From positions 1-64,000 of the IMG/VR virus record IMGVR_UViG_3300030419_002557: 64,000 nt of DNA; one strand, written 5' to 3'. This document shows positions 1 through 64,000 of this stretch, one piece after another. Source of the stretch: a virus. The number at the start of each line of letters is the position of its first letter. The stretch's first letter is position 1. The translations under genes and the position numbers were made by a program. Below the pieces are notes generated by a model. That model was not told the origin of the DNA and did no database searches. It saw only the letters and a program-made list of their open reading frames with translations.

Positions 1-2669
1 GCGCATTCAAGAAAGCAGTGTACGGAACAGACATGGTGAACTATTTGGGTCGCCCTGTCCTCATAACGGAAGACCCTAACTTCGGTCAAGAGCACCACTA
101 CGAAGACCTCCATAAGAACACGTCTCTTCAAGCTGAAAAAAAGTGGTATTCAGACGCTGTAAACACCGCACGAGTGAGAGGGATCGAAGCCCATTACGAA
201 GCACAAATTCAGGAGGCAAGAGACAGGGCGAACCAACCAAGGCGTACAACCACAACCACAACCTCGACAGGAGGAGGGTCAGGGAGAGGAGGGACTTCTG
301 GGGATATGGGAGCCCCCGCAAGCCCGCAAACCCGTGCAACAGAAAGGCAGATTGCAGACTACGAAGCCCGTCTCAGAGAGATTCAGGAGAAACGCGGCGG
401 AGTCTTGGGTAGAAGGCGAGACATCCTTGATGATTTCCTTGGCCCAAGAACAGCAACAGAGATGCTTACGCCCTACGAGGTGACCGATCCAGCAACAAGC
501 AGGATTCTGGACGAGGTTATGGGCATTGAGGATGAGGAGGCCCGCAATCGCGCTTTGCGTGAAGGCCGCATGCTCATTGACACTGAACGTGCGAAGTTGG
601 CTCCAGAGTTCGTTGAGTCTCAGGTTCTAAATAGACAAGCGCTCCAAGGGCATTACCAAGACGCATGGCAGGAGCTTGAGAAAGCAAAAAGAACATTTGC
701 GCGTGCTCATGCATCCGCTGTTCGTCTTCGAGCAAAATACGAAGAAATGGTGAAGCCCTTCGAAAACGATCCAAACCGCACTGTGGCGCTGGATGCCATG
801 TCTTCCAAATTAGAGCCGATTGTCGCGGCTATTCAGTCTCAGGAGCGCCTTCAAAGGCGAGCAGAAGAGCGAATGCAAATCATGGGGCAAGTGCATGATG
901 CATTAGAAATGCTTCAAGGGCCGCGCGGTGCCACTGCTGAGTGGTCGTCTTTAAGTCCACAGAACCGCTTGTTGGTTTTGCAAGCAATCAACGCAAAGTC
1001 TACGGCAAAAGCCTCCAGAAATAACGATGAGATTTCCAATGTTCGAGAAGAGATTCGGCTTGCAGAGTTTGAGATCCAAGACTTGGAGCAAAGCCTTGGG
1101 CCAAGAACAAGCGCAGACTTTAGGAACTCTGACCCAGGGCGGGCAGCGCTACAGAATCTTCAAGAAAACCAACAGGCTTTAAACGGGCTTCTTACTGAGC
1201 AAAACGAACATGTGATGTTTTCTGGAGAAGCGCAGGGCGCTATTGACCACTTGGTGGCCAATGACCCAGCCTATCGAATCCAGCCGCCAGCATCTCTTGG
1301 CCTCGGTGTAGAGAGTCCCGCTCTTGACGTTCTTGAAGATGATTTAGAAGAAGAGGCTATGACGCAGTGGCTTAAAGAGGGCGGGCTCGTAGGCGAGGAT
1401 TACGCTGAAGGAATTCTGGAAGGGGCTGATCAGACTTCTATAGATGCTGCTCTGCGAGCAGGGGCTCTGGGGCACGATCCAGCCCAAAGCGCCCAAACCC
1501 AGCTTGAGAGACAAACCCAGCTACAAACCTCATTAGAAGAACGAATCAATGCTTTGTCCGATGAAAGCATTAGAGGTGATACTTCTGCCGTCTTTAAAAT
1601 TCAGCAAGACATCAACGCTTGGCTACTTGATCAGGGAAAAGACCCGATTAAAGAAGACGGTCTTTGGGGAAGCGCAACACAAGATGCCATCAATGATGGG
1701 TACTTGGAAGGTCTTCAGATTCAACTTGAGACGGCGAAAGAGGTACGGGAACAAACCGAAAAACAACTAAATAGGATCTCAGAATTTGAGAAGAGAGAGG
1801 GGCGTCCCGAGTTTCGCGAGGAGGGAGAAGACCCCGGAGCTTCTAAAGTTAGATTGAAAAAAGATGGTGAGGTGGTTCGGTCCTACGATCTTCCAGCAAT
1901 GGAATCGACAGAAGTGCCCGAGGAACTTGTAGACTCTAAGCTCACGATTCCTACTGGAGGCGCTCGCTACCGGACCCCAGGCCTTAGTGTTGAGGAGACT
2001 GTCGAGGGTGCCCGTGCAAAAAGTGAGGAGTTGGATCAAGCTGGAATAATAGAAGTAGAGCCGGTAGAATCTTTTGATTGGGTAACAGAATTCAACACAC
2101 CAGAGGGGCTTACGGAGCCTGAGCCTGAGTTTGATATTGACAGCTTTGAGTTCGATGTAACTACTGAGGATGATCCTTTGCCGCCGCCCCCGTCCCCCTT
2201 GAGGCCGAGCGAGATCGATCTTTGGGAATATCTTGAAGCAGAGAAAAGATTGAAGGAGGAGACGGAGGGCATTGAGTTCGATGTAACTACTGAGGCTGAT
2301 CCGCCCTGGGTTTGGGAAATAGAACAAGAGTTCCCACGATGGTGGAATATCGATTCATACTTGTCTGGTCTGATTTCGCTTGGAAATGATGCACCCGCAG
2401 TTGCGGAGTACCTCACCGAAAAACGATACAACTATGATCCTGTTCTTCATCAGATGCTCTCAGATAAGATCTTTAGCTCCGAGTTTGATCGCAGCATGCA
2501 AGCAGACCGAGCAGTTGCAGAGCAAATTCTTGGTCACTACCAATCAATGAACCTACAGGCTAAGGATAGGTATGGGGATGATTACCAGAACAGGGTAAAG
2601 ACTCATGCCGACATACTTGGTCCTCCTCAGACGGATGATGATATTCTTACTAATGGATTAGGCCTGTAG
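1..2669 (+). CDS. Virion-associated coiled-coil protein, 5' end outside window
   Basis: The frame is already open at base 3, so the true start is probably upstream. The first in-window start codons are GTG at 18 and ATG at 33, and neither has a clear ribosome site. At least 883 residues, strongly hydrophilic, with long Glu/Gln/Arg-rich helical stretches that look like coiled coil. Residues about 523-565 (counted from the GTG) resemble a peptidoglycan-binding type 1 repeat, including the stretch DGLWGSATQDAI. Near the C terminus an EFDVTTE-D/A-DP element occurs twice, and the DNA at about 2148 and 2272 is nearly identical. It lies 15 bases before the giant gene and is probably co-transcribed with it. 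An internal virion or tail protein is my best guess; I do not recognise the family. Confidence 0.8.
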   Translation, partial: AFKKAVYGTDMVNYLGRPVLITEDPNFGQEHHYEDLHKNTSLQAEKKWYSDAVNTARVRGIEAHYEAQIQEARDRANQPRRTTTTTTSTGGGSGRGGTSGDMGAPASPQTRATERQIADYEARLREIQEKRGGVLGRRRDILDDFLGPRTATEMLTPYEVTDPATSRILDEVMGIEDEEARNRALREGRMLIDTERAKLAPEFVESQVLNRQALQGHYQDAWQELEKAKRTFARAHASAVRLRAKYEEMVKPFENDPNRTVALDAMSSKLEPIVAAIQSQERLQRRAEERMQIMGQVHDALEMLQGPRGATAEWSSLSPQNRLLVLQAINAKSTAKASRNNDEISNVREEIRLAEFEIQDLEQSLGPRTSADFRNSDPGRAALQNLQENQQALNGLLTEQNEHVMFSGEAQGAIDHLVANDPAYRIQPPASLGLGVESPALDVLEDDLEEEAMTQWLKEGGLVGEDYAEGILEGADQTSIDAALRAGALGHDPAQSAQTQLERQTQLQTSLEERINALSDESIRGDTSAVFKIQQDINAWLLDQGKDPIKEDGLWGSATQDAINDGYLEGLQIQLETAKEVREQTEKQLNRISEFEKREGRPEFREEGEDPGASKVRLKKDGEVVRSYDLPAMESTEVPEELVDSKLTIPTGGARYRTPGLSVEETVEGARAKSEELDQAGIIEVEPVESFDWVTEFNTPEGLTEPEPEFDIDSFEFDVTTEDDPLPPPPSPLRPSEIDLWEYLEAEKRLKEETEGIEFDVTTEADPPWVWEIEQEFPRWWNIDSYLSGLISLGNDAPAVAEYLTEKRYNYDPVLHQMLSDKIFSSEFDRSMQADRAVAEQILGHYQSMNLQAKDRYGDDYQNRVKTHADILGPPQTDDDILTNGLGL

Positions 2670-2684
2670 ATAGGATTTGGATAA

Positions 2685-5600
2685 ATGGCAACGCCCTCAG
2701 TACCCGGAGCCGGAAGAGCCGGTGTTCGAGCTAACGAAGAAGAAGAACAAGAGGGATACCCAGAGGGTTGGGCGGTGCCTGAACCTCCGCCAGTAAGTTT
2801 GGAGGAAGCCGAAAAACTAAAGATACGGCTTCAAGAAGCTGTTCTCGATTGGGCTCAAAAAACACACCCAGGTTTGACAGAAGAAGAGCGGAAAGAAAAA
2901 GCCGAAGAAAAATGGGAAACCCTTCGGGTACATGACGATTTGAGTTCTGATGCCGCCAGAGCGCATGCGGCATATGAAACGGAAGAAGACAACGCTGATT
3001 TTGAGCTTCTTCGTGTGCTGGTTCCTCGTGAGGCTGTGTTCCCGTTGCCGGGTTCGTGGTCACCAACCGCATCAATGCACCAACGCCTTGAAGACAGAAA
3101 GCTGTTTAGCATTGCGAACTCCCTTCAGAAGGCTGATGGTCTTTCTCCAGAAGAGGCCATGGTTAGGGCGCACCAGTCTCCAGTTTCTCGTCACGAGGGA
3201 GGGGGCCTCGACTTTGCCCAGCGGTTTGAGTCGTTTGAAAGAATGATCAATCGCCCCGGCGCGTTTGGCGCTGTTGTTGACATTGCTAAAGAGAGTGCTG
3301 TTGGCGAGGCTATTCAGTCGGGCGTGGGGTATGCGTGGGACTTTGTCACGCTTGATACCGGGGCTGCGCCAGCCGAGGACTACTACGGTGGCGCAAGAGG
3401 TAAAGAGTGGTGGACGAAAAGATCAACACCATTCAATGTTCAGGCTGTTTTTAAAGGCCACGCTGATGCTGATGCGTTTGAAGACGTATTGTTTAAAGAG
3501 TACCGTGGCGAGGAAAGGCCGTGGTACGAGACTGTAGAAATGCGGGCCCATAAAGGCGAGGCGTATCAAGACGAAATCGATCTTTTCAATAAGAACGTAG
3601 ATCGTAGAAATGAACTCATGAGCGGCAACGCTGAGTTTATAGATTTGTTTGGTCAGTGGGTCAAGCAAAGAGAGGCTTTTCTTGAGGAGGTCGGAAACCT
3701 TAATTATGGCCTTTGGGACCATCTTGACTTTGACAACGCATACGCCGCCAGAAACGTCAATTGGATTGGAAATTACAGACAGGGAACAAAGAGGCCTGAG
3801 CGTTATTCCAGCACTTATTCCGAGGACCGGGCGGCTTGGGGTGAAGCATCGACCTTTCCCAAGGATAGCCAGCTTTACGAGCGTGTAGAAGCTGCTGTTG
3901 AAATGTGGAAGATGGTTGACCAGTTGGACCCAAACTCCGCCATGTACTCCTCAGCAAAAGAAAGGCTCGACCGGGCTCTTGGGAACATTCCAAACGACAT
4001 GTTTCCAGATTCTTTGTTGAGGACCACCCATAGAAATACTTACGGGGAATCGTCCTTTGCGACAAGGGCTGGCCATGTGCGGAATAGCACATGGGGTGAC
4101 GTATCAATGGTTGCCAACCCGCTTTTTGAGTTGGCTACATTGGACCTCGATTTTAGCGGCGTGAAGACCTCGGCACAAGCTGTTGGCCACCTTGGTCTCC
4201 AAACGGCCTCAACGCTGTACCACGGATGGGACAACTACCTTTGGGATTGGACGCACCTTGGTCTTCTGAATCTCATGCCAGAAGACATCGGTCTTACCGC
4301 AGAAGCATTGTACGGCAACTCCGCTATTGAAGATTTCAAGAAGTTCTTTGATAATGAAGAGCTTGTTTCTGATGACTTAGAAGAACGAAAAGCCATCTTG
4401 TATAGGATGGCTCTCGGCATGAGTCGTGCTGAGATGCACCTAAACAAGTTTGTTCTGGATGTTCCCGAACTCTCTAGATTTAAAGATGCGTTTTTGTCGG
4501 CACAAGACTTCCCTGTTGCACCAGAAGTTGCACTGAACGGCGCTACACCCCCTGGTGGCGGAGAGTATCTCACGCACTCGGTGGGTGAGATTATGGATGC
4601 AGCCAAGGAGTCGGCTGAGTCAGAGGGCATGACCCTGGAGGAGTATGTAAACTCCGACACAGGGTGGGCGAACATTAGTCAAAAGCTCAACAAGCTTAAG
4701 CTGTACAAGCTTCCGCACGCGATGTCTTCCGGCCTCATAAACGCTATGGGCGGGTATGAAGGTTTTCGCAAGCACGTCGAAAGGTACGTTGGCGCGAGAG
4801 AGCACTACTTTGGCAGAGAGGACCGGCAGGCCGGTAATTTCGCTATGGAAACTCTCGGTAACGCAATGTCGGACACCTATATTGACGGCGGAAATATCCG
4901 GGTCACAGAAAACACAGCGGGCTCAGTTATGAGGATTGGCTCTACTCTTCTGTTCGACCCCGTTGCAGAAACGGCGATGGATTTGCTTTTTGATCCGTTT
5001 ATGGAACTTAAAGATCAGCTTGGCGGCAGGGCGTGGCATGGTCGAGCCAACGACAGGGGCGGTATTCAAGACTGGTTTTACGGACTAGAAAACCCAGAAG
5101 GCGCTGGCTTTTGGGGCCGACTGCAAGACGCTGCGCTTAATGGTTTACGCTATGACAAGACTGACTCCGAATACCGCAATCTTATTGGGGCAGGCATAGC
5201 TCTGGATATTTGGGTTCCCGGTGAAGGATGGGCTCTTACTGCCATGTCCCGCCCCCTTGTAGGGACCGCCCGACTTGGTAAGTTGATGGAAGACATTCCA
5301 GGCATGCGGATTTCCTCCGACACGTTGCGTGCAGCGTATTTGCCAGAAGGCGTTTTTGGGGCAGGAAGTCTTTGGGAAAAGATCGCCCCAGCAGAAGACA
5401 TTGCCGATTACGAGCGGGCTGTTGATGTTGCCGAAGAATCAGCAACAGCGCGGCGTGACGCAGAGGTCGACGATAGGAGTCGTTTTCAGCGAGCACGCAC
5501 CGCCGTGTTTGGTGACCCGGAAGTAAACCTTGCAAAAAAGAGGTTGAAAAGAGCGCGAGCATACCGGCAAGGCACCATGGGTTGGAGAAGCTGGACCCCT

Positions 5601-8600
5601 TTTGCAAAGCCCAGAGAGCTTAAAGCAGAATTTGGCGGCATGCATGACATTACAAAGATTGCTGCTGAGCAGCACTTCAACAACAACTTAACGCAAGGGG
5701 TTCACCCTTTAGAGGGCTTTGGCCCCAAGTTTAGAAGCAACGTCTACGAGGTGATGAGGCGTGCTGGCGTTAAGGGTGAAGAGGTTGATCGCGTCTTAAG
5801 AGACTCTTCTCAAATGCGAAGCGCCAGATTCCTTTCTGAAGCGGCAGAACGCCTTACAAACGTAGACGACTATACGATGCAGATCAGAGAGTCTGCGCTG
5901 TACAGTCGGCTTAGAGATGAGCTTGAGGCGGCAAATCATCGTACTCCACTGCACTACAAGAACCTTCGTGGCGTTGACGCGGTTGATGCTTGGATGGCGA
6001 TGGTAGAGACTATTGGTGTAGCATTTGCTCGAACAAGAGGCCTTGAAGACGGTTTAAAAGCTACAGAACAATTCATGCAGCAGCGTCTTGCTGAGATTGA
6101 TTCTGGTCGGCTTATAGAGCCACCATCCAGGGCTATTGCGGGAGACACAAGAGGCTTCGATTCAGCCAAACAGGGTTTGATGGATGGAGTACCCTCTGAT
6201 CAAATCAAGATTCGGGAGGTTAACCTCGACAACGAGGCAGAACTTTTAGCGATGAAAAACTCGTCAGAGTACGAGACTGTTAGAGCTATTGGTGACAAGC
6301 AGGCCTTGCGAAGCATGTCTATGTCTTTGCTGGTTACCCTGCTGGGTCGAGTGGAGGCTGGAAGCAATGTTGGTGCGGACATTCTAGGGGAAATCGCACA
6401 CCGACTTTCAAAAGAGTTTGCTGACTCCCCAGGCACCGCACAATCAAAGTTTGACGAATTTGTTGAGCTTCTCTCCCAGGCGGAGGAAGACCTGCTTTCG
6501 CGGCTTCCAAACCAAGCAGATCGTGTTCAAAACCTGTTCGACAACATTCTTAATGATATTTCAGAACGGGTTCGTCTTGCTCGTGAAACACTTGATGAAT
6601 CATCTACGGCAAAAGCCACTAAGGTTCAGGCCGACACAGGTCGGGCGCAAATCGTCCAAGCTATTAGGAAGCTTGTTGAGGGAGACCTTCTTGAAGCTGA
6701 GCAAGGCGCGGTACTAGAGGCGCTTGTCATGTCTCTTCCTGAAAGGGTTCTCAGAGACATTAGGCTTTCGGAACAGATTGCCGGTATTGCGCGTGGTAAT
6801 GCAGCACGAAGCCTGCCTCTCCTTTCCGAGGGTGGGCCTGTAGACCGTCTAATAAGCTCTGTAGAGTTCTACGGTTTCGCTGACGAGGTTGGAACGCTTA
6901 AGGCTGGGGAAAACGCCCTTTTCGTGGGCGCAACGGTCGACGAAGTCCTGCAAGCGATTCGGTTTAAAAGAGATGAAAATCAAGGGTTTAAATCGTTAGG
7001 CATTCGGTACGTCAGCAAGAAGAAGAATCCCGATACCGGAAAAGCATACACCGCCAGAGAGCTTGCGGAAAAATACGTTGATGCTGAAACGTGGATGCGT
7101 AGGCAGCAAGGAGAGTCCTTTTCGCCCGAGAAGATCGAACAGCTTGTAAACCAGTTCGAAAAGGCACTTCATGCGTACAAGAAGGGATCTGACCGCGTTG
7201 GCCCTCGCACATACCAATTTCTTCATGAGTTGGGGCACGCCATATCTATGTCGTTCCTTTCAGACAGTGAGATCGCTATCCTGTCGAAGGCTTTTCGCGA
7301 TGAGTTAGACGACTTTGGCTTGTTCAGGGACACCCCCTATACTCGCGAATTCTCAACAATGACTGACGTTCAGTTTACTGAGTGGTTTGCGGAGAACTTT
7401 GCAGAGTATGTGATTACGCACCAGTTGCCTAAAGTTCTTGCCGGTGACGCCGGTTCGTCTGGTTTACTCCGCATTTTTAGCAACATCATGGAGCGTCTGT
7501 CTAACTACTTTAGCTCTTGGTTCCGTCGTGCTCCACGCGCAAAGACTGACTTCCATCCGGCCCTCGCAAATGTCATTGATCGCCTTTTCGATGGAAAAGC
7601 AGCGGCCATGGCTTCTAGGCGGGAAATCGCGCTCCGTCGTGCTTCACGGTATCAAATGCGTCTGTCCGACGAGGGCATTTTTAGCACACTGTCGGTGCAG
7701 CGATCCGGTCTTGATGGCCAATACATTCCAGAACTTGATGACGTTGAAGTTGCTGAAGACCTGTTGAGGATGGATGAGGGACCACAGGTTGACGTTGTAG
7801 ACGCTGAGAAGTCCAACATTCCAAGTGATGTCGGTCTTGGTGAACTCAGCCTCGACGAAGCAAATGCTGCAATGCGTCAAGCAAAGACAGGCTCACAGCT
7901 TGCTGACTTTATCTCTGAGAACGCAAGCGACCCTGTACACCAACGTATTGCTGAGCGTATCAAGCCTCACTTGAACGATACTGAGGTTCATGTAATCGAG
8001 GGCCCTGATGATATACCCGAAGCCATATATGAAATGGAGAAGAAAGGCACACTGCCAAAACTTGTTGCCTATCAAATAGCCACACTCTCCGCACACGAAT
8101 CTCGGTTGAGGTCAGTCACCAGGGGCCTGAACTGGTCACCCGAGGGTGACGCTTTTAATGATGTGTTCCTTCGTGGAAACAAGGCTTACTCTGGAACAAC
8201 CGCTGAAACAGCGTTGCACGAGTTGGTACATGCAGCCACCGTGAGGCGGCTTTCTGATGGCAACCTTTCTGCTAACAAGGGCACTGCGCTTCAAAAAGCT
8301 ACGTCTGATATTTTTGACCTTCGCAACCAAGTCGTCAAGATTGCCAAACAAGCTCAAAAAGACAAGACTCTTGATCCAGCGATTGAAGACATCCTGATAA
8401 GAGCAACAGCAAACGAGAAAGAGTTTGTTGCTTATGGCCTGACAAACAAGACATTCCAAGACTACTTGATGACCATTAAGGTCGAAGACAAGTCAATGTG
8501 GAACGTCTTTGTCGAGAAGATTGCAGACCTTCTTGGTGTTGCCAAGAAGGACCAAAACGCTTTAACGGACTTGGTCCGCATGACGGACGAACTGCTTGAC

Positions 8601-11600
8601 GCGCCACTTGAGGAGCTTCCGTCGCGGCCATTGACCGAATGGCTGACTCTGATGGAGGAGCCTGTTGGCGCTGCCGCTAGAGCGGCTGATGACGTGGAGA
8701 TTACCGTCGCAGCGGTGGGCATGCGTCCTGAGTTTATGGAAGCGCAGTTGCTAATGAACCGCGCAAACGAAGCTAGAAAGAGCAGGGATGCTGCCACAAA
8801 TGCTGGCACACGTCGGATGTACCAGCGCCAGCTTGATACGGCGAATAGAAGACTCTACCTCTTGCTTGAACCAGACCTTAAAAAGGCTTTGACTGAGGGT
8901 CTTGACCCTGATGTGGTTCAAATCACAAATCTCACCGAGGCTGGAGGTTTTGAGCGCAGCCTTGGTGCGTTTGCTGATTATGCCCCAGAGGGTGGGTTCT
9001 ACGTCACGCTAAAGGGTCCTCGCGACATCATCTTGGGGCGCGTTGCCGAGTATTCGCGGGCCTACAACCAAGACGCAATGCTGGTTCGTGAGCGAATCAA
9101 AACGGTTGACATTGATAAAACCAAGCCCCTGATCGAACAAATATCTTTTGATGACAAAGGTGTTCAGCGCGGAGCCACGGCACGAATTGTTATTCCTCGT
9201 GCTTTTGAAGGCAAACTTGCTCAAGCGATTATGCAAACAATCGCTAAGAACGAGACCGGCGCAACAATCCGTTTAGATACTTTAGAAGACGGAAGAGGTG
9301 TAATCGAGTTGGTCCATGTACCAGAGTGGATTCCAGCCCAATACGCCTCAGTTGAGACATTTCGTGACATTGTAGAGAAGGTCGCGGGTGATATTAAAGA
9401 ACATACCAAAAAGAAAAAGCTTGGCGACGTAGAGGTCACTTTTGAACAGGAGTCCGTCTACGCTGTTTCACACAGCAGGGGAGCACCAGATGCCGCAAAC
9501 AACCCAGGACTCTATGAATACTGGATCGAACGAAGCAGAAACCAACTCAGAAAGCAGGGAAGAGATGCTGCGCCGCTTTTCGAACTCGCTGAGGAAGGTG
9601 TTGGAACTGGACCCGTTACCCGAGGACCACGACTTCAGCCCGGAGGCGACAGACCGGCGGTTAATGGATCTAATTCCCTCCTCGACATCCCAGGGGCAGC
9701 AAGGCGAATTGGACCAGAAATCAGAAGAGTCCTCAATGAGCGTGATGCTTTTGACTCAGGGCACCTTTCAGAAGAACTAGCGGCTGAGTTCAATGTTCAA
9801 TCAGAAATCGCTGGTGGAACGCCTCATGACATTGTTGATTTAGAAGTAGATTCTGGTCTTAAACAACGGATTTCTTTATCCGAGATCACGCCAAATCAAG
9901 CATCAGAAATCAAGTCAAGGCTTGGCACAGCGAACCCTCTTGAGGATGTTTCGTTTGATGTAGAGTTTACTGTTGAGCGCGTCACCGAAACCCCAGAAGG
10001 AAAGGTTGTTGAGCGCTCCAAAGTGTCTGTTCCTGTGTTTCCAGTCTTAAAGGCAACAGACTTCGCTGGAGCAAAGGGGCAGAAAGTTCTTATTCCGGGT
10101 GGAATGGAGGGAACCTTTAGCTTCTCGGACGTTCAATACCTGGCCAGAAGACCTATTGAAATGATTCTGGAGGAAGCAGCAACCAAGTGGTGGGATGATC
10201 TCCCTAAAAATGATGATGGTGTAAACATCTTTGGCAAGAGGGAGGATCTTGGAAACTATGATGAGATCATGGCCCAGTACAAGGAGGCGTATTCCTCCAT
10301 GCTGGATCGCATGTATGACAAGCTGCACAACAGCTACGGCCTAGAGAAGCATCGCCCTAAAAACGAAGAAATCTTTGATGGCGGTAGATTTAAGAGCAAG
10401 GAAGCAAAGTTCCAGTGGGAACAAGAAATTGAAATCCACATGATGGATGTCGCTTCTCAGTATGTTTTTGCATACCTGTCAATGCAAACCAACCTCTTAG
10501 ACAATCAGGCGTTTGCCGCAGTTGTAAGGCCGAGAAGCTTTGCTGATCTGTCGGATATGGTCAACAGATACCGAACGGCTAAGCGAAACAAAGGTTCAGA
10601 CCTTGATCGGGATGAAGCAAACCACATTCTTGGGTTTTCTCTAACTTTGTCGGAAGGTGTTTTAAAGAACCGTTTTGGTAAGAAGACAAAGCTTGCTGAT
10701 GTCGAGACAGACATCCTTCCAATAATCCAGATTCATGATTGGACCAAGCCCGGTGGGCCGTTGATTACTGTGCAGTCTGTTGACATTGCGCCGCTCAATG
10801 CGGACAAAATCGCAGGAAAAACTAGGAAAGCGCTGGCCCGCTACGTCAAATCAAAAGAAAAGGTTGCAAAGAAAGAAGCGCTTCTTGCAAGAACAAAAGA
10901 CGCATCGAAAAGAAAAAGGATTCGGGCGGAGCTTAGGGCTGCGATTAAGGAGATGCAGGCCGCCGATGTTCAACACCAGGCGCTGCTTAACTCTGTTTCT
11001 ACCCAAGACGTTGTACAGCTTACCGGCGACATTGCTTTATCAAGCCCAGCAAACACCACCCGTCTGCTGGAAATGTACGAGATGATGCATGAGGACTTCT
11101 TAAGAGTCCAAAAAGGAGAACTTAAGCACGGCTTTTTCGAGCGCTATCCTGGCGAAGATTGGGATGCGTTCTCTGATAGGGTGTCCAGCATGGTGCCAGG
11201 AATGGCAACCAAGATCAGCGCATTCGGAATCTATTGGCAAAACCCTATTGCGGCCTCAATTGGTGCTCTCGACATCCATATGATTGGAATGATTGGGCCT
11301 GAACTCTTTAAGGAGCAGCGCTGGCTGAATAAGGCTGAGGGCTGGTATCGAGACTGGCAGTCGATCAAAAGTGATGCTGCAAAGAAGCACCTAAAAGAGG
11401 TAGCTGAAACCGCGCTTATTAGAGATACAGGCACCGAACCAACAAAGACAGCAATCTCAAAAAAAGCAAAGGAGATGCTTTCTTCTGAGCTTAAGGAAAG
11501 GGCTCGCGTTTCGTTTGAAGACTTTCTTTCCACAGGCAAATCCAATCCCGCATACACGTTTTGGCGCGAACAGTTGAGGGGCGAGATTACTGCTCCTGAG

Positions 11601-14600
11601 AAGTACCTTATTCACCCGACTGGTGTTCCAGAGTACAAAAGAGCTTTTGATCCAAAGCGAATTGATTCTAATAAAATCAAAGAGTTATTAGCCGCTGTAA
11701 AGGCAAACAAGAAGCTTACACCGAAACAAAGAAAAGAAAGAACCAGAAAGCTTGAAAGAGCACTGTTTGCACATGAGCACATTGAAAATGCTCAGCGCAT
11801 GTATGGCGCTGATCATCCAATCATTCAGCGGTTCGTCAAAGAGGCGAGAGTAACAGGCTCAACCGTCGATGTTATGTCTCCAGAATACAAAAAGGTTTTA
11901 GATGGACTTCACTCTAAATCCGTTGATAGAGACATCTTTGGTGATGTGGCGACATTGCAGCACAGGATTTGGGATGAATGGCGCGGATACCTTGATCCGC
12001 ATGTGATTGTTCACCCAGGTAGCGCTATGCTTCCGGCTGTAAGGCCAGCGGCCCTCAAGGCCGTGGTGAAAGCTTTGGAGGATTCTCTCCCAGAAATCCG
12101 AGACCCCCGTGTACAGGCAGAGCTTACAAGGCGGCACAGCCGCCTGACAAGCGGCCTGTTTGGTCGTGGATTTAGAGAGCTACACTCTTCGTTTAAAGAA
12201 GGAAGGTTTGGAGGAACCTCTCCGTTCGAAGACAGGCCGCTGCCTACTGAGCTTAGTCGCGGTGCTCTTTACATAGCTGATTCGTCGCCGCCATCGAGCA
12301 GCCTGGACGTGTTCCTTGAGGGCGGCTCTGACATGGCTGATTTTTTCAACCATGGTGACCTCTCTTCTCTGTTTAACCGTGGCAGCAATGCGCTCATGAT
12401 GTTGTTGGGAGAAGAGTTCCCAATGGTTATGGACATCTTTGTAGACAAGTTCGACAGCATAGTTGCTGATGACGGATCCCGTGTACTTACAGAGAGGGGT
12501 TTTGGCGAACTTAAAGAATCTTTCAGCACTTACTGGCACGATGGGCATGTTCGAGATCCTCGTCTTGATATTGCGTATGACAGTGTCAAAGACAGGCTTG
12601 CTGTGTTTTGGCGTCGATTGCGGCACAGCGCTGACCGGACAAACCCCGGCGTCAGAAGGTTTTTCGATGAGTGGCTTGGTGTTCTAAACGATGCAAAGAA
12701 AGAAGCGATGCTTGATGTTAAAAACTCTGCTGAGTTTAAAAACATCCCGAAGATACAGATCGAAGAGTTTAAACCAGGCCAAGCTTCTGAACTGCTTGAA
12801 ACAGAACAGGTAGCCAAAAGAGGGCGAGCAAGAGAAAAGGCTCGCATCGATATGGACGAGGGACGGATTCGTTATGCCTTGGGCCTTACCGATGAAGTGA
12901 CCGAGGTCGATGCTTTTAGCGCGATGGAAAAAGCCGTAGGCTACGTCGCAACTGAAATGTCGAGGCTTAAGCACACCAACCACTGGGTTTCTTTTTCAAC
13001 AAGAAGCGTTGTTCCGGCGCGTCTTCTGCCTAAATACTTGGAAGAAGCACAACTTAGAAACTACTCTGTGTTTGGCGACCCGCACGTTCTTAAGAAGCAG
13101 TTTGAGAGAATCCCGCTTGAGCGGGTAAAGCTTGATGAGTTTGGTGAGCCCGTGATGGACACACCGTATGGTGTAGTCGAACCACAGCCTGTAATGGAGG
13201 TTGTGACAGAGGTTCTTCCAGATGGAACGGAGCGAGTAGTAGAGATTGATGTCATCAATCTTAATGAGCTACAGCAAGATCGGTTGAAGCAGTTGCTTAT
13301 TGAACTGGCTGTTGACCCAAGAACAAAACAGTTAACCCAAGAGGTTTTGGGGGAATACCTTCTTCCAAATGCAAATCTCGATCAGATTCCTTTTAAGCAC
13401 TATGAGTTCATCACTCAGGAACTATTGAGAGATCACGTTGTTGGAATCGGGTCAGGCATGACCAAGGAAATCAAGAATGTCCCCCGATCTCTCGGGTTTG
13501 CCGCCGTTCAGGCTCTTATGGGGCCCAGGGGGCTTGGAATGTTTGACAATATCCAGTCCCTCCAAAAGAGCCTTTCTCAGAAGTTCAAAACACGAGCCCC
13601 TCTTGCACACATGGGCAAGAATAAAGACGGGAAAGTTCGAGACGGCCAAGTTGTAAGCCCCATTGTTCAGGAGCTTTTTCAGCGTAGAATGCGCCAGATT
13701 GATGACATTCCAAACTGGATCAAGCGAGTTCAGAGCGCGTTGGCGAACAGGCAGAACCCTGCTGGCGTTTGGGAGGTGATTGAAGGTCTTCAAAACGTGC
13801 TTGAGCAACCTATTCATCAGCACACATACCGAGTGTTAGACCGGCTTGAGCTTTTGTTTATGGGAGAAGCAAAGGGCATTAACCCTAATCAGGTCGGTGA
13901 TGCACTAGATGACATTGCCAGGGCGTTTGCTGACAACAGGTTGATGACCAAGTCTGAGCGTGCAGCAATCAATCTTCTTAGAGACTTTGAGCGCATCAAG
14001 ATTTTAGAGCCCGAACGAACAATGGTTAAGGGCGACAAGGTTTATATTAAAGATCCTGCTCAGAGGGAGGCAATAGCAGATGCCTATATGGTAATACAAG
14101 AGGGTATCGCCAGGCGTCTTGAGATTGCAGATCAACATGCAAGAATCATCATGGAGGGCATGGGTGGTTCTCCAGAACAGAAGGTAAAGCTTTTTAGGAC
14201 TGGAGATGGTCAGCTTTCCACAATCAACAGAGACAGAGCTATTCGCCTTTATGACAGCTTTTATAAAGGCGAGTGGGGAGCGCTTCTTGACCAACTGGCA
14301 AGAGAAGGGCTGTCAACAGGTACTGCCCTGAAGTATCCGGGCAAGTTCAACGTCCTTCACGCAATGCTTGAGACAGTGATTCGATTGAGGGCTCAAAGCA
14401 TTTTTATGGACTTGGTCAATGACATGACCGACATGGGTATGTCTGTTCGCATTGAGGACCTGGCTCCAAAAGACATCACCAACATGGCCGAAAAGCGAGC
14501 CTTTGCTCAGCGCGTAAAACTTTACCTCAATGAGGAGCTTAAGTTTGGTGGCCCGCTTCAAATAGTGGACGAAACTGGACGAGTTTATGATGCAACAGAA

Positions 14601-16919
14601 GCATTCGAGCGGGTCAGAACTGAGCCGCTAACTGGACAAAAGATCCAGGGGGCCGGGCCAGGCGCAGAAGATTTTTCAAGAGAAGCGAGGGCGAGAGCAA
14701 GCAAAATCGGTGCCTACAAGCCTATTCATGAAAGAATGGGCGACGTTATTCATAAAACAAAAGTTCACGATCTCGAAGCCTTTACGGTCGCCACACAGCT
14801 AATCGAGCAGTGGGGAATGAAGATTGGCGCTAACATTGAAAACTGGGAGTTGGTGAGGTTTGCGGACGGTTCCGAGGCCCTGGTTCCAAAGCTTCTTCTT
14901 GATGAAGTTCAAGACGCTATGGACAGGGTTGCTGGTCAGGCTTCTGCAAGACAGGGAGTCACCAGCCGCTATCGTTTGCAGCCGAAAGGCTTCTATGAAG
15001 GGTTCCTCCCAGAGGTCGGGCAGCCCCCACTGAAAACAAAAGCAAAGGTTTTTGTTGGCGATGCGATCAACTTGCTGAGCAACTCATTCAATGTCAGCTA
15101 TCGACTAATGAAAATGGGCCTTACGTCAGGGCTCTTCATAGTCAATCTCCCTTACTACATGGCAAACGCCTTTGGTGCTCAACTACAGACGTATCAAGCG
15201 CTTGGTTTGAAAGGGTATTTTTCCTCAATGAGTCGACCAATGCTGGCGTTAGAGATTTCCGCAGCTTTGTGGGGTGACGCACCAACTATGCGGTGGACAA
15301 AGGTAAAGCCTGTTGTAATGCCGGACGGTACAGTCTGGACAAAAGAGTCTTTGACAAGAGCCGCTCACGAACACGGTTTGTCCGGCTCATTCCTGTCAAA
15401 AGAAACAGCAAGGACCGTTGCCGAAGATTTGAAGAAGAAAGAGCCTACCTTCTGGAACAAAATGACTGCCGCGCCAAAGTTCTATCACGCGCAGCTAATC
15501 AACTTTGCGACGTTCCTCGACAACTATCATCGTGTTGCAATCTTCGTTGAGCAGATCGGAAAAGGCGCTTCGGCAAGAGAAGCAGCAGCCGTGTCAAGGA
15601 AAGCGCTGTTTGACTATTCAGACCTCACTGACTTTGAAAAGAAATACATGAGGCAGATCTTCATCTTCTATTCGTTCCAACGAAAGAACATTGATTTGTT
15701 CTGGGACACCTTGTTGACCAACCCCCACAGGGTAATGGGGCAGTTGCGATTTGCCCGTGGTTTAAACCAGACCTTTTTGGATGGTGATGAACGCCTAATT
15801 GAAAGCGACTGGAGTCTTGGCCGCGTTGGTGTGAAATATCAAGATTTTGCAGCCAGCAGATTTGTACAGAAAGCAAGGTACAATGCGCCTATTTTTCCTG
15901 TTCAAGAAGCCTTGCGCGGACAATTAGACTTTCTTAGTTTTCTCGGCAGTTTTCTTCCTGGCGAGGGACTCATGGAAGGCGAGAAAAGAATGAAGGCACG
16001 CTTGAAGTTTTTAGGAAGGCTGAACCCTTGGCTTCAAGCGCCCTTAGCATTAACTCTCAACAAGACATTCTTTGGCGCAAGACCTATGAGGCCAGAGAGA
16101 ATTCCGCTGTTTATGGTCCAGCATGACTTATTAACAACAGGTGGAATAGTGATGCGCTCAATCGGCGCTCAAGCCAAAGCATTGAAGCGATGGGAAGAGC
16201 AAGACTACCCAGGGCAAACACATGCATACTATGCCACAAACACCACCGCTTGGTATCTGTTGCAGAACCTGTGGCATGGGCCGCTGCCGGTAATGCCTAT
16301 GCGTGAGGACATTCCAGGCACAAGTAAGATTCGAAAGTTTGTTCCAGGTGGAGAAGCAGTTGGAGAAGCTCTCGACCATATGCCTCTTGGATATGTGCTT
16401 CGAGCGCGTCCGCTCAAGGGATTGAAAGAGGGAACATTAAGTTACACCACTGCTGGTCGCATGATGGATACGATTGAGCGCCTAAACAGGGCGGGCGGTG
16501 GTGTTCTACGTCCAGATATTGTCGATGCTCAACTTAGAGCAGACATGGCGCACTACAAAGGCCTGGTTGAGTCTGGAAGAAGAGAGCCTCTCTTTGGCAA
16601 CATTGGAGAAGAGGAACGCCTTACATCTCAGGAGCTAAACGCAGCAGGGTTCCGTGTTGATCCAGAAACTGGAAACGTGGCGTGGCGTGATGACGCGCAA
16701 GGCGTTCCCGTTCGTGGGGCAAGAGGCCGACCAGGCATTCAGGAAGGTTGGTTGTCAATCGTGTTTAGTCCCCAAAAAATCTACACCGAAGAATATGCCA
16801 TTCTTATGGAGCACTACCGCTATCGACAATTGCTTAAAGCTGCTTTGAAAAAGCAGTTTGCTGTAGACTATGACAAAGAAATCCTTGAAGGCCGATACAT
16901 ATCAGAAGGTAGTGACTAG
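2685..16919 (+). CDS. Giant polyvalent-type virion protein with two zincin motifs (4,744 aa)
   Basis: One uninterrupted frame of 14.2 kb, with ATG preceded by an AGGA-containing leader. Seen in the sequence: a first zinc protease motif HELGH at residues 1514-1518 with downstream candidate ligands E1570/E1574; a second, HELVH, at 1845-1849 followed by NEKEF (E1913); and near 2838-2870 a VPG..TK / LDIH pair resembling the helix-hairpin-helix-GPD core of endonuclease III. Toward the C terminus, around 15.1-15.8 kb, is a hydrophobic block followed by a motif of the form FDYSDLTDFEK then FYSFQRKN, of a kind I associate with large phage virion proteins. This architecture matches the polyvalent protein idea (many enzymatic modules on one injected polypeptide). 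Delivery into the host and catalytic activity are inferred. No RNA polymerase motifs, transglycosylase or tape-measure repeats were recognised. Confidence 0.85.
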   Translation: MATPSVPGAGRAGVRANEEEEQEGYPEGWAVPEPPPVSLEEAEKLKIRLQEAVLDWAQKTHPGLTEEERKEKAEEKWETLRVHDDLSSDAARAHAAYETEEDNADFELLRVLVPREAVFPLPGSWSPTASMHQRLEDRKLFSIANSLQKADGLSPEEAMVRAHQSPVSRHEGGGLDFAQRFESFERMINRPGAFGAVVDIAKESAVGEAIQSGVGYAWDFVTLDTGAAPAEDYYGGARGKEWWTKRSTPFNVQAVFKGHADADAFEDVLFKEYRGEERPWYETVEMRAHKGEAYQDEIDLFNKNVDRRNELMSGNAEFIDLFGQWVKQREAFLEEVGNLNYGLWDHLDFDNAYAARNVNWIGNYRQGTKRPERYSSTYSEDRAAWGEASTFPKDSQLYERVEAAVEMWKMVDQLDPNSAMYSSAKERLDRALGNIPNDMFPDSLLRTTHRNTYGESSFATRAGHVRNSTWGDVSMVANPLFELATLDLDFSGVKTSAQAVGHLGLQTASTLYHGWDNYLWDWTHLGLLNLMPEDIGLTAEALYGNSAIEDFKKFFDNEELVSDDLEERKAILYRMALGMSRAEMHLNKFVLDVPELSRFKDAFLSAQDFPVAPEVALNGATPPGGGEYLTHSVGEIMDAAKESAESEGMTLEEYVNSDTGWANISQKLNKLKLYKLPHAMSSGLINAMGGYEGFRKHVERYVGAREHYFGREDRQAGNFAMETLGNAMSDTYIDGGNIRVTENTAGSVMRIGSTLLFDPVAETAMDLLFDPFMELKDQLGGRAWHGRANDRGGIQDWFYGLENPEGAGFWGRLQDAALNGLRYDKTDSEYRNLIGAGIALDIWVPGEGWALTAMSRPLVGTARLGKLMEDIPGMRISSDTLRAAYLPEGVFGAGSLWEKIAPAEDIADYERAVDVAEESATARRDAEVDDRSRFQRARTAVFGDPEVNLAKKRLKRARAYRQGTMGWRSWTPFAKPRELKAEFGGMHDITKIAAEQHFNNNLTQGVHPLEGFGPKFRSNVYEVMRRAGVKGEEVDRVLRDSSQMRSARFLSEAAERLTNVDDYTMQIRESALYSRLRDELEAANHRTPLHYKNLRGVDAVDAWMAMVETIGVAFARTRGLEDGLKATEQFMQQRLAEIDSGRLIEPPSRAIAGDTRGFDSAKQGLMDGVPSDQIKIREVNLDNEAELLAMKNSSEYETVRAIGDKQALRSMSMSLLVTLLGRVEAGSNVGADILGEIAHRLSKEFADSPGTAQSKFDEFVELLSQAEEDLLSRLPNQADRVQNLFDNILNDISERVRLARETLDESSTAKATKVQADTGRAQIVQAIRKLVEGDLLEAEQGAVLEALVMSLPERVLRDIRLSEQIAGIARGNAARSLPLLSEGGPVDRLISSVEFYGFADEVGTLKAGENALFVGATVDEVLQAIRFKRDENQGFKSLGIRYVSKKKNPDTGKAYTARELAEKYVDAETWMRRQQGESFSPEKIEQLVNQFEKALHAYKKGSDRVGPRTYQFLHELGHAISMSFLSDSEIAILSKAFRDELDDFGLFRDTPYTREFSTMTDVQFTEWFAENFAEYVITHQLPKVLAGDAGSSGLLRIFSNIMERLSNYFSSWFRRAPRAKTDFHPALANVIDRLFDGKAAAMASRREIALRRASRYQMRLSDEGIFSTLSVQRSGLDGQYIPELDDVEVAEDLLRMDEGPQVDVVDAEKSNIPSDVGLGELSLDEANAAMRQAKTGSQLADFISENASDPVHQRIAERIKPHLNDTEVHVIEGPDDIPEAIYEMEKKGTLPKLVAYQIATLSAHESRLRSVTRGLNWSPEGDAFNDVFLRGNKAYSGTTAETALHELVHAATVRRLSDGNLSANKGTALQKATSDIFDLRNQVVKIAKQAQKDKTLDPAIEDILIRATANEKEFVAYGLTNKTFQDYLMTIKVEDKSMWNVFVEKIADLLGVAKKDQNALTDLVRMTDELLDAPLEELPSRPLTEWLTLMEEPVGAAARAADDVEITVAAVGMRPEFMEAQLLMNRANEARKSRDAATNAGTRRMYQRQLDTANRRLYLLLEPDLKKALTEGLDPDVVQITNLTEAGGFERSLGAFADYAPEGGFYVTLKGPRDIILGRVAEYSRAYNQDAMLVRERIKTVDIDKTKPLIEQISFDDKGVQRGATARIVIPRAFEGKLAQAIMQTIAKNETGATIRLDTLEDGRGVIELVHVPEWIPAQYASVETFRDIVEKVAGDIKEHTKKKKLGDVEVTFEQESVYAVSHSRGAPDAANNPGLYEYWIERSRNQLRKQGRDAAPLFELAEEGVGTGPVTRGPRLQPGGDRPAVNGSNSLLDIPGAARRIGPEIRRVLNERDAFDSGHLSEELAAEFNVQSEIAGGTPHDIVDLEVDSGLKQRISLSEITPNQASEIKSRLGTANPLEDVSFDVEFTVERVTETPEGKVVERSKVSVPVFPVLKATDFAGAKGQKVLIPGGMEGTFSFSDVQYLARRPIEMILEEAATKWWDDLPKNDDGVNIFGKREDLGNYDEIMAQYKEAYSSMLDRMYDKLHNSYGLEKHRPKNEEIFDGGRFKSKEAKFQWEQEIEIHMMDVASQYVFAYLSMQTNLLDNQAFAAVVRPRSFADLSDMVNRYRTAKRNKGSDLDRDEANHILGFSLTLSEGVLKNRFGKKTKLADVETDILPIIQIHDWTKPGGPLITVQSVDIAPLNADKIAGKTRKALARYVKSKEKVAKKEALLARTKDASKRKRIRAELRAAIKEMQAADVQHQALLNSVSTQDVVQLTGDIALSSPANTTRLLEMYEMMHEDFLRVQKGELKHGFFERYPGEDWDAFSDRVSSMVPGMATKISAFGIYWQNPIAASIGALDIHMIGMIGPELFKEQRWLNKAEGWYRDWQSIKSDAAKKHLKEVAETALIRDTGTEPTKTAISKKAKEMLSSELKERARVSFEDFLSTGKSNPAYTFWREQLRGEITAPEKYLIHPTGVPEYKRAFDPKRIDSNKIKELLAAVKANKKLTPKQRKERTRKLERALFAHEHIENAQRMYGADHPIIQRFVKEARVTGSTVDVMSPEYKKVLDGLHSKSVDRDIFGDVATLQHRIWDEWRGYLDPHVIVHPGSAMLPAVRPAALKAVVKALEDSLPEIRDPRVQAELTRRHSRLTSGLFGRGFRELHSSFKEGRFGGTSPFEDRPLPTELSRGALYIADSSPPSSSLDVFLEGGSDMADFFNHGDLSSLFNRGSNALMMLLGEEFPMVMDIFVDKFDSIVADDGSRVLTERGFGELKESFSTYWHDGHVRDPRLDIAYDSVKDRLAVFWRRLRHSADRTNPGVRRFFDEWLGVLNDAKKEAMLDVKNSAEFKNIPKIQIEEFKPGQASELLETEQVAKRGRAREKARIDMDEGRIRYALGLTDEVTEVDAFSAMEKAVGYVATEMSRLKHTNHWVSFSTRSVVPARLLPKYLEEAQLRNYSVFGDPHVLKKQFERIPLERVKLDEFGEPVMDTPYGVVEPQPVMEVVTEVLPDGTERVVEIDVINLNELQQDRLKQLLIELAVDPRTKQLTQEVLGEYLLPNANLDQIPFKHYEFITQELLRDHVVGIGSGMTKEIKNVPRSLGFAAVQALMGPRGLGMFDNIQSLQKSLSQKFKTRAPLAHMGKNKDGKVRDGQVVSPIVQELFQRRMRQIDDIPNWIKRVQSALANRQNPAGVWEVIEGLQNVLEQPIHQHTYRVLDRLELLFMGEAKGINPNQVGDALDDIARAFADNRLMTKSERAAINLLRDFERIKILEPERTMVKGDKVYIKDPAQREAIADAYMVIQEGIARRLEIADQHARIIMEGMGGSPEQKVKLFRTGDGQLSTINRDRAIRLYDSFYKGEWGALLDQLAREGLSTGTALKYPGKFNVLHAMLETVIRLRAQSIFMDLVNDMTDMGMSVRIEDLAPKDITNMAEKRAFAQRVKLYLNEELKFGGPLQIVDETGRVYDATEAFERVRTEPLTGQKIQGAGPGAEDFSREARARASKIGAYKPIHERMGDVIHKTKVHDLEAFTVATQLIEQWGMKIGANIENWELVRFADGSEALVPKLLLDEVQDAMDRVAGQASARQGVTSRYRLQPKGFYEGFLPEVGQPPLKTKAKVFVGDAINLLSNSFNVSYRLMKMGLTSGLFIVNLPYYMANAFGAQLQTYQALGLKGYFSSMSRPMLALEISAALWGDAPTMRWTKVKPVVMPDGTVWTKESLTRAAHEHGLSGSFLSKETARTVAEDLKKKEPTFWNKMTAAPKFYHAQLINFATFLDNYHRVAIFVEQIGKGASAREAAAVSRKALFDYSDLTDFEKKYMRQIFIFYSFQRKNIDLFWDTLLTNPHRVMGQLRFARGLNQTFLDGDERLIESDWSLGRVGVKYQDFAASRFVQKARYNAPIFPVQEALRGQLDFLSFLGSFLPGEGLMEGEKRMKARLKFLGRLNPWLQAPLALTLNKTFFGARPMRPERIPLFMVQHDLLTTGGIVMRSIGAQAKALKRWEEQDYPGQTHAYYATNTTAWYLLQNLWHGPLPVMPMREDIPGTSKIRKFVPGGEAVGEALDHMPLGYVLRARPLKGLKEGTLSYTTAGRMMDTIERLNRAGGGVLRPDIVDAQLRADMAHYKGLVESGRREPLFGNIGEEERLTSQELNAAGFRVDPETGNVAWRDDAQGVPVRGARGRPGIQEGWLSIVFSPQKIYTEEYAILMEHYRYRQLLKAALKKQFAVDYDKEILEGRYISEGSD

Positions 16920-16979
16920 AATTGGCTTTCCGTGTTACCCTTTCCACAACCCAACCCAGACTCTCATTAGGAGATAAGA

Positions 16980-17603
16980 ATGTCCTCAATCCCACAACTT
17001 GTAAATGGCAACGCTCTTGAGCATGGAATCACCATGTTTGTAGACCATGGCGCTGGCAGCGCATCTCAGATGCACGTCGGCGGTCAGGCTAACGCCGATG
17101 TTGCCGCAGGCACCGTAATCAACGGTGACGGCGAAGGAACAACCGAGACTGAGACTACCGAGTACACGATTCCAGCCAACACTCTTGTTGCTGGTTCAAC
17201 CATCCGGGCCAAGTTCTATGTGCATTGCCCATCAGGAAATGGTTCCGACACAACTCAGATTGGATTGCGATTTGGCTCAAACACCACCGCAAGCAGCAAC
17301 TCGGGAATCGAAACCGCTGCTACTGATCTTGACAACAGTGGTGCTGTTTGTGTCGGTGATGCTGTCGTTCAAATCCGCACTGCCGGGTCTGGTGGAACCG
17401 CCGTTATGTTTGGAACCGTCGCTTTGGATACGGCTGCTGCCGTCGCTCTGAGTCACGACGAAAGTGGTGCGCTGGCAACTTTTGCTGTCGATACAACAGT
17501 AGACAACTACTTGAGCGTCACGGTTACGCTTGGATCCACCAACGCATCAATGGTTGCCCAATCCGAAGCCTTCATTGTAGACATTTACAATCCGTCTACC
17601 TGA
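16980..17603 (+). CDS. Beta-rich virion protein, 207 aa
   Basis: ATG preceded by AGGAGATAAG, an excellent ribosome site. The protein is Gly/Ala/Thr/Ser-rich, without long helices, and alternates in a way typical of beta-sandwich decoration or appendage proteins. It opens the run of small beta-rich genes following the giant gene, after a 60-base gap in which no strong terminator is seen. No family recognised. A structural role is inferred from composition and location. Confidence 0.75.
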   Translation: MSSIPQLVNGNALEHGITMFVDHGAGSASQMHVGGQANADVAAGTVINGDGEGTTETETTEYTIPANTLVAGSTIRAKFYVHCPSGNGSDTTQIGLRFGSNTTASSNSGIETAATDLDNSGAVCVGDAVVQIRTAGSGGTAVMFGTVALDTAAAVALSHDESGALATFAVDTTVDNYLSVTVTLGSTNASMVAQSEAFIVDIYNPST

Positions 17604-17631
17604 TTCATCCACCTTCTAATAGGAGGCCGTG

Positions 17632-18060
17632 ATGGCTGATCAGGGCTTTGTTGTTAACGATGCAGAGCAGGCGAGCATTGGTACGTCTTACTCTGCTGGG
17701 CAGGCGATTCTTCTTCATGAGGATTTGACAGCAGATCCTTTGTCGAGAGCAATGCCACAGGCTTGTTATCTATCTCACCTTGAGCTTCAGCTTGACGTGA
17801 CTTCTGGATCTCCAGCTACTGTGTCTTGTTTCTTGACATGGGATTCGTCAGGTGATGACCCGCTTTCTGCGGAGGCTCAACTTATCAATCTTCATGCTGG
17901 TATGACTGACACAAGCCTTAGAAACACCGCAGTTGCGACTGATGTCTATGTTCGTGCTCCGACAGGACAGACAACGGCAAACAAGTGCTATTTGTTTTTA
18001 AAGGTCAATGATGGTGCTGTAACATTGAAAAAAGCCCGTCTTCTTTGGGCTGTGAGGTAG
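17632..18060 (+). CDS. Beta-rich virion protein, 142 aa
   Basis: The frame opens with GTG-ATG. AGGAGG sits five bases before the ATG, so the ATG is preferred. The product is rich in Thr, Ser and Ala with short alternating hydrophobic stretches and a Lys/Arg-rich end, as in small phage appendage proteins. Only five bases separate it from the next gene, implying co-translation. Function unknown; a tail or capsid appendage is inferred from context. Confidence 0.75.
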   Translation: MADQGFVVNDAEQASIGTSYSAGQAILLHEDLTADPLSRAMPQACYLSHLELQLDVTSGSPATVSCFLTWDSSGDDPLSAEAQLINLHAGMTDTSLRNTAVATDVYVRAPTGQTTANKCYLFLKVNDGAVTLKKARLLWAVR

Positions 18061-18065
18061 GGTAA

Positions 18066-19241
18066 ATGGGGATTAGCTCAGGGTTTTTCAATAGATTTGG
18101 CAACCAACGAGTAGTTGGAACAGACCTTGAAATCGACACTTCAGACGGCACTGTTTCTGTCGATGAAGTAAACAATAGGGTTGGCATTGGTGACACAGCG
18201 CCTGGAACGAAGCTTCAGGTTACTGATGCCGCACCTTATGTCACCTTGAAGAACTCAACATCCGAGAACTCAGATGGTGGCTGTGAATCGAGGCTGATCT
18301 TTGAAGATCACGCCAATGTTTCGCTTGGACAGATTGAGGTAAGCCATAGCGGCTCTTCTGATGACACCAAAGGCAAGATGATCCTGTCTACGCATACAGG
18401 GTCCAGTCTTGTTGCCGCCATTACAGTCAATGAAGCCCAGAACGTGGTGTTTGCTGGCGACCTTAGAGTCTCCGGTAACAACATCGTAGATAACGGTGGG
18501 TCTGCGGGCATCTCGTTTGATGGTTCTGGGAACACCCAGGTTGATGGTGACCTCACTGTGAACGGCGGTGATCTTCAGTATTCAAACGGACAGAACGCAA
18601 CTATCGGAATTGCTGCTGTTTCTGGCACCAACACTGCCGGTAGGAGCCTGACGATTAGTGGTGGGCAGAGCACAGGAAACGCCGCTGGTGGCTCTATTGT
18701 CTTCAAAAGTTCCGCAGCCGGTCTTTCCGGCAGTAGCGCCAACAGTTTGGCTACCGTGTTTACCATTGAGGAAGATGGCGACATTATTGTTCCTGGCGAC
18801 ATTGAAGTCGTTGATGGCAAGGCTGTTGTTGACAGCAATAACGCTAAAGTGCTGAAGTTCTGCACGGTTGGAAGCGCGGTCAACTACCTTGAAGTTGAGA
18901 ACGCAGCAGACGGAAGCGCCCCGGCGATTAGCGCTCTTGGTGACTCGGCCAACATTACGATTTCAATGAAACCAAAAGGCACGGGAGGCCTTCGGGTATA
19001 CGGGTCAACAGCATCGGCTGCCAGTATTCTTCTGAATGAAGATGCCGATAACGGCACCAACTTTGTTCAGATTCTATCAGCCGCAAACATTGGTTCGAAC
19101 TTCAAAATCATTCTTCCCGCTACAGTTGGGGCTACTGGGAAAGTCCTCCAGTCAACAGTTTCGAGTAACGAGGCGACGTTGGATTGGACGGACTTAAGTT
19201 CCGACGCCAGCCACATTCTTCACATGCAAGTTTTCTCATAG
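18066..19241 (+). CDS. Putative tail fibre or appendage protein, 391 aa
   Basis: Residues near 60 read VGIGDTAPGTKLQV, a phrase common in phage tail fibres and in repeat-rich fibres preceding chaperone domains. The rest is Gly/Ser/Asn-rich with repeated short beta units (DGDLTVNGGDLQ, EEDGDIIVPGDIEV), consistent with a beta-helix or triple beta-spiral shaft. No C-terminal intramolecular chaperone motif is visible. The ATG follows the upstream stop by five bases. Host attachment is the likely role but is inferred from repeat style. Confidence 0.7.
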   Translation: MGISSGFFNRFGNQRVVGTDLEIDTSDGTVSVDEVNNRVGIGDTAPGTKLQVTDAAPYVTLKNSTSENSDGGCESRLIFEDHANVSLGQIEVSHSGSSDDTKGKMILSTHTGSSLVAAITVNEAQNVVFAGDLRVSGNNIVDNGGSAGISFDGSGNTQVDGDLTVNGGDLQYSNGQNATIGIAAVSGTNTAGRSLTISGGQSTGNAAGGSIVFKSSAAGLSGSSANSLATVFTIEEDGDIIVPGDIEVVDGKAVVDSNNAKVLKFCTVGSAVNYLEVENAADGSAPAISALGDSANITISMKPKGTGGLRVYGSTASAASILLNEDADNGTNFVQILSAANIGSNFKIILPATVGATGKVLQSTVSSNEATLDWTDLSSDASHILHMQVFS

Positions 19242-19250
19242 GACTACTAA

Positions 19251-19628
19251 ATGGCCACCATTACTAAAGAAAGACTAAGCGGATCGACAAACGGTAAGCA
19301 GATCCTTATCACTACAACCGCGAGTGATGGAACTGGTGACGCGGGGCTTAGCACGGCCAATGTGATTCACACTGCTGTTGCTAACGCTACGGACTGGGAC
19401 GAAGTTTGGCTTTGGGCAAAGAACACCCACAGTGGCGATGTAATGCTGACAATCGAGTGGGGAGAAACAACCGCCAACAACATCATCAAAGTAAATCTTG
19501 ACGAGGACGCTGGCTTAGTTCAGATCATTCCTGGCCTTATTATTCAAAACAGCCTTGAAATACGCTGCTTTGCTGCGACTGCAAATGTTGTTGCCATTTC
19601 AGGTTTTGTAAACAGGATTGATTACTAA
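19251..19628 (+). CDS. Small beta-sandwich appendage protein, 125 aa
   Basis: Clearly a paralogue of the protein at 21529-21915. Both contain DE-V/I-WLWA-K/T-N-T/I-H in the middle and end with V-x-x-I-x-GF/Y-VNRI. Composition suggests an immunoglobulin-like or jelly-roll fold. The stop overlaps the next ATG by one base (TAATG), indicating translational coupling. Possibly a tail or capsid decoration subunit; not identified further. Confidence 0.7.
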   Translation: MATITKERLSGSTNGKQILITTTASDGTGDAGLSTANVIHTAVANATDWDEVWLWAKNTHSGDVMLTIEWGETTANNIIKVNLDEDAGLVQIIPGLIIQNSLEIRCFAATANVVAISGFVNRIDY

Positions 19629-20614
19629 TGCCTAGACGAAGTCGAGCCGACGTTGGGCTTTACGCCCCAAGAGTGACAAGACGCGCAGATCACATCCCAA
19701 ACCGTGGTCCTCGAACTCCAAGTGCAGGCGGCGGGAACGCTTGGAAGGACTGGGTGGACTTTGATTTGTCCAAGATTGCTGACGTATCTGAATGGAAGAA
19801 GATTGAAGGCGATGGGATTGGTGGCATTAACGTAACGGCGGCGATGTCGGGTGATCAACTCCACATTACGTTTCCTGATATTGGGAGCAACTACAACGTA
19901 AGAAACCAGGGCAACCAACAAAAGGGGCTTTGGTTTATTAAGAAGGTAAAGTTTGCTCCCTGGGCAAATCAGGCGACTCCAGCAGGGCAGGCTGCAAACA
20001 GCTTTCAAAGTGAGAGCACCCTTTTTAAAATGGAGATGCAGTTCGATCATACCAACGGACCCATCAACGGAACTTCCGACCAAAACTACGGCCAAAATGT
20101 TCACGCTGCATGCGGCATCATTGCCTATGATTCTGATCAGGGCACAGATCCTCCGTTGCCTGGCACGACAAACTATGCGGGCGTGTATGTTAGGAAGAAC
20201 AGGTCAGAGGATCCAAGCGGATCAAGCCACACCAACCAGTATCAATCTGGCCTTTTTTCCCGTAATGGAAAAGCTCCAGGGGATGGTCGTATTTGGAGGA
20301 ACCAGGACGGAGGAGACGCAACATCGCATGATGCTATCGTCTTTCAAGCGGGAATCTCCACCAACATTACCTCCCATCCTATTGGATCTTACAACGAGAA
20401 CATGCCTTGCGGTTCTTACGCGACAACGACTCCTTTCGGCCCAATGGTAAAAGGATCGTTGCTTTCAAACAACGCATGCAGGTTTGGAGGAAAGCACCTC
20501 TATTTGGCATGCTGGTTCGGGTTTGATACAACGAGCCAGAAGGGCGGGGTTATTCGCATCAAGAAGCTTAGGTATTTGCTTCAGCCTATCGCTGCACGCG
20601 CCGCACTGGGGTAG
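19628..20614 (+). CDS. Putative receptor-binding or tail-appendage protein, 328 aa
   Basis: The basic N terminus (MPRRSRADVG) precedes a globular region rich in Gly, Asn, aromatic residues and a few Cys, with no coiled coil. The alternating Gly/Asn/aromatic pattern resembles lectin-like or concanavalin-type folds of receptor-binding modules, but no motif is decisive. The start overlaps the upstream stop by one base. It sits among fibre and decoration genes, so adsorption is a reasonable inference. Confidence 0.65.
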   Translation: MPRRSRADVGLYAPRVTRRADHIPNRGPRTPSAGGGNAWKDWVDFDLSKIADVSEWKKIEGDGIGGINVTAAMSGDQLHITFPDIGSNYNVRNQGNQQKGLWFIKKVKFAPWANQATPAGQAANSFQSESTLFKMEMQFDHTNGPINGTSDQNYGQNVHAACGIIAYDSDQGTDPPLPGTTNYAGVYVRKNRSEDPSGSSHTNQYQSGLFSRNGKAPGDGRIWRNQDGGDATSHDAIVFQAGISTNITSHPIGSYNENMPCGSYATTTPFGPMVKGSLLSNNACRFGGKHLYLACWFGFDTTSQKGGVIRIKKLRYLLQPIAARAALG

Positions 20615-20617
20615 TTC

Positions 20618-20905
20618 ATGGCTTCAATATGTTTGTTTGAGACAACCGGCACAAGCGCAGCCGACGATATAGTCGCTGCTGTAGAGGCTGGGGAGTTGTG
20701 GGGAGTAAACATGGGCTCCACATCTAAAAGTTCTTCCTATTCTAACTATGCTTTGGTTGAATGCACTGCCAACCGGGCTCTTCAAATCACGGATTCAATT
20801 CCAGATGATGTCCTTCTTCGTATCGTTCAAGACGAAGTCCCCAGTTTTACAGATGCTGGCACCAACGAGAAAGCGTGGTATTTACTGGGGATGAATGGGG
20901 GATAG
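20618..20905 (+). CDS. Hypothetical protein, 95 aa
   Basis: Compact acidic protein starting three bases after the upstream stop and ending three bases before the next ATG, so it is part of the same coupled run. It has a helix-like start (ASICLFETTGTSAADDI) and an acidic middle (TDSIPDDVLLRIVQDE). No family is recognised and no membrane segment is visible. Confidence 0.65.
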   Translation: MASICLFETTGTSAADDIVAAVEAGELWGVNMGSTSKSSSYSNYALVECTANRALQITDSIPDDVLLRIVQDEVPSFTDAGTNEKAWYLLGMNGG

Positions 20906-20908
20906 TGA

Positions 20909-21100
20909 ATGGAACAACGTGTACGAAAACTCGAAACTGATGTAGCAGTCCTTGGTCAGCGCGTTGACACTACGGAGGCTGAGGTGTCAGCTATTCGAGA
21001 AGACATTCAAGGCATCAAGAAAGAGATCCACAAGGCACAAGGGCTGATCCTCGCAACTATCGTCATCATGCAATGCATCGCGATCTTTATGGAAGGGTGA
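20909..21100 (+). CDS. XhlA-like coiled-coil membrane protein, 63 aa
   Basis: N-terminal heptad-rich coiled coil of about 40 residues (MEQRVRKLETDVAVLGQR and onward) followed by one C-terminal hydrophobic segment (GLILATIVIMQCIAIF). This is the layout of the hemolysin XhlA family, small membrane proteins that act with holins in phage lysis cassettes. It is followed immediately by two further small membrane-type genes. A lysis accessory role is inferred. Confidence 0.7.
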   Translation: MEQRVRKLETDVAVLGQRVDTTEAEVSAIREDIQGIKKEIHKAQGLILATIVIMQCIAIFMEG

Positions 21101-21101
21101 T

Positions 21102-21263
21102 GTGGAGGCAGATGTAGTAGCGAGCTACCTAGACTTAGGCATGACTTGCGGCTTCATTGCGTACCTCATCAACACAAATCGACGACAAGGCAAAGCCCTC
21201 ACGATGATGACCCGAAAGTATGAAGAGCTTTTCGAGCGGGTCTTAAAGAGGGAACGTGAGTGA
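21102..21263 (+). CDS. Small protein in lysis cluster, 53 aa, GTG start
   Basis: The frame begins with GTG one base after the upstream stop, preceded by GGAAGGGTGAT as ribosome site. It ends eight bases inside the following gene. A weakly hydrophobic stretch (LGMTCGFIAYLI) is followed by a basic amphipathic tail. It fills an otherwise empty 150-base gap between two membrane genes, which supports it being real. It could be a holin component; not recognised. Confidence 0.5.
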   Translation: MEADVVASYLDLGMTCGFIAYLINTNRRQGKALTMMTRKYEELFERVLKRERE

Positions 21264-21519
21264 AGGCTCGACCAATCCCTTTTCCAACATGCCTCCGTGG
21301 GGCTGGATACTCGTCTATCTTGCTGGCGGCTCTGCAATAGGTGTTGGGGGTCTTGAGCTTACTCATAGTTCTCATAGCGAAGAGAAAGAATGCCCCGATC
21401 CAGGCTTTGCTCTTCATCAGGCAGAGAAAGAAATAGAAGAGCTAAAGAACGCTCACGAGTCAATGGTCTCCAGTATTGGTATGATTTCTGGGTTATTGTC
21501 TCAATGTCAACAGCAATAG
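21256..21519 (+). CDS. Spanin/holin-like membrane protein, 87 aa
   Basis: GTG start overlapping the previous gene. Residues about 14-34 form a single hydrophobic segment (WGWILVYLAGGSAIGVGG), followed by a charged coiled-coil-like periplasmic domain that ends in SQCQQQ. One N-terminal membrane anchor plus a coiled coil is typical of inner-membrane spanins (Rz type), though a holin is also possible. No nested outer-membrane lipoprotein frame was found here. Confidence 0.6.
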   Translation: MSEGSTNPFSNMPPWGWILVYLAGGSAIGVGGLELTHSSHSEEKECPDPGFALHQAEKEIEELKNAHESMVSSIGMISGLLSQCQQQ

Positions 21520-21528
21520 GAGGTTGAT

Positions 21529-21915
21529 TTGGCGACCTATACAAAGTTAAATCTGTCCCCTGGTGGCACCGAAGGTGACGGTAATCCAATTCCAGTTACC
21601 GACAATGCAGGAAATGGGTCATTTCTTCACGACACCTCGAATGATGAAACGAAGCAAGACGAGATTTGGCTTTGGGCAACGAACATTCATACGTCTGCCG
21701 TCGAAGTTACGTTGCATGTTGGCTATTTGAACAGCGGCAGTGCCGCTGCAACAGACAGAATGATTGTCACTATTCCTGCAAAGTCTGGGTGGTCACTGGT
21801 CCTGGCTGGAATCCCGCTGCGTAGCAGTGGTAGCACTCCCCGCAGGGTCGCGGCATACGCTGACACGGTGAATGTCATTAACTTTGTTGGATATGTGAAC
21901 AGGATTTCCGCTTGA
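21529..21915 (+). CDS. Small beta-sandwich appendage protein, paralogue, 128 aa
   Basis: TTG start placed five bases after AGGAGG. Paralogous to the 125-residue protein at 19251-19628 (shared DEIWLWATN block and C-terminal GYVNRIS). The two copies are separated by fibre and lysis genes, pointing to an old duplication rather than a fresh tandem one. A decoration or fibre-associated role is likely. Confidence 0.7.
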   Translation: MATYTKLNLSPGGTEGDGNPIPVTDNAGNGSFLHDTSNDETKQDEIWLWATNIHTSAVEVTLHVGYLNSGSAAATDRMIVTIPAKSGWSLVLAGIPLRSSGSTPRRVAAYADTVNVINFVGYVNRISA

Positions 21916-22070
21916 TAAAATGGCAATACCATAAGCCGTTTGTCGACTGGCTTTTGAAGATGCAATATGCGGAGATGAAGGACGACAAGATAAGCCCCTA
22001 CATCAGCCCTGGTCTTGTTCTATACATGTACGAGGCATACCTGGCGGGGTTTAAAGAACGAGGAAAGTAG
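21912..22070 (+). CDS. Hypothetical protein, 52 aa, TTG start
   Basis: The frame overlaps the previous stop by four bases (TTGA) and ends directly before the next ATG, filling an otherwise empty 155-base gap. The product begins LIKWQYHKPFVDWLLKMQYA and is aromatic-rich and basic. There is no ribosome site of its own, so translation would rely on coupling. An ATG at 21960 is an alternative start. Confidence 0.45.
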   Translation: MIKWQYHKPFVDWLLKMQYAEMKDDKISPYISPGLVLYMYEAYLAGFKERGK

Positions 22071-22559
22071 ATGGGTCATTTCTCTCTTGATGAGTTTGTA
22101 GGCGCAATTCAAGAGGCAGTAGTCAAATCAACAGACATTGCCGAGCAGCATGAACTAAACCATATTCGGGAAGAAGAATACTGGATTGATACTGGTGAGA
22201 AGGCACCTGACGGGACTTCTATCTATAAGCCCCGAATGGTAACTGTTCGCTTGCCCATGTGGGAAGATGGCAAGCAGACTGAAAAAGACATTCAGGTTCC
22301 CATGCAAACGCTTGTCACTGGCCAATCTTTAATGATTGAAGCGCTAACTGTTGAGATGAATGTGGAACTCCAAGGAATGGAAGACGGTGCTGACGTTGGC
22401 TGTACTCATCGCAAGCTCAAGATAAATCCATCTGTTGGTGGAAATGGGTGGTTTGCTAAAAAGCGGAATACTGCTAAGATTTCGATAACTTTTAAAGGGC
22501 AGGAACCACCAGAAGGTTATGCTCGAATTGATAATCAACTCATAAAGCTACTTCCGTAG
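22071..22559 (+). CDS. DUF2589-partner-like protein, 162 aa
   Basis: Helical N terminus (FVGAIQEAVVKSTDIAEQHE) followed by a beta-rich region with a central TLVTGQSLMIEALTVEMNVEL stretch. Its organisation parallels the following gene, and the two are ten bases apart. Such pairs accompany DUF2589 proteins in other genomes, as far as I recall. Function unknown. Confidence 0.55.
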   Translation: MGHFSLDEFVGAIQEAVVKSTDIAEQHELNHIREEEYWIDTGEKAPDGTSIYKPRMVTVRLPMWEDGKQTEKDIQVPMQTLVTGQSLMIEALTVEMNVELQGMEDGADVGCTHRKLKINPSVGGNGWFAKKRNTAKISITFKGQEPPEGYARIDNQLIKLLP

Positions 22560-22568
22560 GAGAGATAA

Positions 22569-23207
22569 ATGCCAGACGGCCTTGTAAAAATGTCAGACCA
22601 GTTTGGCGGCCTGCCAATGGACCAACTGATTGGAGGTCCGCTTAAGGCAGCCTGCGATTCGCAGGTTCAGCTTGCCAAGGCGACCGCTGACTTTATTCAG
22701 AACGTCGGTCTGGAGACCGATTCCAACGGAGTAGTAAAAGCTCGTACTGTTGACTTCACTTACACGAAGCCTGTCAATGACGGTAACGGTGGGTACACCG
22801 AAGTTACCAACCAACTCGACGTTCCAATCCTGGCGATTCTGAACACTCCTTCACTTCAGGTCAAAGAGGTTGAGGTGGACTTCACGATGGAAGTGAAGTC
22901 AAGCACTTCTGAGAAGTCGAGTCGAGACTATGAAGCTGCAATGGACACCCACGTTAAAGCAGGCTGGGGCCCAGTGAGTGTGGACGTGAAAATCCACGGG
23001 TCTATTTCCGCCAAGAGCGAGAACACCCGCTCATCGGACAACTCCGCTAAGTACAACGTCAAAGTCATTGCCCGCGATGATGGTATGCCTGAAGGGTTGA
23101 AGCGCTGCTTGGACATCGTACAGGCAGCAATCGCTGAGAAACCAGCGCCAGCACCCCCTGTCAATCAGCCTGCAAACCCACCCGCTCCTGCTGTGAGGAA
23201 TGGATAA
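22569..23207 (+). CDS. DUF2589-like protein, 212 aa
   Basis: ATG preceded by AGGAGAGATAA. Residues about 15-45 read LIGGPLKAACDSQVQLAKATADFI, followed by VDFTY, VPILAILNTPSL and VEVDFTMEV, matching what I know as the DUF2589 signature. The C terminus is a Pro/Ala-rich tail. The family has no established biochemical role. Its place between fibre/lysis genes and decoration genes is unusual. The family call comes from memory of the motif. Confidence 0.6.
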   Translation: MPDGLVKMSDQFGGLPMDQLIGGPLKAACDSQVQLAKATADFIQNVGLETDSNGVVKARTVDFTYTKPVNDGNGGYTEVTNQLDVPILAILNTPSLQVKEVEVDFTMEVKSSTSEKSSRDYEAAMDTHVKAGWGPVSVDVKIHGSISAKSENTRSSDNSAKYNVKVIARDDGMPEGLKRCLDIVQAAIAEKPAPAPPVNQPANPPAPAVRNG

Positions 23208-23582
23208 ATGGCGATTACAACTGGAAAGTTATCGATAACAGAAACAGACTACATGTTCATCGACACTGCATCTACAGCAACTGCTGTGACGGATGTGTTC
23301 GGTGGTTCAGCGACAATCCACAGTATCAATATGGTGAATGGCCACTCCAACCCTGCATGGTTGAAAATCTACAACGCTAGCAGCGCCACTGTTGGGACAA
23401 CAGACCCAGACATTATTTTGAAGGCAGACGGGTCAGGCACTAATGGTGGTCGAACTGTCTGGCAGATTATCGACGGAATCGCTCTGACGAATATGACTTA
23501 CGCTTCCGAGATTTCTGCCGGTACATCTGGAACATCAAACCCTGATGCTGGAAATCTTACCATCAGCATGGTTGTGAGGTAG
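23208..23582 (+). CDS. Small beta-sandwich virion protein, 124 aa
   Basis: Starts directly after the upstream stop with AGGA eight bases before the ATG. Related in layout to the next gene: a central line of the form I-x-x-x-NxxxxxxWLKIYNASSATVG corresponds to VYVKLYDSTSTVNIG there. Both look like immunoglobulin-like phage decoration modules. Role inferred. Confidence 0.65.
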   Translation: MAITTGKLSITETDYMFIDTASTATAVTDVFGGSATIHSINMVNGHSNPAWLKIYNASSATVGTTDPDIILKADGSGTNGGRTVWQIIDGIALTNMTYASEISAGTSGTSNPDAGNLTISMVVR

Positions 23583-23584
23583 AG

Positions 23585-23980
23585 ATGGCATCAGCACTTG
23601 TAAAAACGTCCGTAGTCGCCAATGTTGGCACATTTCATTGTGTAAATCTTGACGCCGATCATAATGTCGAAGCGCTGGATGCCAGTAGCGGTACTCTCTA
23701 CAAAGTAGAAATCATCAACCCTAATGCAACCGCAGTGTATGTGAAGCTTTATGACTCAACCAGCACTGTAAACATTGGTGGAGACGCCCCCACTTCTCCC
23801 GAATGGGTGTTCATGTGTCCGGGTAATGCAACAAGAGTGTATTCCAATCCATCGGGAACCTCTTACGGAACTGGCTTGAAGGCAGCGTGCGTTACAACTG
23901 CTGGCAGCGCCAGCGGTTCTGTGGCCGCAAGCACGGCACCGACTGACAGCGTCACTTATCGAATCCTTATTGCGACGTAG
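23585..23980 (+). CDS. Small beta-sandwich virion protein, paralogue, 131 aa
   Basis: Start preceded by GAGGTAGAG. Shares the K-x-Y-x-S-x-x-T-V core and Gly-rich C-terminal half with the neighbour at 23208-23582, indicating a tandem duplication that has diverged strongly. Ends two bases before the next ATG. Probably a decoration or fibre-tip subunit. Confidence 0.65.
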   Translation: MASALVKTSVVANVGTFHCVNLDADHNVEALDASSGTLYKVEIINPNATAVYVKLYDSTSTVNIGGDAPTSPEWVFMCPGNATRVYSNPSGTSYGTGLKAACVTTAGSASGSVAASTAPTDSVTYRILIAT

Positions 23981-23982
23981 AA

Positions 23983-24192
23983 ATGAAGTACGGAAAAATC
24001 CTTAAGCAAGCAATCCTCATGGCCGAGGATCTCTTCCCCGAACCCAAGACAGGCAAGAAGAAGAGAGCCTGGGTCGTGAAGTTCATCAACGAGCATGTGA
24101 ATGTGCCGATCCTGAATGAGCGTCAGGAGGCCAAAGCTATAGGGTTCGCAGTAGATGTAGTGTGTGACCTAATTGAAGACCTGAAGAAATGA
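23983..24192 (+). CDS. Small helical protein, 69 aa
   Basis: Lys-rich amphipathic helices (MKYGKILKQAILMAEDLFPE) and a middle KTGKKKRAWVVKFINEH resembling the cytoplasmic part of LLH-type phage holins, but without a transmembrane segment. It lies just before the endolysin. ATGA overlap with the next frame. Function uncertain. Confidence 0.55.
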   Translation: MKYGKILKQAILMAEDLFPEPKTGKKKRAWVVKFINEHVNVPILNERQEAKAIGFAVDVVCDLIEDLKK

Positions 24193-24386
24193 AGACGGTT
24201 ACTCGGTCCTACAGGCATCGCTCTACTGAAAAAATGAAAATTAGAAAGTCATCAGTGACAGTGGTGCGTGTTGGTTTTAAAGAACACGAGCCTTCTGTTC
24301 AGGGTGCCTACAACAACACCGAGGACCAAACGTGTGGTTCTCGTCCTGAGCAGGAGGCATCCCATGTTGATAAAGAAGGGAAGTAG
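24189..24386 (+). CDS. Possible small protein, 65 aa
   Basis: The start overlaps the previous stop (ATGA) and the frame ends 23 bases inside the endolysin gene, covering the endolysin ribosome site. Basic and polar, with no recognisable motif. It could be a translated spacer rather than a functional gene. Confidence 0.35.
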   Translation: MKTVTRSYRHRSTEKMKIRKSSVTVVRVGFKEHEPSVQGAYNNTEDQTCGSRPEQEASHVDKEGK

Positions 24387-25170
24387 GGGCGACGAAGTTA
24401 AGGAAGTCCAGAAGGCGTTGAACGATAAGGGCTATGGCCAAATCGGCGTCGATGGAATCTTTGGACGAGGCACGGAGAAGGCCGTTAAGCGCTTCCAGAA
24501 GGCGTCAGGACTGGCCGCAGACGGAATCGTAGGGCCTAACACCCTCAAGGCTTTACAGGCCGCTGAGGAGCCAAAGCAGCCCGAGGTTTCGGATGAGCCC
24601 CCCGCCATCATTGGTGTGCTCAAAGCCAAAGGCTACGAGGTGTACACCGATGGCCAGATCAACACGATTGGTGTGCGCTCGAACAACACTGTTGCCAACA
24701 GCTTCGATGATGAGATGCACTTGGTGTGGGTGAAGAACGGATTGTGGCAGCACAAGAAGTACAGAATAACCACGGACCCCGGCACTTATTGTTTAGAACA
24801 TCCTGAAGTCTACGGTCGTGCCGCTGGCACAGCCATCATGGTGCCTGGATCCTACCGCGCCTACAAGTGGGATATGCACCGTGGAAAGTACGAAACGCTG
24901 TGTCAGCGGGCGGCTCCCATCCGCGTCTGGAGGGACAACGATCGAAATAACATTTTGTCGTTTGGCCATGACGACGACCCCGGAATCGAGGGGTGGTACG
25001 GGGTAAATCTTCATCACGCCGGGGCTAACTCTACGCGAGTAGATAAGTGGTCGGCTGGCTGCCAGGTGTTTGCCCGAATCGCAGACTGGGAGGAAGCGGT
25101 TAAGATCTGGAAGGCATCGGAGGCTGAGGTCTTTACTTATACCCTCATCACCGAAGATGACCTGTCGTAG
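24364..25170 (+). CDS. Endolysin: peptidoglycan-binding plus L,D-transpeptidase-like domain, 268 aa
   Basis: Start chosen at the ATG six bases after AGGAGG; a longer frame upstream lacks such a site. Residues about 1-65 form a peptidoglycan-binding type 1 domain (GDEVKEVQKALNDKGYG, VDGIFGRGTEKAV, DGIVGPNTL). The C-terminal domain carries H217/H218 and S230-A-G-C233, the His...S-x-G-C arrangement of YkuD-type cysteine L,D-transpeptidases and related carboxypeptidases. It likely cuts or modifies cell-wall peptides during lysis. No signal peptide is visible, so export would need a holin. Confidence 0.75.
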   Translation: MLIKKGSRGDEVKEVQKALNDKGYGQIGVDGIFGRGTEKAVKRFQKASGLAADGIVGPNTLKALQAAEEPKQPEVSDEPPAIIGVLKAKGYEVYTDGQINTIGVRSNNTVANSFDDEMHLVWVKNGLWQHKKYRITTDPGTYCLEHPEVYGRAAGTAIMVPGSYRAYKWDMHRGKYETLCQRAAPIRVWRDNDRNNILSFGHDDDPGIEGWYGVNLHHAGANSTRVDKWSAGCQVFARIADWEEAVKIWKASEAEVFTYTLITEDDLS

Positions 25171-25178
25171 GAGACGTA

Positions 25179-25409
25179 ATGGAAAAGCTCAAAGAACTTT
25201 GGAAGAAGCTCAACCCTCGGGTTGCCCTGATTGGAGGAGTCGTGGTTATCTCGACTTCTCTTGGCACTTGTCACCTAATGGACTCTGGCGATGAAGGAGC
25301 AGAAGAAGAAGCTCCCGTCGAAGCTCCTGCTGAGGAGACGCCGGAACCGGAGCCCGCTCCACCGGCTGAAGCTCCTGAAGAAGCTCCTGGCGCAGACGCA
25401 GACGCCTAA
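25179..25409 (+). CDS. Membrane-anchored acidic protein, 76 aa
   Basis: Basic N terminus, one hydrophobic segment at about 16-30 (VALIGGVVVISTSLGTC), then a tail of about 45 residues made almost only of Glu, Ala and Pro. The Cys closing the hydrophobic segment resembles a lipobox, but Thr precedes it, which is unusual. A spanin-like or lysis accessory role fits its place after the endolysin. Last gene before the bidirectional terminator. Confidence 0.6.
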   Translation: MEKLKELWKKLNPRVALIGGVVVISTSLGTCHLMDSGDEGAEEEAPVEAPAEETPEPEPAPPAEAPEEAPGADADA

Positions 25410-25414
25410 GAAAA

Positions 25415-25445
25415 AACCCCCGGAGACTTAGAGTTTCCGGGGGTT
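25415..25445. terminator. Bidirectional intrinsic terminator
   Basis: Ten-base-pair perfect stem (AACCCCCGGA / TCCGGGGGTT) with an 11-base loop. It is flanked by A-rich sequence on the left and a T-rich tail on the right, so it can end both the plus-strand late operon and the minus-strand recombination operon that converge here. It overlaps the 3' end of the small zinc-ribbon gene. Confidence 0.9.
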
Positions 25446-25553
25446 CTTCTTTGCTGGAATGGGCTCGCCTGAGAAATAACCGCATTTAGGACAGCGCTCG
25501 TCTCCGACGTAGCGGTGGTCACACTCGAAGCAAATGCGCTTGATGGGCTTCAT
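25428..25553 (-). CDS. Mini zinc-ribbon protein, 41 aa
   Basis: The ATG overlaps the recT stop as ATGA, so it is translationally coupled. The product is a single zinc ribbon: CFEC at residues 8-11 and CPKC at 21-24, with a basic tail. Its last codons lie inside the terminator stem. Such small ribbons often bind nucleic acid or a partner enzyme; coupling to RecT suggests a role in the recombination module, which is inference. Confidence 0.65.
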   Translation of the reverse strand: MKPIKRICFECDHRYVGDERCPKCGYFSGEPIPAKKNPRKL

Positions 25554-26338
25554 GCCAGAGCCGCACCAAGGTCGCTCATTCCATTTACCTCCTTGGGTTC
25601 ATCCTCGCCAACGATTGGCGTGATGTCGATAGGAGGCATCTTTGCGTGAGGATCATCTCCATCCGCAGAGACAGCCGTTGCAAGCTCAAACGACATGGGC
25701 ACGGTGCCGCCGTTGAAGAGGGCACGGATAGCGCTCTTACGAGCCATGCGAGAGTAGTCGTCTACCCAGGGGCCACTACGACCAGCCTTGGAACGACGAC
25801 GAACCTTGTCGATGTCCACCTTCCAAAGCACCTCAAAGTACGACGATCCGTCCTTAAGAACAGCAACAGCGTAGGCTGCTACAATCTTGTCGTCTGAGCG
25901 GTCTACATCTCCACGGACACTGTGCTCAATGTTGGGGTGAAGTCCAGCGCTAACATCGAACTTCTCGCCTTCATAGACAACACGGGCATCGAGGCGGGCC
26001 ACCTGGCCACTGCGTCGAGCAAGCTCCAAGTATCCTTTGTAGCCAATGATTGGCGTACACTTGTTGCCATAAGGAATGAAGTAGATGTGGCCCAGTGTTC
26101 CGCCGGGCTCCAAGCCAAGCTGCGCCGACAGCATTACGGATTCTGCCACGGAGATGCTGGTGCATTCCATAAGCTTTGGATTGCGGCTGGCCTCCACAAT
26201 CAACACCTTGCACATGCGCTCTGGGGTTAGATGGTTGGGCAAGATGGATGCTACTTGGTCCTTCATCTTGTTGTTGATGAGGTCCTTGAACTTCTCCATC
26301 TTGGTGGGTGGCTTGTTTGCAATTTCGTTCTTGGCCAT
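25550..26338 (-). CDS. recT: RecT-family single-strand annealing protein, 262 aa
   Basis: Typical RecT features in order: an N-terminal helical region (MEKFKDLINNKMKDQVASILP), the P-x-x-L-T-P-E-R-M block, SVAESVMLSAQLGLEPGG, then GHIYFIPYGNKCTPIIGYKGYLELARRSG. RecT proteins anneal complementary strands and pair single strands with duplex DNA, working with a 5'-3' exonuclease, here encoded immediately upstream. TAATG overlap with the exonuclease stop; the GAGGCAAC leader lies inside the exonuclease's last codons. Confidence 0.93.
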   Translation of the reverse strand: MAKNEIANKPPTKMEKFKDLINNKMKDQVASILPNHLTPERMCKVLIVEASRNPKLMECTSISVAESVMLSAQLGLEPGGTLGHIYFIPYGNKCTPIIGYKGYLELARRSGQVARLDARVVYEGEKFDVSAGLHPNIEHSVRGDVDRSDDKIVAAYAVAVLKDGSSYFEVLWKVDIDKVRRRSKAGRSGPWVDDYSRMARKSAIRALFNGGTVPMSFELATAVSADGDDPHAKMPPIDITPIVGEDEPKEVNGMSDLGAALA

Positions 26339-27288
26339 TAGTTGCCTCTCTTGTGTTGAATGTTCATTCGAAAGATTCGAGATGGTTCGCTGGTCTTAGT
26401 AAAATCTTTTGCGATTTCGGGATGTTCTTTACGCAGCGCCTTGGAATCGAGAGATGACCTGCCTTTGTTCATCTTCCAAGAGACGGTGCCAAAGACGCCG
26501 TTGAGACCGGCATTGTCAGCGATGCGCTCTTTGATTTGATTTTTAAGCAGGGCTTCCCTCTCCTTCATTGATTTGATTTCCGTCTGGAGATCATGAAGGT
26601 CAAAGATAAGCTCTTCTTCTACCGGGTCAGCAGTCCTGTACTCTTCACTTGGATCGCCAAACTTGTCCTGTAAAAATTTGTCAGCAGCAGGCGAGCCATC
26701 GATTGGTGGTGGTTCTCCACCTACAACGTGCTTTTTCCACCAGTCGCCGCACTTCTTGACCAGCTTCTTCTCAGTCTTCTTATTTCGAAGCAACGTGTAT
26801 CGACGAAACTCATCGTTGACTAGGAACAGAACAGCAAAGTCCCAGCGGTCAATGTTTGTACAGGCCATGTACCATGCCGCCTGTGTGGCATAGTAGACAG
26901 GCACGCCAGAACCAAGGTCTTCTCCCCAACCGTCGACGCTACGCGCCGTTTTGATTTCCAACCCGAACCGGCTCTCCCCGGAACTGACGTACCTGTCAGG
27001 TGATGCAAGCATGAATGACTTGGGGCCAACGATTGGCATCTCGTTGCCATCTAAAACCTCAAAGCCTGTCTCTTCCTGATACCATGTCGCGATTGCGGAC
27101 TCTAGTAGGCGGCCTCTCCGCATCGCGTTTGTTTCTGGAATCTCCTCAGCGAGCCCTCGCTTTGCTGCCCACACGTCCATGGGCGAGGACCACTTTGATA
27201 ATCCAAGGACTGCGGCAATATCAGACCCGCCGAGCCCTTTCATTCTAGCTTCGTACCAACCATCAGGTTTAGGCAAAACACCCTCCAT
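26338..27288 (-). CDS. YqaJ-type viral recombinase exonuclease, 316 aa
   Basis: The start is placed at the ATG before the conserved WYEARMKGLGGSDIAAVLG; a TTG at 27315 would add nine residues, and neither has a strong ribosome site. Seen: GRLLESAIATWY (catalytic Glu), MLASPDRYV (Asp) and GLEIKTA (E-x-K), the metal-binding set of PD-(D/E)XK lambda-exonuclease-like enzymes. It resects 5' strands to give 3' tails for RecT. The C-terminal third is a Lys/Glu-rich helical extension. Confidence 0.9.
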   Translation of the reverse strand: MEGVLPKPDGWYEARMKGLGGSDIAAVLGLSKWSSPMDVWAAKRGLAEEIPETNAMRRGRLLESAIATWYQEETGFEVLDGNEMPIVGPKSFMLASPDRYVSSGESRFGLEIKTARSVDGWGEDLGSGVPVYYATQAAWYMACTNIDRWDFAVLFLVNDEFRRYTLLRNKKTEKKLVKKCGDWWKKHVVGGEPPPIDGSPAADKFLQDKFGDPSEEYRTADPVEEELIFDLHDLQTEIKSMKEREALLKNQIKERIADNAGLNGVFGTVSWKMNKGRSSLDSKALRKEHPEIAKDFTKTSEPSRIFRMNIQHKRGN

Positions 27289-27304
27289 GCGATATGATGT
27301 TTCT

Positions 27305-27505
27305 ATGAAAGACAAAATTAGTCATCAAGGAATCGCAAGAGCGGCCAAGTACGCACAAAAAGCCATGGACTCTGGAGACGTTCCAGAGCGTGCCTTGGCG
27401 CGAGGCAAGAGCCTCGAACGTCAAGGGATGCTTAGAGATGATGGGTCGGTCCAAAAGATTCATCCTGACGAGCGACGATCAAGCCGTAGGCGTCTTACGG
27501 ACTAG
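27305..27505 (+). CDS. Possible small basic protein, 66 aa, opposite to operon
   Basis: Fits almost exactly in the gap between two minus-strand genes and has a charged, helix-prone composition (MKDKISHQGIARAAKYAQKA, then ERALARGKSLERQGML). No ribosome site precedes the ATG, but TATGAT at 27293-27298 lies just upstream, so a leaderless transcript is possible. It overlaps the 3' end of the opposing gene by 27 bases. It may simply be spacer. Confidence 0.4.
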   Translation: MKDKISHQGIARAAKYAQKAMDSGDVPERALARGKSLERQGMLRDDGSVQKIHPDERRSSRRRLTD

Positions 27506-28120
27506 CTTACGCTTTCCCGATCTTGGGTTGTTCTTCTTAGCAGTAGGCTCTATCGCTGCTTTAATTTCGATGTCCTCATCTTCCGTTTTGTTAATGGAAC
27601 CTTCAAGCTTGGCGATGGCTTCGTTTGCGCTCAACTGTCCAGCAGCAAGCATCTTGAGAAGCGCAAGCGTTGCTTCGTTGTTCGTGGTGTCAGCCTTTAC
27701 ACTCACGTTCACAGCGGGCGCACCGTTGTGATACTGCACGTCTTCTTCGCCTCGCTCGTCTGTCCAGCGAACGCCTAACAAAAGAATAGCTTCGCCGTTG
27801 TCTTCACGAATCTCTACCTCAAACTCGCAGGGCTGCCAGTCTCCGTTGGGCTGGATGTTGAGCAGGGTCTTTCGTTGGCCGTCCAGTGCAGCGGAGATCA
27901 TGTTGTGCCAGGTGGCCTCGTCAACAGCGCTAAGAAGATTCACAACTCGCCATCGAGCAATCATCTCTTTAGACCGATGCGCCTTGTCTTCCTCGACAAC
28001 AACTTTGTTTACCATTCGGTTTGCAATGGTGATCAGCACCGAGGGGTCGGTGACCTTCTTGGTGTTTCGCTTGTCATCCATCAAGGACTCTGGCTTTTCT
28101 GGAAGGATCGACACGGGCAT
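27479..28120 (-). CDS. Hypothetical recombination-operon protein, about 213 aa
   Basis: First gene of the exonuclease-RecT operon. The ATG at 28120 directly abuts AGGAG, too close for normal initiation. The GTG two codons later (28114) has ideal six-base spacing and may be the real start. The product has a helical N-terminal half, a central QPCEFEVEIREDNGEAILLLGVRW beta region, and a Lys/Arg/Pro-rich C-terminal tail. No family recognised. A nuclease-inhibitor or recombination accessory role is a guess from context. Confidence 0.8.
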   Translation of the reverse strand: MPVSILPEKPESLMDDKRNTKKVTDPSVLITIANRMVNKVVVEEDKAHRSKEMIARWRVVNLLSAVDEATWHNMISAALDGQRKTLLNIQPNGDWQPCEFEVEIREDNGEAILLLGVRWTDERGEEDVQYHNGAPAVNVSVKADTTNNEATLALLKMLAAGQLSANEAIAKLEGSINKTEDEDIEIKAAIEPTAKKNNPRSGKRKLVRKTPTA

Positions 28121-28246
28121 CTCCTGTTTTTAATCTAAGTTGTTGCCGGTCCAAAAACTGACCGGCCCAAAGAACTTGGCGCATTTTGTGTCCCCTGTCA
28201 AGGGTGGGTTCGCATTTTGCGCCCAATCTGGTATAAGGTCTATGAA
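28121..28246. promoter_or_regulatory. Divergent regulatory region (candidate switch)
   Basis: Lies between divergent genes. Seen: an inverted repeat CCGGTC-8-GACCGG at 28147-28166; the 9-mer CGCATTTTG repeated at 28181 and 28212; and a plus-strand promoter TTCGCA-17-TATAAG at 28210-28238, whose -35 overlaps the second 9-mer. The regulator gene immediately downstream may control itself here. Operator assignment is inference. Confidence 0.55.
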
Positions 28247-28504
28247 ATGAACACTTCATACAGAATCTTCGGTCAAAATCTTCACTACCTTATTCGCGCA
28301 AAAGGCGTGGGAATGAGGGCTTTTGCACGCGAGGCAGGCATAGACTACTCGCTTCTTAAGCGGTACATGTCTGGTCAGGTTGCTCCTCGTAAGCAGCGAC
28401 TTGAACAGCTATCTGTTCTACTTGGCGTCAGTCCGGGTTCTTTGATGTTTGATGACCTTGTGCCTGAAATAGAGGAGAGCACCAATGTTGTTTGTGGGGA
28501 TTGA
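28247..28504 (+). CDS. HTH transcriptional regulator (Cro/CI type), 85 aa
   Basis: Start chosen at the ATG opening MNTSYRIFGQ rather than ten codons earlier, since the earlier start would fall inside the promoter. Residues about 10-60 form an XRE-like helix-turn-helix: LHYLIRAKGVGMRAFAREAG, then YSLLKRYMSGQVAPRKQRLE and LSVLLGVSPGSL. Likely a repressor controlling the divergent recombination operon and its own operon. Overlaps the next gene by 20 bases. Confidence 0.8.
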   Translation: MNTSYRIFGQNLHYLIRAKGVGMRAFAREAGIDYSLLKRYMSGQVAPRKQRLEQLSVLLGVSPGSLMFDDLVPEIEESTNVVCGD

Positions 28505-28997
28505 TCCAGGGAAGGACGGAGCACTTGTCGCCATTGATGAAGAAGGCGTTGTGCGTGATGTAGTGCTGACCAAGTCTAAGTTCACTGTGCCTATTGGTAA
28601 GGGGTCTAAGCGAGAGTACGACGCAACCGCCATGGGTGACTATCTGACCAAGCTACACGCCACTCAAGGGGTGAAGCTCGTCGCAATTGAAAAGCAGCAG
28701 GCTCGCCCTGGACAGGGGAGGACATCGATGTTTTCAATCGGGGTAGGCTATGGGCTTTGGCTTGGCGTAGTTGGAACTCTTGGTATTCCTTTCTCAGTCG
28801 TTCACCCCACTACTTGGCAAAGAGATGTTCTTCGAGATGTCCCTGGTGTTGGGAAGGGCCGGGCGATTTTGCTTTGCAAGCAACGGCTGCCGGACTTAGA
28901 GCTTGCACCTGGCCGGAGGCAAAAATCTCACGACGGGATTGCTGATGCAGCCTGTCTTGCAATGTGGGGGTTCAAGTCGATGATTGGAAAGATGTAA
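28485..28997 (+). CDS. RuvC-like Holliday junction resolvase, 170 aa
   Basis: RNase H-fold nuclease with the expected acidic set: D7 in VGIDPGKDGAL, E69 in VAIEKQQA, and D150/D154 in HDGIADAACLA. Length fits phage RuvC-type resolvases. It would cut branched DNA formed during recombination and before packaging. GAGGAG precedes the ATG inside the upstream HTH gene. A conserved VPGVGKG stretch at about 125 resembles a helix-hairpin-helix loop. Confidence 0.85.
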   Translation: MLFVGIDPGKDGALVAIDEEGVVRDVVLTKSKFTVPIGKGSKREYDATAMGDYLTKLHATQGVKLVAIEKQQARPGQGRTSMFSIGVGYGLWLGVVGTLGIPFSVVHPTTWQRDVLRDVPGVGKGRAILLCKQRLPDLELAPGRRQKSHDGIADAACLAMWGFKSMIGKM

Positions 28998-29007
28998 TGA
29001 TTTGTCA

Positions 29008-29042
29008 GTGTCGTTGACACGAAAACAGTTTTCGCTATGGAT
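29008..29042 (+). promoter_or_regulatory. Promoter with overlapping palindromes upstream of initiator
   Basis: Consensus -35 TTGACA at 29014-29019 with a weaker -10 (TATGGA at 29036). Two palindromes overlap it: GTGTC-GTT-GACAC (29008-29020) and CGAAAA-CAG-TTTTCG (29020-29034). This suggests operator control of the replication operon. Confidence 0.5.
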
Positions 29043-29069
29043 TAGAGACAGAGAAGGACCGATGGAAAG

Positions 29070-30011
29070 ATGAGCGACGAGGCAGGACCGACAGGCGTAT
29101 TGATTGATGTAGATGAGTGGAAAGCTGTTCGAGACGCCATGGAGGGACCTTGGCCTACACGCTTAGCTGAAATCGACTTAGCGTTTATTGAGCTTGAAAC
29201 AGGGGCCGTACCGCCACGTCGAAAGCTTATGAAGAGGTGGGGCATTACCGAAAGAAAAGCCCGCACCATCGTGCAGCGACATAAGGCAAAGCGTCCCAAG
29301 CTCACTACTGAACCGTCCCAAAAACACACCGTTGAGGACACCCAAGTTATTGGAATCACTACTGTGGACGAGTCAACACCGTCCCAAGTTAATGTGGTTA
29401 GCGTCCCAAAACCAAAAGACATATTTGCTGATAAGATACAGCTTGTGTTCAAAGCATGGGAGGTGGCTCAGTTTCAGAGAACGCGCCGCCGCAACAAGCT
29501 TACTGCTGGAAGAAAGAAGATAATCAAGTCAGCGCTGACAGCCGGGCACACTGTGGAAGATCTTGTGCTTGTGGTGCGTATGGCCTTTGAGTACCCAGAG
29601 GGAGACTACCTCGTCGATAGCTGGAGAAGTGGTGGGTACATGGACATTGCCAACCTGCTCAACCGGGACAAGGTCGATAGGAACGTGACCCTGGCTATGG
29701 AGCGATGGGATGGAAATGAATGGGTGTTCAGTGGAAAGAAGCAGCACAGCTTTGAACCCAAGTATCACAAGCTTTGGGAAAACATTGTGTTCTTGGTGGG
29801 TGCGTACCCTGACAAGCCAGACACTCTTCATCGAATCCAAAGCGTGAATGAAGCGATGCACAAAGCGCTCGATGTGGTTGGCGGCTGGCGATACCTTGGC
29901 TCGCTCCGCCCTGGCAAGCAGCAAGAGCAAATCAAAAACGACTTTCTTTCTGAGGTTCGTTCTGAACTTCAACAACAACGACCGACGCTACAAAGAGGCA
30001 ACCACAAATGA
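29070..30011 (+). CDS. Replication initiator protein (lambda O-like organisation), 313 aa
   Basis: Residues about 48-72 form a winged-helix type HTH (PRRKLMKRWGITERKARTIV). A variable Thr/Pro-rich linker follows, then a C-terminal helical domain beginning DKIQLVFKAWEVAQF with KLTAGRKKIIKSALTAGHT, a layout common in phage replication proteins. The linker-coding DNA carries four copies of CGTCCCAA at 22-bp phasing, just as lambda O contains its own origin. The dnaB gene follows with an ATGA overlap. Origin binding and helicase recruitment are inferred. Confidence 0.7.
   Translation: MSDEAGPTGVLIDVDEWKAVRDAMEGPWPTRLAEIDLAFIELETGAVPPRRKLMKRWGITERKARTIVQRHKAKRPKLTTEPSQKHTVEDTQVIGITTVDESTPSQVNVVSVPKPKDIFADKIQLVFKAWEVAQFQRTRRRNKLTAGRKKIIKSALTAGHTVEDLVLVVRMAFEYPEGDYLVDSWRSGGYMDIANLLNRDKVDRNVTLAMERWDGNEWVFSGKKQHSFEPKYHKLWENIVFLVGAYPDKPDTLHRIQSVNEAMHKALDVVGGWRYLGSLRPGKQQEQIKNDFLSEVRSELQQQRPTLQRGNHK
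29291..29410. repeat. Iteron array inside initiator gene (candidate origin)
   Basis: Four copies of (G/C)CGTCCCAA(A/G) begin at 29291, 29313, 29379 and 29401, with spacings of 22, 66 and 22 bp, that is multiples of two helical turns. A degenerate copy (ACACCCAAG) lies at 29338. An A-rich stretch follows to about 29440. The same motif in the opposite orientation recurs at 41053-41179. Confidence 0.7.
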
Positions 30012-31402
30012 AGCCATTCCCTAAGAGTATACCAAGCGAGAGGTTTGTCCTTGGCGCTCTACTATTAGACAACACCTTGATTCATGAGGTCCAAGGCGAG
30101 ATTGAGCCTGAAGATTTCTATAGGTCATCACATAAAGAGATTTACCTTCTGATTCGATCTTGGATTCACAAGGGCAAAAACATTGATGTGATGCTGCTGG
30201 TCGACAACTTGATGACGTTAGACCAAAGCCAAAAGTATGGAGATATTCTTGAGGTGATGTCGCTACCGGAAGCGGTTGGCTCAACCATGCTGACGGAGCA
30301 TCACGCAAAAAACGTGCGTGAGAAAGCGATTCGTCGGCGCATGATCCTTGCTTCAGACAAGCTGAAGCACAACGCAACAGATGGCCAACTGGACATCGAC
30401 GAGCTTATTGAGCAAGGCCAAAGGGACTTGCTTGAGATCGCTGGCAGACAGCGCGGGGACGATTGGTTCGTGGGGCCACAGCTAGTAGAGCGTGCCCAGA
30501 CAAGGTGGGAGAAGCTTGCAGAACTCAAGGCAAACAACTGTGTGACGGCTTTGTCCACCGGCTTGGTGGCGCTCGACAATGTTCTGAGTGGGCTGCACCC
30601 AGGCCTGACGCTGCTAGCTGCACGTCCATCCATGGGGAAAACAGCCATGGCTCTGAACCTGACAGTAGCAGCATTGGAAAAGCAGGTTCCTGTAGCTTTC
30701 TTTTCTCTTGAGATGAGTGCTGACCAACTAACAGATCGTATGGCTTCGTCCTTGGCGAAGGTCAATGCCTGGAACATCAAGACTGGTGACCTCGGATCAA
30801 GAGACTGGGACAAACTGGAAGCGGGTGCGTTGGATTTTTTGCACGACTCACCACTATTTGTTTCCGACAAAGCTGGTGTAAGCATTTCAAAGATTACTGC
30901 TCAGGCACGCAGGCTGAAGTCTAAGGAGCCCAAGCTCGGCTTGATCGTCATTGATTACCTGCAACTCATTCGCCAACCCAAAGCGGAAAGCATGGAGCAG
31001 GGTGTGTCCCAGGTGTCGAGCGCTTTGAAGGTGTTGTCTCGGGACTTGAACGTGCCTGTTCTCTGCTTGGCTCAACTCAACCGTGGTTGCGAGCAGCGCA
31101 CCAACAAGCGCCCAATGTTGTCTGACCTTCGGGGCTCGGGCTCGTTGGAGCAGGACGCTGACGTGGTCATGTTCCTCTACAGGCACCACTACTACGATGA
31201 GCGAGCCGACCCATCAGATGCGGAGATCCTTGTGGCCAAGCACCGCAGTGGGCCGACAGGTACAGTCCATGCAGAATGGAACGCAACCAATCAAAAGTTT
31301 GAGGACAAGACTCGCCATGCTCCAAGGGCGGTTGAGTTCGCACAGGTTAAGAGAATCAGGCGCGACCTCGACGACGAGGATAGCGAGCCAACCTGGCTGT
31401 GA
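30008..31402 (+). CDS. dnaB: Replicative DNA helicase, DnaB family, 464 aa
   Basis: Full-length DnaB layout: an N-terminal helical domain starting PSERFVLGALLLDN, then the RecA-like core with Walker A around GKT (K211) in ARPSMGKTAMALN, FFSLEMSADQLTDRM, Walker B around D316 in LIVIDYLQLI, and VLCLAQLNRGCEQR with RGSGSLEQDADVV. It unwinds DNA as a hexamer at the fork. No separate loader gene is seen, so the initiator may load it. The stop codon directly abuts a tRNA gene. Confidence 0.95.
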   Translation: MKPFPKSIPSERFVLGALLLDNTLIHEVQGEIEPEDFYRSSHKEIYLLIRSWIHKGKNIDVMLLVDNLMTLDQSQKYGDILEVMSLPEAVGSTMLTEHHAKNVREKAIRRRMILASDKLKHNATDGQLDIDELIEQGQRDLLEIAGRQRGDDWFVGPQLVERAQTRWEKLAELKANNCVTALSTGLVALDNVLSGLHPGLTLLAARPSMGKTAMALNLTVAALEKQVPVAFFSLEMSADQLTDRMASSLAKVNAWNIKTGDLGSRDWDKLEAGALDFLHDSPLFVSDKAGVSISKITAQARRLKSKEPKLGLIVIDYLQLIRQPKAESMEQGVSQVSSALKVLSRDLNVPVLCLAQLNRGCEQRTNKRPMLSDLRGSGSLEQDADVVMFLYRHHYYDERADPSDAEILVAKHRSGPTGTVHAEWNATNQKFEDKTRHAPRAVEFAQVKRIRRDLDDEDSEPTWL

Positions 31403-31478
31403 TGGGGCGTGGTCCAATTGGAAGGACGCCCGACTGTTACTCGGGAAGGTGGTGGTTCGAGTCCACCCGCCCCAGCCA
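31403..31478 (+). tRNA. tRNA-Asn (anticodon GUU), CCA encoded
   Basis: Full cloverleaf of 76 bases: acceptor TGGGGCG/CGCCCCA, D stem GTCC/GGAC, anticodon stem CCCGA/TCGGG with loop CTGTTAC (anticodon GTT), T stem GGTGG/CCACC with loop TTCGAGT, discriminator G, and genomic CCA. It begins on the base after the helicase stop codon, so it must be cut from that transcript or have an internal promoter. Confidence 0.95.
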
Positions 31479-31487
31479 GACGCAAAA

Positions 31488-31518
31488 CGGCCCCGGTGGA
31501 CCGACTCTACCGGGGCCG
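31488..31518 (+). terminator. Strong hairpin after tRNA
   Basis: Ten-base-pair perfect GC-rich stem CGGCCCCGGT/ACCGGGGCCG with an 11-base loop, starting ten bases after the tRNA. No long T run follows, so it may act as a processing or 3'-stabilising hairpin as well as a terminator. Confidence 0.75.
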
Positions 31519-31582
31519 CAAATGTCAAAGTTGGAGGCAACCAACAACTGACCGTGTCAGTCTAACAGACTTTCTCCAGCCA

Positions 31583-31882
31583 TCAACGCTTTTCAACTAA
31601 ATAAGGGTTGGTTTCAAGAGGTTCGTCGGGTCGGCCAGGAATCCAACCTCGACGCATGCCACCGCTTTTAGTCGGCCATCTTCCGTAAACCATTCCTGAT
31701 TCGTTTGCCTTCTTTCTTAGGGCTCTTCTAGGAGAGACAATCTCCATGATGGGAGCACCTGTATTCGTAAAGGCTACGACGGAAAGCCTGTCGCCTATGA
31801 AGATTTCATAAGACGCAACAATGCTCGATAGCTTTGGGTCCTCTCTCCAGTTTGCCCAATACTTAGGCCTGCTCGACCTCAA
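31583..31882 (-). CDS. Hypothetical protein, up to 99 aa, TTG start
   Basis: Overlaps the upstream gene by 20 bases and begins with TTG, which is uncertain. The interior reads like a real protein (IVASYEIFIGDRLSVVAF, then basic Arg/Gly stretches). Last gene of a short minus-strand pair converging on the tRNA terminator. Function not recognised. Confidence 0.5.
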   Translation of the reverse strand: MRSSRPKYWANWREDPKLSSIVASYEIFIGDRLSVVAFTNTGAPIMEIVSPRRALRKKANESGMVYGRWPTKSGGMRRGWIPGRPDEPLETNPYLVEKR

Positions 31883-32138
31883 AGGTCACCTCCCCATCAG
31901 GCCACAATCCAATGGCGATTGATGGTCCTCCGTTTTGTTTGATGCTTTGTGCCCACTGATGAAGTGCTGGAATAGGTGCAGGCCGCCAACTTTTTCTGTC
32001 AGACGGTAGCAAGTAAGTCCTGATCGTTACGGGGTGGAAGTCTGTCTGTCTGGCAAACTCAGCCATTGACTTGCATTCGGAAAGTCTATAAAACTTTTGA
32101 GCATATGTTTCTTTTGGTTTAGGTGTAGGTCTTGACAT
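31863..32138 (-). CDS. Hypothetical HTH-like protein, 91 aa
   Basis: Contains MAEFARQTDFHPVTIRTYLL, which could form a helix-turn-helix, and a Pro/Trp-rich second half. The leader AGAGACACAACC resembles a degenerate form of the GAGGCAAC leader. Its ATG overlaps, within one CATG, a possible ATG of the plus-strand gene on the other side. Confidence 0.55.
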   Translation of the reverse strand: MSRPTPKPKETYAQKFYRLSECKSMAEFARQTDFHPVTIRTYLLPSDRKSWRPAPIPALHQWAQSIKQNGGPSIAIGLWPDGEVTFEVEQA

Positions 32139-32187
32139 GGTTGTGTCTCTTTTTCCTCGGGTAGATGAGGGTTCATCGTTTGAGGTA

Positions 32188-32382
32188 ATGAATGTAGGTG
32201 AACGTGTTTTTGTAGGGAGTCATGTAGCCAAGGTCATTGACCGCGTGTGCCCTCACTGCTATCGGTTTGGACCGCCCTTTCTCCCGCATTTCGAGATTGC
32301 TGGCGGCGACTTCAAGGGCCAACGCTGGTGCCCCAAACATCAGTATTTGACTCCTCGAAGGTTTGCGTGTGTGAATGATTGA
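32188..32382 (+). CDS. Small zinc-binding protein, 64 aa
   Basis: Start placed at the ATG after TTGAGGTA; a longer frame from 32137 would share a CATG with the opposing gene. CPHC and WCPKHQ motifs form a plausible Cys3His zinc site. One of few plus-strand genes in this block. Function unknown. Confidence 0.55.
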   Translation: MNVGERVFVGSHVAKVIDRVCPHCYRFGPPFLPHFEIAGGDFKGQRWCPKHQYLTPRRFACVND

Positions 32383-32405
32383 TTGCCTCCTTGTGTATGC
32401 GTACA

Positions 32406-32789
32406 CTATACAGTTTCGCTGTTCCCGCCAAGCCTTTGTTTAGCTTTTGCTCCAATGGTTCCGTCCGGCCTGGCCAGTAGCCACATCTCATAAGGAACCC
32501 CTCTCTCTTTCCAAGACGCTGAGATCTCAATGCACCACTTGTGTATGGCATCGAATGACCCTGACCCCTTGTTCAAGCCAGACAGGAGCGCAACAACGCG
32601 CACCATTGTGCTGCTGCAATCTGCTGCAAAGTCTTTGAGCAGGATGCTGTCTCCCATCTCTTGCTGCACCTTGCGCCAGGACAGCCACGCTTGGACTGCG
32701 CCATAATGCCAGGGTGCTGCTGGCACATCCGTTCCGTCAGCGACATTGATCGCTCGGGACTCTGCATTTCTAATAGTGGATCGTCTCAT
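32406..32789 (-). CDS. Hypothetical protein, 127 aa
   Basis: Contains Trp-rich AWLSWRKVQQEMGD and YEMWLLARPDGTIGA, a phrase that reads like a small globular phage protein. No ribosome site is obvious before the ATG, which sits in a CATG shared with the opposing plus-strand start. Function not recognised. Confidence 0.6.
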   Translation of the reverse strand: MRRSTIRNAESRAINVADGTDVPAAPWHYGAVQAWLSWRKVQQEMGDSILLKDFAADCSSTMVRVVALLSGLNKGSGSFDAIHKWCIEISASWKERGVPYEMWLLARPDGTIGAKAKQRLGGNSETV

Positions 32790-33321
32790 GGGTCGTCGTC
32801 TCTGGAAGAGTGAACATCAGCATATTGTTAGAGAGATGAAGCTCGATGGCTTCTCTCGTGCGGAGATCACCAGGGCGTTGAGAGAGTTCTGTGGGCTGAC
32901 TCAGAAGTCGGCCATTGGTTGCTACCTCTCCGTTGTTCCCCGGCGTCCATGGCCTATCAAGACTGGTTGGCGTAGGATCTCTGCATCGTTCATTGACCAG
33001 GCTCTTGATTGGGATGACTTCGATGACGAGGTCTTGGAAGACTTGAGGGTCTTGCCAGAGGACACCCGCTCATTGTCAGACATGCTGTACAACCAAGACG
33101 GGCCGCTGTTCCGTGTTCTCTTGTCATCGTCTGACGCTGCCCTTGCCTACCGGGTTTGCCGGAAAAGCAGAAGGCAGAAGTCTGCTGACTTCTCAAACGT
33201 CAGGACGATTGACAGGAGAGACACAAAGAAAGCACGGTCTAAGACCGTCAAGATCCTTGAGAGGTACGCCAAGGCACGCACTCAAGAATCCAGGGGCACT
33301 GCCTGGGCCCGGAATCGTTAG
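32788..33321 (+). CDS. Hypothetical protein, 177 aa
   Basis: Start chosen at the ATG opening MGRRLWKSEHQH; a TTG-started longer version would overlap the opposing gene more. Helical and basic, with GFSRAEITRALREFCGLTQK suggestive of a helix-turn-helix and a Lys/Arg-rich tail. Could be a DNA-binding regulator; no family recognised. Converges with a minus-strand gene whose stop overlaps by four bases. Confidence 0.65.
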   Translation: MGRRLWKSEHQHIVREMKLDGFSRAEITRALREFCGLTQKSAIGCYLSVVPRRPWPIKTGWRRISASFIDQALDWDDFDDEVLEDLRVLPEDTRSLSDMLYNQDGPLFRVLLSSSDAALAYRVCRKSRRQKSADFSNVRTIDRRDTKKARSKTVKILERYAKARTQESRGTAWARNR

Positions 33322-33518
33322 TCCGTGAACGTGGGTTTTGGTGGAGCGCAGATGCCTGATTGAATCAGGTTGACCGCTGTTCTTCCAAAGGACCCTTGCA
33401 GTTGCCAAGCCAAGCCGGTGTCGATCAGTTGCTGCCAAGCGCGAATACGCTCCGCATCAGTTCCTTCGACAAAGCCCTCGGCCAGGCCGATGGCGTCGTG
33501 ATTAGATAGTGGTTCCAT
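33318..33518 (-). CDS. Internal in-frame module, 66 aa
   Basis: Initiates at the internal ATG preceded by GAGGCAACT, the same leader used by its operon neighbours. The sequence contains AWQQLIDTGLAWQLQGSFG followed by R-x-A-x-x-L-I, a compact pattern I have seen in many short phage proteins; its function is unknown. It is in frame with the longer ORF, so both forms may coexist. Confidence 0.6.
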   Translation of the reverse strand: MEPLSNHDAIGLAEGFVEGTDAERIRAWQQLIDTGLAWQLQGSFGRTAVNLIQSGICAPPKPTFTD

Positions 33519-33719
33519 AGTTGCCTCTGTTGTGAAACCGGGGAGGTCGGTCCCCGTAAGTTTTTTATAGGTTCTGTTCTTCTCTTCTTCTGCAATCAGC
33601 GCGGCCTCTTGTCCTGTAGAACCGTTGGCCTTCGCTTCCTTGAGCGCTCTCATTCCTTCAGCGTGTGCCGCCTCCAATGCGTGGCTATCAATCTGCTGGC
33701 GGTCGAACGTCGGGAACAT
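33318..33719 (-). CDS. Two-part hypothetical ORF, 133 aa
   Basis: Starts at ATG after GAGGAGG and overlaps the upstream gene by 32 bases. The N-terminal half is Ala/Glu-rich helix (ALEAAHAEGMRALKEAKAN). The frame continues without a stop through an internal GAGGCAACT-ATG into the 66-residue module described separately, so either one long protein or two products are made. Confidence 0.55.
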   Translation of the reverse strand: MFPTFDRQQIDSHALEAAHAEGMRALKEAKANGSTGQEAALIAEEEKNRTYKKLTGTDLPGFTTEATMEPLSNHDAIGLAEGFVEGTDAERIRAWQQLIDTGLAWQLQGSFGRTAVNLIQSGICAPPKPTFTD

Positions 33720-33912
33720 CTTTGAGTTCCTCCTCGGTAAAGATGGTTGTACGGATTGCCCAAATAATATCAAGGTTCCGCTGAATGTCTTCATCCAGTC
33801 TACCCTTTCCTCTAAGGAAAGCCACCTGTCTTTGTAGGCCAGTCATTACAGCCAGCCATTGCAAGTTGGTTAGCTCGATGCTGTTCATGTCTTCTAGCTT
33901 GAACCCATTCAT
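33688..33912 (-). CDS. Hypothetical protein, 74 aa
   Basis: Good start (AGGAGGCAGCAA before ATG). A helical protein with LTNLQWLAVMTGLQRQVAFL and an acidic end. The stop of the preceding gene overlaps its start (ATGA). Not recognised. Confidence 0.6.
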   Translation of the reverse strand: MNGFKLEDMNSIELTNLQWLAVMTGLQRQVAFLRGKGRLDEDIQRNLDIIWAIRTTIFTEEELKDVPDVRPPAD

Positions 33913-34355
33913 TTGCTGCCTCCTGCGGTCAATAGGTCACAGATGTCGCGAAGGGTTTGACGGATGTCATCTACCGATGCAACGACTGATTCCCTGAACT
34001 CACGAATGCCTGCCATTTCGGTGAGGATCTCGGAGATGTCATCTCGCATATCCTGCACCTCATGGCCAATCTGGGTGTAGTTCTCTGCCAACGGCCCACC
34101 GGGCTTGGTATCGCTTTCCCGCTGCTCCCGTTGTCTTTTGTTGTACCAAGACTTAAGCGCCCCTGCCCCTCGATGGTAATCTGAATCGTGCCACAGAATA
34201 GTGGACACCTCCTCCCAAAACTTCAAGTTCTTTGGGTTGGTCTTCACACCAGGGCCAGGGTTCTTTTCAACTCTGTCTATAGCCCGAAGAATGGCGCGGA
34301 CCTCATCGTTTGTGTAAGCCTTGTTTGGGCTGCTCTTTTTATCTTTCTTTGCCAT
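33909..34355 (-). CDS. Internal in-frame product of the zinc-finger ORF, 148 aa
   Basis: Starts at MAKKDKKSSP with GGAGGCAATC directly upstream, an operon-type start inside the longer frame. It would lack the zinc finger and keep the helical C-terminal part with a possible coiled coil. Whether both forms are made cannot be told from sequence alone. Confidence 0.5.
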   Translation of the reverse strand: MAKKDKKSSPNKAYTNDEVRAILRAIDRVEKNPGPGVKTNPKNLKFWEEVSTILWHDSDYHRGAGALKSWYNKRQREQRESDTKPGGPLAENYTQIGHEVQDMRDDISEILTEMAGIREFRESVVASVDDIRQTLRDICDLLTAGGSK

Positions 34356-34601
34356 GATTGCCTCCAATCTTTCGTTGTACATACATTCAACCTCTGACAT
34401 CTTTTGTTTCATGTCGATGCAATCAATCAAGAAGTCTTCACTCGGGTCGGTCTGTCTTTCCTTTTTTTGTTTTCGTCTATGCTTTTGGTAGTGAATTGAG
34501 CACAAGCCCTTCGCTCGGTGCGGCTTATTACAGCCCCTCACGCTGCACGTTAGGTGCCTCATGCTCGGCCTGCCCCGGCCTCGCTTTACTGTCTGCTTCA
34601 T
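33909..34601 (-). CDS. Zinc-finger protein with internal second start, 230 aa
   Basis: ATG preceded by GGAGGCAAAAA. Residues 19-38 hold C-x4-C-x8-C-x3-H (CSVRGCNKPHRAKGLCSIHY), a finger found beside phage HNH/AP2-type proteins. A Lys/Arg-rich linker follows. At residue 83 a second ATG carries its own GGAGGCAATC leader in the same frame. The C-terminal half has NDEVRAILRAIDRVEKN and a coiled-coil-like end. A DNA-binding role is probable. Confidence 0.65.
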   Translation of the reverse strand: MKQTVKRGRGRPSMRHLTCSVRGCNKPHRAKGLCSIHYQKHRRKQKKERQTDPSEDFLIDCIDMKQKMSEVECMYNERLEAIMAKKDKKSSPNKAYTNDEVRAILRAIDRVEKNPGPGVKTNPKNLKFWEEVSTILWHDSDYHRGAGALKSWYNKRQREQRESDTKPGGPLAENYTQIGHEVQDMRDDISEILTEMAGIREFRESVVASVDDIRQTLRDICDLLTAGGSK

Positions 34602-36082
34602 TTTTTGCCTCCGTTAAACCATTCGGGTAGTCCAGCGTCTGATAGGTGGACAGCAATGGCGGCACCGATACGGGTGCAGCCTTTGGAGAAATCAAGGTCG
34701 TAGTGAGAGTTCGCGTGCTTGTGAGCAAACTCATGGATGATGAGGTCAAGATACTTCTCGAAGCCACGCCGGGTACTGACAGCTTGAGTTGGCCAGCGCT
34801 TGCCAAGTCGACGCTTGTTTAGCAACACTGTACCTCCTCCGTAGCAAGCGCTATAGCCCCGTGGGTCACTGACCCAGTTCACATGGCAAGTGGTGTTATG
34901 CACAAGGGTGTGAAGCTTTTCTGCGTACTCGCTCAAGTTCCTCATGTCTTCTGTCCACTTGTCTCTTGGGATGGTGACATCCTTGCCATCAGCCGCAAAG
35001 TCAACGCCAGCGTCCTTGAACTTGGTTGTGGCACTGGTCACGGGTTTATTGTTGCGAATGGTATCGTGTGCCTTCTTTGACCAACTGCCGCCGTAGACTA
35101 CGGCGTAGCCTTGTGCTGCGGCAGCGGCTGAAGCAGCCGGGTTGGTCGGGTCGTGCATGACTCTCTTCTTCCCGTGCTTCTGATCCAAGACCCTCGAAAC
35201 TGATTCGGCTTCGATAAAGTCCGACTCCATAGCCTCAGCAACCCAAGCCTGTGACGCTTCTTCCTTAGTCAACAAGTCGCGGGTTGCATTGAGAACAAGA
35301 GCGCAGAGCTTCCGACTGTAGGCTGGAGTGACTGAGTCCCTCTCCATGTTCAACGGAACCTTCTGCTTGACGTTGATGTGGTACTTGGTCGGGTTCTCCA
35401 CAACGGGAATCCCAAGCTCGTAGATCATCGGTGTCTCACCGTCGAGGGTCTCGTAGACTTCGATGGTTGTCTTGCGGCTCGTTCGAATGAGGTCGCCCTC
35501 ATCGTTCACGACAACTGTTGGCATCGACTCCTTGAACTCACTGAGTGAATCTCGCGTCACCAGTTCCTCACCATTGACTGTAGTGACAAAGCCACTCGGA
35601 GCGACAAAGGTGTGGACGTGCTCGGTCATCATAGCCAGCACTTCTTTCGAAGCCCTGAACTCAGCGGTGACCTTTGAGCCCTCCTCTGTCTTGCGGCGCA
35701 GTCGTTTACGCCCTCCCTCTTTTGAGAAGGAGTACCCACCAGTGGTTGTGAGGATCTCCACGGACCCGCCAGTCTCGATGCAGTGCGCGATAACCAGCTT
35801 CTCTCCCATGTTGAACCGACCACGAAGGTTAGCGTTGCCCTTCTTGTTTGACTCAGCGAACAAGGTGTACGCATGGCTCAAGTCGAGGAACCCGTCAGGG
35901 TCATCGTCGACGATGGTGATGCGGCCCTTGCCGTGGCCTATTGACTCAATGGTCATAGTCACCTTGGAAACCTGCTGGTCCCAGGCGTTTTGGATTAGCT
36001 CAGTGGGGATCCAGTTGAGCCCGTTGCGGGACGTAAGCTTGCTTAGCCCCTTTGTAGATACTGTTAGAACTGGCGATGCCAT
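34598..36082 (-). CDS. GHKL ATPase fused to a zincin metallopeptidase, 494 aa
   Basis: The N-terminal half has the GHKL (Hsp90/gyrase B/MutL) set: TELIQNAWD (E28, N32), DDDPDG at 59-64, a mobile lid region, and GRFNMGEK at 88-95. Residues 450-460 read HEFAHKHANSH, the metzincin spacing HExxHxxxxxH with Ala in place of the usual Gly. The middle includes an Ala-rich linker. Strong GGAGGCAAC leader. A phage Hsp90-like ATPase joined to a protease suggests a remodelling or host-takeover function; both activities are inferred from motifs. Confidence 0.8.
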   Translation of the reverse strand: MASPVLTVSTKGLSKLTSRNGLNWIPTELIQNAWDQQVSKVTMTIESIGHGKGRITIVDDDPDGFLDLSHAYTLFAESNKKGNANLRGRFNMGEKLVIAHCIETGGSVEILTTTGGYSFSKEGGRKRLRRKTEEGSKVTAEFRASKEVLAMMTEHVHTFVAPSGFVTTVNGEELVTRDSLSEFKESMPTVVVNDEGDLIRTSRKTTIEVYETLDGETPMIYELGIPVVENPTKYHINVKQKVPLNMERDSVTPAYSRKLCALVLNATRDLLTKEEASQAWVAEAMESDFIEAESVSRVLDQKHGKKRVMHDPTNPAASAAAAAQGYAVVYGGSWSKKAHDTIRNNKPVTSATTKFKDAGVDFAADGKDVTIPRDKWTEDMRNLSEYAEKLHTLVHNTTCHVNWVSDPRGYSACYGGGTVLLNKRRLGKRWPTQAVSTRRGFEKYLDLIIHEFAHKHANSHYDLDFSKGCTRIGAAIAVHLSDAGLPEWFNGGKK

Positions 36083-36306
36083 TAGTTGCCTCCTTGAATG
36101 TATTTGAAATGATTCTCTTGAACCTTCGCGTATTCGTTAGGTTCATCGTGTAGCCATACCACCCAAAGGTGGAATGGATAGGTCCACTGCCCAAGCAGTG
36201 TCCCTACCTTTCCTTTGTGCTCACCGTATGTGATCTCAACAAAGGGTTTCTTGTCCAGTGAAGTGCAGTGGATGAAGTTGTCAGGGTTGTACTCGTCGAG
36301 TTCCAT
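36082..36306 (-). CDS. Hypothetical KOW-like small protein, 74 aa
   Basis: TGATG overlap with the upstream stop. The middle reads FVEITYGEHKGKVGTLLGQW, reminiscent of a KOW/SH3 turn, followed by aromatic-rich strands. The upstream gene's poly-Glu codons (GAGGAGGAAGAG) double as the ribosome site. Function unknown. Confidence 0.6.
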   Translation of the reverse strand: MELDEYNPDNFIHCTSLDKKPFVEITYGEHKGKVGTLLGQWTYPFHLWVVWLHDEPNEYAKVQENHFKYIQGGN

Positions 36307-36548
36307 CACTCTTCCTCCTCCTCTTCTTCCTCAACAGGCCATGTGCCAGCCTCCATTGCCTCTCGGAAGAAATACTGGGCCATGCAGAGTTCGTGGTCGT
36401 CAAGCATGCGAGCGTCTCTTCCCTGGTAGTGGTGCGAAACGTAGTTCAAGAACTCATTCGCCTCGTCGTGGTCATCAAACACTGGGCCGAATGCGGTCCC
36501 AGTGGTTGTGCAAACAAGCACAGCACCTTGCTCTGTTTCAACAGCCAT
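36306..36548 (-). CDS. Hypothetical acidic protein, 80 aa
   Basis: TGATG overlap with the upstream gene. Globular start (MAVETEQGAVLVCTTTGTAF), helical middle, and a C terminus of eight consecutive Glu residues that also supplies the next gene's Shine-Dalgarno sequence. Function unknown. Confidence 0.6.
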   Translation of the reverse strand: MAVETEQGAVLVCTTTGTAFGPVFDDHDEANEFLNYVSHHYQGRDARMLDDHELCMAQYFFREAMEAGTWPVEEEEEEEE

Positions 36549-36769
36549 CACTCCTCCTCACATTCGGTGACGTGTCCACCGCTACAGCTACCACCGTGGT
36601 ATGCCTCGACCAGCAGGGCAGGATGTTCGACATCAAACTCTACCGAGGTCCCGCATTCTTGTTCGCTTGTCATTTCATGGGCAAGCTCGATTGCCTTCTC
36701 TTTCGAGTCGGCCTCGACCTCGACGATGACGAACACAGTGTGCTCCATTTCAACATGATAGGTCGCCAT
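36548..36769 (-). CDS. Hypothetical small protein, 73 aa
   Basis: TAATG overlap with the upstream stop. Begins with beta strands then EADSKEKAIELAHEM, like small alpha/beta phage proteins, and ends CSGGHVTECEEE. Two C-terminal Cys plus His might bind metal, though weakly supported. Confidence 0.6.
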   Translation of the reverse strand: MATYHVEMEHTVFVIVEVEADSKEKAIELAHEMTSEQECGTSVEFDVEHPALLVEAYHGGSCSGGHVTECEEE

Positions 36770-37326
36770 TATTCACCTCCTTCTTCTTTGCGTGGTTTGA
36801 GCTTACGCTCAGTGGCCTCGGCTGGAGCCTCGGCTGGGGCAGGGAACAGGGCCTCGGCCTCGGCGCGAGTCAACTCACGTTGCTCGATCACCAGCCCTTC
36901 GCTCTGAACCTTGACCACACCCTTGACGTTGATGGGTGGTAGACCTTCCTTCACAATCCTACGGACTGTGGAGAGGGCCTCGTCCAGGCCGTACTGCTCT
37001 TCGAGCAGCTTTGCCGCGTCCTTATCCATGGTGTGAGCTTCCTTGAACAACTTGATAAGCGTCCGAGTAGAAGACTCTTTGGTGTACCCTGCATGCTTGA
37101 GCATGAGGGCCAACACCCTGGTGTAAGGAATGCGTGCTGTACCAGCCCTCGGGCTGGGGTCCTCGGCCACGTCAACCTGTACGGTTCCGTGGACGAGCAC
37201 AGGCACATCGTATGAACCTGCTTCCAGATTGCTACGCGCTGCCTTGAACGTCTTGTCGTTGATAAGTTTACCGATTGCCACGATGAGCAAGTCGGTCATG
37301 TCTTGGGGGGGGATAGATTGTCCCAT
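36769..37326 (-). CDS. Hypothetical protein with Ala/Pro-rich tail, 185 aa
   Basis: Leader GGAGGCAACATAACT. The first codons contain a run of eight C on the coding strand (37305-37312) encoding Ile-Pro-Pro. The body is helical with ARIPYTRVLALMLKHAGYTK, and the last 40 residues are Glu/Ala/Pro/Lys-rich. The GTGACA repeat site lies about 51 bases upstream. Not recognised. Confidence 0.7.
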   Translation of the reverse strand: MGQSIPPQDMTDLLIVAIGKLINDKTFKAARSNLEAGSYDVPVLVHGTVQVDVAEDPSPRAGTARIPYTRVLALMLKHAGYTKESSTRTLIKLFKEAHTMDKDAAKLLEEQYGLDEALSTVRRIVKEGLPPINVKGVVKVQSEGLVIEQRELTRAEAEALFPAPAEAPAEATERKLKPRKEEGGE

Positions 37327-37376
37327 AGTTATGTTGCCTCCGTGGATACATAGTAACCACGATGTTTATGTTTGAG

Positions 37377-37402
37377 TGTCACGAAATGTCACAGCATGTC
37401 AC
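37377..37402 (-). promoter_or_regulatory. GTGACA repeat site 1 (three copies)
   Basis: Three copies of GTGACA (minus strand) at exactly 10-bp period: 37377, 37387 and 37397. They lie 51 bases upstream of the start at 37326 and overlap the end of the preceding gene. Likely a binding site for a regulator; see the related sites. Confidence 0.6.
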
Positions 37403-37863
37403 AGCATGCTGTCTTCTACGATTATCGGTTCTGTTTTCTCCTCCATCATGAGTTGTCGGTACATGATAAACGGTTGAAGTTTCACGGGTTTATTCTCTCC
37501 TCCGTTGTGATTGACGCGGGTGCATCTGATGTCTGGCAGGTTGGTCAGCGGTCCCAGGTGGTCGCAGTTGATGTCGAACACATAGTCCGCAAAAACATAC
37601 CGTTCGTTTGAGACTACACCTATGTTCTCTACACTTAGTGGACGCCTCTTGTTCTGCTGCTGGCATGCCCACACCACCCACCTTGTCGCAAGGATTGTTG
37701 GGCTGGTGAAGCGGGGCTTTGTTTGCCCCTGGTAGAGATCGACCATGAACTTCAAGAGCATGTCGCCCACCGTCCTGGCGTCTCCACCTTCGGGTAGCCA
37801 GTGGCAGACCTTTGCATAGGTCTCCACCCCTACGTTGAATCGCACAAGGTAGACCTTTGTCAT
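37399..37863 (-). CDS. Hypothetical protein, 154 aa
   Basis: ATGA overlap with the upstream 51-residue gene. Begins MTKVYLVRFNVGVETYAKV and contains TRWVVWACQQQNKR and a FDINCDHLGPLTNLPD stretch. A globular alpha/beta protein without recognised motif. Its stop lies inside the GTGACA repeats. Confidence 0.65.
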   Translation of the reverse strand: MTKVYLVRFNVGVETYAKVCHWLPEGGDARTVGDMLLKFMVDLYQGQTKPRFTSPTILATRWVVWACQQQNKRRPLSVENIGVVSNERYVFADYVFDINCDHLGPLTNLPDIRCTRVNHNGGENKPVKLQPFIMYRQLMMEEKTEPIIVEDSML

Positions 37864-38015
37864 GGCTTCTTCCTTTCGCGTGGGTCTTTGGGCAGCAGTT
37901 CCCAGATGTCTGGTTCGTACTGCACAAAGGTTTTTTGTCCAGGCTCAAGGATCTTCTTAGACTCCACCCACTTTCGTCGGTGTGTCGGGTTGAGTTTTTT
38001 GTCTAAGAGTTTCAT
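37860..38015 (-). CDS. Small basic protein, 51 aa
   Basis: Coupled at both ends by ATGA overlaps. Sequence starts MKLLDKKLNPTHRRKWVESK and is Lys-rich throughout with an acidic WELLPKD near the end. Function unknown; the overlaps at both ends support it being translated. Confidence 0.6.
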   Translation of the reverse strand: MKLLDKKLNPTHRRKWVESKKILEPGQKTFVQYEPDIWELLPKDPRERKKP

Positions 38016-38425
38016 TTGAACCCCCCGTCATTCATCGATGGGGGCTCCTGCATCTGCTCACTGAGCCTATCCATGTAGTCATTCGTCCATGCATAAAGAG
38101 CCCGCTCGATCAGGATGGCTGCTCGCTTGCTTGGAACCTTCGTCAGGAATCCCTTGCGAGTGCCTTTGTCGTATGGGACAGGGGTTGCAAACTGTTCTGC
38201 CGTGATGTCCAGTACCTGCCCGCTCGGGTCGATTAGATACCAGTGCGGCGCACCTTCGTGACGGACAAAGCAGGGCGTGTACCCTGCATCCTTCCCGCCA
38301 AGCAAGTGGTAGGCCGCCTCGGATGCGACGTAGCAGTGGCCTGTGACGGGGCAATCGCTGCCCCGCCAAGGCTCACGCCTCAAGTCGTCGCTTACTTCAA
38401 GCGCATCGAGTAGTGCGTTCATCAT
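38012..38425 (-). CDS. Hypothetical protein with Cys/His/Asp motif, 137 aa
   Basis: Contains CPVTGHCYVASEAAYHLLGG, then HEGAPHWYLID and VLDITAEQF, a Cys...His...Asp order that recalls papain- or transglutaminase-like folds. I recall similar short phage proteins of unknown function. The leader GGAGGTAAGCA is a variant of the GAGGCAAC leader, and the ATG overlaps the upstream stop. Confidence 0.7.
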   Translation of the reverse strand: MMNALLDALEVSDDLRREPWRGSDCPVTGHCYVASEAAYHLLGGKDAGYTPCFVRHEGAPHWYLIDPSGQVLDITAEQFATPVPYDKGTRKGFLTKVPSKRAAILIERALYAWTNDYMDRLSEQMQEPPSMNDGGFK

Positions 38426-38916
38426 TGCTTACCTCCAATCATGTGCATGATTGAGATGGGAGCATCGACAAGGTCACGGGGATGCATGTCGTCCATGCCC
38501 CATGGTGCGTCCTCGTAGCCCCGGACTCGCTCTTGAGTTGACTTCGAGATGATCCGCAGCAGCCTGTAGCCGTCGCTATCGTAGTAGTCGTTCGACTCGC
38601 ATGACTGGTACTCAAGGCAGCCGATGGCCTTGAACATCTCGCCTGGTGTGAGAGGGTTGACCTCAAAGTATTGGAGCAGCTTGTCACGGAAGATGTAGGT
38701 GTCGTCGCCGCCACTGACCCGTTCGTGGTCGTGGTTGGGGTAGCGAGTGTCAAGACTCCTGACGTTCTCCTTGTCAAGGATAGTGACGAGCAGCCTGCCT
38801 TCATCCATGAAGGAGTTGGAAGGGTCCTCAAAGGTGTATTGGCGGTACTGGCGGGTGCCGATGTAGCTCCCGACGATAGCGCATAGGTGGGTAAGGGTGC
38901 ATTGAAATGCTGACAT
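38422..38916 (-). CDS. Hypothetical protein, 164 aa
   Basis: Start set by GAGGCAACC-ATG at 38916; the open frame extends to 39102, but that part overlaps the next gene and reads like shadow sequence. Contains YRQYTFEDPSNSFMDEG and an acidic/Tyr-rich middle. Not recognised. Confidence 0.7.
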   Translation of the reverse strand: MSAFQCTLTHLCAIVGSYIGTRQYRQYTFEDPSNSFMDEGRLLVTILDKENVRSLDTRYPNHDHERVSGGDDTYIFRDKLLQYFEVNPLTPGEMFKAIGCLEYQSCESNDYYDSDGYRLLRIISKSTQERVRGYEDAPWGMDDMHPRDLVDAPISIMHMIGGKQ

Positions 38917-38992
38917 GGTTGCCTCAATAGTTGTTAGTCGGTTGAAAGATGGGCAGTTTCGTGACGTGCCCAGGTCTTGCCTCACGTTTTGT

Positions 38993-39535
38993 TCAGGCCA
39001 GCCTGACTGGCATGACCACTGCTGACACAAGCCTCTCCACGTTTGTGACCAGGATTGGTCCGAGTGGATCGGTTGGCTTCTGGGTGACGGTGATCTCTCC
39101 ATCGCCTACCCACTTGAGTGCGGCGTTGAGCAGTACAGCGTTCACCCCTGCCTTCTCATGGTGCAGCTTCTGGATAGGCCAGCCGTGTTGGTCGAGGATC
39201 TCAGGGTTGATACCCAGGGTCTGCTTCTCCCATGAGGGTCCAGTCGCGGCGTGGACATCGGCGTGGGTTCGAAGCCACTCATCATGGCGCTCGCTTCCAA
39301 TGAGGTCGAGTGCGATGCTGCCATTGGTCACTGCAATGCGCGGTGCGTTGAATCCTTTGGCGAGCATAAGCCCTCCGATTCCCGTGCTCTTGAACGTGAA
39401 CCGCTTCAGGCCCAGGTCCTTTGGGTTCCACACCCTTTCGCTTTCCCGCTGACGGATAAGCTCCTCAGCGGCCTGTCGGAATGCGCGGGCCATTGCGGTC
39501 CCGGCTCGGTTGATTGTCTTGTCATGGTTGAACAT
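38993..39535 (-). CDS. Hypothetical protein, 180 aa
   Basis: Leader GGAGGCAACC. Basic helical start (MFNHDKTINRAGTAMARAFR) followed by WNPKDLGLKRFTF and a beta-rich C terminus. GTGACA repeat site 2 lies 52 bases upstream. Function unknown. Confidence 0.7.
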   Translation of the reverse strand: MFNHDKTINRAGTAMARAFRQAAEELIRQRESERVWNPKDLGLKRFTFKSTGIGGLMLAKGFNAPRIAVTNGSIALDLIGSERHDEWLRTHADVHAATGPSWEKQTLGINPEILDQHGWPIQKLHHEKAGVNAVLLNAALKWVGDGEITVTQKPTDPLGPILVTNVERLVSAVVMPVRLA

Positions 39536-39586
39536 GGTTGCCTCCGTTTGTTCATAGTGTAAGTAGCATAGCTACGGTTTGTGAGT

Positions 39587-39602
39587 TGTCACGGTATGTC
39601 AC
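39587..39602 (-). promoter_or_regulatory. GTGACA repeat site 2
   Basis: Two copies of GTGACA on the minus strand at 39587 and 39597, a 10-bp period, 52 bases upstream of the ATG at 39535. Same geometry as site 1. Confidence 0.6.
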
Positions 39603-39604
39603 AA

Positions 39605-39850
39605 CTATTTGAATGCAGCCTGCACCACCCGTCCTTCCGGGCTGATGACTGCGTGCAGTGTCCAGCCTGGTTTCGGTGTGGCCGTCTTACTGTTCGCCTG
39701 CCTTGTCCACTTGAGGATCATGACCAGGCACACGTTGCCTGAGTCATCCATTGCTGGTGTGTCCCAGTTGATAGCGCTTGTGCCTGTGTCCTTTCGGTAC
39801 GAGTCCACTAAGGCGGTGATGATCTTTTCCTGGGCTTTGGTCTTACCCAT
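39605..39850 (-). CDS. Hypothetical small protein, 81 aa
   Basis: Overlaps the upstream gene by eight bases. Starts MGKTKAQEKIITALVDSYRK, then beta-rich GNVCLVMILKWTRQA and a Pro-rich turn. Probably a small alpha/beta domain; no family recognised. Confidence 0.6.
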   Translation of the reverse strand: MGKTKAQEKIITALVDSYRKDTGTSAINWDTPAMDDSGNVCLVMILKWTRQANSKTATPKPGWTLHAVISPEGRVVQAAFK

Positions 39851-40202
39851 AGATCACCTCCCCAAAGCAAGCCATCTGGATGATGGCGTCGGCAATGTCG
39901 GAGCCGACATCGCTACTGTCTCCCTCTGCTACCAGTCTTCTGATTGCGGACATGTAGTAGTCGTTGAGCGGTGCCTTCACGAACAGGTCGAGCGCGGCCT
40001 GCTCTACCTTCTCTCGGGTCAGGCTGTACGATGTTTCATCATCATCCGAATCGATGACAAGGTAGGACTTGTATGCCCCGTCCTCGCCCGTGTTGTCGAT
40101 GGCTCCAGCCATGGCCCAGTAGCCAATGCCGTAGCCTGCCATGTCTACGATGCCTTCGTAGTCGTCTTGTGACAGTTCAAAAGTGATTGCTGATGTCGCC
40201 AT
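39843..40202 (-). CDS. Hypothetical protein, 119 aa
   Basis: TGATG overlap with the upstream stop; ATG at 40202 preferred over the adjacent upstream start. Acidic, Ala/Ile-rich, containing ADAIIQMACFGEVIYG at the end and DYYMSAIRRL. Function unknown. Confidence 0.65.
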   Translation of the reverse strand: MATSAITFELSQDDYEGIVDMAGYGIGYWAMAGAIDNTGEDGAYKSYLVIDSDDDETSYSLTREKVEQAALDLFVKAPLNDYYMSAIRRLVAEGDSSDVGSDIADAIIQMACFGEVIYG

Positions 40203-40642
40203 CACTCACCTCCTTCTTCGGCTTTGTTGGGCCGGTCAAGATTGTTGTAGTGGACATAGAGTTGCGTGCGAACATCGCGCTTCCCTGTCGGATCGAACAC
40301 CGTCCACTTCTCGTAGTGCGAAGACCAGCGGGTGATGTCCATCGCTTGGCGCTCCTCGTCACTCAGGGCATCCCACTCCTCTACGGTGTATCCCTCATCA
40401 GTCCCCTGTGGAGTTTCAACCCACGTCGTAAGACCTGTGAACTCAAAGCCACAAGCCTTGACCTCTTCGTGCAGTTCTTCAAGCACCTCCGTTTGGTGCC
40501 TCCCGCCCCATGGGAGTCCGCCGTCTCGCACAAGCAGATGGATGGTGACGCTCCCGCAGGGGTGAATCATGAGTGAAAGCACTTTAGTGCCAGGGTTTGT
40601 CAAACTCGCAATGACTTGCGTTGGTTGCTTCTCAGCTTCCAT
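40202..40642 (-). CDS. Hypothetical protein, 146 aa
   Basis: Start set by GAGGCAACA-ATG at 40642; an earlier ATG would add a poly-Asn stretch encoded by a GTT repeat. Contains VLSLMIHPCGSVTIHLLV and EVLEELHEEVKACGFEF. First gene of its transcription unit beside the iteron region. Not recognised. Confidence 0.65.
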   Translation of the reverse strand: MEAEKQPTQVIASLTNPGTKVLSLMIHPCGSVTIHLLVRDGGLPWGGRHQTEVLEELHEEVKACGFEFTGLTTWVETPQGTDEGYTVEEWDALSDEERQAMDITRWSSHYEKWTVFDPTGKRDVRTQLYVHYNNLDRPNKAEEGGE

Positions 40643-40720
40643 TGTTGCCTCAGTGTTGTTGTTGTTGTTGTCGGTCAAGTTCTTGTCCTACGATATACAA
40701 AACGAAACGAATCGGGTTTA

Positions 40721-40760
40721 GCGGACAAAGAAAGTTTATTTTATTTTCGGCAGGCTCTCA
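40721..40760. repeat. Shared T-rich intergenic element, copy 1
   Basis: GCGGACAAAG, then a T/A-rich tract, then GCAGGCTC. Related copies lie at 43717-43756 and 46164-46194. Here it overlaps the end of the small membrane gene by three bases. Confidence 0.4.
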
Positions 40761-40880
40761 GTCCCTCATCGAGATGATGAAGCAGAACACTGCCACCAAG
40801 AGGAAAGCACCTGCCAGGGTGTCCAAGATGACATGCCCTTGCTGGGCTGGCTGGTCAATCATCTGGTATTGGATCTTCAT
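40758..40880 (-). CDS. Small membrane protein, 40 aa
   Basis: Hydrophilic start (MKIQYQMIDQPAQQGHV) and one C-terminal membrane segment (LDTLAGAFLLVAVFCFIISM). No clear ribosome site, so confidence is limited. It lies in the gap beside the AT-rich tract and iterons. Confidence 0.4.
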   Translation of the reverse strand: MKIQYQMIDQPAQQGHVILDTLAGAFLLVAVFCFIISMRD

Positions 40881-40894
40881 AGATATACCGTGGG

Positions 40895-41179
40895 ATCTTA
40901 GAGTATATATATATAAATTAATTATCTAACTAATAGCTTTTGAGAGTAGAGGGGAGTGTGAGGGGAGAAGAGAACTTTGATTCCCGCTCTCGCTCTCCGT
41001 TTGGACGGTGACCAAACAGGAACCTAATGATTCCAGACGGTTGGCCACCGCCCTTGGGACGCCTGTCCTCCCCTTGGGACGGTTGCGCTTCACACTTGGG
41101 ACGCTTTGTTTCATGCACCGCAGTCATTTCAATGGTTTACGATTGTCTTTTGGGACACTATCGTCTCGCGACTGGGACG
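40895..41179. other. Candidate replication origin: AT-rich tract plus second iteron array
   Basis: An AT-rich tract at about 40899-40938 is followed by copies of the initiator iteron (here TTGGGACG) at 41053, 41073, 41095, 41149 and 41171, with spacings 20, 22, 54 and 22; a degenerate copy (TTTGGACGG) lies near 40999. Copies 3 and 5 share the 13-mer GGGACGCTTTGTT. No credible gene is seen in the array itself. Direct AT tract plus iterons is the layout of iteron origins; function is inferred. Confidence 0.55.
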
Positions 41180-41241
41180 CTTTGTTACCACGCAGCCAAT
41201 GAGCAAGTGCTCGTGCAACGATCTTCTCAAGGGGGGAAGGC

Positions 41242-41346
41242 TTACTCACGTTCTTGTTCCTCGATTGACTTGATGAATCCATGTGCCTCACTAACAGCCC
41301 AAGCAAACACAAGTATCCACAAGACTTGAAGTGTGAGCCAGATCAT
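41242..41346 (-). CDS. Small membrane protein, 34 aa
   Basis: ATGA overlap with the upstream gene, whose GGAGGTGAGGA end serves as ribosome site. Sequence begins MIWLTLQVLWILVFAWAVS, one membrane-spanning helix, then a charged tail ending EEQERE. Possibly a host-envelope effector. Confidence 0.55.
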   Translation of the reverse strand: MIWLTLQVLWILVFAWAVSEAHGFIKSIEEQERE

Positions 41347-41636
41347 TCCTCACCTCCTTTGAATGCTGGTTGGTATGAGTGAATGACAATCCAAGTCGTG
41401 TCGTGGTTGGTCCATCCTTTCAGGAAGGCCTTGCCCCACAGCATGAGGGCGGCCTGGTCTGAGTCCAGGTTGTGGACCACTTCAAACCTGGCCACGGGGC
41501 TTGGCTCTCCATCGACAGGCCACGTCGTGTAGCATCGTTGCAGTTGTTCGCACCCGACTTGGTCGGGCAGGTTCTCCAACTCTGCGATGTAAAGGTGGGA
41601 CACCTTGTCGACTGGTGCTTTGTATTGACTATTCAT
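41343..41636 (-). CDS. Hypothetical protein, 97 aa
   Basis: Leader GAGGCAACTA. Contains LYIAELENLPDQVGCEQLQR and LMLWGKAFLKGWTNHDTTW, aromatic-rich and globular. Coupled to the small membrane gene downstream. Function unknown. Confidence 0.65.
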   Translation of the reverse strand: MNSQYKAPVDKVSHLYIAELENLPDQVGCEQLQRCYTTWPVDGEPSPVARFEVVHNLDSDQAALMLWGKAFLKGWTNHDTTWIVIHSYQPAFKGGEE

Positions 41637-41696
41637 TAGTTGCCTCGGTGCCCATTGCTGGGCGTGTGTTGGGTTCTAAGGTGGGGGTCAGGGCTT

Positions 41697-41716
41697 GGGT
41701 AGGGGAATGCCTACCC
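41697..41716. other. Intergenic hairpin
   Basis: GGGTAGG-6-CCTACCC, a seven-base-pair stem between two minus-strand genes. No T run on either side, so an RNA processing or attenuation role is more likely than termination. Confidence 0.35.
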
Positions 41717-41745
41717 TCACCCCTTGGTCGCCGTTAGAGGGCATT

Positions 41746-42063
41746 CTACGCGCTCTCGCTAATGGTTGGCGCGGTAGCCTGGTTTGCTTTCTCCCATGCT
41801 ACTTCTGCCTCTTCTTCTTCCAAGCACTCCTCGCACATGAAGGCATCGCCTATCGTAATCGATGGACTGAGCCACTCACGATTGAAGAGTTCACCGCATC
41901 CGTCGCAGCATTCGGCGCAGTCTTCGCAGACATCGCCTTCCTCTAAGGTTTCGAACCAGCCCTCGCATTGCTCGCACTGTTCCCAGTCACGGGGGATAGG
42001 TTGCTCATAGGTGGCCCTGAAGCAGGCCTCGGTGTACTCATCGCATAGGTGTCGGTCGCTCAT
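41746..42063 (-). CDS. Cys-rich zinc-binding protein, 105 aa
   Basis: Start fixed by GGAGGCAACC-ATG. Five C-x2-C type pairs (CEQC, CEDC, CDGC, CEEC and a CAECC) in about 60 residues suggest two or more zinc knuckles of ribbon or LIM style. Acidic with a poly-Glu stretch near the C terminus. The product may bind host proteins or nucleic acid. Overlaps the upstream stop (ATGA). Confidence 0.7.
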   Translation of the reverse strand: MSDRHLCDEYTEACFRATYEQPIPRDWEQCEQCEGWFETLEEGDVCEDCAECCDGCGELFNREWLSPSITIGDAFMCEECLEEEEAEVAWEKANQATAPTISESA

Positions 42064-42353
42064 GGTTGCCTCCAAAGGTTGGGGTCGTCGGGTAGCACTT
42101 CAAGCACATCGTCGCCCCAGTTGTTCCAGATGTCCCGCACACTCTCGACCTCGCACCGTTCAAGGCGTCGGACAATCAGTAGGGAGCCTACTCCGTTGCC
42201 GTTCCGGCCTGAGTGTTTCGCGTTGCCGCTACCGAATCGGTTCACTTGAACCATGAAGCCAGCATCGGCCAGCCTGTCGGCCAGTGCCTCGCGCTCCTGG
42301 TGTGACATGGGAAGGTTCTCCCCGGTTAGCAGGATGGGAAAGGTGTCGGTCAT
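42060..42353 (-). CDS. Hypothetical protein, 97 aa
   Basis: Leader GGAGGCAACT. Contains MSHQEREALADRLADAGFMV and a Gly/Asn-rich loop before SLLIVRRLERCEVES. An alpha/beta small domain is likely. GTGACA site 3 lies 54 bases upstream. Function unknown. Confidence 0.65.
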   Translation of the reverse strand: MTDTFPILLTGENLPMSHQEREALADRLADAGFMVQVNRFGSGNAKHSGRNGNGVGSLLIVRRLERCEVESVRDIWNNWGDDVLEVLPDDPNLWRQP

Positions 42354-42406
42354 AGTTGCCTCCAGTGTTAGCTGTTTGTTTATACTGTCGCAGTGCGACT
42401 ATGTCT

Positions 42407-42422
42407 TGTCACGAAATGTCAC
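42407..42422 (-). promoter_or_regulatory. GTGACA repeat site 3
   Basis: Two minus-strand GTGACA copies at 42407 and 42417 (10-bp period), 54 bases before the ATG at 42353. A TATAAA follows 22 bases after the proximal copy on the minus strand and could be a -10 element with an activator-dependent promoter. Confidence 0.6.
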
Positions 42423-42425
42423 GGG

Positions 42426-42848
42426 TCAGTAGCCCATAGCCTCGGCGTACTGGTCGTAGTGTCGAGAGCTTTCATACTCCTGCCAGTTCGGCCAGCCTGG
42501 GTCGTCCTCGTACTTGTTCACCCATTCGGTGCCGGTGTGGACAGTGCCGTCCGGGTCAACCTCTTTCCATTCCTGCCACTTGCCACCCAGGTAGCGTTGT
42601 GTGGTCCTGGCTTTCATCTCAGACCAGGGGCAGAAGTCCACACTCTCGGATGAGATCTTGCCATCGCAGTCCTTTCCGTAGGTGTAGTAGGTCCGGTAGA
42701 CTCCCTCGATGTCAGCATCAAAGGTGACGCAGCCTCCTTCGTAGCCTTCATCGGTGGGTTGATGCCACCCGTGCTGGATGGTGTCGCCGGGTTTCATAGT
42801 GAGGATCACCTCGCCGTCGTTTATCCATGCTTTGAATCTCATTGTCAT
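42426..42848 (-). CDS. Hypothetical protein, 140 aa
   Basis: Start chosen at the ATG overlapping the upstream stop (ATGA); the longer frame is shadow. Sequence MTMRFKAWINDGEVILTMKP opens a beta-rich, Trp/Tyr-rich, acidic protein with VDFCPWSEMKART. Not recognised. Confidence 0.65.
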   Translation of the reverse strand: MTMRFKAWINDGEVILTMKPGDTIQHGWHQPTDEGYEGGCVTFDADIEGVYRTYYTYGKDCDGKISSESVDFCPWSEMKARTTQRYLGGKWQEWKEVDPDGTVHTGTEWVNKYEDDPGWPNWQEYESSRHYDQYAEAMGY

Positions 42849-43120
42849 TCTCCCTCGTAGCCCTGTGACCAGGGCGAGTAGCTGGTGTCCCACCCCTCCT
42901 CTTCAAGCTCCTCCTGCACCTCATTGGCGAAGTCGTAGAACTTTCTGATTCGGTCGTAGCTGTTGCTCAACAAGACCTGCTCGGCGCGGTTCAGACACTC
43001 GTCTGCTCCGTTGTCGAAGGCCAAGTCGATGTTCGAGACCATGCCCATCAATCCGCTGATGAGTTCACCGAATCGGTGGTGGTCTTCAAAGTAGATCGCT
43101 TTCAAGTTCTTCTTGTTCAT
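42845..43120 (-). CDS. Hypothetical protein, 91 aa
   Basis: Start fixed by GAGGCAACCA-ATG at 43120. Helical protein with ELISGLMGMVSNIDLAFDNG and an acidic, Tyr/Trp-rich end. Function unknown. Confidence 0.65.
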   Translation of the reverse strand: MNKKNLKAIYFEDHHRFGELISGLMGMVSNIDLAFDNGADECLNRAEQVLLSNSYDRIRKFYDFANEVQEELEEEGWDTSYSPWSQGYEGE

Positions 43121-43139
43121 TGGTTGCCTCGTTGGTTGG

Positions 43140-43337
43140 TTAGAGTCCAGGTTGGCGAGCGTCGGCAGCAGCACACCAGATGTCTTCTGGTACGCAGCTA
43201 TGGTGAGCTACAATCCACCCACGGTCATCTTGCCCGACGAGCGAGCCTTGCCTTTCGCCTACCCTGCGCTTGCAGTAGCGGCACCAGCCTGCGAATTTGT
43301 TGCGTCGGAACGGGGTCTCACGGTCGATGCGGTTCAT
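43140..43337 (-). CDS. Small zinc-finger protein, 65 aa
   Basis: Leader GAGAGGCAACCA. WCRYCKRRVG followed by AHHSCVPEDIWC gives a plausible Cys/His zinc site. Basic N terminus. Probably a nucleic-acid or protein adaptor; no family recognised. Confidence 0.65.
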   Translation of the reverse strand: MNRIDRETPFRRNKFAGWCRYCKRRVGERQGSLVGQDDRGWIVAHHSCVPEDIWCAAADARQPGL

Positions 43338-43352
43338 TGGTTGCCTCTCAGG

Positions 43353-43676
43353 TTAGCCAGCGTTGAAGCTGGCAATGATCACAGGGTTTTCTGGGGTGAA
43401 GTCAGCGACTCCGATCTTGGTCACCTCAAGTTGCTCCGGGTCGTCAACCCAGCCGTGGTACATGCCAGATCGTGGCTCAGTGGTCCCGTCTTGGAAGACC
43501 ATCACCCATCCTGCCTTCTGGGTGCGATCCCACTTGCGGTCATCCCACTCGTGGTAGGGGCCGGGGTAGGTGTATCGAGCCTCGGTTTCATCGGTCGCAA
43601 TGACGACGAATGAATCCCATTCATCGTAGCCACCGTTGTCAAGCCTCTTTACGAGGTAGATGTTCTTGCTGTTCAT
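43353..43676 (-). CDS. Hypothetical protein, 107 aa
   Basis: Leader GAGGCAACA. Starts MNSKNIYLVKRLDNGGYDEW with a Tyr/Trp-rich beta core. The opening strand and DSFVVIATDETEAR resemble small alpha/beta phage proteins. Function unknown. Confidence 0.65.
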   Translation of the reverse strand: MNSKNIYLVKRLDNGGYDEWDSFVVIATDETEARYTYPGPYHEWDDRKWDRTQKAGWVMVFQDGTTEPRSGMYHGWVDDPEQLEVTKIGVADFTPENPVIIASFNAG

Positions 43677-43716
43677 TGTTGCCTCTCACTTAGAAAGACG
43701 ATGCCCGCCCTGGTAG

Positions 43717-43762
43717 GCGGACAAAGTCTTTCAGTTTTTTTTTGATAGGCTCGCAGCCTATC
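43717..43762. repeat. Shared T-rich element copy 2 with hairpin
   Basis: GCGGACAAAG, a run of nine T, then an eight-base-pair hairpin GATAGGCT-CGC-AGCCTATC at 43744-43762 followed on the plus strand by GTTTTT. It sits directly downstream of a minus-strand gene; the T run is placed for plus-strand termination. Confidence 0.45.
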
Positions 43763-43766
43763 GTTT

Positions 43767-44144
43767 TTATGCGGACACCACGGTCATCACCGCTGGGTTG
43801 GGTCCGAAGTTCCACACCAGTCCGTGCTCGGTAAGCACATCGAAGATTCTGTTCCAACCTTCGATGACCTCGGTGCCTTCGTAGGTCGGGTTGGGGATGT
43901 AGTCCTCGGTGAGGATCACCACCAGCGCATCCGGTTCCCACTGGCTGGGGTCCTCCTCTCCGAGGTAGGTGCGGTGGATGATGGCTGCACGCACTTGCTT
44001 TCTGAGGTGGGAGTGAGTGAGCGGTGAGCTACCGTCCTTGGTATCCAGTCCAAGGTCCGCAGCGATGCGTTCACCGAACTCGTTGTAGATGGCCTGCCTT
44101 ACTTGGAGCAGCGTGTTTAGTTTATGGATCGATGGTTCAATCAT
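43767..44144 (-). CDS. Hypothetical protein, 125 aa
   Basis: Start fixed by GAGGCAACCA-ATG at 44144. Helical N-terminal half (LNTLLQVRQAIYNEFGERIA), then a middle HRTYLGEEDPSQWEPDALVV and a short beta end. Not recognised. Confidence 0.65.
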   Translation of the reverse strand: MIEPSIHKLNTLLQVRQAIYNEFGERIAADLGLDTKDGSSPLTHSHLRKQVRAAIIHRTYLGEEDPSQWEPDALVVILTEDYIPNPTYEGTEVIEGWNRIFDVLTEHGLVWNFGPNPAVMTVVSA

Positions 44145-44234
44145 TGGTTGCCTCGCTTGTTGAAAGTGGTGGGGGCATCGCACCCCCAAGGACCGCTCGT
44201 GTCTTCTTGCCAGTGGTCTGTAGGCGGGTAGGGA

Positions 44235-44591
44235 TCATCCGGTGTAGACCATCCCTGCGGTTTCAAGGGCTTCTCGAAAGCCACCCTTCATCACTGAGCA
44301 GCCTTCTGCATACTGGGATGACACCAGCCAGATGTCCTGGTCAACAAACCAGAACAGGATGGGCCCTCGCTCGTAGTTGCAGGTGACCTCCCAGGCGGGG
44401 CCGCTGATCTCCTTGTAGCGGTAGTCGGGCGCTCCCCATGGGTCGGTGTAGTATTCCTTGACTCGCCTCTCCTCCTTCGGGTCGAAGCTCACATAGCAGG
44501 AGTCGTCTGGCATGCCTGCCTCTTTGGCGTTGGCACGCCATTCTGCTGCTACATGCTCGATCTTTTCCGGGGTAGGTGGTTTCCACTTCAT
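44235..44591 (-). CDS. Hypothetical protein, 118 aa
   Basis: Ribosome site GGAGAATAGACC. Contains IEHVAAEWRANAKEAGM and aromatic-rich ILFWFVDQDIWLVSSQYAEG. Overlap-free, with a 90-base gap downstream holding the hairpin TGGGGG-7-CCCCCA at 44170-44188. Function unknown. Confidence 0.65.
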   Translation of the reverse strand: MKWKPPTPEKIEHVAAEWRANAKEAGMPDDSCYVSFDPKEERRVKEYYTDPWGAPDYRYKEISGPAWEVTCNYERGPILFWFVDQDIWLVSSQYAEGCSVMKGGFREALETAGMVYTG

Positions 44592-44594
44592 GGT

Positions 44595-44726
44595 CTATTC
44601 TCCTGCGTTGTAAACGTGGTAGCGCCCATCCAACTCACGTTGGACGAACAAGGTTGCCCAGGCCGGGTGGTGGTCACAGAATGTGATCGCTTCCCTGAGC
44701 GTCAAGAATGCTTTGATTGAATCCAT
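44595..44726 (-). CDS. Small protein, 43 aa
   Basis: GGGGGAGTAGACC precedes the ATG, an excellent site. Sequence MDSIKAFLTLREAITFCDHH then WATLFVQRELDGRYHVY. Tight packing with both neighbours supports translation. Function unknown. Confidence 0.6.
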   Translation of the reverse strand: MDSIKAFLTLREAITFCDHHPAWATLFVQRELDGRYHVYNAGE

Positions 44727-44729
44727 GGT

Positions 44730-44879
44730 CTACTCCCCCACTTGGTAGGTGAACTCAAGGTTCCCCCAGGTCAAGCGGGCTTCAAGCTCCGCGCGTCGAC
44801 GTGTCGCAAAGCGACCGCCAAGGTTCTTGCCATTGAGAATCGCTTCCCATCTGCCGTGTCGTGAAATGATCGTGATCAT
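44730..44879 (-). CDS. Small protein, 49 aa
   Basis: GAGGCAACA leader directly before the ATG. Sequence MITIISRHGRWEAILNGKNL then an Arg-rich stretch (FATRRRAELEARL). Three bases from the next small gene. Function unknown. Confidence 0.6.
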   Translation of the reverse strand: MITIISRHGRWEAILNGKNLGGRFATRRRAELEARLTWGNLEFTYQVGE

Positions 44880-44896
44880 TGTTGCCTCTTGGTTGC

Positions 44897-44990
44897 GGAT
44901 CTATTAGATCCATTGACTGTATACTCAATAAAGGATCTATATATGGTGTGTGTGTTTATATATAGATCCTTGGATCAGTATAGAATCCAG
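44897..44990. promoter_or_regulatory. GGATCT palindrome cluster with 14-bp inverted repeat
   Basis: GGATCT-ATT-AGATCC at 44897-44911, then a perfect 14-bp inverted repeat (44931-44944 and 44958-44971) around a GTGTGTGTG-rich loop, then GGAT...ATCC near 44973. A possible plus-strand promoter TTGACT-17-TCTATA starts at 44913. Operator, cruciform or origin accessory site are possible. Confidence 0.5.
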
Positions 44991-44993
44991 GGG

Positions 44994-45050
44994 TTAGGTA
45001 AGGGTTAGTGGTAGGGTCAGTGTGTAGAGCACTGTCAATGCAATGGCCAT
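44994..45050 (-). CDS. Possible 18-aa hydrophobic peptide
   Basis: ATG preceded by GGAGGCAACCCC, the leader shared by neighbouring genes. Product MAIALTVLYTLTLPLTLT is entirely hydrophobic and overlaps the end of the 60-residue gene in another frame. Either a toxic or regulatory micropeptide or chance. Confidence 0.3.
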   Translation of the reverse strand: MAIALTVLYTLTLPLTLT

Positions 45051-45217
45051 GGGGTTGCCTCCTTAGTTTCGAGTTGGATGATGTCGGTTGTTTCACAGAT
45101 GACTTGGGCCTTGGCGTAGGCAGCCTTGGTCGCTATGCCCCAGGCAACTGCATACAGCAGGCCAGTGCGGACAGTAGGGTAGCCACCCAAGTGGTTCCAG
45201 GTTTTCAAGGTGTACAT
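45035..45217 (-). CDS. Hypothetical protein, 60 aa
   Basis: AGGAGAACG precedes the ATG. Contains GLLYAVAWGIATKAAYAKAQ, moderately hydrophobic. The same frame stays open upstream for about 100 bases without a start codon and reads like protein (ELEQHHADRLTETEIV), so the gene may be truncated at its 5' end. Confidence 0.5.
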   Translation of the reverse strand: MYTLKTWNHLGGYPTVRTGLLYAVAWGIATKAAYAKAQVICETTDIIQLETKEATPWPLH

Positions 45218-46140
45218 CGTTCTCCTTGTGGATAAGCCTGTGGATAAGTCAGGCGGGTTGTTGACAATCTCAGTCTCAGTCAGCCTGTCAGCGTGGTGCT
45301 GCTCAAGCTCACGGAGACCGGCAGGACACCCTTAGTAGAGTGCCTGCTGGTTGCCTCCATTCCCCCCCACTGTTCCTCGGGGTGCCAGGTGTCATCGTGA
45401 CCTACTCGGACTTGGATGCACCGCCCGTCAATGGGCCGTGGGGGTCGTTCACCGCAACACATCCAGGCTATTTGAGGGTCTTCGCATGGTCGCTCGCCTC
45501 GCGGATCGGTCTCTTGCTTGCGTGTTCCTTGGCGTCGGGGCTCCTTGCAGGCACCGACCCTGTACTATGGCAAGCTCAACAGCAGCCCATCCTATGCCCC
45601 CTTCTCAGGGAGTCCCTATCACTATGGTGACCAGGGGGAGTGGGCTTTCACTCCTAACTCAGTCCGGCTTCCCTGCTCGAAAGCAGCATCCGGCTCGATG
45701 TGTTCAGCTTCTGTGCGCTACTGACTGCGTGTCTGGTCCCTCTCTACTTGCGGGGCCCGGTCTCTCACTTCTCGCCTACCCTTGCGGGGGTCTGGTACTC
45801 GGAGTGCTTAGGGGCGATCCGGCTTACGATAGCCAGGGTGCCTTGCAGTGTTCGCGATGTCAAAGAGCGTCACTCACCCCCCGTAGGGGTCCGGTTCGTC
45901 GCCATGCTTGCGAGCCCCCCGGATATGGGGTCCATCTCTGAGCACTTCTCCGAAGAGCGCCGCCGTAGCTCAGGTCCTGCACCCCAGTTGGGGTTGGAGC
46001 AGCCTGTCGAGATGAATCATTGATGAGTGATTGAAAGAGCGTGTCGAGTGGGGTGTTTCCCAGCGACACAAGGATTGTATCCGGTCTGCTTACACTGTCT
46101 AATCGATGTACTGCGAGGAAGTTGGGCTGTAAACCCCTGG
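45218..46140 (+). ncRNA. Candidate large structured non-coding RNA region
   Basis: About 0.9 kb with no credible protein frame; the longest open frames have odd Cys/Arg/Pro composition. Many compact, often nested hairpins are visible: GTCGG(CCT-TGC-AGG)CCGAC at 45534-45558; CCGG(CTGCT-CGAA-AGCAG)CCGG at about 45664-45693; CTGAGC(CTTC-TCC-GAAG)GCTCAG at 45938-45973; CTGC(CCCC-AGTT-GGGG)GCAG at 45977-46002; GTGTCG(TGGG-6-CCCA)CGACAC at 46041-46069. Several helices need G-U pairs only if read on the plus strand. Identity as an RNA is inference. Confidence 0.4.
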
Positions 46141-46163
46141 AATCATTGAATAAAAAAAATGCA

Positions 46164-46194
46164 TTTTATTTGATTTTATTTTTGGTGCAGGCTC
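46164..46194. repeat. Shared T-rich intergenic element, copy 3
   Basis: TTTTATTTGATTTTATTTTT followed by GGTGCAGGCTC; copies 1 and 2 share the T-rich tract and the GGCTC core, and copy 2 also shares CTATCGTTT downstream. Confidence 0.4.
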
Positions 46195-46221
46195 CCCGTC
46201 TATCGTTTAGCTTTTTTTCTT

Positions 46222-46260
46222 GTGTATTCATTTGCAATACACTCAAGCCTTAGTTATCAT
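46222..46260 (+). promoter_or_regulatory. Promoter with operator-like inverted repeat
   Basis: TTGCAA (46232-46237), 17-base spacer, TATCAT (46255-46260). Predicted start of transcription coincides with the ATG at 46267, so the mRNA would be leaderless. The inverted repeat GTGTATT-7-AATACAC (46222-46242) overlaps the -35. Confidence 0.45.
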
Positions 46261-46266
46261 ACACAC

Positions 46267-46701
46267 ATGAACTTGATTCTCGCCTTTGCTGCTCTCGACG
46301 CCGGGTCCCCCCGGCAACGGGCCCGGTGCGCCAAGACTGGACGATTCGTCGCCTGGTCCAAGGCTGCCCCGCTCCGTCGTGCTGTGGCTGGTCAGGTCTT
46401 GTTCGTTCCCCAGTCCCCCGCTGAGGCCCCCCAGGTCCCTGCCCCTGTGGCAGTGATTGACGAGGCCCCGGTAGTGGGGGGGGATAGCCCAGTGGCTGCT
46501 GCTGCTGCTGCTGTAGTCGATGGTGCTCGTCACCTGGTGGCTGCTGCTGGTCGCTGGTTCAGCCGGGCTGCTCGGTTGGCTGGGGCTGCTGCCCTTGCCG
46601 CTACCCTGGCCGCAGGTGCTGGCTGCATCGATGCCACCCCGGTCCAAGGTAGGTCAACCCTGGTCGACGGTCCCCGATCCGCGCATGGGGGTGCCCCATG
46701 A
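46267..46701 (+). CDS. GC- and Ala-rich protein, 144 aa, possibly leaderless
   Basis: Starts MNLILAFAALDAGSPRQRAR with RCAKTGRFVAWS, then long Ala/Val/Pro runs and GCT repeats. A late segment (AARLAGAAALAATLAAGAGC) looks like a lipoprotein-type hydrophobic stretch ending in Cys. No ribosome site. Much higher GC than its neighbours and a run of eight G at 46476-46483 suggest transfer or a slippage-prone frame. Reality as a gene is uncertain. Confidence 0.45.
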   Translation: MNLILAFAALDAGSPRQRARCAKTGRFVAWSKAAPLRRAVAGQVLFVPQSPAEAPQVPAPVAVIDEAPVVGGDSPVAAAAAAVVDGARHLVAAAGRWFSRAARLAGAAALAATLAAGAGCIDATPVQGRSTLVDGPRSAHGGAP

Positions 46702-46850
46702 CGTAGCAGCGGCGATCCCCTTGACTCGCACGGCCCCACCCGCATCGGTGGCGGGGTGCCGACCTCTGATCCCCGGGGGTGGGGGGGGGAGGCCCAACAA
46801 TCGTCGCGGTGAAGCCCGAGGGAGGGGGGGGATAACCCATATAGGGTTAA

Positions 46851-47723
46851 TTATGAGCGTTTACGCATAGCGTTCATCAGTTCGAGCCACTCAGGCATCT
46901 TCACAAGCTTTAGGCCACCATCGAGGATTGGAAGAGGCTCTGGAGAGTAGTGAGCGTGCGTAATCGTCGAAATCCAGGCCAAAGAGCCATTGTTGTTGCG
47001 TTTAGGCCGCTGTAGGCGTCTTCTAAGCGAGAAGTTCAATGGACCCCAAGCAGGACAGTTGGTGTGCCATGGATGAGCCATTCTGCCGACTGTTCCACCG
47101 TGTTTTACCAGCCAATCGCGACCAATAGTGTTGCGTATACTGTCTCTGCTCACACACCAGGCTCCTGTGTGCGATTTGTTGGACTTATCCATAAGGTTAT
47201 CCATACCTCTCCAATACCTACAAGTAGAGCAGTTTTTGCCCTGTACACGGTTGGCTTCGCGAGGATCTAAGGGGTCATTTGGCGATATTTGCCACCAAAC
47301 CACACCAATAGAGCGCCAACGGCACTTTTTCGCCTGTCTTGGACGCAAACCAGCAGCCCAGCGACGAACGTCATAAGCACGCTCTAAGGCTCCGTTTTGA
47401 GCCATTACACGCACCAAAGGGCCAACAATCTTCTCCACATAGCGCTCTTTGGACAGCGTCATGGGTGGTGCAGCGATGATTCTGCGTGCGTTGACGACCT
47501 CATGGACTTCAAGGCCAAACTGGCGAGCAAGCTTGGCGTCAGGCCACATGCCAAGCAAGGCTATGAAGTCTTTGGTGCCTGCTTTGGCCTCAAGCTCGTC
47601 CAAGAATGAGTGGATGACATCGTGATGGTCAGCGCAGACCCAATCAACGTAAGGTCTGTCGTGACGAGTCCGATTGTTAGCGAACTCTTTTGCCCACTTA
47701 CGAACCTTCAGGCGCTTCTTCAT
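46851..47723 (-). CDS. Hypothetical Cys/Trp-rich protein, 290 aa
   Basis: Basic N terminus (MKKRLKVRKWAKEFANNRTR), a helical middle with PDAKLARQFGLEVHEVVNAR that could be a helix-turn-helix, and a C-terminal region with CSTCRYWRG, CVSRDSI and CPAWGPLNF forming a potential zinc cluster. Ends in a short palindrome TAACCC-TATAT-GGGTTA. The product may bind DNA; no family recognised. Confidence 0.7.
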   Translation of the reverse strand: MKKRLKVRKWAKEFANNRTRHDRPYVDWVCADHHDVIHSFLDELEAKAGTKDFIALLGMWPDAKLARQFGLEVHEVVNARRIIAAPPMTLSKERYVEKIVGPLVRVMAQNGALERAYDVRRWAAGLRPRQAKKCRWRSIGVVWWQISPNDPLDPREANRVQGKNCSTCRYWRGMDNLMDKSNKSHTGAWCVSRDSIRNTIGRDWLVKHGGTVGRMAHPWHTNCPAWGPLNFSLRRRLQRPKRNNNGSLAWISTITHAHYSPEPLPILDGGLKLVKMPEWLELMNAMRKRS

Positions 47724-47877
47724 CGAAGACCTGCTTGACCCTAACCTCGACGATGACTCGACTTACTTCAGGGTGATCAATCAAAACGAGAGAGTCTCGA
47801 AGCCTTGTGACCACTTCATCAGTGATGTCACTCATCTTGTTGACTGTCTTCATTGCTGAGCGAGTAACAGAAGGCAT
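47698..47877 (-). CDS. Hypothetical small protein, 59 aa
   Basis: Start chosen at the ATG overlapping the upstream stop (TAATG). Sequence MPSVTRSAMKTVNKMSDITD followed by beta strands VSRVIVEVRVKQVF. Overlaps the next gene by 26 bases. Function unknown. Confidence 0.55.
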   Translation of the reverse strand: MPSVTRSAMKTVNKMSDITDEVVTRLRDSLVLIDHPEVSRVIVEVRVKQVFDEEAPEGS

Positions 47878-48107
47878 TATGCCCAAATCCCTTCTTCTGG
47901 CACAATGACATCAAGCCAAGCCATCGTAGCGCCAACCAGGCGTAGTTCGAGGCTTACTTGAAGAGCATCGAGAGCTTCATCGACGCTGTTTCCTTCAGCC
48001 ACGACCTCATCATCCTCAATGAGCGCAAAGGTTCCGTCTTCTCGTTCTTGGAGAAAGAAACCCTCTGCAAGGTGAACAGTGTTTATGTCTTCCTGTAGTG
48101 AGTTCAT
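47877..48107 (-). CDS. Hypothetical small acidic protein, 76 aa
   Basis: Start at the ATG after GGAGGAAAGAA. Strand-turn-strand ADG-like core (GFFLQEREDGTFALIEDDEV) then a helix (SVDEALDALQVSLEL). Layout resembles small HicB-like folds but no toxin partner is seen. Function unknown. Confidence 0.6.
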   Translation of the reverse strand: MNSLQEDINTVHLAEGFFLQEREDGTFALIEDDEVVAEGNSVDEALDALQVSLELRLVGATMAWLDVIVPEEGIWA

Positions 48108-48151
48108 TTCTTTCCTCCCTTCTTCTTGCCTTTGCATTTGTAAACCGGCAT
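48104..48151 (-). CDS. Possible 15-aa basic peptide
   Basis: AAGGAGAGAAC precedes the ATG and the stop overlaps the next ATG (ATGA). Product MPVYKCKGKKKGGKK. It might be a leader peptide for coupling or a truncated remnant of a longer phage protein. Confidence 0.4.
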   Translation of the reverse strand: MPVYKCKGKKKGGKK

Positions 48152-48160
48152 GTTCTCTCC

Positions 48161-48427
48161 TTATGATTCTCCGTTCTCACCAGTCCAGATGACCTGTTTG
48201 TCTTCATCGAGACCCAAGTCATCCATGTAGAATGGATCAAATTTGCTGGTCGTATCGGTGACATCGTAGACGACATCATCGAGTACGCTTGCTGGATTGT
48301 GTTGAAGCTCTTCAATCACAGTAGCGAAGGCGTCTTCGACATCATGAGACTCGACAGCGAGCCTGATGGTGAATGTGAATAGCTTGGGTGTTTTTTCGCG
48401 CATTGTCTTGGTAGAAGGATAACGCAT
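48161..48427 (-). CDS. Hypothetical small protein, 88 aa
   Basis: Starts one base after the upstream stop; an internal ATG opening MREKTPKLFT is an alternative. Pattern of strands and a helix (FTFTIRLAVESHDVEDAFAT), acidic C terminus. Function unknown. Confidence 0.6.
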   Translation of the reverse strand: MRYPSTKTMREKTPKLFTFTIRLAVESHDVEDAFATVIEELQHNPASVLDDVVYDVTDTTSKFDPFYMDDLGLDEDKQVIWTGENGES

Positions 48428-48610
48428 TTAGTCACCCTTCTTTGCACCAAACAACGATGGAGTTGCATCAAAGTCTTCTTTGAGCTTCCAGTGTTTGGGA
48501 GCATTGTGAAAGGCACAAACGGCTTTCCATTCTCCTTGTCGATTGACAACGACATCAGAGAGCCGCTTGCAGCCTTCTATTTCACATTCGCCTGGCTTGT
48601 CATCAGCCAT
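48428..48610 (-). CDS. Small zinc-finger protein, 60 aa
   Basis: Start at the ATG overlapping the methyltransferase stop. CEIEGCKRL and CAFHN provide a C-x4-C...C-x2-H site like that of other small phage fingers. Translationally linked to the methyltransferase. Function unknown. Confidence 0.6.
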   Translation of the reverse strand: MADDKPGECEIEGCKRLSDVVVNRQGEWKAVCAFHNAPKHWKLKEDFDATPSLFGAKKGD

Positions 48611-49250
48611 CGTACTGATCGAAATGCCACGAGAAAAACTTCTTACTGTTTTTCCCATCACCTTGTCTGAAGACCAAGATTGCCGAACCCTTCGGTGCGC
48701 TTGATGCTTTCGAGCCATCTTCACGCAAGAACGGGACACGGCCTTTCATCAGACGAATCTGGTCAGCTTGCCAAGCCCAGTTGTGCCACCAAATGGTATC
48801 GGTGCAAGCCATGACGAGCATGACAACCGTTTTCCCTTTGAGTGACTCTTCCCAACCTTTCCTGACCCAATCACCAACGCTTCGACCGTAAGGAGGATTG
48901 ACGAAGATGCTTTGACCTTCCCAGTCTTCTAGAGCGAGAGCATCGGTACGAGAACCATCTTCATGGTCAGGACCGTAATAGCTGTCGAGAAGAGCAGTAT
49001 GTTTTAGGGCAGCAGCATCGAGTTCGAATCCAAACTCACGGTTGAGTCGATCAAACAGAGGCTTTGGCGTTCGCCAAGTGTCATTCTCTGATGAGTGGAT
49101 TGCTTTCCAAGCTGGAGACTTCTCCGCTTTCTTTGGAGCGGCTTTAGCCTTTGGCTTAGCAGGAGCCTTTGCTTTGGCCTTTGCGGGTGCTTTGGCTTTG
49201 GCTTTTGGCTTAGCGGCTGGTTTCTTGGCTGGTTTCTTAGCAGTTGGCAT
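48603..49250 (-). CDS. Dam-type DNA N6-adenine methyltransferase with H1-like tail, 215 aa
   Basis: Residues 1-45 are almost purely Lys/Ala/Pro (AKAKAPAKAKAKAPAKPKAK), resembling eukaryotic-type histone H1 tails and bacterial H1-like proteins. The catalytic domain follows: WRTPKPLFDRLNREFGFELD and the NPPYG motif at 118-122 of phage adenine methyltransferases. It probably methylates adenine in a short target, perhaps to block restriction. The tail likely adds DNA affinity. Confidence 0.88.
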   Translation of the reverse strand: MPTAKKPAKKPAAKPKAKAKAPAKAKAKAPAKPKAKAAPKKAEKSPAWKAIHSSENDTWRTPKPLFDRLNREFGFELDAAALKHTALLDSYYGPDHEDGSRTDALALEDWEGQSIFVNPPYGRSVGDWVRKGWEESLKGKTVVMLVMACTDTIWWHNWAWQADQIRLMKGRVPFLREDGSKASSAPKGSAILVFRQGDGKNSKKFFSWHFDQYDG

Positions 49251-49259
49251 CGTATCTCC

Positions 49260-49676
49260 TTAGAACGGAACTTCTTCGTCCCAATCGTCATCTACATTAA
49301 CAGATTCGGGTGTATACGAAGCTTGTGGCTTCTTGTAGGAGTTGCCTTGAGAATCGCCTTGCTTGGTGTTTTTAGCCAAGAACTGTACTGTAAACGCGAC
49401 AATCATAGTGTTTGAGCGTTCCTGACCGTTCTTGTCAGTGTACTTTTGGGTCTCGATACGCCCTTCAACGAAGACCGTTTGCCCTTTAGTGCAGTATTTG
49501 GCGAGAGCTTCGCCGGTTTTACCGAAAGCAGTGCAGCGATGCCACTCTGTTTTCTTTTCCCCACGCGAAACAGACGTGGTTGCTACGGAAAAGCGACAGT
49601 AAGACGTACCGCTTTTGCCAGTTTGAAGTTCGGGATCGGCACCGAGGTTGCCGAGAAGAAATGCTTTGTTTACCAT
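49260..49676 (-). CDS. ssb: Single-stranded DNA-binding protein, 138 aa
   Basis: OB-fold SSB: NKAFLLGNLGADPELQ, FSVATT, EWHRCTAFGKTGEALAKYC, GQTVFVEGRIETQKY. The acidic tip DEEVPF resembles the bacterial SSB C terminus that recruits host repair and replication proteins. GGAGGT leader. Supports RecT and the replisome. Confidence 0.95.
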   Translation of the reverse strand: MVNKAFLLGNLGADPELQTGKSGTSYCRFSVATTSVSRGEKKTEWHRCTAFGKTGEALAKYCTKGQTVFVEGRIETQKYTDKNGQERSNTMIVAFTVQFLAKNTKQGDSQGNSYKKPQASYTPESVNVDDDWDEEVPF

Positions 49677-49710
49677 TTTGGTTTACCTCCACCGAAAAGC
49701 TATCACATGG

Positions 49711-49747
49711 TGCAAAGTATGCACCCAGCCCGTGACAAATCGTGACA
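49711..49747. promoter_or_regulatory. GTGACA repeat site 4 and a nearby palindrome
   Basis: Plus-strand GTGACA copies at 49732 and 49742 (10-bp period), 20 bases before the terS-like ATG and about 56 bases before the SSB start. Beside them is an imperfect palindrome GGTGCA-5-TGCACC. Lies between divergent SSB and packaging operons. Confidence 0.55.
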
Positions 49748-49766
49748 TTTCCGGTAGTTTGGAGAC

Positions 49767-50321
49767 ATGGAAGATGTAAAAGAGAAGCCTTTGGTTTTCG
49801 ATGGCGAGCCGATGTCTGCATTGTTGAACGGACAGCTTGTGAAATCGGAGCCGAACGAGGTCATTAAGCGAGAGGCTGAGGAACTTGTAGGATTCACGCC
49901 TACAGAACGCATGGAAGTGATGCAAGCTATTGCTATTACATGTGAAGAACAGGGCCTTGGTTACTTGAGAGACTGGATAAAGTCGGCCCGGAGTCATGAT
50001 TTCTTCCGAAAAGAGGCCTTTTCCATGAAGGAATGGAACGAATGGGTTGAAATTAAGGGGTTTAACGGGTGGTTTTACGGTGGATTTCCGCTTCCCAGAA
50101 CGATGTCGAAAGAGGATATTGAGGGCTTAGATGCGCTATTTTGGGACCAAATGCGTACAATGATGCGTGATGGGGACACGAAGGTGATGGATTTGTACGC
50201 GAAGATCACGGGTAAGACCGACCGAGCGCCGGAAGAAGCGGAGACCAACACCGAGATTGTTGAGTGGCTGCAAGTGAATGCTGGTTCGGTGGGTTGGAAG
50301 TCTGTTCGGAAGTTGAAATGA
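49767..50321 (+). CDS. Putative small terminase subunit, 184 aa
   Basis: Immediately precedes the large terminase with an ATGA overlap. Residues about 30-80 include a helical block (EVIKREAEELVGFTPTERME) that could be DNA-binding, then NGWFYGGFPLPRTM. Size and position fit TerS, but no signature motif is seen. Would recognise the packaging site. Confidence 0.6.
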   Translation: MEDVKEKPLVFDGEPMSALLNGQLVKSEPNEVIKREAEELVGFTPTERMEVMQAIAITCEEQGLGYLRDWIKSARSHDFFRKEAFSMKEWNEWVEIKGFNGWFYGGFPLPRTMSKEDIEGLDALFWDQMRTMMRDGDTKVMDLYAKITGKTDRAPEEAETNTEIVEWLQVNAGSVGWKSVRKLK

Positions 50322-51859
50322 AAGGCGTATCCACCGCGATGGTGAATCGCTTGATGGAGTTGGGCAACGACCCTGTCGAGTTTATCAGTCGACTGAAGAT
50401 TATCGACAACAAGGGAATGGAGCGTTTCTTCAACGAGCCGTTCTTAGAGCAGCAGATTGCGTTGTCTGACTTCATGGCTGGTCATCAGACGATTGTTCAC
50501 TGCAAGCCACGTCAGATTGGTGACACGACAGTGGGTTGTGCTTGGAACTTTACCTATGGGTATTGGTCAGCCGACCCTGTACGAACATTGATTGTAGCGA
50601 ACGACCACGATGCGACCGATTCGATTTTCCGAAGGCTGAAGTATTTCCACGACAGTCTTCCGAGTGTGATGAAGAGACCGATGGCGAGGTCGAACCGAAA
50701 GGAGATGGAGTTCTCCGACACGGGTGTGATGTTCCGATGCCTGACTGCTGGTGGTCGAGGGCACGGTCGTTCATTTACCTTTCAGCGGCTGCACGCAGAC
50801 GAGGTAGCCTTCTGGCCGAACGCCGACGACGTGTGGGCCTCAGTGACCTCTACGCTCCATGACGGGCCACACAAAAGTATTTTTGTCACGTCTACACCAA
50901 ACGGACCCGGTAATCTATTTCACAGGAAGGTACTCGATGCACAGAATGATCCAAATGCTTGCTTTCGGTTCTTTCGTTGGGCTGATCATCATGCGTACAG
51001 CCTTGAGCCGCCAAAAGACTGGGAGCCCACACAAGAAGAGTGGGACCTCAAAGAGTTGCACGACCTTAGTATTAACCAACTCTACTGGCGTAATCAGAAG
51101 ATCAGTGGCGCGGACGGTATTGGTGCGGACAGGTTTCGGAAGGAGTACCCCCTTACCGTTGAAGAGGGGTTCATGGAGGTCAGCGGTTCGTGGTTTAACG
51201 TCGCGTACCTGAACGAAGTCATTTGCACCTTACGTCCACCGGACCTTTCTAAGGAACTTCGGATACATAAACAGCCCCAAACAGGAGTTGCATACGCGAT
51301 TGGAGCCGACCCGAGTTGGGGAACAGGTAACGATTACGCTGTTGCACAGGTTTTGAGTGAGGATGGAGAGCTTGTAGCGACGTTTACAACGAACAAAAGA
51401 ACGCCAGAAGACTTCGCAATGCGAGTTGGAGAGCTTTCTTACTACTACAACAAGGCCAGGGTGCTGTGTGAATACAACACAGGTGGTGGTGGACCCGTTG
51501 TAATCCAGAAGATTCGAGAGATGGGCGTGCCATTGTGGTTCGATCCACAGACCGGGGACCACTTTAAGATGACTGGAGGGCGATCCTCAGTGGGTAAGAA
51601 GACCCAAGTTTATAGTCATTTAAGGTATTTAGTCGATGGTGACGGCCTGACCCTGACAGATTTGCCGACCGTTCAGCAGTTAATGCACATCCGAGAAGAA
51701 GACGGAAAGATTGAAGGTCGAGACGGATACCATGACGACTTGGCAGATGCGCTGGCGCTCGCAGCTTGGAATGCGAAGAATCTTCCGCGCCCCGTAAGCT
51801 TAGGAGCCTTTCCCTTTAAACGCAGGAGAAAAGCACTGCCTCATCCGTTCGGAGTGTGA
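50318..51859 (+). CDS. terL: Terminase large subunit, 513 aa
   Basis: Start at the ATG overlapping the upstream stop; the longer frame adds 18 shadow residues. Walker A is a deviant form, CKPRQIGDTT, with Lys63 at the front and Asp69 where Lys is usual. Walker B is LHADEVAFW (D161, E162). The nuclease domain shows D331 (GADPSWG), E385 (CEYNTGG) and D473/D474 (YHDDLADALALA). The protein translocates DNA into the prohead and cuts it. Confidence 0.93.
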   Translation: MKGVSTAMVNRLMELGNDPVEFISRLKIIDNKGMERFFNEPFLEQQIALSDFMAGHQTIVHCKPRQIGDTTVGCAWNFTYGYWSADPVRTLIVANDHDATDSIFRRLKYFHDSLPSVMKRPMARSNRKEMEFSDTGVMFRCLTAGGRGHGRSFTFQRLHADEVAFWPNADDVWASVTSTLHDGPHKSIFVTSTPNGPGNLFHRKVLDAQNDPNACFRFFRWADHHAYSLEPPKDWEPTQEEWDLKELHDLSINQLYWRNQKISGADGIGADRFRKEYPLTVEEGFMEVSGSWFNVAYLNEVICTLRPPDLSKELRIHKQPQTGVAYAIGADPSWGTGNDYAVAQVLSEDGELVATFTTNKRTPEDFAMRVGELSYYYNKARVLCEYNTGGGGPVVIQKIREMGVPLWFDPQTGDHFKMTGGRSSVGKKTQVYSHLRYLVDGDGLTLTDLPTVQQLMHIREEDGKIEGRDGYHDDLADALALAAWNAKNLPRPVSLGAFPFKRRRKALPHPFGV

Positions 51860-51885
51860 TAGCTTCTCTTACATAGGAGTTTCAA

Positions 51886-52584
51886 ATGCCCAACAAACCG
51901 AAAACACCTCGCCCTAGTTTTGCCGTTCCTCTTGATCCTGCCGCAGAAGCTGCCGCAGAAGCCGCGCAGAGTCTGCGTTTTAATCCTGTCCCAGAATCGA
52001 GGCGACAGGATCAACGGAACCAAGAGCGGATGGATAGGGCCCGCCGCAGTGGTGAACAGGCGAGTGCTGGCTTAGCCGTAGCGCCGGTTGGTGGTGCAGG
52101 CCTCAGCCGTTCTCACCGTGCTGAACGGGAAATGTCTAACTTGGAAATGCTCGGAAGGGCCCGCCAAAACGAAAGGGGCCGCCTCAGCCGTTCTCACCGT
52201 GCTGAACGGGAACAGGGCCTACCTCAAACTGCGGCTGAAATAGAGGAGTACAACCGTCAGGTTCGCATATGGAACCAACAAAACCCAAACTCAAAATACA
52301 AGAAGCAAGAACTGTTCGTTCGCACCGCCAGTGATCTAAGTCACTTACCGCCTCTCACGCGGGAAGCTGCCGGGGAAATGGAGGCTGAAAGAGCGGCTGA
52401 AATTGAGAGGTTGCGGAATGCTATTGAAATTGGGAAACAAGGATTGCAGAGGAATCCCAACAATGCCGAACTCCTCCGAAGAGTAAAAGAAGGCGAGATG
52501 CGGCTTCAAGAACTGCAAAGCCAGGGCATGAATCAGACGCTTCAGGAAGCTATGCCCGTTAATCCAGGCCAAACTATTCGATAA
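51886..52584 (+). CDS. Hypothetical virion-region protein with duplicated segment, 232 aa
   Basis: AGGAG leader. Disordered, Arg/Glu/Ala-rich. A 31-base exact repeat (52101-52131 and 52182-52212) encodes LSRSHRAERE twice, 27 codons apart. The C-terminal half is helical (IERLRNAIEIGKQGLQRNPN). Possibly a scaffold or DNA-packaging accessory; not recognised. Confidence 0.65.
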   Translation: MPNKPKTPRPSFAVPLDPAAEAAAEAAQSLRFNPVPESRRQDQRNQERMDRARRSGEQASAGLAVAPVGGAGLSRSHRAEREMSNLEMLGRARQNERGRLSRSHRAEREQGLPQTAAEIEEYNRQVRIWNQQNPNSKYKKQELFVRTASDLSHLPPLTREAAGEMEAERAAEIERLRNAIEIGKQGLQRNPNNAELLRRVKEGEMRLQELQSQGMNQTLQEAMPVNPGQTIR

Positions 52585-52604
52585 CCTTCTGAGGAACAGA
52601 GACC

Positions 52605-54710
52605 ATGCCATTAACCAGCGGCCAAGACCTCTTAACGCAACGTGTACTGAACCTTTTTCGCTTGCATGACGAGCAGGCCGCTGAAGTTCGAAGAATAAAG
52701 CAAGAGATTGCGGAGGGTGGCCCGAATTGGCTTTGGGAAAGTCTTGAGGACGCAGAGGGTGCGCTTCGTGAGATCGAAACAGAGTTTAGCGGGGCAAAAC
52801 GTCTTCTTGAGGAGCGCCGAAATCGCACCTGGAGCGCTCTTGAAGAGAGGTATGCGTCTGCTGTTGCGGAGCCATACATTGAAGGAGAAGTGTTTGAAAG
52901 TGAGATGGACTGGCAATCCAAAGAAGCTGGGGTCAGGCGAGGGGAGGCGGCTGCTGAAGGTAGAGCCGCAAGGTCTGGTCGACAGAGCTTAGACGATCTC
53001 CTTCAAAGCGAGGGTATTCCAAGAGAGGGCTTCTTAGACTTCATGGAAATTCCAGAGAATCGTCGCTCTGGAAAATCAATCCCACAGTTAATCGAGGATT
53101 ACAAAATTGCAGGCGAGCTTCCTGGGTCCGCTGGTATGCCTGCCAGTCGTCCCACGGCGCGTATGCCTGTTGAAGGATTGTCTTCCGACCCAGGCTTGCA
53201 GTCGGGAACATACATCGATGAGTTCGGTGAAACTGTTCGACGACCCACGTCCTCGATTGTTTCTCCAACCTCAGATCAAAAGGCGTTCAGTGCCTTAGAT
53301 CCAGAAGGTGGACTTAACGTCTTCACCCCGACTGACGTTGAGGCAGAGTGGACAGGTAGTCCCCAAATGCTTGCTGACGAAATACTTGATGACGAAGATG
53401 TTCTCGCGCGAGCAATCGCACCGAAAAAAGATTTGCTAGAGGGTGCAACACTTGGAATGGACCCAGAAACTGGGGATTTCCGTCCTATTACACCTTCAGG
53501 TGAGCGCCAGATGATTGTTGGCGGCAGCAATATCCCAGAGCGCCAGATGGTTGTGCCAGGCGGCAATGTACCAGAGAGTTATTGGATTGAAAGCGCCGCA
53601 GACGCACTGAATCTTGAACCTGGGCAAGTTCGACAGGACATCAGGTCTCAGGCAGACTTTTACAAAGGGCTTCTCAGGGAGAACAAAACACCAGCAATCG
53701 CTTTTGATGACCCCATTATGAGAGCAGCATACGAGATTGCGGAAGCAGAAGTTGCTGCTGAACGAAGGACTGCCTCCCCCCGACCGGGGCGCAGCGCACG
53801 AGGCGCTGCAAGTGTCCCTGCTGACTCTGAGTTCGCTCGTATTAATAGGCCCTTTTTGGATGCTGCAAGGACTTCCGGTGGCAGAGCCGCAGCAGAAGCT
53901 GAAGCTAGGCGTCTTTTGGATTTGTTGAAAGACCCAAACATCGAGGCAAGAATTGGCCCAGAGGGATTCAGTCAGCTTAAGACTAAGGCATCGGGGCTTA
54001 GTGCAGCCCTTGATGCGGTGGGCAGCGCAGCGCTTGCAGCCGAGCTTGGGTATTTCGTTGTCCAAGAAGGAGATATTGGTCGCGGCGTGATGGCCCAGGG
54101 GGCCGCAAGCATCGAAGGGACGGGCGCACTATTACAGCTTCCTCAACAAGCCATGGAGCAAATCCCTGGCTACGGAGAAGTCGGTGTCCATCCTGGCGCT
54201 GAGGGTCTCGCTTGGGCGGGCCGAAAAATCAGTAGACTCGCGGAACCGTACCGTCGAATGAAAGACCGCGAGGCCTATTGGGCTTTTGAAGAACGCAATG
54301 TTCCTGAAAGGATGCGAATGAATCCTGCCCTTACTGAAGCTGAAGCGAAAACTTTAGTTAGAAACGAGTGGAACACCCTTCAAGCCGCCCCTCCTGGGGG
54401 CTACCCACAGCAAATCCTAACGGGAACCCAGCAGCGAGCCTTGTTGGACGCAGGCTATGACCCTCTCACTCGGACTTGGGGAAATGTTCCCACGCCCAAC
54501 TGGTTTGGTTTGTCAGCAAATGAGCCGGTTAGTCAGCGAGAGGCCGAGAAGCAGCGCTACATGAACTGGCTTGTCGACCAGGGATACATGAAGTGGGGAA
54601 CTGGTAAGTATGAAGGCGCACTTTTGCAGGACACGAGGGCCCGAGAAGAAGGCAGCTACCCCACCATGAGTGACTGGGAAACAGAACAATCCTTAGCAGG
54701 TGGAATGTAA
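52605..54710 (+). CDS. Large hypothetical virion protein, 701 aa
   Basis: Mostly helical and Glu/Arg-rich N-terminal third, disordered Pro-rich middle with a tandem ERQM-I/V-V block (PERQMVVPGGN), a Gly/Ala-rich hydrophobic-moderate segment near 470-510, and a C-terminal globular region containing AGYDPLTRTWGN. The next protein begins MAGYDPLTGN, a shared phrase. Stop overlaps the next ATG. Probably an internal virion protein. Confidence 0.65.
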   Translation: MPLTSGQDLLTQRVLNLFRLHDEQAAEVRRIKQEIAEGGPNWLWESLEDAEGALREIETEFSGAKRLLEERRNRTWSALEERYASAVAEPYIEGEVFESEMDWQSKEAGVRRGEAAAEGRAARSGRQSLDDLLQSEGIPREGFLDFMEIPENRRSGKSIPQLIEDYKIAGELPGSAGMPASRPTARMPVEGLSSDPGLQSGTYIDEFGETVRRPTSSIVSPTSDQKAFSALDPEGGLNVFTPTDVEAEWTGSPQMLADEILDDEDVLARAIAPKKDLLEGATLGMDPETGDFRPITPSGERQMIVGGSNIPERQMVVPGGNVPESYWIESAADALNLEPGQVRQDIRSQADFYKGLLRENKTPAIAFDDPIMRAAYEIAEAEVAAERRTASPRPGRSARGAASVPADSEFARINRPFLDAARTSGGRAAAEAEARRLLDLLKDPNIEARIGPEGFSQLKTKASGLSAALDAVGSAALAAELGYFVVQEGDIGRGVMAQGAASIEGTGALLQLPQQAMEQIPGYGEVGVHPGAEGLAWAGRKISRLAEPYRRMKDREAYWAFEERNVPERMRMNPALTEAEAKTLVRNEWNTLQAAPPGGYPQQILTGTQQRALLDAGYDPLTRTWGNVPTPNWFGLSANEPVSQREAEKQRYMNWLVDQGYMKWGTGKYEGALLQDTRAREEGSYPTMSDWETEQSLAGGM

Positions 54711-55369
54711 TGGCTGGCTACGATCCACTAACAGGAAATGCACGATGGCCCCTCCCAGGCGAGAGCCTGATGGAGCGTCCTTCAGAGGCGAGCCCCGCTA
54801 AGCCGAAGGCTCCTAAACGCACAGAAGACTGGGGTCTTTTCCACCAGTTTGATGAAGAAGAAAGAGATGACCTTCTTCGACGGATTGGTCAATCTTGGTT
54901 GGGTCCTGAAGAAGAAGCGAGCGCGACAGGAGAGGCTCCTTTTGATTTTGACCAAACGAACGAATACACTCGCCGCATAATGGAGTTGATTGGTAGCTCG
55001 CAGAGCGCCGCAAGAAGAGGCGCAGGAGCCCCTGTCGACCCCTCTGAAGCACATGGTGGCTCTCCGCCGCGAGGGATTGATCATCTTATGAATGAGATCG
55101 ACAACGCCGCAGATCAACACGACTGGCCTGAAGAAGAAAAAGAGAACGCACGAAAAGCCATTGAAGCCTTCATGGACGACGATGAAGACCTTTATTACGA
55201 GGACCTCGCCCTGGCGTGGACTGGTGATTTACCGGGCGGTCATGGAATAGCGTATAAAACCAACGCATCTGGCGAGTTCGAAAACGATGAGGTTGCCGTT
55301 TACTACCCAGAAACAGGGCAAACCGAATACTTCACCAGTTCCGAATGGGCTGACATGATTAGGGGATAA
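54710..55369 (+). CDS. Acidic hypothetical protein, 219 aa
   Basis: One-base overlap with both neighbours. Highly acidic (FMDDDEDLYYEDLALAW) with helical segments; the N terminus shares GYDPLTG with the upstream protein's C terminus. Function unknown. Confidence 0.6.
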   Translation: MAGYDPLTGNARWPLPGESLMERPSEASPAKPKAPKRTEDWGLFHQFDEEERDDLLRRIGQSWLGPEEEASATGEAPFDFDQTNEYTRRIMELIGSSQSAARRGAGAPVDPSEAHGGSPPRGIDHLMNEIDNAADQHDWPEEEKENARKAIEAFMDDDEDLYYEDLALAWTGDLPGGHGIAYKTNASGEFENDEVAVYYPETGQTEYFTSSEWADMIRG

Positions 55370-55767
55370 TGATGGCTGAAGATAAGTTTCATGACGCAAT
55401 GCTAAAGCGTGGTTCAGTTATGAACCGTTTGAAAGATGGTGATTCTTATGCAGAGGCCCCGGACAAACCCGAGCAGAGTCTGGAGCAACACGCCAAAAAG
55501 GCAAACGAGAGTTTTCCAGCCTTCAACAAACAGTACGTTGCAGACCAGAAAGAAAAAATGAGGGTGCTGAAGGCCTCCGTGACACAGGTCCTTGTAGGGA
55601 GCGGTCTGGATGAATTACAATCCAACACTGTAATGGAGGATGTAATGACTAATTATCCAGAACTAGCTCCTCGCATTATGGAGGGTTTGGTAAGCGGTGA
55701 TTTGCGTTATGTCTCAAAAGATGACTATGAGGCAATCAAAGATCGTTTTCCTTTATTGAAAACGTAA
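55369..55767 (+). CDS. Small helical protein, 132 aa
   Basis: The frame begins ATG-ATG overlapping the upstream stop, so either codon may initiate. Lys/Glu-rich helices (KADKFHDAMLKRG-like start, then MRVLKASVTQVLVGSGL). Sits just before the portal. Function unknown. Confidence 0.6.
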   Translation: MMAEDKFHDAMLKRGSVMNRLKDGDSYAEAPDKPEQSLEQHAKKANESFPAFNKQYVADQKEKMRVLKASVTQVLVGSGLDELQSNTVMEDVMTNYPELAPRIMEGLVSGDLRYVSKDDYEAIKDRFPLLKT

Positions 55768-55777
55768 TAGGCAAATC

Positions 55778-58057
55778 ATGGCTGAAAATGACATCCTTAC
55801 TCCCAAAGTCATGCGTGCTCATCTTGATGCACACGACAAGACAACAAGAAACCAGGCGAAGGATTGGCGTCTCTACAAAGAGACCTATCTAACTCGGTTT
55901 TGGGAGACCTATCAGGCAGGAAATGTCCGCACAATGCAGGACCTTCCAAGCCAGATTCAGATTGAAGTTAACCGGCTATACGGAATCATTGAAGCGTATG
56001 TCGCAGCCTTATACCCAAAGGCTGCCCGCGTTGTTGTGGGGCCTGGTCCTACGTTAGGTGGCGATGCAACCAAAGTCGAGATGGTTGCCAACAAGTGGCT
56101 CACTCAAAACAGGACACACCTTCGGGTGCTTAAAGCTATCCGACAGGGTCTGTTGTACCCAGGTTCGGGCATTAAAGTGGGTGTTGATGACGGCCCTGGT
56201 GACGTTTTGGACCGGGTTTGGTTCCGGGTAATCCCATATTGGGAGATGATTCTGGACTCAGATGTCTATGACGAAGACGACTCTAGGTTTATTGGTCACG
56301 TTTACTACCGGCCACTGCGAGAAGTCGAGGATCAATACGGCGTCAGTGGTCTTGTTGGCCAGCCCAGAGAGGATTTTCTGGACGGAAACGCTGGCGCGGT
56401 GACCAGAAATAACCGTCGTGGCTCTAAAAAAGGCAACAAAGGTGGGGAATACGACCCAGATGATGACCTTTTTGTGCGGGTTATGGAGGTCTGTAATCTG
56501 ATTGACACCTATCAATCAGAAGAAGGAGCGATGCGCGGCAAGTTTGAAGTCTTTCTTCTTGATCAGGGAGAAGAATACGAGGAGCCTATTTTTTCAGGGC
56601 CGATGCCGTACTCTACCCGTGCAGGCGATCCCCTTCCTCACATCGTTCCGTTGATTTTTAATCAAGAACCTGAGTTCCCTTTAAGGGGAATTAGCCACGC
56701 ATCTCGATTGTTTCCGCAGATTCAAGAGATAAACGTGTTCCGTTCCTTCCGAGCTAACGCCGCGCGTCGAGATTCTCGACAGTATTTGGCGCTAGATGGT
56801 GTGCTGACAGCCGACCAAATGAGCCTTATTACCGCTGGTGTGGACGGACTTGTGATTCCTGTAGAGGATGCAAGGATGCAGGGTCGTGATTTGAACGGTG
56901 TGGTTGTTCCTATTCAGAACGCGCAAGTATCTCCAAACATCATGAACTATGAAATGCAGGCGGAGGCCGATCTTGAGCGTGCTGCTGGCACAAGCCCCAA
57001 TGCATATGGCGGGGTTACCCAGGCAACGGCAACAGAAGTCATGAATCTTCGCGACTATACGGAGTCAGAGTACGGTCGACACGCGATGATCAAGGACAAC
57101 TGGGTTGCACAGGTGGTTCAGGTATTCCTGCGAGCAATCGTAGCTTCTATGGAAGCGCCGCTTCGAGACTTCGGAATGGAGTACAAGCGCGAAATTGTTG
57201 GCGTTGATGACGTTGAGCAGAAGGAAGACCAGACCGAAGACGCCATCGAGGAAGCCGAGGACCAGATCGAAGAGGTCGAGGAAGAGGTTCAAGAGATTGC
57301 AGAAGAGGCTGCGGAAGAAGCCGAGGAAGGGGAGGCTGTAGTTGTTCAGGCTACCGCTGAGATTGATGTTGAAATGCCTCCCGAGCCTGACGTTATTCGC
57401 ATTAAGTCTGGACCAGACATCATTGAGATTACGGTTGAAGACCTTGAGGGTGATTTCCAGATTGAAGTTGTCGACTCGCGTCGAACCCCGTTTTCGGACC
57501 AGGCTGTTCGTGACGCTGTGCTGCAACTAATGCAGCCACTTCAGCAGCTTTGGAGCCTCGTTCAAAAGGGCGGCCCTGAAGCCGTGCTTGCCAAGGCGCA
57601 AATGGAAGCCTTGGTTGAAAAGTTTGATTTGCCACAAGACATGCACCCTGATGCTTTGGAAGTTGCGCTAGAGGAAATGACAGCGGAACAAGCAAAGAAA
57701 GAAGCAGAGATGGGCGGTCAAGCTCCACCGCAAGGACAACCACCGGGACCGCCGCAAGGACAACCACCGGGACCGCCGCCACCGGGTCCTCCTCCACAAG
57801 GACCGCCTCCCCCACCGCAGGCAGCCCCGCCACAAGGCCCTCCGCCCCCTCCACAGGGCGGGGGGCTACCCCCTGAAGTGGTTCAGCAACTGATGGCTAT
57901 GCCGCCAGCGCAGGCTATTGAGCAGTTGGCTCAGATTTTAGAGCAAGCTGGGGCACCACCAGAAATTTTGCAGCAGCTTGAGCAAGCGCTCCAACTGCCA
58001 GAAAACGAGCAGCGCCAGTTTCTACTGGGGATTCTTGAACAGCTTGGGGGACAGTAA
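55778..58057 (+). CDS. Portal protein, 759 aa
   Basis: Size, position after terminase genes and features fit a phage portal: N-terminal WRLYKETYLTRFWETYQAG, a stretch ESEYGRHAMIKDNWVAQVVQ, then a very acidic coiled segment (EEAEDQIEEVEEEVQEIAEE) and a C-terminal Gln/Gly/Pro repeat zone (PPGPPQGQPPGPPPPGPP). It would form the dodecameric DNA gate. The acidic and Pro-rich additions are longer than in textbook portals. Confidence 0.8.
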   Translation: MAENDILTPKVMRAHLDAHDKTTRNQAKDWRLYKETYLTRFWETYQAGNVRTMQDLPSQIQIEVNRLYGIIEAYVAALYPKAARVVVGPGPTLGGDATKVEMVANKWLTQNRTHLRVLKAIRQGLLYPGSGIKVGVDDGPGDVLDRVWFRVIPYWEMILDSDVYDEDDSRFIGHVYYRPLREVEDQYGVSGLVGQPREDFLDGNAGAVTRNNRRGSKKGNKGGEYDPDDDLFVRVMEVCNLIDTYQSEEGAMRGKFEVFLLDQGEEYEEPIFSGPMPYSTRAGDPLPHIVPLIFNQEPEFPLRGISHASRLFPQIQEINVFRSFRANAARRDSRQYLALDGVLTADQMSLITAGVDGLVIPVEDARMQGRDLNGVVVPIQNAQVSPNIMNYEMQAEADLERAAGTSPNAYGGVTQATATEVMNLRDYTESEYGRHAMIKDNWVAQVVQVFLRAIVASMEAPLRDFGMEYKREIVGVDDVEQKEDQTEDAIEEAEDQIEEVEEEVQEIAEEAAEEAEEGEAVVVQATAEIDVEMPPEPDVIRIKSGPDIIEITVEDLEGDFQIEVVDSRRTPFSDQAVRDAVLQLMQPLQQLWSLVQKGGPEAVLAKAQMEALVEKFDLPQDMHPDALEVALEEMTAEQAKKEAEMGGQAPPQGQPPGPPQGQPPGPPPPGPPPQGPPPPPQAAPPQGPPPPPQGGGLPPEVVQQLMAMPPAQAIEQLAQILEQAGAPPEILQQLEQALQLPENEQRQFLLGILEQLGGQ

Positions 58058-58680
58058 TGCCCATTTACAGCTTCGATTGCGTTGAATGCCAACACGAGAC
58101 AGAGATTTTCTGCGGCATTGAGTCTAGGCCGGATGTCATTGAGTGTGAAGAGTGCAGTGCTGATGCAAAGTGGAGAAGCATTAACTGGCAGCCACCACCT
58201 AAAAAGAAGAACCAACATGTCATTTACGGGTCTGGAAAAAGCCCCGATGAATACATGAAGAAAGAAAGGCTAATTCAGTACAAGTGCGCCAAGTGTAGTC
58301 ACGGAACCTTCGAATGGTTTAAAGGAAAACCACCAGAGGAAGTCGATTGCGAGTATGAGACTTGTTCTGGAAAAGCCGCTCGTGTTTACAAAGTAAAGCT
58401 CGACATGCACTGGGCTCGTTTTCCGTACTATGACCGTGGTCTTGGGGTCATGCTTACATCGGAGAAGCATCGACGAGAGGTCTGTCGGCAGCAAGGACTA
58501 ACCCCAGTAGATGGTGATTGGGACCTTGCAGGCGAGATTGCTAAGAACGAAGCAAAAGTTGAAGAGGAAAAAGAAACTTATAGGGATTATTATGACAGGG
58601 TTCATAATGATCCTGCGTACAAGGACTTTCGAAAAGCCCAAGATGAAGGTCAAATCGACCAACTACTTCCCCCAGATTGA
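58057..58680 (+). CDS. Double zinc-ribbon protein (FmdB-like start), 207 aa
   Basis: Starts MPIYSFDCVECQHETEIF, like FmdB-type regulators, with CEECSADAKW closing the first ribbon. A second ribbon follows (YKCAKCSHGTF, CEYETCSGKAARVY). The helical C-terminal third is charged. Overlaps the portal stop by one base. Odd place for a zinc protein, between portal and capsid genes. Confidence 0.75.
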   Translation: MPIYSFDCVECQHETEIFCGIESRPDVIECEECSADAKWRSINWQPPPKKKNQHVIYGSGKSPDEYMKKERLIQYKCAKCSHGTFEWFKGKPPEEVDCEYETCSGKAARVYKVKLDMHWARFPYYDRGLGVMLTSEKHRREVCRQQGLTPVDGDWDLAGEIAKNEAKVEEEKETYRDYYDRVHNDPAYKDFRKAQDEGQIDQLLPPD

Positions 58681-58697
58681 TTTGAAGGAGAGAGCAA

Positions 58698-59345
58698 ATG
58701 CCTACTGACCCCGTAACTGGAGAACGACTCCCATACCCAGGTGAGCCTGGTGGACCACCAATGGGGCCTCCCCCAGGAGGTGCTCAAATGGGACCTCCCC
58801 CTGGTGGAGATATGGGTCCAAGCGTAGAAGAAATGGAACAACTTCGTGCTCAAGAAGCAGACTTACAAATGCAAGAGCTTGCGATGGGTGCTCCACCTCC
58901 AGATAAACCGTACAAGATTAAGACCATCAAAATGTTTTCGGACCAGATGGATAAGACTCTTGATGCTTTGTCTGGTACTGATGTCGAAATCCCTGCATGG
59001 GAACCCAACCCAGACGTAGTTGAAAAGGGAGATAGGTGGCCAGACCCGCTTCCTCCAGAGGTTTTTGCGCCAGCGGTTGCCTTGGTTGAAGCCATTCGCT
59101 TCATCGACCCAGAAGGTAACTACGAAAAATATATGTTTGATCCAGATGGCTTGGTTGGTGACAGTGAGTTGAAGGCTGCTGCTGGAAAACTCAAAATGAT
59201 GGAGAAGGACAAGCAGCTTGCACAAGATCTCCAGTCGCCCCCAGGTGAAGAGGCCATGGTAGAGGGTGAAGAACCCCCACCAATGCCGGAGGGTGAAGAG
59301 GAGCCAATGTCGCCTGACGATGAGCTTCTTTCGGAAAACATGTAG
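58698..59345 (+). CDS. Pro/Gly/Met-rich acidic protein, 215 aa
   Basis: GGAGAGAGC leader. Low-complexity N terminus (GGPPMGPPPGGAQMGPPPGG), helical middle, acidic Pro-rich end. No fold recognised. Position suggests a capsid assembly cofactor or neck protein. Confidence 0.6.
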   Translation: MPTDPVTGERLPYPGEPGGPPMGPPPGGAQMGPPPGGDMGPSVEEMEQLRAQEADLQMQELAMGAPPPDKPYKIKTIKMFSDQMDKTLDALSGTDVEIPAWEPNPDVVEKGDRWPDPLPPEVFAPAVALVEAIRFIDPEGNYEKYMFDPDGLVGDSELKAAAGKLKMMEKDKQLAQDLQSPPGEEAMVEGEEPPPMPEGEEEPMSPDDELLSENM

Positions 59346-59354
59346 CTTACACTC

Positions 59355-59412
59355 TTGCTTCACATGCTGTGGAGCTTTACAATCGTTCTGTGCAGGGCCC
59401 TTGAACTGCACA
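59355..59412 (+). promoter_or_regulatory. Promoter and leader hairpin before scaffold gene
   Basis: TTGCTT-17-TACAAT at 59355-59383, then hairpin TGTGCAG-10-CTGCACA at 59389-59412, then AGGAG and the scaffold ATG. Possibly the capsid promoter; the hairpin may regulate translation or attenuate transcription. Confidence 0.5.
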
Positions 59413-59424
59413 TAAGGAGAAAAA

Positions 59425-60417
59425 ATGGCAGATACGGAACTGAGCAACTCTACCGCTGATGGTGGAGCCGTTGCGTCTAACGGTGTCTCAGCCCAACCTG
59501 TAGCCGATGTGGCTACCAATGATGCAGCCTCGGGCAACATCATCGAGCAGGTTAATGCGGCTGGAACTCGCGATAGCGCGGCAACATCTGAAAGTGAGTC
59601 AGGGACTCGGGGCACCAATAATGCTGACGCTGGTGCTCAACCAGATCGTGCATTCGATCTATTGACATCAGAGTTACCGGCTGACGAGACTTTCTCGTTA
59701 GATGGTTTCTACAAGGGAATCAAACCGGAGCATCTGGAGAAGTTGGACCCGCTTTCGAAGCAGGTCATCCACAATCTACGTCGCGACTACCACAATAAAC
59801 GCCAGCGTGATTCCGCAAAGGCTCGTGAGGCTGAGGCTTCATTTGCTGACAAACTAAACCAGTTGAAGGAGAAAGAGCGTGCTCTTACTACTCGGCAGGC
59901 AGCGTTTGCGAAGCTTATTGAAGACCCCAACCTTAAAGAGGTGTTAGCGAAGCCCGAATCCGAGCTTCCTGATCTTCTGAGCCCAGAAGGAATCGAGGCA
60001 CGCATTGAGCGTGCTGCTGCTGAAAAGCTTAGTCAATTGGTCCAGCCAATTGCTGAGCATTCCCAGCAGGAAACGCGCCGACTAGCTCTCAGCGACTTTA
60101 CGGAAGCACATCCCGAAATGAAGGATGCAAGCTTTCGTGGAGAGGTTGCCGAGCTTATTCGTCAGCGAAAGGCGTCAGGTTTCGACATTAGTACACCGGA
60201 CGCCTATGAGCTTGTCAGAGGCCAGCGTGAAGTAGAGGCGCGTAAGCGCCACGAAGCGCGGCAGCGGCAAGTTCGAGCGGCTAGTGCGCGACAGATTGGG
60301 AAGTCCAAAGCGAATGCGGCAAAGTCTTCAGGTCCTCCAAAAGGAGCCAAGGCCCATGAGATATACGCTTGGGTCAAGGCCAACCCCGAAGAGGCGAAAC
60401 GTCGCCGTCTTAAATAA
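59425..60417 (+). CDS. Capsid scaffolding protein, 330 aa
   Basis: Directly precedes the major capsid gene, with an AGGAG leader. Low-complexity Ser/Ala/Thr N terminus, long helical coiled-coil-like middle (KQVIHNLRRDYHNKRQRDSA) and a basic C terminus (KAHEIYAWVKANPEEAKRRR). This composition is typical of phage scaffolds that bind capsid protein through a basic tail. Would be cut or leave during maturation. Confidence 0.75.
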   Translation: MADTELSNSTADGGAVASNGVSAQPVADVATNDAASGNIIEQVNAAGTRDSAATSESESGTRGTNNADAGAQPDRAFDLLTSELPADETFSLDGFYKGIKPEHLEKLDPLSKQVIHNLRRDYHNKRQRDSAKAREAEASFADKLNQLKEKERALTTRQAAFAKLIEDPNLKEVLAKPESELPDLLSPEGIEARIERAAAEKLSQLVQPIAEHSQQETRRLALSDFTEAHPEMKDASFRGEVAELIRQRKASGFDISTPDAYELVRGQREVEARKRHEARQRQVRAASARQIGKSKANAAKSSGPPKGAKAHEIYAWVKANPEEAKRRRLK

Positions 60418-60436
60418 CTAAGCCCCGAGGATTAAA

Positions 60437-61489
60437 ATGGCTGTTACCCAGGCCACTGGCCTAAATATCACCGACGAGCTTCTCTCGTCGACCTTGTATT
60501 TGCTCGCGGAAGACTTCCGTGACAACCTTGCCCGCACCACGGCGTTGATTGACGTTCATGAAGAAGTTCATGGCAAAGGTCAGCCCAAGGTTGAGGGTGG
60601 AACCCGCTACATCGAGCCACTTGGCTTTGGTGAGCACAGTAACGCGACTCGTATGCAGACTGGATACGAGAAGCTTAACTTGACCGTGGCCGATGTTCTT
60701 CTGCCAGCGGTGTACACTCCTGCACACACCACGATGCCGATTGCCATCTCTAAGGATGAGGAAATCAAAAACCGTGGTGAAGCTGCTGTGATTAGCATCC
60801 TTGATGCTCGCACTAAGGCTGTGATGGGTGCTATGCGCCGTAACCTCCTCCGCAAGACGGTTGAGGGTGTGGACGCAGGCGGTTTTGCTGATTGGGCAAC
60901 GCTCAACGGTATTACCTATGCTACTGGTTACCTTGAGGAGAACGCTATTGGAGCGCAAGCCAACTCTGTTGGTGGTGTTTCTAAGGCTACCTACTCTGGT
61001 ATTCCCGGCTGGAACAACCAACGCGCCAACATCAACAACAGCTTCAACGCTAACGGTCTTCAAGCTCTTGTTGACTTGCGTGTTGAAACTTCTGCTGTGT
61101 CCCCTGGTGGCGAGCCTCACATCTGGCTGGCGTCTCGTGCAGGAGCGAAGAACCTCAAGCGTTCTCTCCGTGCATTCGAGCGCTACGTCGACGAGGCTAA
61201 GCTCGACGGTGGCCGTATGGTTCAGATGTGGGACGGTATCCGCATGGAAACCGAATACTACATGCCCACCAACACTGCTACTCACACTACTGCTACCATC
61301 AGCTTCTACTTGTTGAATCTTGATGACATCCACTACGTCTTCGATAGCGAAGGATACTTCGATGTATCTCCGTTCGAGAAGATCAGCGGTGAGTACGATG
61401 TTCGTTCGGCAAATGTTCGTCTCTACGGACAGCTTGTTGCTAAGCACCTCGGTTCGTCAGGCATTGCCTATGACGGTGAAACCTTCTAA
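60437..61489 (+). CDS. Major capsid protein, HK97-like, 350 aa
   Basis: Length and location right after the scaffold, plus an alternating alpha/beta composition, fit an HK97-fold capsid protein. Notable stretches are EEVHGKGQPKVEGGTRYIEP (E-loop-like region) and the C-terminal SANVRLYGQLVAKHLGS. No delta-domain or protease is visible, consistent with a separate scaffold. Builds the capsid shell. Confidence 0.82.
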   Translation: MAVTQATGLNITDELLSSTLYLLAEDFRDNLARTTALIDVHEEVHGKGQPKVEGGTRYIEPLGFGEHSNATRMQTGYEKLNLTVADVLLPAVYTPAHTTMPIAISKDEEIKNRGEAAVISILDARTKAVMGAMRRNLLRKTVEGVDAGGFADWATLNGITYATGYLEENAIGAQANSVGGVSKATYSGIPGWNNQRANINNSFNANGLQALVDLRVETSAVSPGGEPHIWLASRAGAKNLKRSLRAFERYVDEAKLDGGRMVQMWDGIRMETEYYMPTNTATHTTATISFYLLNLDDIHYVFDSEGYFDVSPFEKISGEYDVRSANVRLYGQLVAKHLGSSGIAYDGETF

Positions 61490-61513
61490 TCATAGTCTTT
61501 AAGGAGATTTAAA

Positions 61514-61966
61514 ATGGCTGTATTGAAGCGAGATGGCGGCAACGGCGTCATTGCATACCCAAAGAAGATCTATACTGCGCTTGCTAATGGCACTATTGCT
61601 GTTGGTGACGTGGTAAAGGTTGAAACCGACGTAAGTCAAACCCCTGACCCCGACACCTACGGTGCGGCTGGTTTCATTGTTGCACCCACCGCAGAGTCGA
61701 ACTCGGCTTTGGCTGTTGGTGTTGCAACAACCGCTGCTGCTGATGGTGAAGAGGTCCAGGTCCAGGTTTCTGGATTCAACGATGCTTGCACCTCTGCTGA
61801 GGCTATTGCAATCGGTGAAATGGTTGGCGGCTCTGCCAACGGTGACGTGCGTCAGTGGGACACTGAGAGTGCAACAGCACAACCCTTCGCGGTATGTGTG
61901 AATGCATTCGCAGGCACCACTAACGACGGCGCGATTCTTATTATCGATAAGGGTTGGCTGGGCTAA
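61514..61966 (+). CDS. Capsid decoration-type protein, 150 aa
   Basis: AAGGAG leader. Beta-rich, Val/Ala/Gly-dominated, with VGDVVKVETDVSQTP and a C-terminal GTTNDGAILIIDKGWLG. Position immediately after the capsid gene and before a terminator suggests a head decoration or stabilising protein. Confidence 0.7.
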   Translation: MAVLKRDGGNGVIAYPKKIYTALANGTIAVGDVVKVETDVSQTPDPDTYGAAGFIVAPTAESNSALAVGVATTAAADGEEVQVQVSGFNDACTSAEAIAIGEMVGGSANGDVRQWDTESATAQPFAVCVNAFAGTTNDGAILIIDKGWLG

Positions 61967-61990
61967 TCGTCCACCTTTGTGTGACTTTAA

Positions 61991-62028
61991 GGCCCCTCGG
62001 GAGATATACTCTCGGGGGGCTTTCTTTT
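61991..62028 (+). terminator. Intrinsic terminator after capsid gene
   Basis: Stem-loop of about 12 pairs with two G-U pairs around a five-base loop (GGGAG-ATATA-CTCTC), followed by TTTCTTTT. It ends the capsid transcript before the connector gene. Confidence 0.88.
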
Positions 62029-62038
62029 AGGAAGGAAC

Positions 62039-63328
62039 ATGATTCTCAAAGATATTATCGAAGAAGTGAATGGTCTTCTCGACCACAACCCAAATGTTAG
62101 TACGCATGAGACTCATGTGGTGCGACTTGTCAACAGACACTACGAGGAGCTTTGCAGCGCCCATCCGTGGCGATTCTTGCAAGAACGCGCTGAGCAACAG
62201 CTTTACGCCGACATCGACGGTGCGGCAGGAACAACCCTTACTTTGGCGAACAACAGCAAGCTTGTGACCGCAGCGGCAGGAGCCTGGCTGCACACGGGTA
62301 TGGAAGGCGCTGTAATCGAAGACACCACTAATAGTGTTGAATACCGGATTGATTCTGTCGCAAATACTACTACGGCTTATTTAGCAGAAGCAACAGGCGC
62401 TTCTGGCGCTTTGAGTGCAACGACAGCCTTTAAGGTAAAGTGGGACAAGATTAAACTGCCAAGAGATATGGTTGATTTTCTCGGCATTACCATTCGCGAT
62501 GAAATCTTTGGACAAGCAGCAAACGCTCGCGACCGTCGACTGGTGTACGTTGATTCACGCACAGAAGAAGACTTGTTGCTTGAGCACACATCTTCCGGTG
62601 ACACCATCATCATTACAGATGACGATGCAGATCGGACGCTCAACAACGACCTTACGATTACAGCTACGGTTACCGTGGGTGGGTCGCTGACTTACAGCAC
62701 AAAGTACGAATACTGTGCAACTATTGAAAGAGAAGGTATTGAATCTGCTCCAAGCCCTGTTGTAAGCGGCACGATTGCTGCTTCAGGGTCTGAGCGGACC
62801 ATTACTATTGCTGGGCTTCCAGCGGTCAGCGGTACTGATGTGTATCGAAAACGGATTTACCGCAGGAACGCGACAGCAAATACGGGCTGGTATCAAGTCT
62901 ACGAGATCGTGCCCGCTACGTCACCTTCTACATTTTTTAATGATGACGGGTCCTTTCCATTAGACTACGACCGCCCTCTTTACTACGAGGGCCCTCGCGA
63001 CACTATGCGTCTGTACAAACGCCCAGATGCTGACATTAAGTGCGAGATTCGGTATATGCGCCGCCCTTCAAGGCTTGTTGGATACAATGACGAGCCCCAG
63101 ATTCCGCCACAATATCATGTGATTCTTGTCTACAAGACAGTCGCAGACCTTTATCTGCAATACGGACAAGGGTCTATTTCCAACATCTACGAGGTCAAGG
63201 CTCAACAACGAATCGAGCAAATGAAGAAGCGTTACTTAGACCGTACTGATAGACTCTATCGTAAGGGACAATTTCAAGAAATGCCGAGTGGTTATGCATA
63301 CCTGTACGGCGATCCGGTGAAAACCTAA
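62039..63328 (+). CDS. Head-tail connector protein, 429 aa
   Basis: AGGAAGGAAC leader. Helical start (MILKDIIEEVNGLLDHNP) and PWRFLQERA, typical of phage connector/adaptor families. An inserted beta domain around residues 195-290 (TITATVTVGGSLTYSTKYEY) resembles an Ig/FN3 module. The C terminus (QQRIEQMKKRYLDRTDRLYR) is helical and basic. Probably sits under the portal. Confidence 0.7.
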   Translation: MILKDIIEEVNGLLDHNPNVSTHETHVVRLVNRHYEELCSAHPWRFLQERAEQQLYADIDGAAGTTLTLANNSKLVTAAAGAWLHTGMEGAVIEDTTNSVEYRIDSVANTTTAYLAEATGASGALSATTAFKVKWDKIKLPRDMVDFLGITIRDEIFGQAANARDRRLVYVDSRTEEDLLLEHTSSGDTIIITDDDADRTLNNDLTITATVTVGGSLTYSTKYEYCATIEREGIESAPSPVVSGTIAASGSERTITIAGLPAVSGTDVYRKRIYRRNATANTGWYQVYEIVPATSPSTFFNDDGSFPLDYDRPLYYEGPRDTMRLYKRPDADIKCEIRYMRRPSRLVGYNDEPQIPPQYHVILVYKTVADLYLQYGQGSISNIYEVKAQQRIEQMKKRYLDRTDRLYRKGQFQEMPSGYAYLYGDPVKT

Positions 63329-63600
63329 TGGGAAAATTTTACGAAATTCAAATGAGGCGGTTTGGTCTTCTTGGTTCTAAGGCCAAACCAGAGGAGCCAA
63401 AGGCTTTTGAAGAACGCCCAGCCGAGCCTTCTGAACAAGAAAAGCTGATGGCTCAGGAACGTCGACGCAGAGAAAAGTTCAAAGAGGTTTTTGGAGACAT
63501 TGGTTCCCAGCAAGTCTCTACAACACCACCTCCACAAACTGTGGAGTCAATAGAAACAGACGACGACGTTTTGCTTGGCGGTCTTAGGGGGCATTTGTAA
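63328..63600 (+). CDS. Hypothetical protein, 90 aa
   Basis: One-base overlap with the connector stop. Basic start (MGKFYEIQMRRFGLLGSKAK), Glu/Pro-rich middle, helix AQERRRREKFKEVFGDIGS. Perhaps a small neck or internal protein; not recognised. Confidence 0.55.
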   Translation: MGKFYEIQMRRFGLLGSKAKPEEPKAFEERPAEPSEQEKLMAQERRRREKFKEVFGDIGSQQVSTTPPPQTVESIETDDDVLLGGLRGHL

Positions 63601-64000
63601 TGGCCAGAAAACCAATGACAAACATCCCAGTGCAAACCGCCAACCAGTCAGGCGCTAAAGCCTTTCAAGCTGCATCAAAGAGCAGCGGCGACTTGCCAGG
63701 AAACTCCTTTATGAACCGAAGTGGTGGAAAGTCACGATTCCCTGGTAGAAAGTCTGTTGGTGTAGAGCCAACCCAGAAGTCTACTCAGGCCCCTGAGCTT
63801 TCTCAAAGAATCAACGCTCCACGGTTAAGCCAAGCCAGGGTTGAAGGCTATCGAAACCGGATTCAGACTTTGGCTCAACAAGCAGATGAAGAGCAAATCT
63901 TGCAGGAATACGGAAAGATTTTAGAAGAGGCTCGTGGTCATCAAGACTCATTCGCATTCGAAACAATGCAAAATGACATGGAAAAGTTCAAAGCGGATTC
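63601..64000 (+). CDS. Hypothetical virion protein, 3' end outside window
   Basis: ATG adjoins the previous stop. The frame stays open to the window end (at least 133 codons). Sequence starts MARKPMTNIPVQTANQSGAK, Gln/Ser-rich, turning into helix (QARVEGYRNRIQTLAQQADE). Composition resembles the helical internal virion protein at the window's left edge, which may continue the same gene module. Confidence 0.7.

What the first reader, a model, noticed from the sequence alone, without database searches (positions are those of the whole stretch)
2685..16919. 4,744-residue polyvalent-type giant with two distinct zincin motifs
A single frame uses 22 percent of the window. HELGH (1514-1518) and HELVH (1845-1849), each followed by a Glu ligand candidate, sit about 330 residues apart, so two different metallopeptidase domains may travel on one virion protein. 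Known polyvalent proteins (Iyer and colleagues' concept) often carry one such domain.
Basis: partly seen in the sequence, partly recalled or inferred. Interest (0 to 1): 0.8.

Follow-up and report, generated by a model that had tools for sequence, protein, structure and literature searches.

The report
Giant phage entry protein, two zincin-like domains
A short-tailed phage known only from a metagenome encodes a 4,744-residue protein that is most likely packed in its head and injected with its DNA; it carries two different metal-protease-like domains, one kept by all close relatives and one that comes and goes like a cassette, which makes it a new member of a known class rather than a new kind.

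Summary
One open frame (2685-16919, 4,744 aa) holds exactly two HExxH motifs, HELGH 1514-1518 and HELVH 1845-1849, each with a downstream E-x-x-A glutamate (E1566/E1570 and E1913). Two or more HExxH arise in 0.7% of shuffles. Both motifs are invariant in two 59-60% identical homologues. They are different domains (profile comparison probability 3.4%), not a duplication.

Zincin 2 is well supported. Its model matches the HExxH domain of N4 virion RNA polymerase, and its profile matches ejection proteins of phages PhiM1, phiKMV and N4. Zincin 1 is supported by conservation and a subthreshold Pfam zincin match; its fold was not confirmed.

The genome looks like a circularly permuted 72-kb podovirus. 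The giant is most likely a packaged, injected 'polyvalent' ejection protein. It has no detectable RNA polymerase or DarB enzymes. Dual zincins are precedented: Iyer et al. report one to five per protein, and Serratia phage Parlo has two.

The most useful new point is that zincin 1 is in 5/5 close relatives, whereas zincin 2 is accessory (3/5). Zincin 2 also occurs at 58% identity in an otherwise unrelated phage protein, beside other in/out cassettes. That argues against zincin 2 being needed to mature the giant.

The parts
2685..16919 (+). Giant ORF, 4,744 aa: inferred podoviral ejection / polyvalent virion protein
   Evidence: homologues of 4,224-4,705 aa in IMG/VR
6822..7664 (+). Zincin 1 region (residues about 1380-1660), core domain present in 5/5 close relatives
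   Evidence: Pfam ATLF subthreshold in 3/6 members, best E 3.8e-5
7224..7238 (+). HELGH motif, residues 1514-1518
7380..7394 (+). E1566-W-F-A-E1570, candidate third zinc ligand of zincin 1
   Evidence: E1566 and W1567 invariant in six sequences; position 1570 is E in four, D in two
7647..7829 (+). Low-confidence linker between the zincins (residues about 1655-1715); in L002 an acetyltransferase-like cassette of about 210 aa sits here
   Evidence: pLDDT about 29-47; L001 vs L002
7827..8639 (+). Zincin 2 (residues about 1715-1985): N4-vRNAP / phiKMV-gp37-type HExxH domain, accessory module
   Evidence: PHROG 2206 E 2.9e-19; hmmsearch vs PDB; model match Z 7.8; absent from L064 and L066
8217..8231 (+). 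HELVH motif, residues 1845-1849
8421..8423 (+). E1913 in KEFVAYGL, candidate third ligand of zincin 2
   Evidence: invariant in five diverse sequences; at least 90% in 35
8697..9644 (+). Module X (residues about 2005-2320), in the window and L066 only; no recognised domain
12735..16289 (+). C-terminal region (residues 3351-4535), the most widely conserved part, shared with distant giants L014, L067, L070 and L071
   Evidence: AF2 model poor (mean pLDDT 50.9)
18..2669 (+). Upstream virion-block ORF, interrupted by the ends of the 72,076-base record; its 5' part lies at the record's far end
   Evidence: both record ends match one 1,053-aa ORF of L001
50264..51859 (+). Terminase large subunit (context)
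   Evidence: PHROG 2, E 3.1e-36
60437..61489 (+). Major capsid protein (context)
   Evidence: PHROG 9953, E 1.4e-13; tblastn hits to phage major capsid proteins including Myxococcus phage Mx9
24268..25170 (+). Endolysin, downstream of the giant (context)

Best explanation
The ORF is a giant ejection ('polyvalent') protein of a podovirus. It is made late, packed inside the capsid and expelled through the short tail with the DNA as a chain of loosely linked domains. Zincin 1 is a fixed core domain of this family. Zincin 2 is an exchangeable accessory domain of the class found in N4 virion RNA polymerase and in phiKMV/PhiM1 ejection proteins. My best guess is that zincin 2 acts after delivery, cutting a host target or freeing neighbouring cassettes, while zincin 1 is the better candidate for any processing the whole family needs. 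Shown: the gene, conserved motifs, zincin-2 homology and fold match, and the in/out pattern of modules. Inferred: packaging, ejection, zinc binding, peptidase activity and targets.
For: Zincin 2: PHROG 'virion RNA polymerase' E 2.9e-19, aligned to positions 2026-2248 of that profile; profile hits to PhiM1 gp48 (7.2e-12), N4 vRNAP (4.8e-8) and gp10 of 23sg (1.9e-6); model match to N4 vRNAP 2124-2359, Z 7.8, then to a solved putative metal-dependent hydrolase, Z 6.1; viral-library hits to internal virion proteins, virion RNAPs and polyvalent proteins. Named phage tblastn hits are internal core/ejectosome proteins, vRNAPs and a DarB-like giant. Context: terminase and capsid genes, a gp10-like head-closure protein, and the giant before the lysis gene, as in Parlo and Bcep22-like phages, where the 4,515-aa JC1 gp69 was found in virions with 51 peptides (PMC9144972). 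Modularity: zincin 1 in 5/5 and zincin 2 in 3/5 close relatives; zincin 2 alone in L008. Four-fold-site identity of zincin 2 between the window and L001 is 0.62 vs 0.33 for the rest of the giant (p = 1.5e-9) and 0.37 for a gene of equal protein identity (p = 1.4e-5).
Against: No proteomics or enzyme data. Zincin 1 fold not confirmed. No homologue of residues 2002-4744 in named phages, so the virion role rests on context and one domain. Foldseek against PDB gave nothing at E <= 0.001, and Z 7.8 is modest. The raised synonymous identity of zincin 2 is not above terminase (0.54, p = 0.24), so recent exchange is likely, not proven. In N4 and phiKMV the domain is a fixed part of the ejection protein, which also fits a structural role.
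Confidence: 0.62

Rival explanations
1. Both zincins are self-processing proteases that cut the giant into pieces before or during packaging, as proposed for P1 DdrB.
For: Iyer et al. propose autoprocessing for polyvalent MPTases (PMC5512222); a low-confidence linker separates the two domains.
Against: Zincin 2 is missing from two of five close relatives of similar size; N4 vRNAP, which carries the same domain, is packaged unprocessed according to PMC5512222.
Confidence: 0.2
2. The HExxH domains are structural parts of the ejection machine and no longer act as peptidases.
For: Zincin-2-like domains are fixed parts of phiKMV gp37 and PhiM1 gp48, and no substrate is known.
Against: H-E-x-x-H and the downstream Glu are conserved at 90% or more across 35 diverse sequences, and both motifs are invariant in close relatives.
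Confidence: 0.15
3. The giant is an anti-restriction protein of the P1 DarB type, as Parlo gp81 and Bcep22-like giants are annotated.
For: Similar size and gene position.
Against: No methylase or SWI2/SNF2 helicase found by Pfam, PHROGs or NCBIfam; no Burkholderia phage among the tblastn matches.
Confidence: 0.05
4. It is a tail tape-measure protein of a long-tailed phage.
For: Very long, and the largest gene of the virion block.
Against: A gp10-like head-closure protein and podoviral neighbours; N4/phiKMV-type domain; no strongly hydrophobic segment.
Confidence: 0.03

Closest known systems
N4 virion RNA polymerase gp50, C1 domain (residues about 2124-2375; PMC12633501)
   Same: Zincin 2 matches its HExxH domain in sequence profile and predicted fold; giant, loosely connected multidomain protein.
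   Different: No RNA polymerase domain or motifs found in the window protein; one HExxH domain is described for N4 vRNAP, and nothing like zincin 1 was detected in it.
phiKMV gp37 / PhiM1 gp48 tetrameric ejection protein
   Same: Same zincin-2 class with HExxH and downstream Glu.
   Different: About 1,260-1,340 aa, one HExxH in gp37; rest not similar.
Serratia phage Parlo gp81 (DarB-like, 3,764 aa)
   Same: Zincin 2 at 29-30% identity; also two HExxH motifs; giant gene followed by lysis genes.
   Different: Its second motif (HEAFH, residue 2557) lies after zincin 2, not before; no other similarity found.
Bcep22-like giants such as JC1 gp69 (4,515 aa, PMC9144972)
   Same: Size, fraction of genome, position at the end of the virion block; JC1 protein found in virions.
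   Different: No sequence match found.
Polyvalent proteins (Iyer et al. 2017, PMC5512222)
   Same: Very large late-gene protein combining MPTase and cassette domains.
   Different: Most of the window protein has no recognised domain.

Membership tests
Zincin metallopeptidase superfamily: zincin 2 | HExxH on one helix, Glu on a second, beta-strands before | tested here: met
   Strands 433-437 and 492-496, HELVH helix 506-525, E1913 helix downstream, pLDDT mostly 80-95; matches N4 C1 and a solved putative metal-dependent hydrolase. Metal binding untested.
Zincin metallopeptidase superfamily: zincin 1 | HExxH on one helix, Glu on a second, beta-strands before | tested here: inconclusive
   Motif and E-W-x-A conserved; Pfam ATLF subthreshold, best 3.8e-5; model shows both helices at pLDDT 61-81 and no sheet.
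Polyvalent proteins (Iyer et al. 2017) | Several unrelated domains in one chain, including a known polyvalent domain such as the MPTase | tested here: met
   Two different HExxH domains plus cassette modules.
Polyvalent proteins (Iyer et al. 2017) | Encoded with phage packaging/virion genes | tested here: met
   Terminase, capsid and head-closure genes in the same block, endolysin after.
Polyvalent proteins (Iyer et al. 2017) | Delivered into the host with the DNA | not testable with these tools
   Needs proteomics of virions and of infected cells.
N4-type virion RNA polymerase | Single-subunit RNA polymerase domain | tested here: not met
   PHROG match confined to the post-polymerase HExxH part; B-motif pattern absent.
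P1 DarB | Adenine methylase fused to SWI2/SNF2 ATPase | tested here: not met
   No such domain by Pfam, PHROGs or NCBIfam on the whole protein; Pfam and PHROGs also on segments.
Podoviral ejection (internal virion) protein | Packed in the capsid and forms part of the ejectosome | not testable with these tools
   Inferred from domain relatives and gene context.

The most novel reading that the evidence does not exclude
The giant is a delivery chassis: zincin 1 and the C-terminal part are fixed, and the stretch around residues 1700-2330 is a loading bay in which whole effector domains (zincin 2, an acetyltransferase-like domain, module X) are swapped between phages by recombination, with zincin 1 releasing the cargo after entry.
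Probability: 0.2. Interest if true: 0.65.

Novelty: new member of a known kind. Interest (0 to 1): 0.4.

Why it matters
What HExxH domains do in injected phage proteins is an open question: N4, phiKMV and PhiM1 carry the domain, but no activity was found described in the papers read here. A family in which close relatives differ by the clean presence or absence of one such domain is a natural experiment. It says zincin 2 is dispensable for building and delivering the giant, and points to zincin 1 for any shared processing. It also suggests that the insides of ejection proteins evolve by cassette exchange.

Tried and rejected
Whole-protein Pfam, PDB phmmer and NCBIfam searches: nothing significant. 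Genome-contig scan with the family alignment: no relatives. Scans for more zincin-1 relatives found only L001 and L002. Tandem duplication of one zincin: rejected, profiles do not align (probability 3.4%). RNA polymerase motifs: B-motif pattern absent; other simple patterns gave only isolated hits. Zincin-1 profile against PDB: chance-level kinase and ribosome-maturation hits, no zincin. AF2 of residues 3351-4535: mean pLDDT 50.9, not used for fold search. Foldseek of the two-zincin model against PDB: nothing at E <= 0.001. Recent exchange of module X between window and L066: not supported by synonymous sites (p = 0.36). Search of the own record with Pfam RNA_pol was uninformative because no control rang. 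Gill et al. on Bcep22 was not held.

Full report
WHAT WAS CLAIMED AND WHAT IS THERE. The frame 2685-16919 encodes 4,744 residues from an ATG. Composition predicts 0.14 such motifs. Two or more appear in 0.74% of 5,000 shuffles, and in 0.04% when a preceding hydrophobic residue and a downstream E-x-x-A are also required. Two IMG/VR contigs (L001, L002) encode full-length homologues at 59-60% identity in which both motifs and the candidate third ligands, E1566/E1570 and E1913, are invariant. The gene and the motifs are real.

GENOME. The window is bases 1-64000 of a 72,076-base virus record. Its two ends both match one 1,053-aa ORF that precedes the giant in L001, so the record looks like a circularly permuted, near-complete genome. 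It encodes a terminase large subunit, a major capsid protein with tblastn hits to the capsid proteins of Myxococcus phage Mx9, Stenotrophomonas phage BUCT555 and others, and a gp10-like protein that matches 'phage stabilization' and 'head closure' proteins. An endolysin, RecE/RecT and a DnaB-type helicase follow. Together this indicates a podovirus, but morphology was not observed. The giant sits near the end of the virion block before the endolysin. Serratia phage Parlo and Bcep22-like phages have the same layout; in JC1 the 4,515-aa gp69 fills 22.1% of the genome and was detected in virions with 51 unique peptides (PMC9144972).

ZINCIN 2. Residues 1715-1985 match PHROG 2206 'virion RNA polymerase' (E 2.9e-19) at profile positions 2026-2248, beyond the polymerase. 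Iyer et al. place an HEXXH MPTase domain of N4 vRNAP at 2130-2448 (PMC5512222); the N4 structure paper calls it C1, 2124-2375 (PMC12633501). By tblastn the same stretch matches phiKMV-type internal virion proteins, N4-type virion RNA polymerases and Parlo gp81. A 35-sequence profile hits solved ejection proteins: PhiM1 gp48 (7.2e-12), N4 vRNAP (4.8e-8), gp10 of entry 23sg (1.9e-6), and the phiKMV-type protein itself, a close relative of which is in the alignment. AlphaFold2 models it mostly at pLDDT 80-95, and VIA-align ranks N4 vRNAP 2124-2359 first (Z 7.8), then a solved putative metal-dependent hydrolase (Z 6.1). The Z values are modest, but the match covers the expected domain and agrees with the independent sequence evidence. 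Viral predicted structures matched include internal virion proteins, virion RNA polymerases and 'large polyvalent protein' entries.

ZINCIN 1. LHE..H and E-W-x-A are invariant across six family members. Three members hit the Pfam lethal-factor-type zincin family, all below its cut-off, best 3.8e-5. First-zincin regions of the distant giants L071 and L067 are related to it (hhalign E 2.9e-5, probability 74%). The model puts HELGH and E1566 on two helices at pLDDT 61-81 but shows no beta-sheet, and the fold comparison barely tested this part. I treat it as a probable, unconfirmed zincin. It does not align with zincin 2 (probability 3.4%), so the two are different domains.

MODULES. Among five close full-length relatives, zincin 1 is present in all; zincin 2 is present in the window, L001 and L002 and absent from L064 and L066. 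L001 and L002 are 96% identical on both sides, yet L002 alone carries a cassette of about 210 aa in the linker between the zincins. That cassette is 39-42% identical to phage acetyltransferases and matches PHROG 2563. Module X (about 2005-2320) is in the window and L066 only. Zincin 2 also occurs at 58% identity in the 2,232-aa L008 protein, which shares nothing else detectable with the giant. Between window and L001, zincin 2 has four-fold-site identity 72/117 against 346/1064 in the rest of the giant (p = 1.5e-9) and 88/240 in a virion gene of equal protein identity (p = 1.4e-5); terminase is not different (p = 0.24). The five best 40-codon nucleotide windows all lie in zincin 2. Recent exchange of zincin 2 is therefore likely, not proven.

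MECHANISM. Shown: conserved gene, motifs, zincin-2 homology, module gain and loss. Inferred: the protein is packed in the head and ejected, because the annotated relatives of zincin 2 seen here are internal, ejected or giant virion proteins, apart from entries annotated only as hypothetical or by their lytic domain. Since zincin 2 can be absent from a similar-sized relative, it is probably not needed to build or package the giant; I favour action after entry. Zincin 1 is the better candidate for processing shared by the family. Neither activity has been shown.

COMPARISON AND NOVELTY. It fits the polyvalent-protein concept. It is not an N4-type virion RNA polymerase (no polymerase) and not a P1 DarB (no methylase or helicase found). 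[quoted passage not shown] Parlo gp81 has two HExxH motifs, and L009, L014 and L019 also have two, one of which is the zincin-2 match. The rest of the giant has no match in named phages. Verdict: new member of a known kind, with an unusually clean natural comparison for the function of zincin 2.

Noticed in passing
L002 giant residues about 1706-1915 (locus about 11,233-11,862): An acetyltransferase-like cassette (PHROG 2563) inserted between the two zincins, absent from the 96% identical L001 giant.
   Followed up: partly
window 18-2669 and record end 64001-72076 (L003:7416-8075): The two ends of the 72-kb record match consecutive parts of one ORF of L001, so the record looks circularly permuted and near complete.
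   Followed up: yes
window 50264-51859 vs L062; window 2685-16919 vs L001: Terminase is 89% identical between the window phage and the L001 phage while the giant is only 59% identical: the giant evolves much faster or by replacement.
   Followed up: partly
window 8697-9644: Module X (residues about 2005-2320) is 63-71% identical to L066, higher than the flanks, with no recognised domain and no synonymous-site sign of recent exchange.
   Followed up: partly
L009 ORF at 7544, residues 824 and 1096: Another phage giant carries two HExxH motifs in tandem, both followed by zincin-2-like E-x-x-A motifs.
   Followed up: no
window 31403-31478: A single tRNA-Asn (GTT) gene next to the DnaB-type helicase gene.
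   Followed up: no

Follow-up and report, generated by a model that had tools for sequence, protein, structure and literature searches.

In the O initiator of phage lambda, the iterons lie in the linker between the N-terminal DNA-binding domain and the C-terminal domain. The iterons and an AT-rich tract are located together in the O gene (PMC7466680). The Bacillus phage SPP1 has one initiator, G38P, and two arrays, oriL and oriR, one of them within the initiator gene; the second, some 12-13 kb away on the circular genome, falls in a gap that is mostly non-coding (PMC6316719, PMC3485210). Theta replication begins at oriL, and a fork stalled by oriR-bound G38P has been proposed to trigger recombination-dependent replication (PMC6316719, PMC3485210).

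An uncultured virus deposited in IMG/VR can be set beside these two systems. The window, i.e., the whole stretch of DNA analysed here, comprises 64 kb of the 72,076-base record IMGVR_UViG_3300030419_002557. Two separate clusters lie in it, almost certainly of one and the same initiator-binding site, one inside the initiator gene and the other 12 kb away. This two-array plan is best read, by analogy, as resembling oriR/oriL of SPP1, the phage from which such a plan is known in detail through laboratory work. By arrangement, both features of the latter are present, one initiator with an array in its own gene and a distant second array of the same repeat. Additionally, direct repeats are found beside a candidate AT-rich unwinding element, a DnaB-type helicase is encoded in the initiator operon, and an exonuclease, an annealing protein and a Holliday junction resolvase are encoded as well. 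Unlike in SPP1, the AT-rich element does not accompany both arrays but is strong only at the distal one (z 5.5 vs. 2.4; stability z scores were taken against the window's mean), the two arrays occupy opposite strands, a small ORF contains two of the distal sites, and no distinct loader for the helicase was identified. With lambda the window phage shares the iterons inside the initiator gene, in an interdomain linker, and the adjoining helicase-related gene. It differs from lambda in having a second array with an AT tract 11.8 kb away, in the weakness of the AT tract at the in-gene iterons, and in that the neighbouring gene encodes a helicase, DnaB, rather than a P-type loader.

The Predicted Initiator Gene and Its Iterons

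The genes and sites concerned are as follows:

29070-30011, plus strand: putative replication initiator gene (P0001, 313 aa), identified as such from its position upstream of DnaB, the iterons within it and weak PHROG matches
30008-31402, plus strand: DnaB-type replicative helicase gene (Pfam DnaB_C, 1.3e-90)
29292-29299, plus strand: in-gene iteron 1, CGTCCCAA, frame 0, RPK
29314-29321, plus strand: in-gene iteron 2, CGTCCCAA, frame 1, PSQ
29380-29387, plus strand: in-gene iteron 3, CGTCCCAA, frame 1, PSQ
29402-29409, plus strand: in-gene iteron 4, CGTCCCAA, frame 2, VPK

The 3' end of the initiator gene overlaps the start of the helicase gene. Relatives of the initiator in IMG/VR range from 92 to 39% identity, and weak matches to PHROG 'replication initiation protein' families were obtained for nine of 12 of them (best E 0.0018). 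A Pfam search of the initiator returned no family, the HTH_36 profile (PF13730) did not match it even at E 5, and tblastn against sequenced phage isolate records gave no match and no named family. The N-terminus is a four-helix domain with a helix-turn-helix-like pair (residues 14-73), followed by an unstructured linker (residues 77-113), which encodes the iterons, and a C-terminal helical domain. PDB fold searches with the model of the whole initiator and with that of the N-terminal domain yielded no significant match; in the latter (pLDDT 85) only the helix-turn-helix-like arrangement is visible.

The in-gene iterons, at nucleotides 222, 244, 310 and 332 of the gene, occupy the same positions in closer relatives, and such iterons are found in all relatives. 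Since the octamers of the initiator gene are translated in three frames (RPK, PSQ and VPK), selection acts on the DNA and not on the peptide.

Immediately upstream of the initiator gene, RecT, a RecE-like exonuclease and a RuvC-like Holliday junction resolvase are encoded (25550-28997), which together constitute a recombination-dependent replication set. Downstream, a tRNA-Asn gene (gtt, 31403-31478) starts 1 base past the helicase stop codon. Elsewhere in the window a single ORF of 4744 codons (2685-16919) takes up about a fifth of the genome, and a Dam-type adenine methyltransferase is encoded on the minus strand at 48603-49250 (Pfam Dam, E 4.6e-28). A scan of GTDB genomes found no relative.

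The half-site GTCCCAA of the window phage is also repeated in the helix-turn-helix protein linker of two HTH_36-type initiator-like genes from other phages, L053 and L055, but their repeats are palindromic (GTCCCAAGTTGGGAC). The GTCCCAAGTTGGGAC-like linker palindromes belong to L053 1062-1832 (minus strand) and L055 3-833 (plus strand). Pfam HTH_36 matches L053 and, below the cut-off, L055, but not the window initiator, and no homology to the initiator was detectable in L053 by tblastn. The common half-site reflects either convergence or a shared recognition domain. A further in-gene pattern match, in L054, turned out to be an AT-rich tandem repeat and was dropped.

The Distal Array

The second cluster, array 2, occupies 41000-41179 and consists of three exact and three one-mismatch sites on the strand opposite to that of the in-gene iterons:

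41172-41179, minus strand: array 2 iteron 1, CGTCCCAG, offset 0
41150-41157, minus strand: array 2 iteron 2, TGTCCCAA, offset 22
41096-41103, minus strand: array 2 iteron 3, CGTCCCAA, offset 76
41074-41081, minus strand: array 2 iteron 4, CGTCCCAA, offset 98
41054-41061, minus strand: array 2 iteron 5, CGTCCCAA, offset 118
41000-41007, minus strand: array 2 iteron 6, CGTCCAAA, offset 172, a site being present here in five of five aligned genomes
41124-41249, minus strand: conserved 41-codon ORF (VSKPSPLEKIVARALAHWLR...) containing array 2 iterons 1 and 2, with counterparts in G001, G002, G004 and G006

The initial annotation listed five copies at 20-22 bp phasing in a gap without a clear gene. 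Three of the five are exact, reading TTGGGACG (CGTCCCAA on the minus strand) at 41054, 41074 and 41096, and the other two carry one mismatch each (TTGGGACA at 41150 and CTGGGACG at 41172). The phasing is borne out for three of the four steps, the order being 20, 22, 54 and 22 bp, and the two copies said to share an identical 13-mer do so, GGGACGCTTTGTT following both 41096 and 41172. Beyond these five, the one-mismatch site CGTCCAAA at 41000 lies 54 bp further on, at a conserved position. The gap is only partly free of genes: iterons 1 and 2 are inside the conserved 41-codon ORF, and another conserved ORF of 40 codons lies past the AT tract. The counterparts of the 41-codon ORF share the consensus K/NPSxLExIVARxLxHWL. 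As two array 2 sites are inside this ORF, coding could explain some of their conservation.

Eight copies of the octamer CGTCCCAA are found in the window, where chance would give 2.0, and not one of 100 shuffles had as many: four copies are in the initiator gene, three in array 2 and one elsewhere, at 49277. The octamer is absent from the remaining 8 kb of the record. A scan of the whole genome had been recommended in the initial annotation, a motif common throughout the genome being taken to speak against the proposal; the octamer proved confined to the two arrays save for the copy at 49277. Clusters of at least five sites (at most one mismatch, one strand, 130 bp) did not arise in any of 200 first-order Markov sequences, where the largest had three, and besides the two arrays the window holds no other cluster of at least three sites. 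Among the papers listed in a literature search for the octamer, none dealt with phage replication.

The AT-Rich Tract and Flanking DNA

Beyond iteron 6 the following features were distinguished:

40939-40981, minus strand: conserved stretch rich in pyrimidines (TTCTCTTCTCCCCTCACACTCCCCTCTACTCTC on the motif strand), located between the iterons and the AT tract
40895-40938, strand not assigned: AT-rich tract, the window's least stable DNA and a candidate DNA-unwinding element
40758-40880, minus strand: conserved ORF of 40 codons that includes a hydrophobic segment (MKIQYQMI...SMRD), past the AT tract, with counterparts in G001 and G006

The strong AT tract reported beside the array (40895-40934) is indeed the least stable 30-, 40- and 50-mer in the window. 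Direct, helically phased repeats (neighbours 20-22 or 54 bp apart) thus stand beside a low-stability tract, as in origins of the iteron type. The least stable 40-mer beside array 2 has a z of 5.5 in the window phage (G000), 5.6 in G001, 4.4 in G002, 5.3 in G006 and 3.2 in G007, compared with 1.5-2.4 at distances of up to about 250 bp from the in-gene arrays (2.4 in G000). Counterparts of the tract adjoin array 2 in G001, G002, G004 and G006, and a weaker one in G007.

The composition of the pyrimidine-rich stretch was dropped as a signal, since an equal strand skew is found elsewhere in the window, and only its conservation was retained. The ORF with the hydrophobic segment, of 40-42 codons, reads MxKIQYQMI...SMRD across G001 and G006. 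A 46-bp element (40721-40766, GAGAGCCTGCCGAAAATAAAATAAACTTT on the minus strand), situated at and past its end, shows 93% identity in G004. A counterpart of P0003, the distal flanking protein, was found only in G001. No Rfam family was found at array 2 or the AT tract. GC skew does not switch at either array and follows gene direction, thus giving no sign of an origin.

Conservation and Co-Variation of the Two Arrays

The comparison sample consisted of five relatives from IMG/VR, representing four clades: G001, G002, G004, G006 and G007. Three more, G005, G008 and L014, were left out because their records end before the expected place of array 2. Each of the five relatives with records extending into the region has array 2, and their initiators are 88 to 39% identical to that of the window phage. 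The offsets 0/22/76/98/118/172 are exactly the same in G000, G001 and G006, though the spacers diverge; in G002 and G004 they are 0/22/76/98/107/162, i.e., shorter by about one helical turn, and the spacing shifts between clades are of about 11 bp. Between the array 2 sequences of the window phage and G006 the CGTCC core is retained at 29 of 30 positions, compared with 65 of 170 positions elsewhere. A DNA pattern derived from three array 2 sites matched, in the whole viral collection, only G001, G002 and G004.

In G006, whose initiator is 52% identical, three of the four in-gene positions carry CGTCCAG and the remaining one carries CGTCCCGA. Its array 2 likewise comprises CGTCCAG plus one CGTCCCGA, in a homologous gene neighbourhood and with unchanged offsets. 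G006 has exactly four pairs of CGTCCAG, of which the initiator gene and array 2 contain two each, and four other genomes have none; pairs of GTCCCA are present in those four genomes only within the two arrays, and there are none in G006. In G007 (initiator 39% identical) it is the layout that has changed, both arrays having the offsets 0/11/22/78/89/100, that is, two triplets with 11-bp steps placed 78 bp apart. Because motif (G006) and layout (G007) change in both arrays together, these genomes provide strong natural, indirect evidence for one protein acting on both. The initial suggestion that both arrays serve one initiator is strongly supported by the conservation of the distal array and its spacing and by this co-variation. 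Judged from these sequences, it is very probable that the same protein binds both arrays. At residues 51-52, where the predicted helix-turn-helix has its first helix, the G006 initiator has SQ in place of the RK or RR of all others aligned, and one may guess that these residues set the site specificity of the initiator.

The arrays of the window phage are 11.8 kb apart and opposed, whereas those of G006 are 6.9 kb apart and in the same orientation, the initiator-helicase block (G006:C1:10462-12812 vs. window 29049-31402) being inverted relative to the neighbouring operon. The distal array of G007 adjoins a homologue of the window gene 43353-43676, about 2.5 kb from the location in the window, and the two G007 arrays are separated by 55 kb of the linear record, or by 18 kb if the genome is circular. 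The distance between the arrays and their orientation thus appear free to vary; the presence of both arrays does not.

Possible Roles of the Two Arrays

The locus had been proposed to hold two origins, or an origin plus a titration or looping site. The strong AT-rich candidate unwinding element, found at the distal array only, favours that array as an origin, while a rigid loop is not favoured, as distance and relative orientation differ among relatives. The distal array probably initiates replication. The N-terminal helix-turn-helix of the initiator would bind the CGTCCCAA sites, mostly on one helix face; the initiator would load on the six distal iterons (41000-41179), the adjacent AT tract would then melt, and the DnaB helicase from the neighbouring gene would be brought in. 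The in-gene array would be a second initiator-binding region, whose role could be that of a secondary origin, of a site for autoregulation or titration, or of a roadblock; in the last case it might direct the transition from theta to recombination-dependent replication with the phage RecE, RecT and resolvase, along the lines suggested for SPP1. Tentatively, then, an uncharacterised initiator family may be pictured with two co-evolving arrays, the distal one an origin with its unwinding element and the in-gene one, which lacks that element, a site of control through autoregulation, titration or a fork barrier, a picture for which doubt slightly prevails.

It is unlikely, though worth weighing, that the in-gene array is the sole origin, as in lambda, and that array 2 is a non-initiating titration, handcuffing or fork-barrier site. 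The origin of lambda-type phages is inside the initiator gene (PMC7466680), the SPP1 model separates a theta start at oriL from an oriR at which the bound initiator stalls the fork (PMC3485210), and the in-gene iterons are present in all relatives. However, the AT tract of the unwinding type is at array 2, that at the in-gene arrays being weak in all compared genomes, and a pure titration site would need neither a conserved AT tract nor conserved sequence between the iterons and the tract.

Array 2 could also be an operator. Bound by the initiator, or by a second regulator sharing its specificity, it would bring about repression or activation of leftward early genes through a promoter situated in the AT tract. 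The surrounding genes do run leftward, and the AT tract between the small ORFs could house a promoter, but no sigma-70-type promoter was found at 40300-41700 (1.0 expected in shuffles), although those of phages may be of another kind. Six sites in helical phase, spread over 180 bp beside the weakest duplex of the window, exceed what an operator needs, and as the G007 array adjoins a different gene of the same cluster, array 2 is not linked to one promoter, which leaves this role quite improbable. It is hardly credible that another protein, sharing the octamer by chance, uses array 2 as a centromere-like or packaging (pac) site, even if repeat clusters are also typical of phage and plasmid partition sites and a terminase gene lies 9 kb away, for the motif and layout of array 2 change together with the sites inside the initiator gene, and no partition protein was seen among the scanned proteins, a subset of the ORFs.

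Implications

If the tentative picture of a distal origin and an in-gene control site is true, the initiator gene itself would be a control element for a distant origin. A family of uncultured phages, with an initiator that has no match among sequenced isolates, keeps the two-array plan, and motif and spacing drift jointly in both arrays. The change from CCCAA to CCAG, together with R51S/K52Q in the helix-turn-helix predicted for the initiator, would amount to a natural mutagenesis experiment on initiator specificity. Why two arrays are kept is a question directly testable on small DNA fragments.
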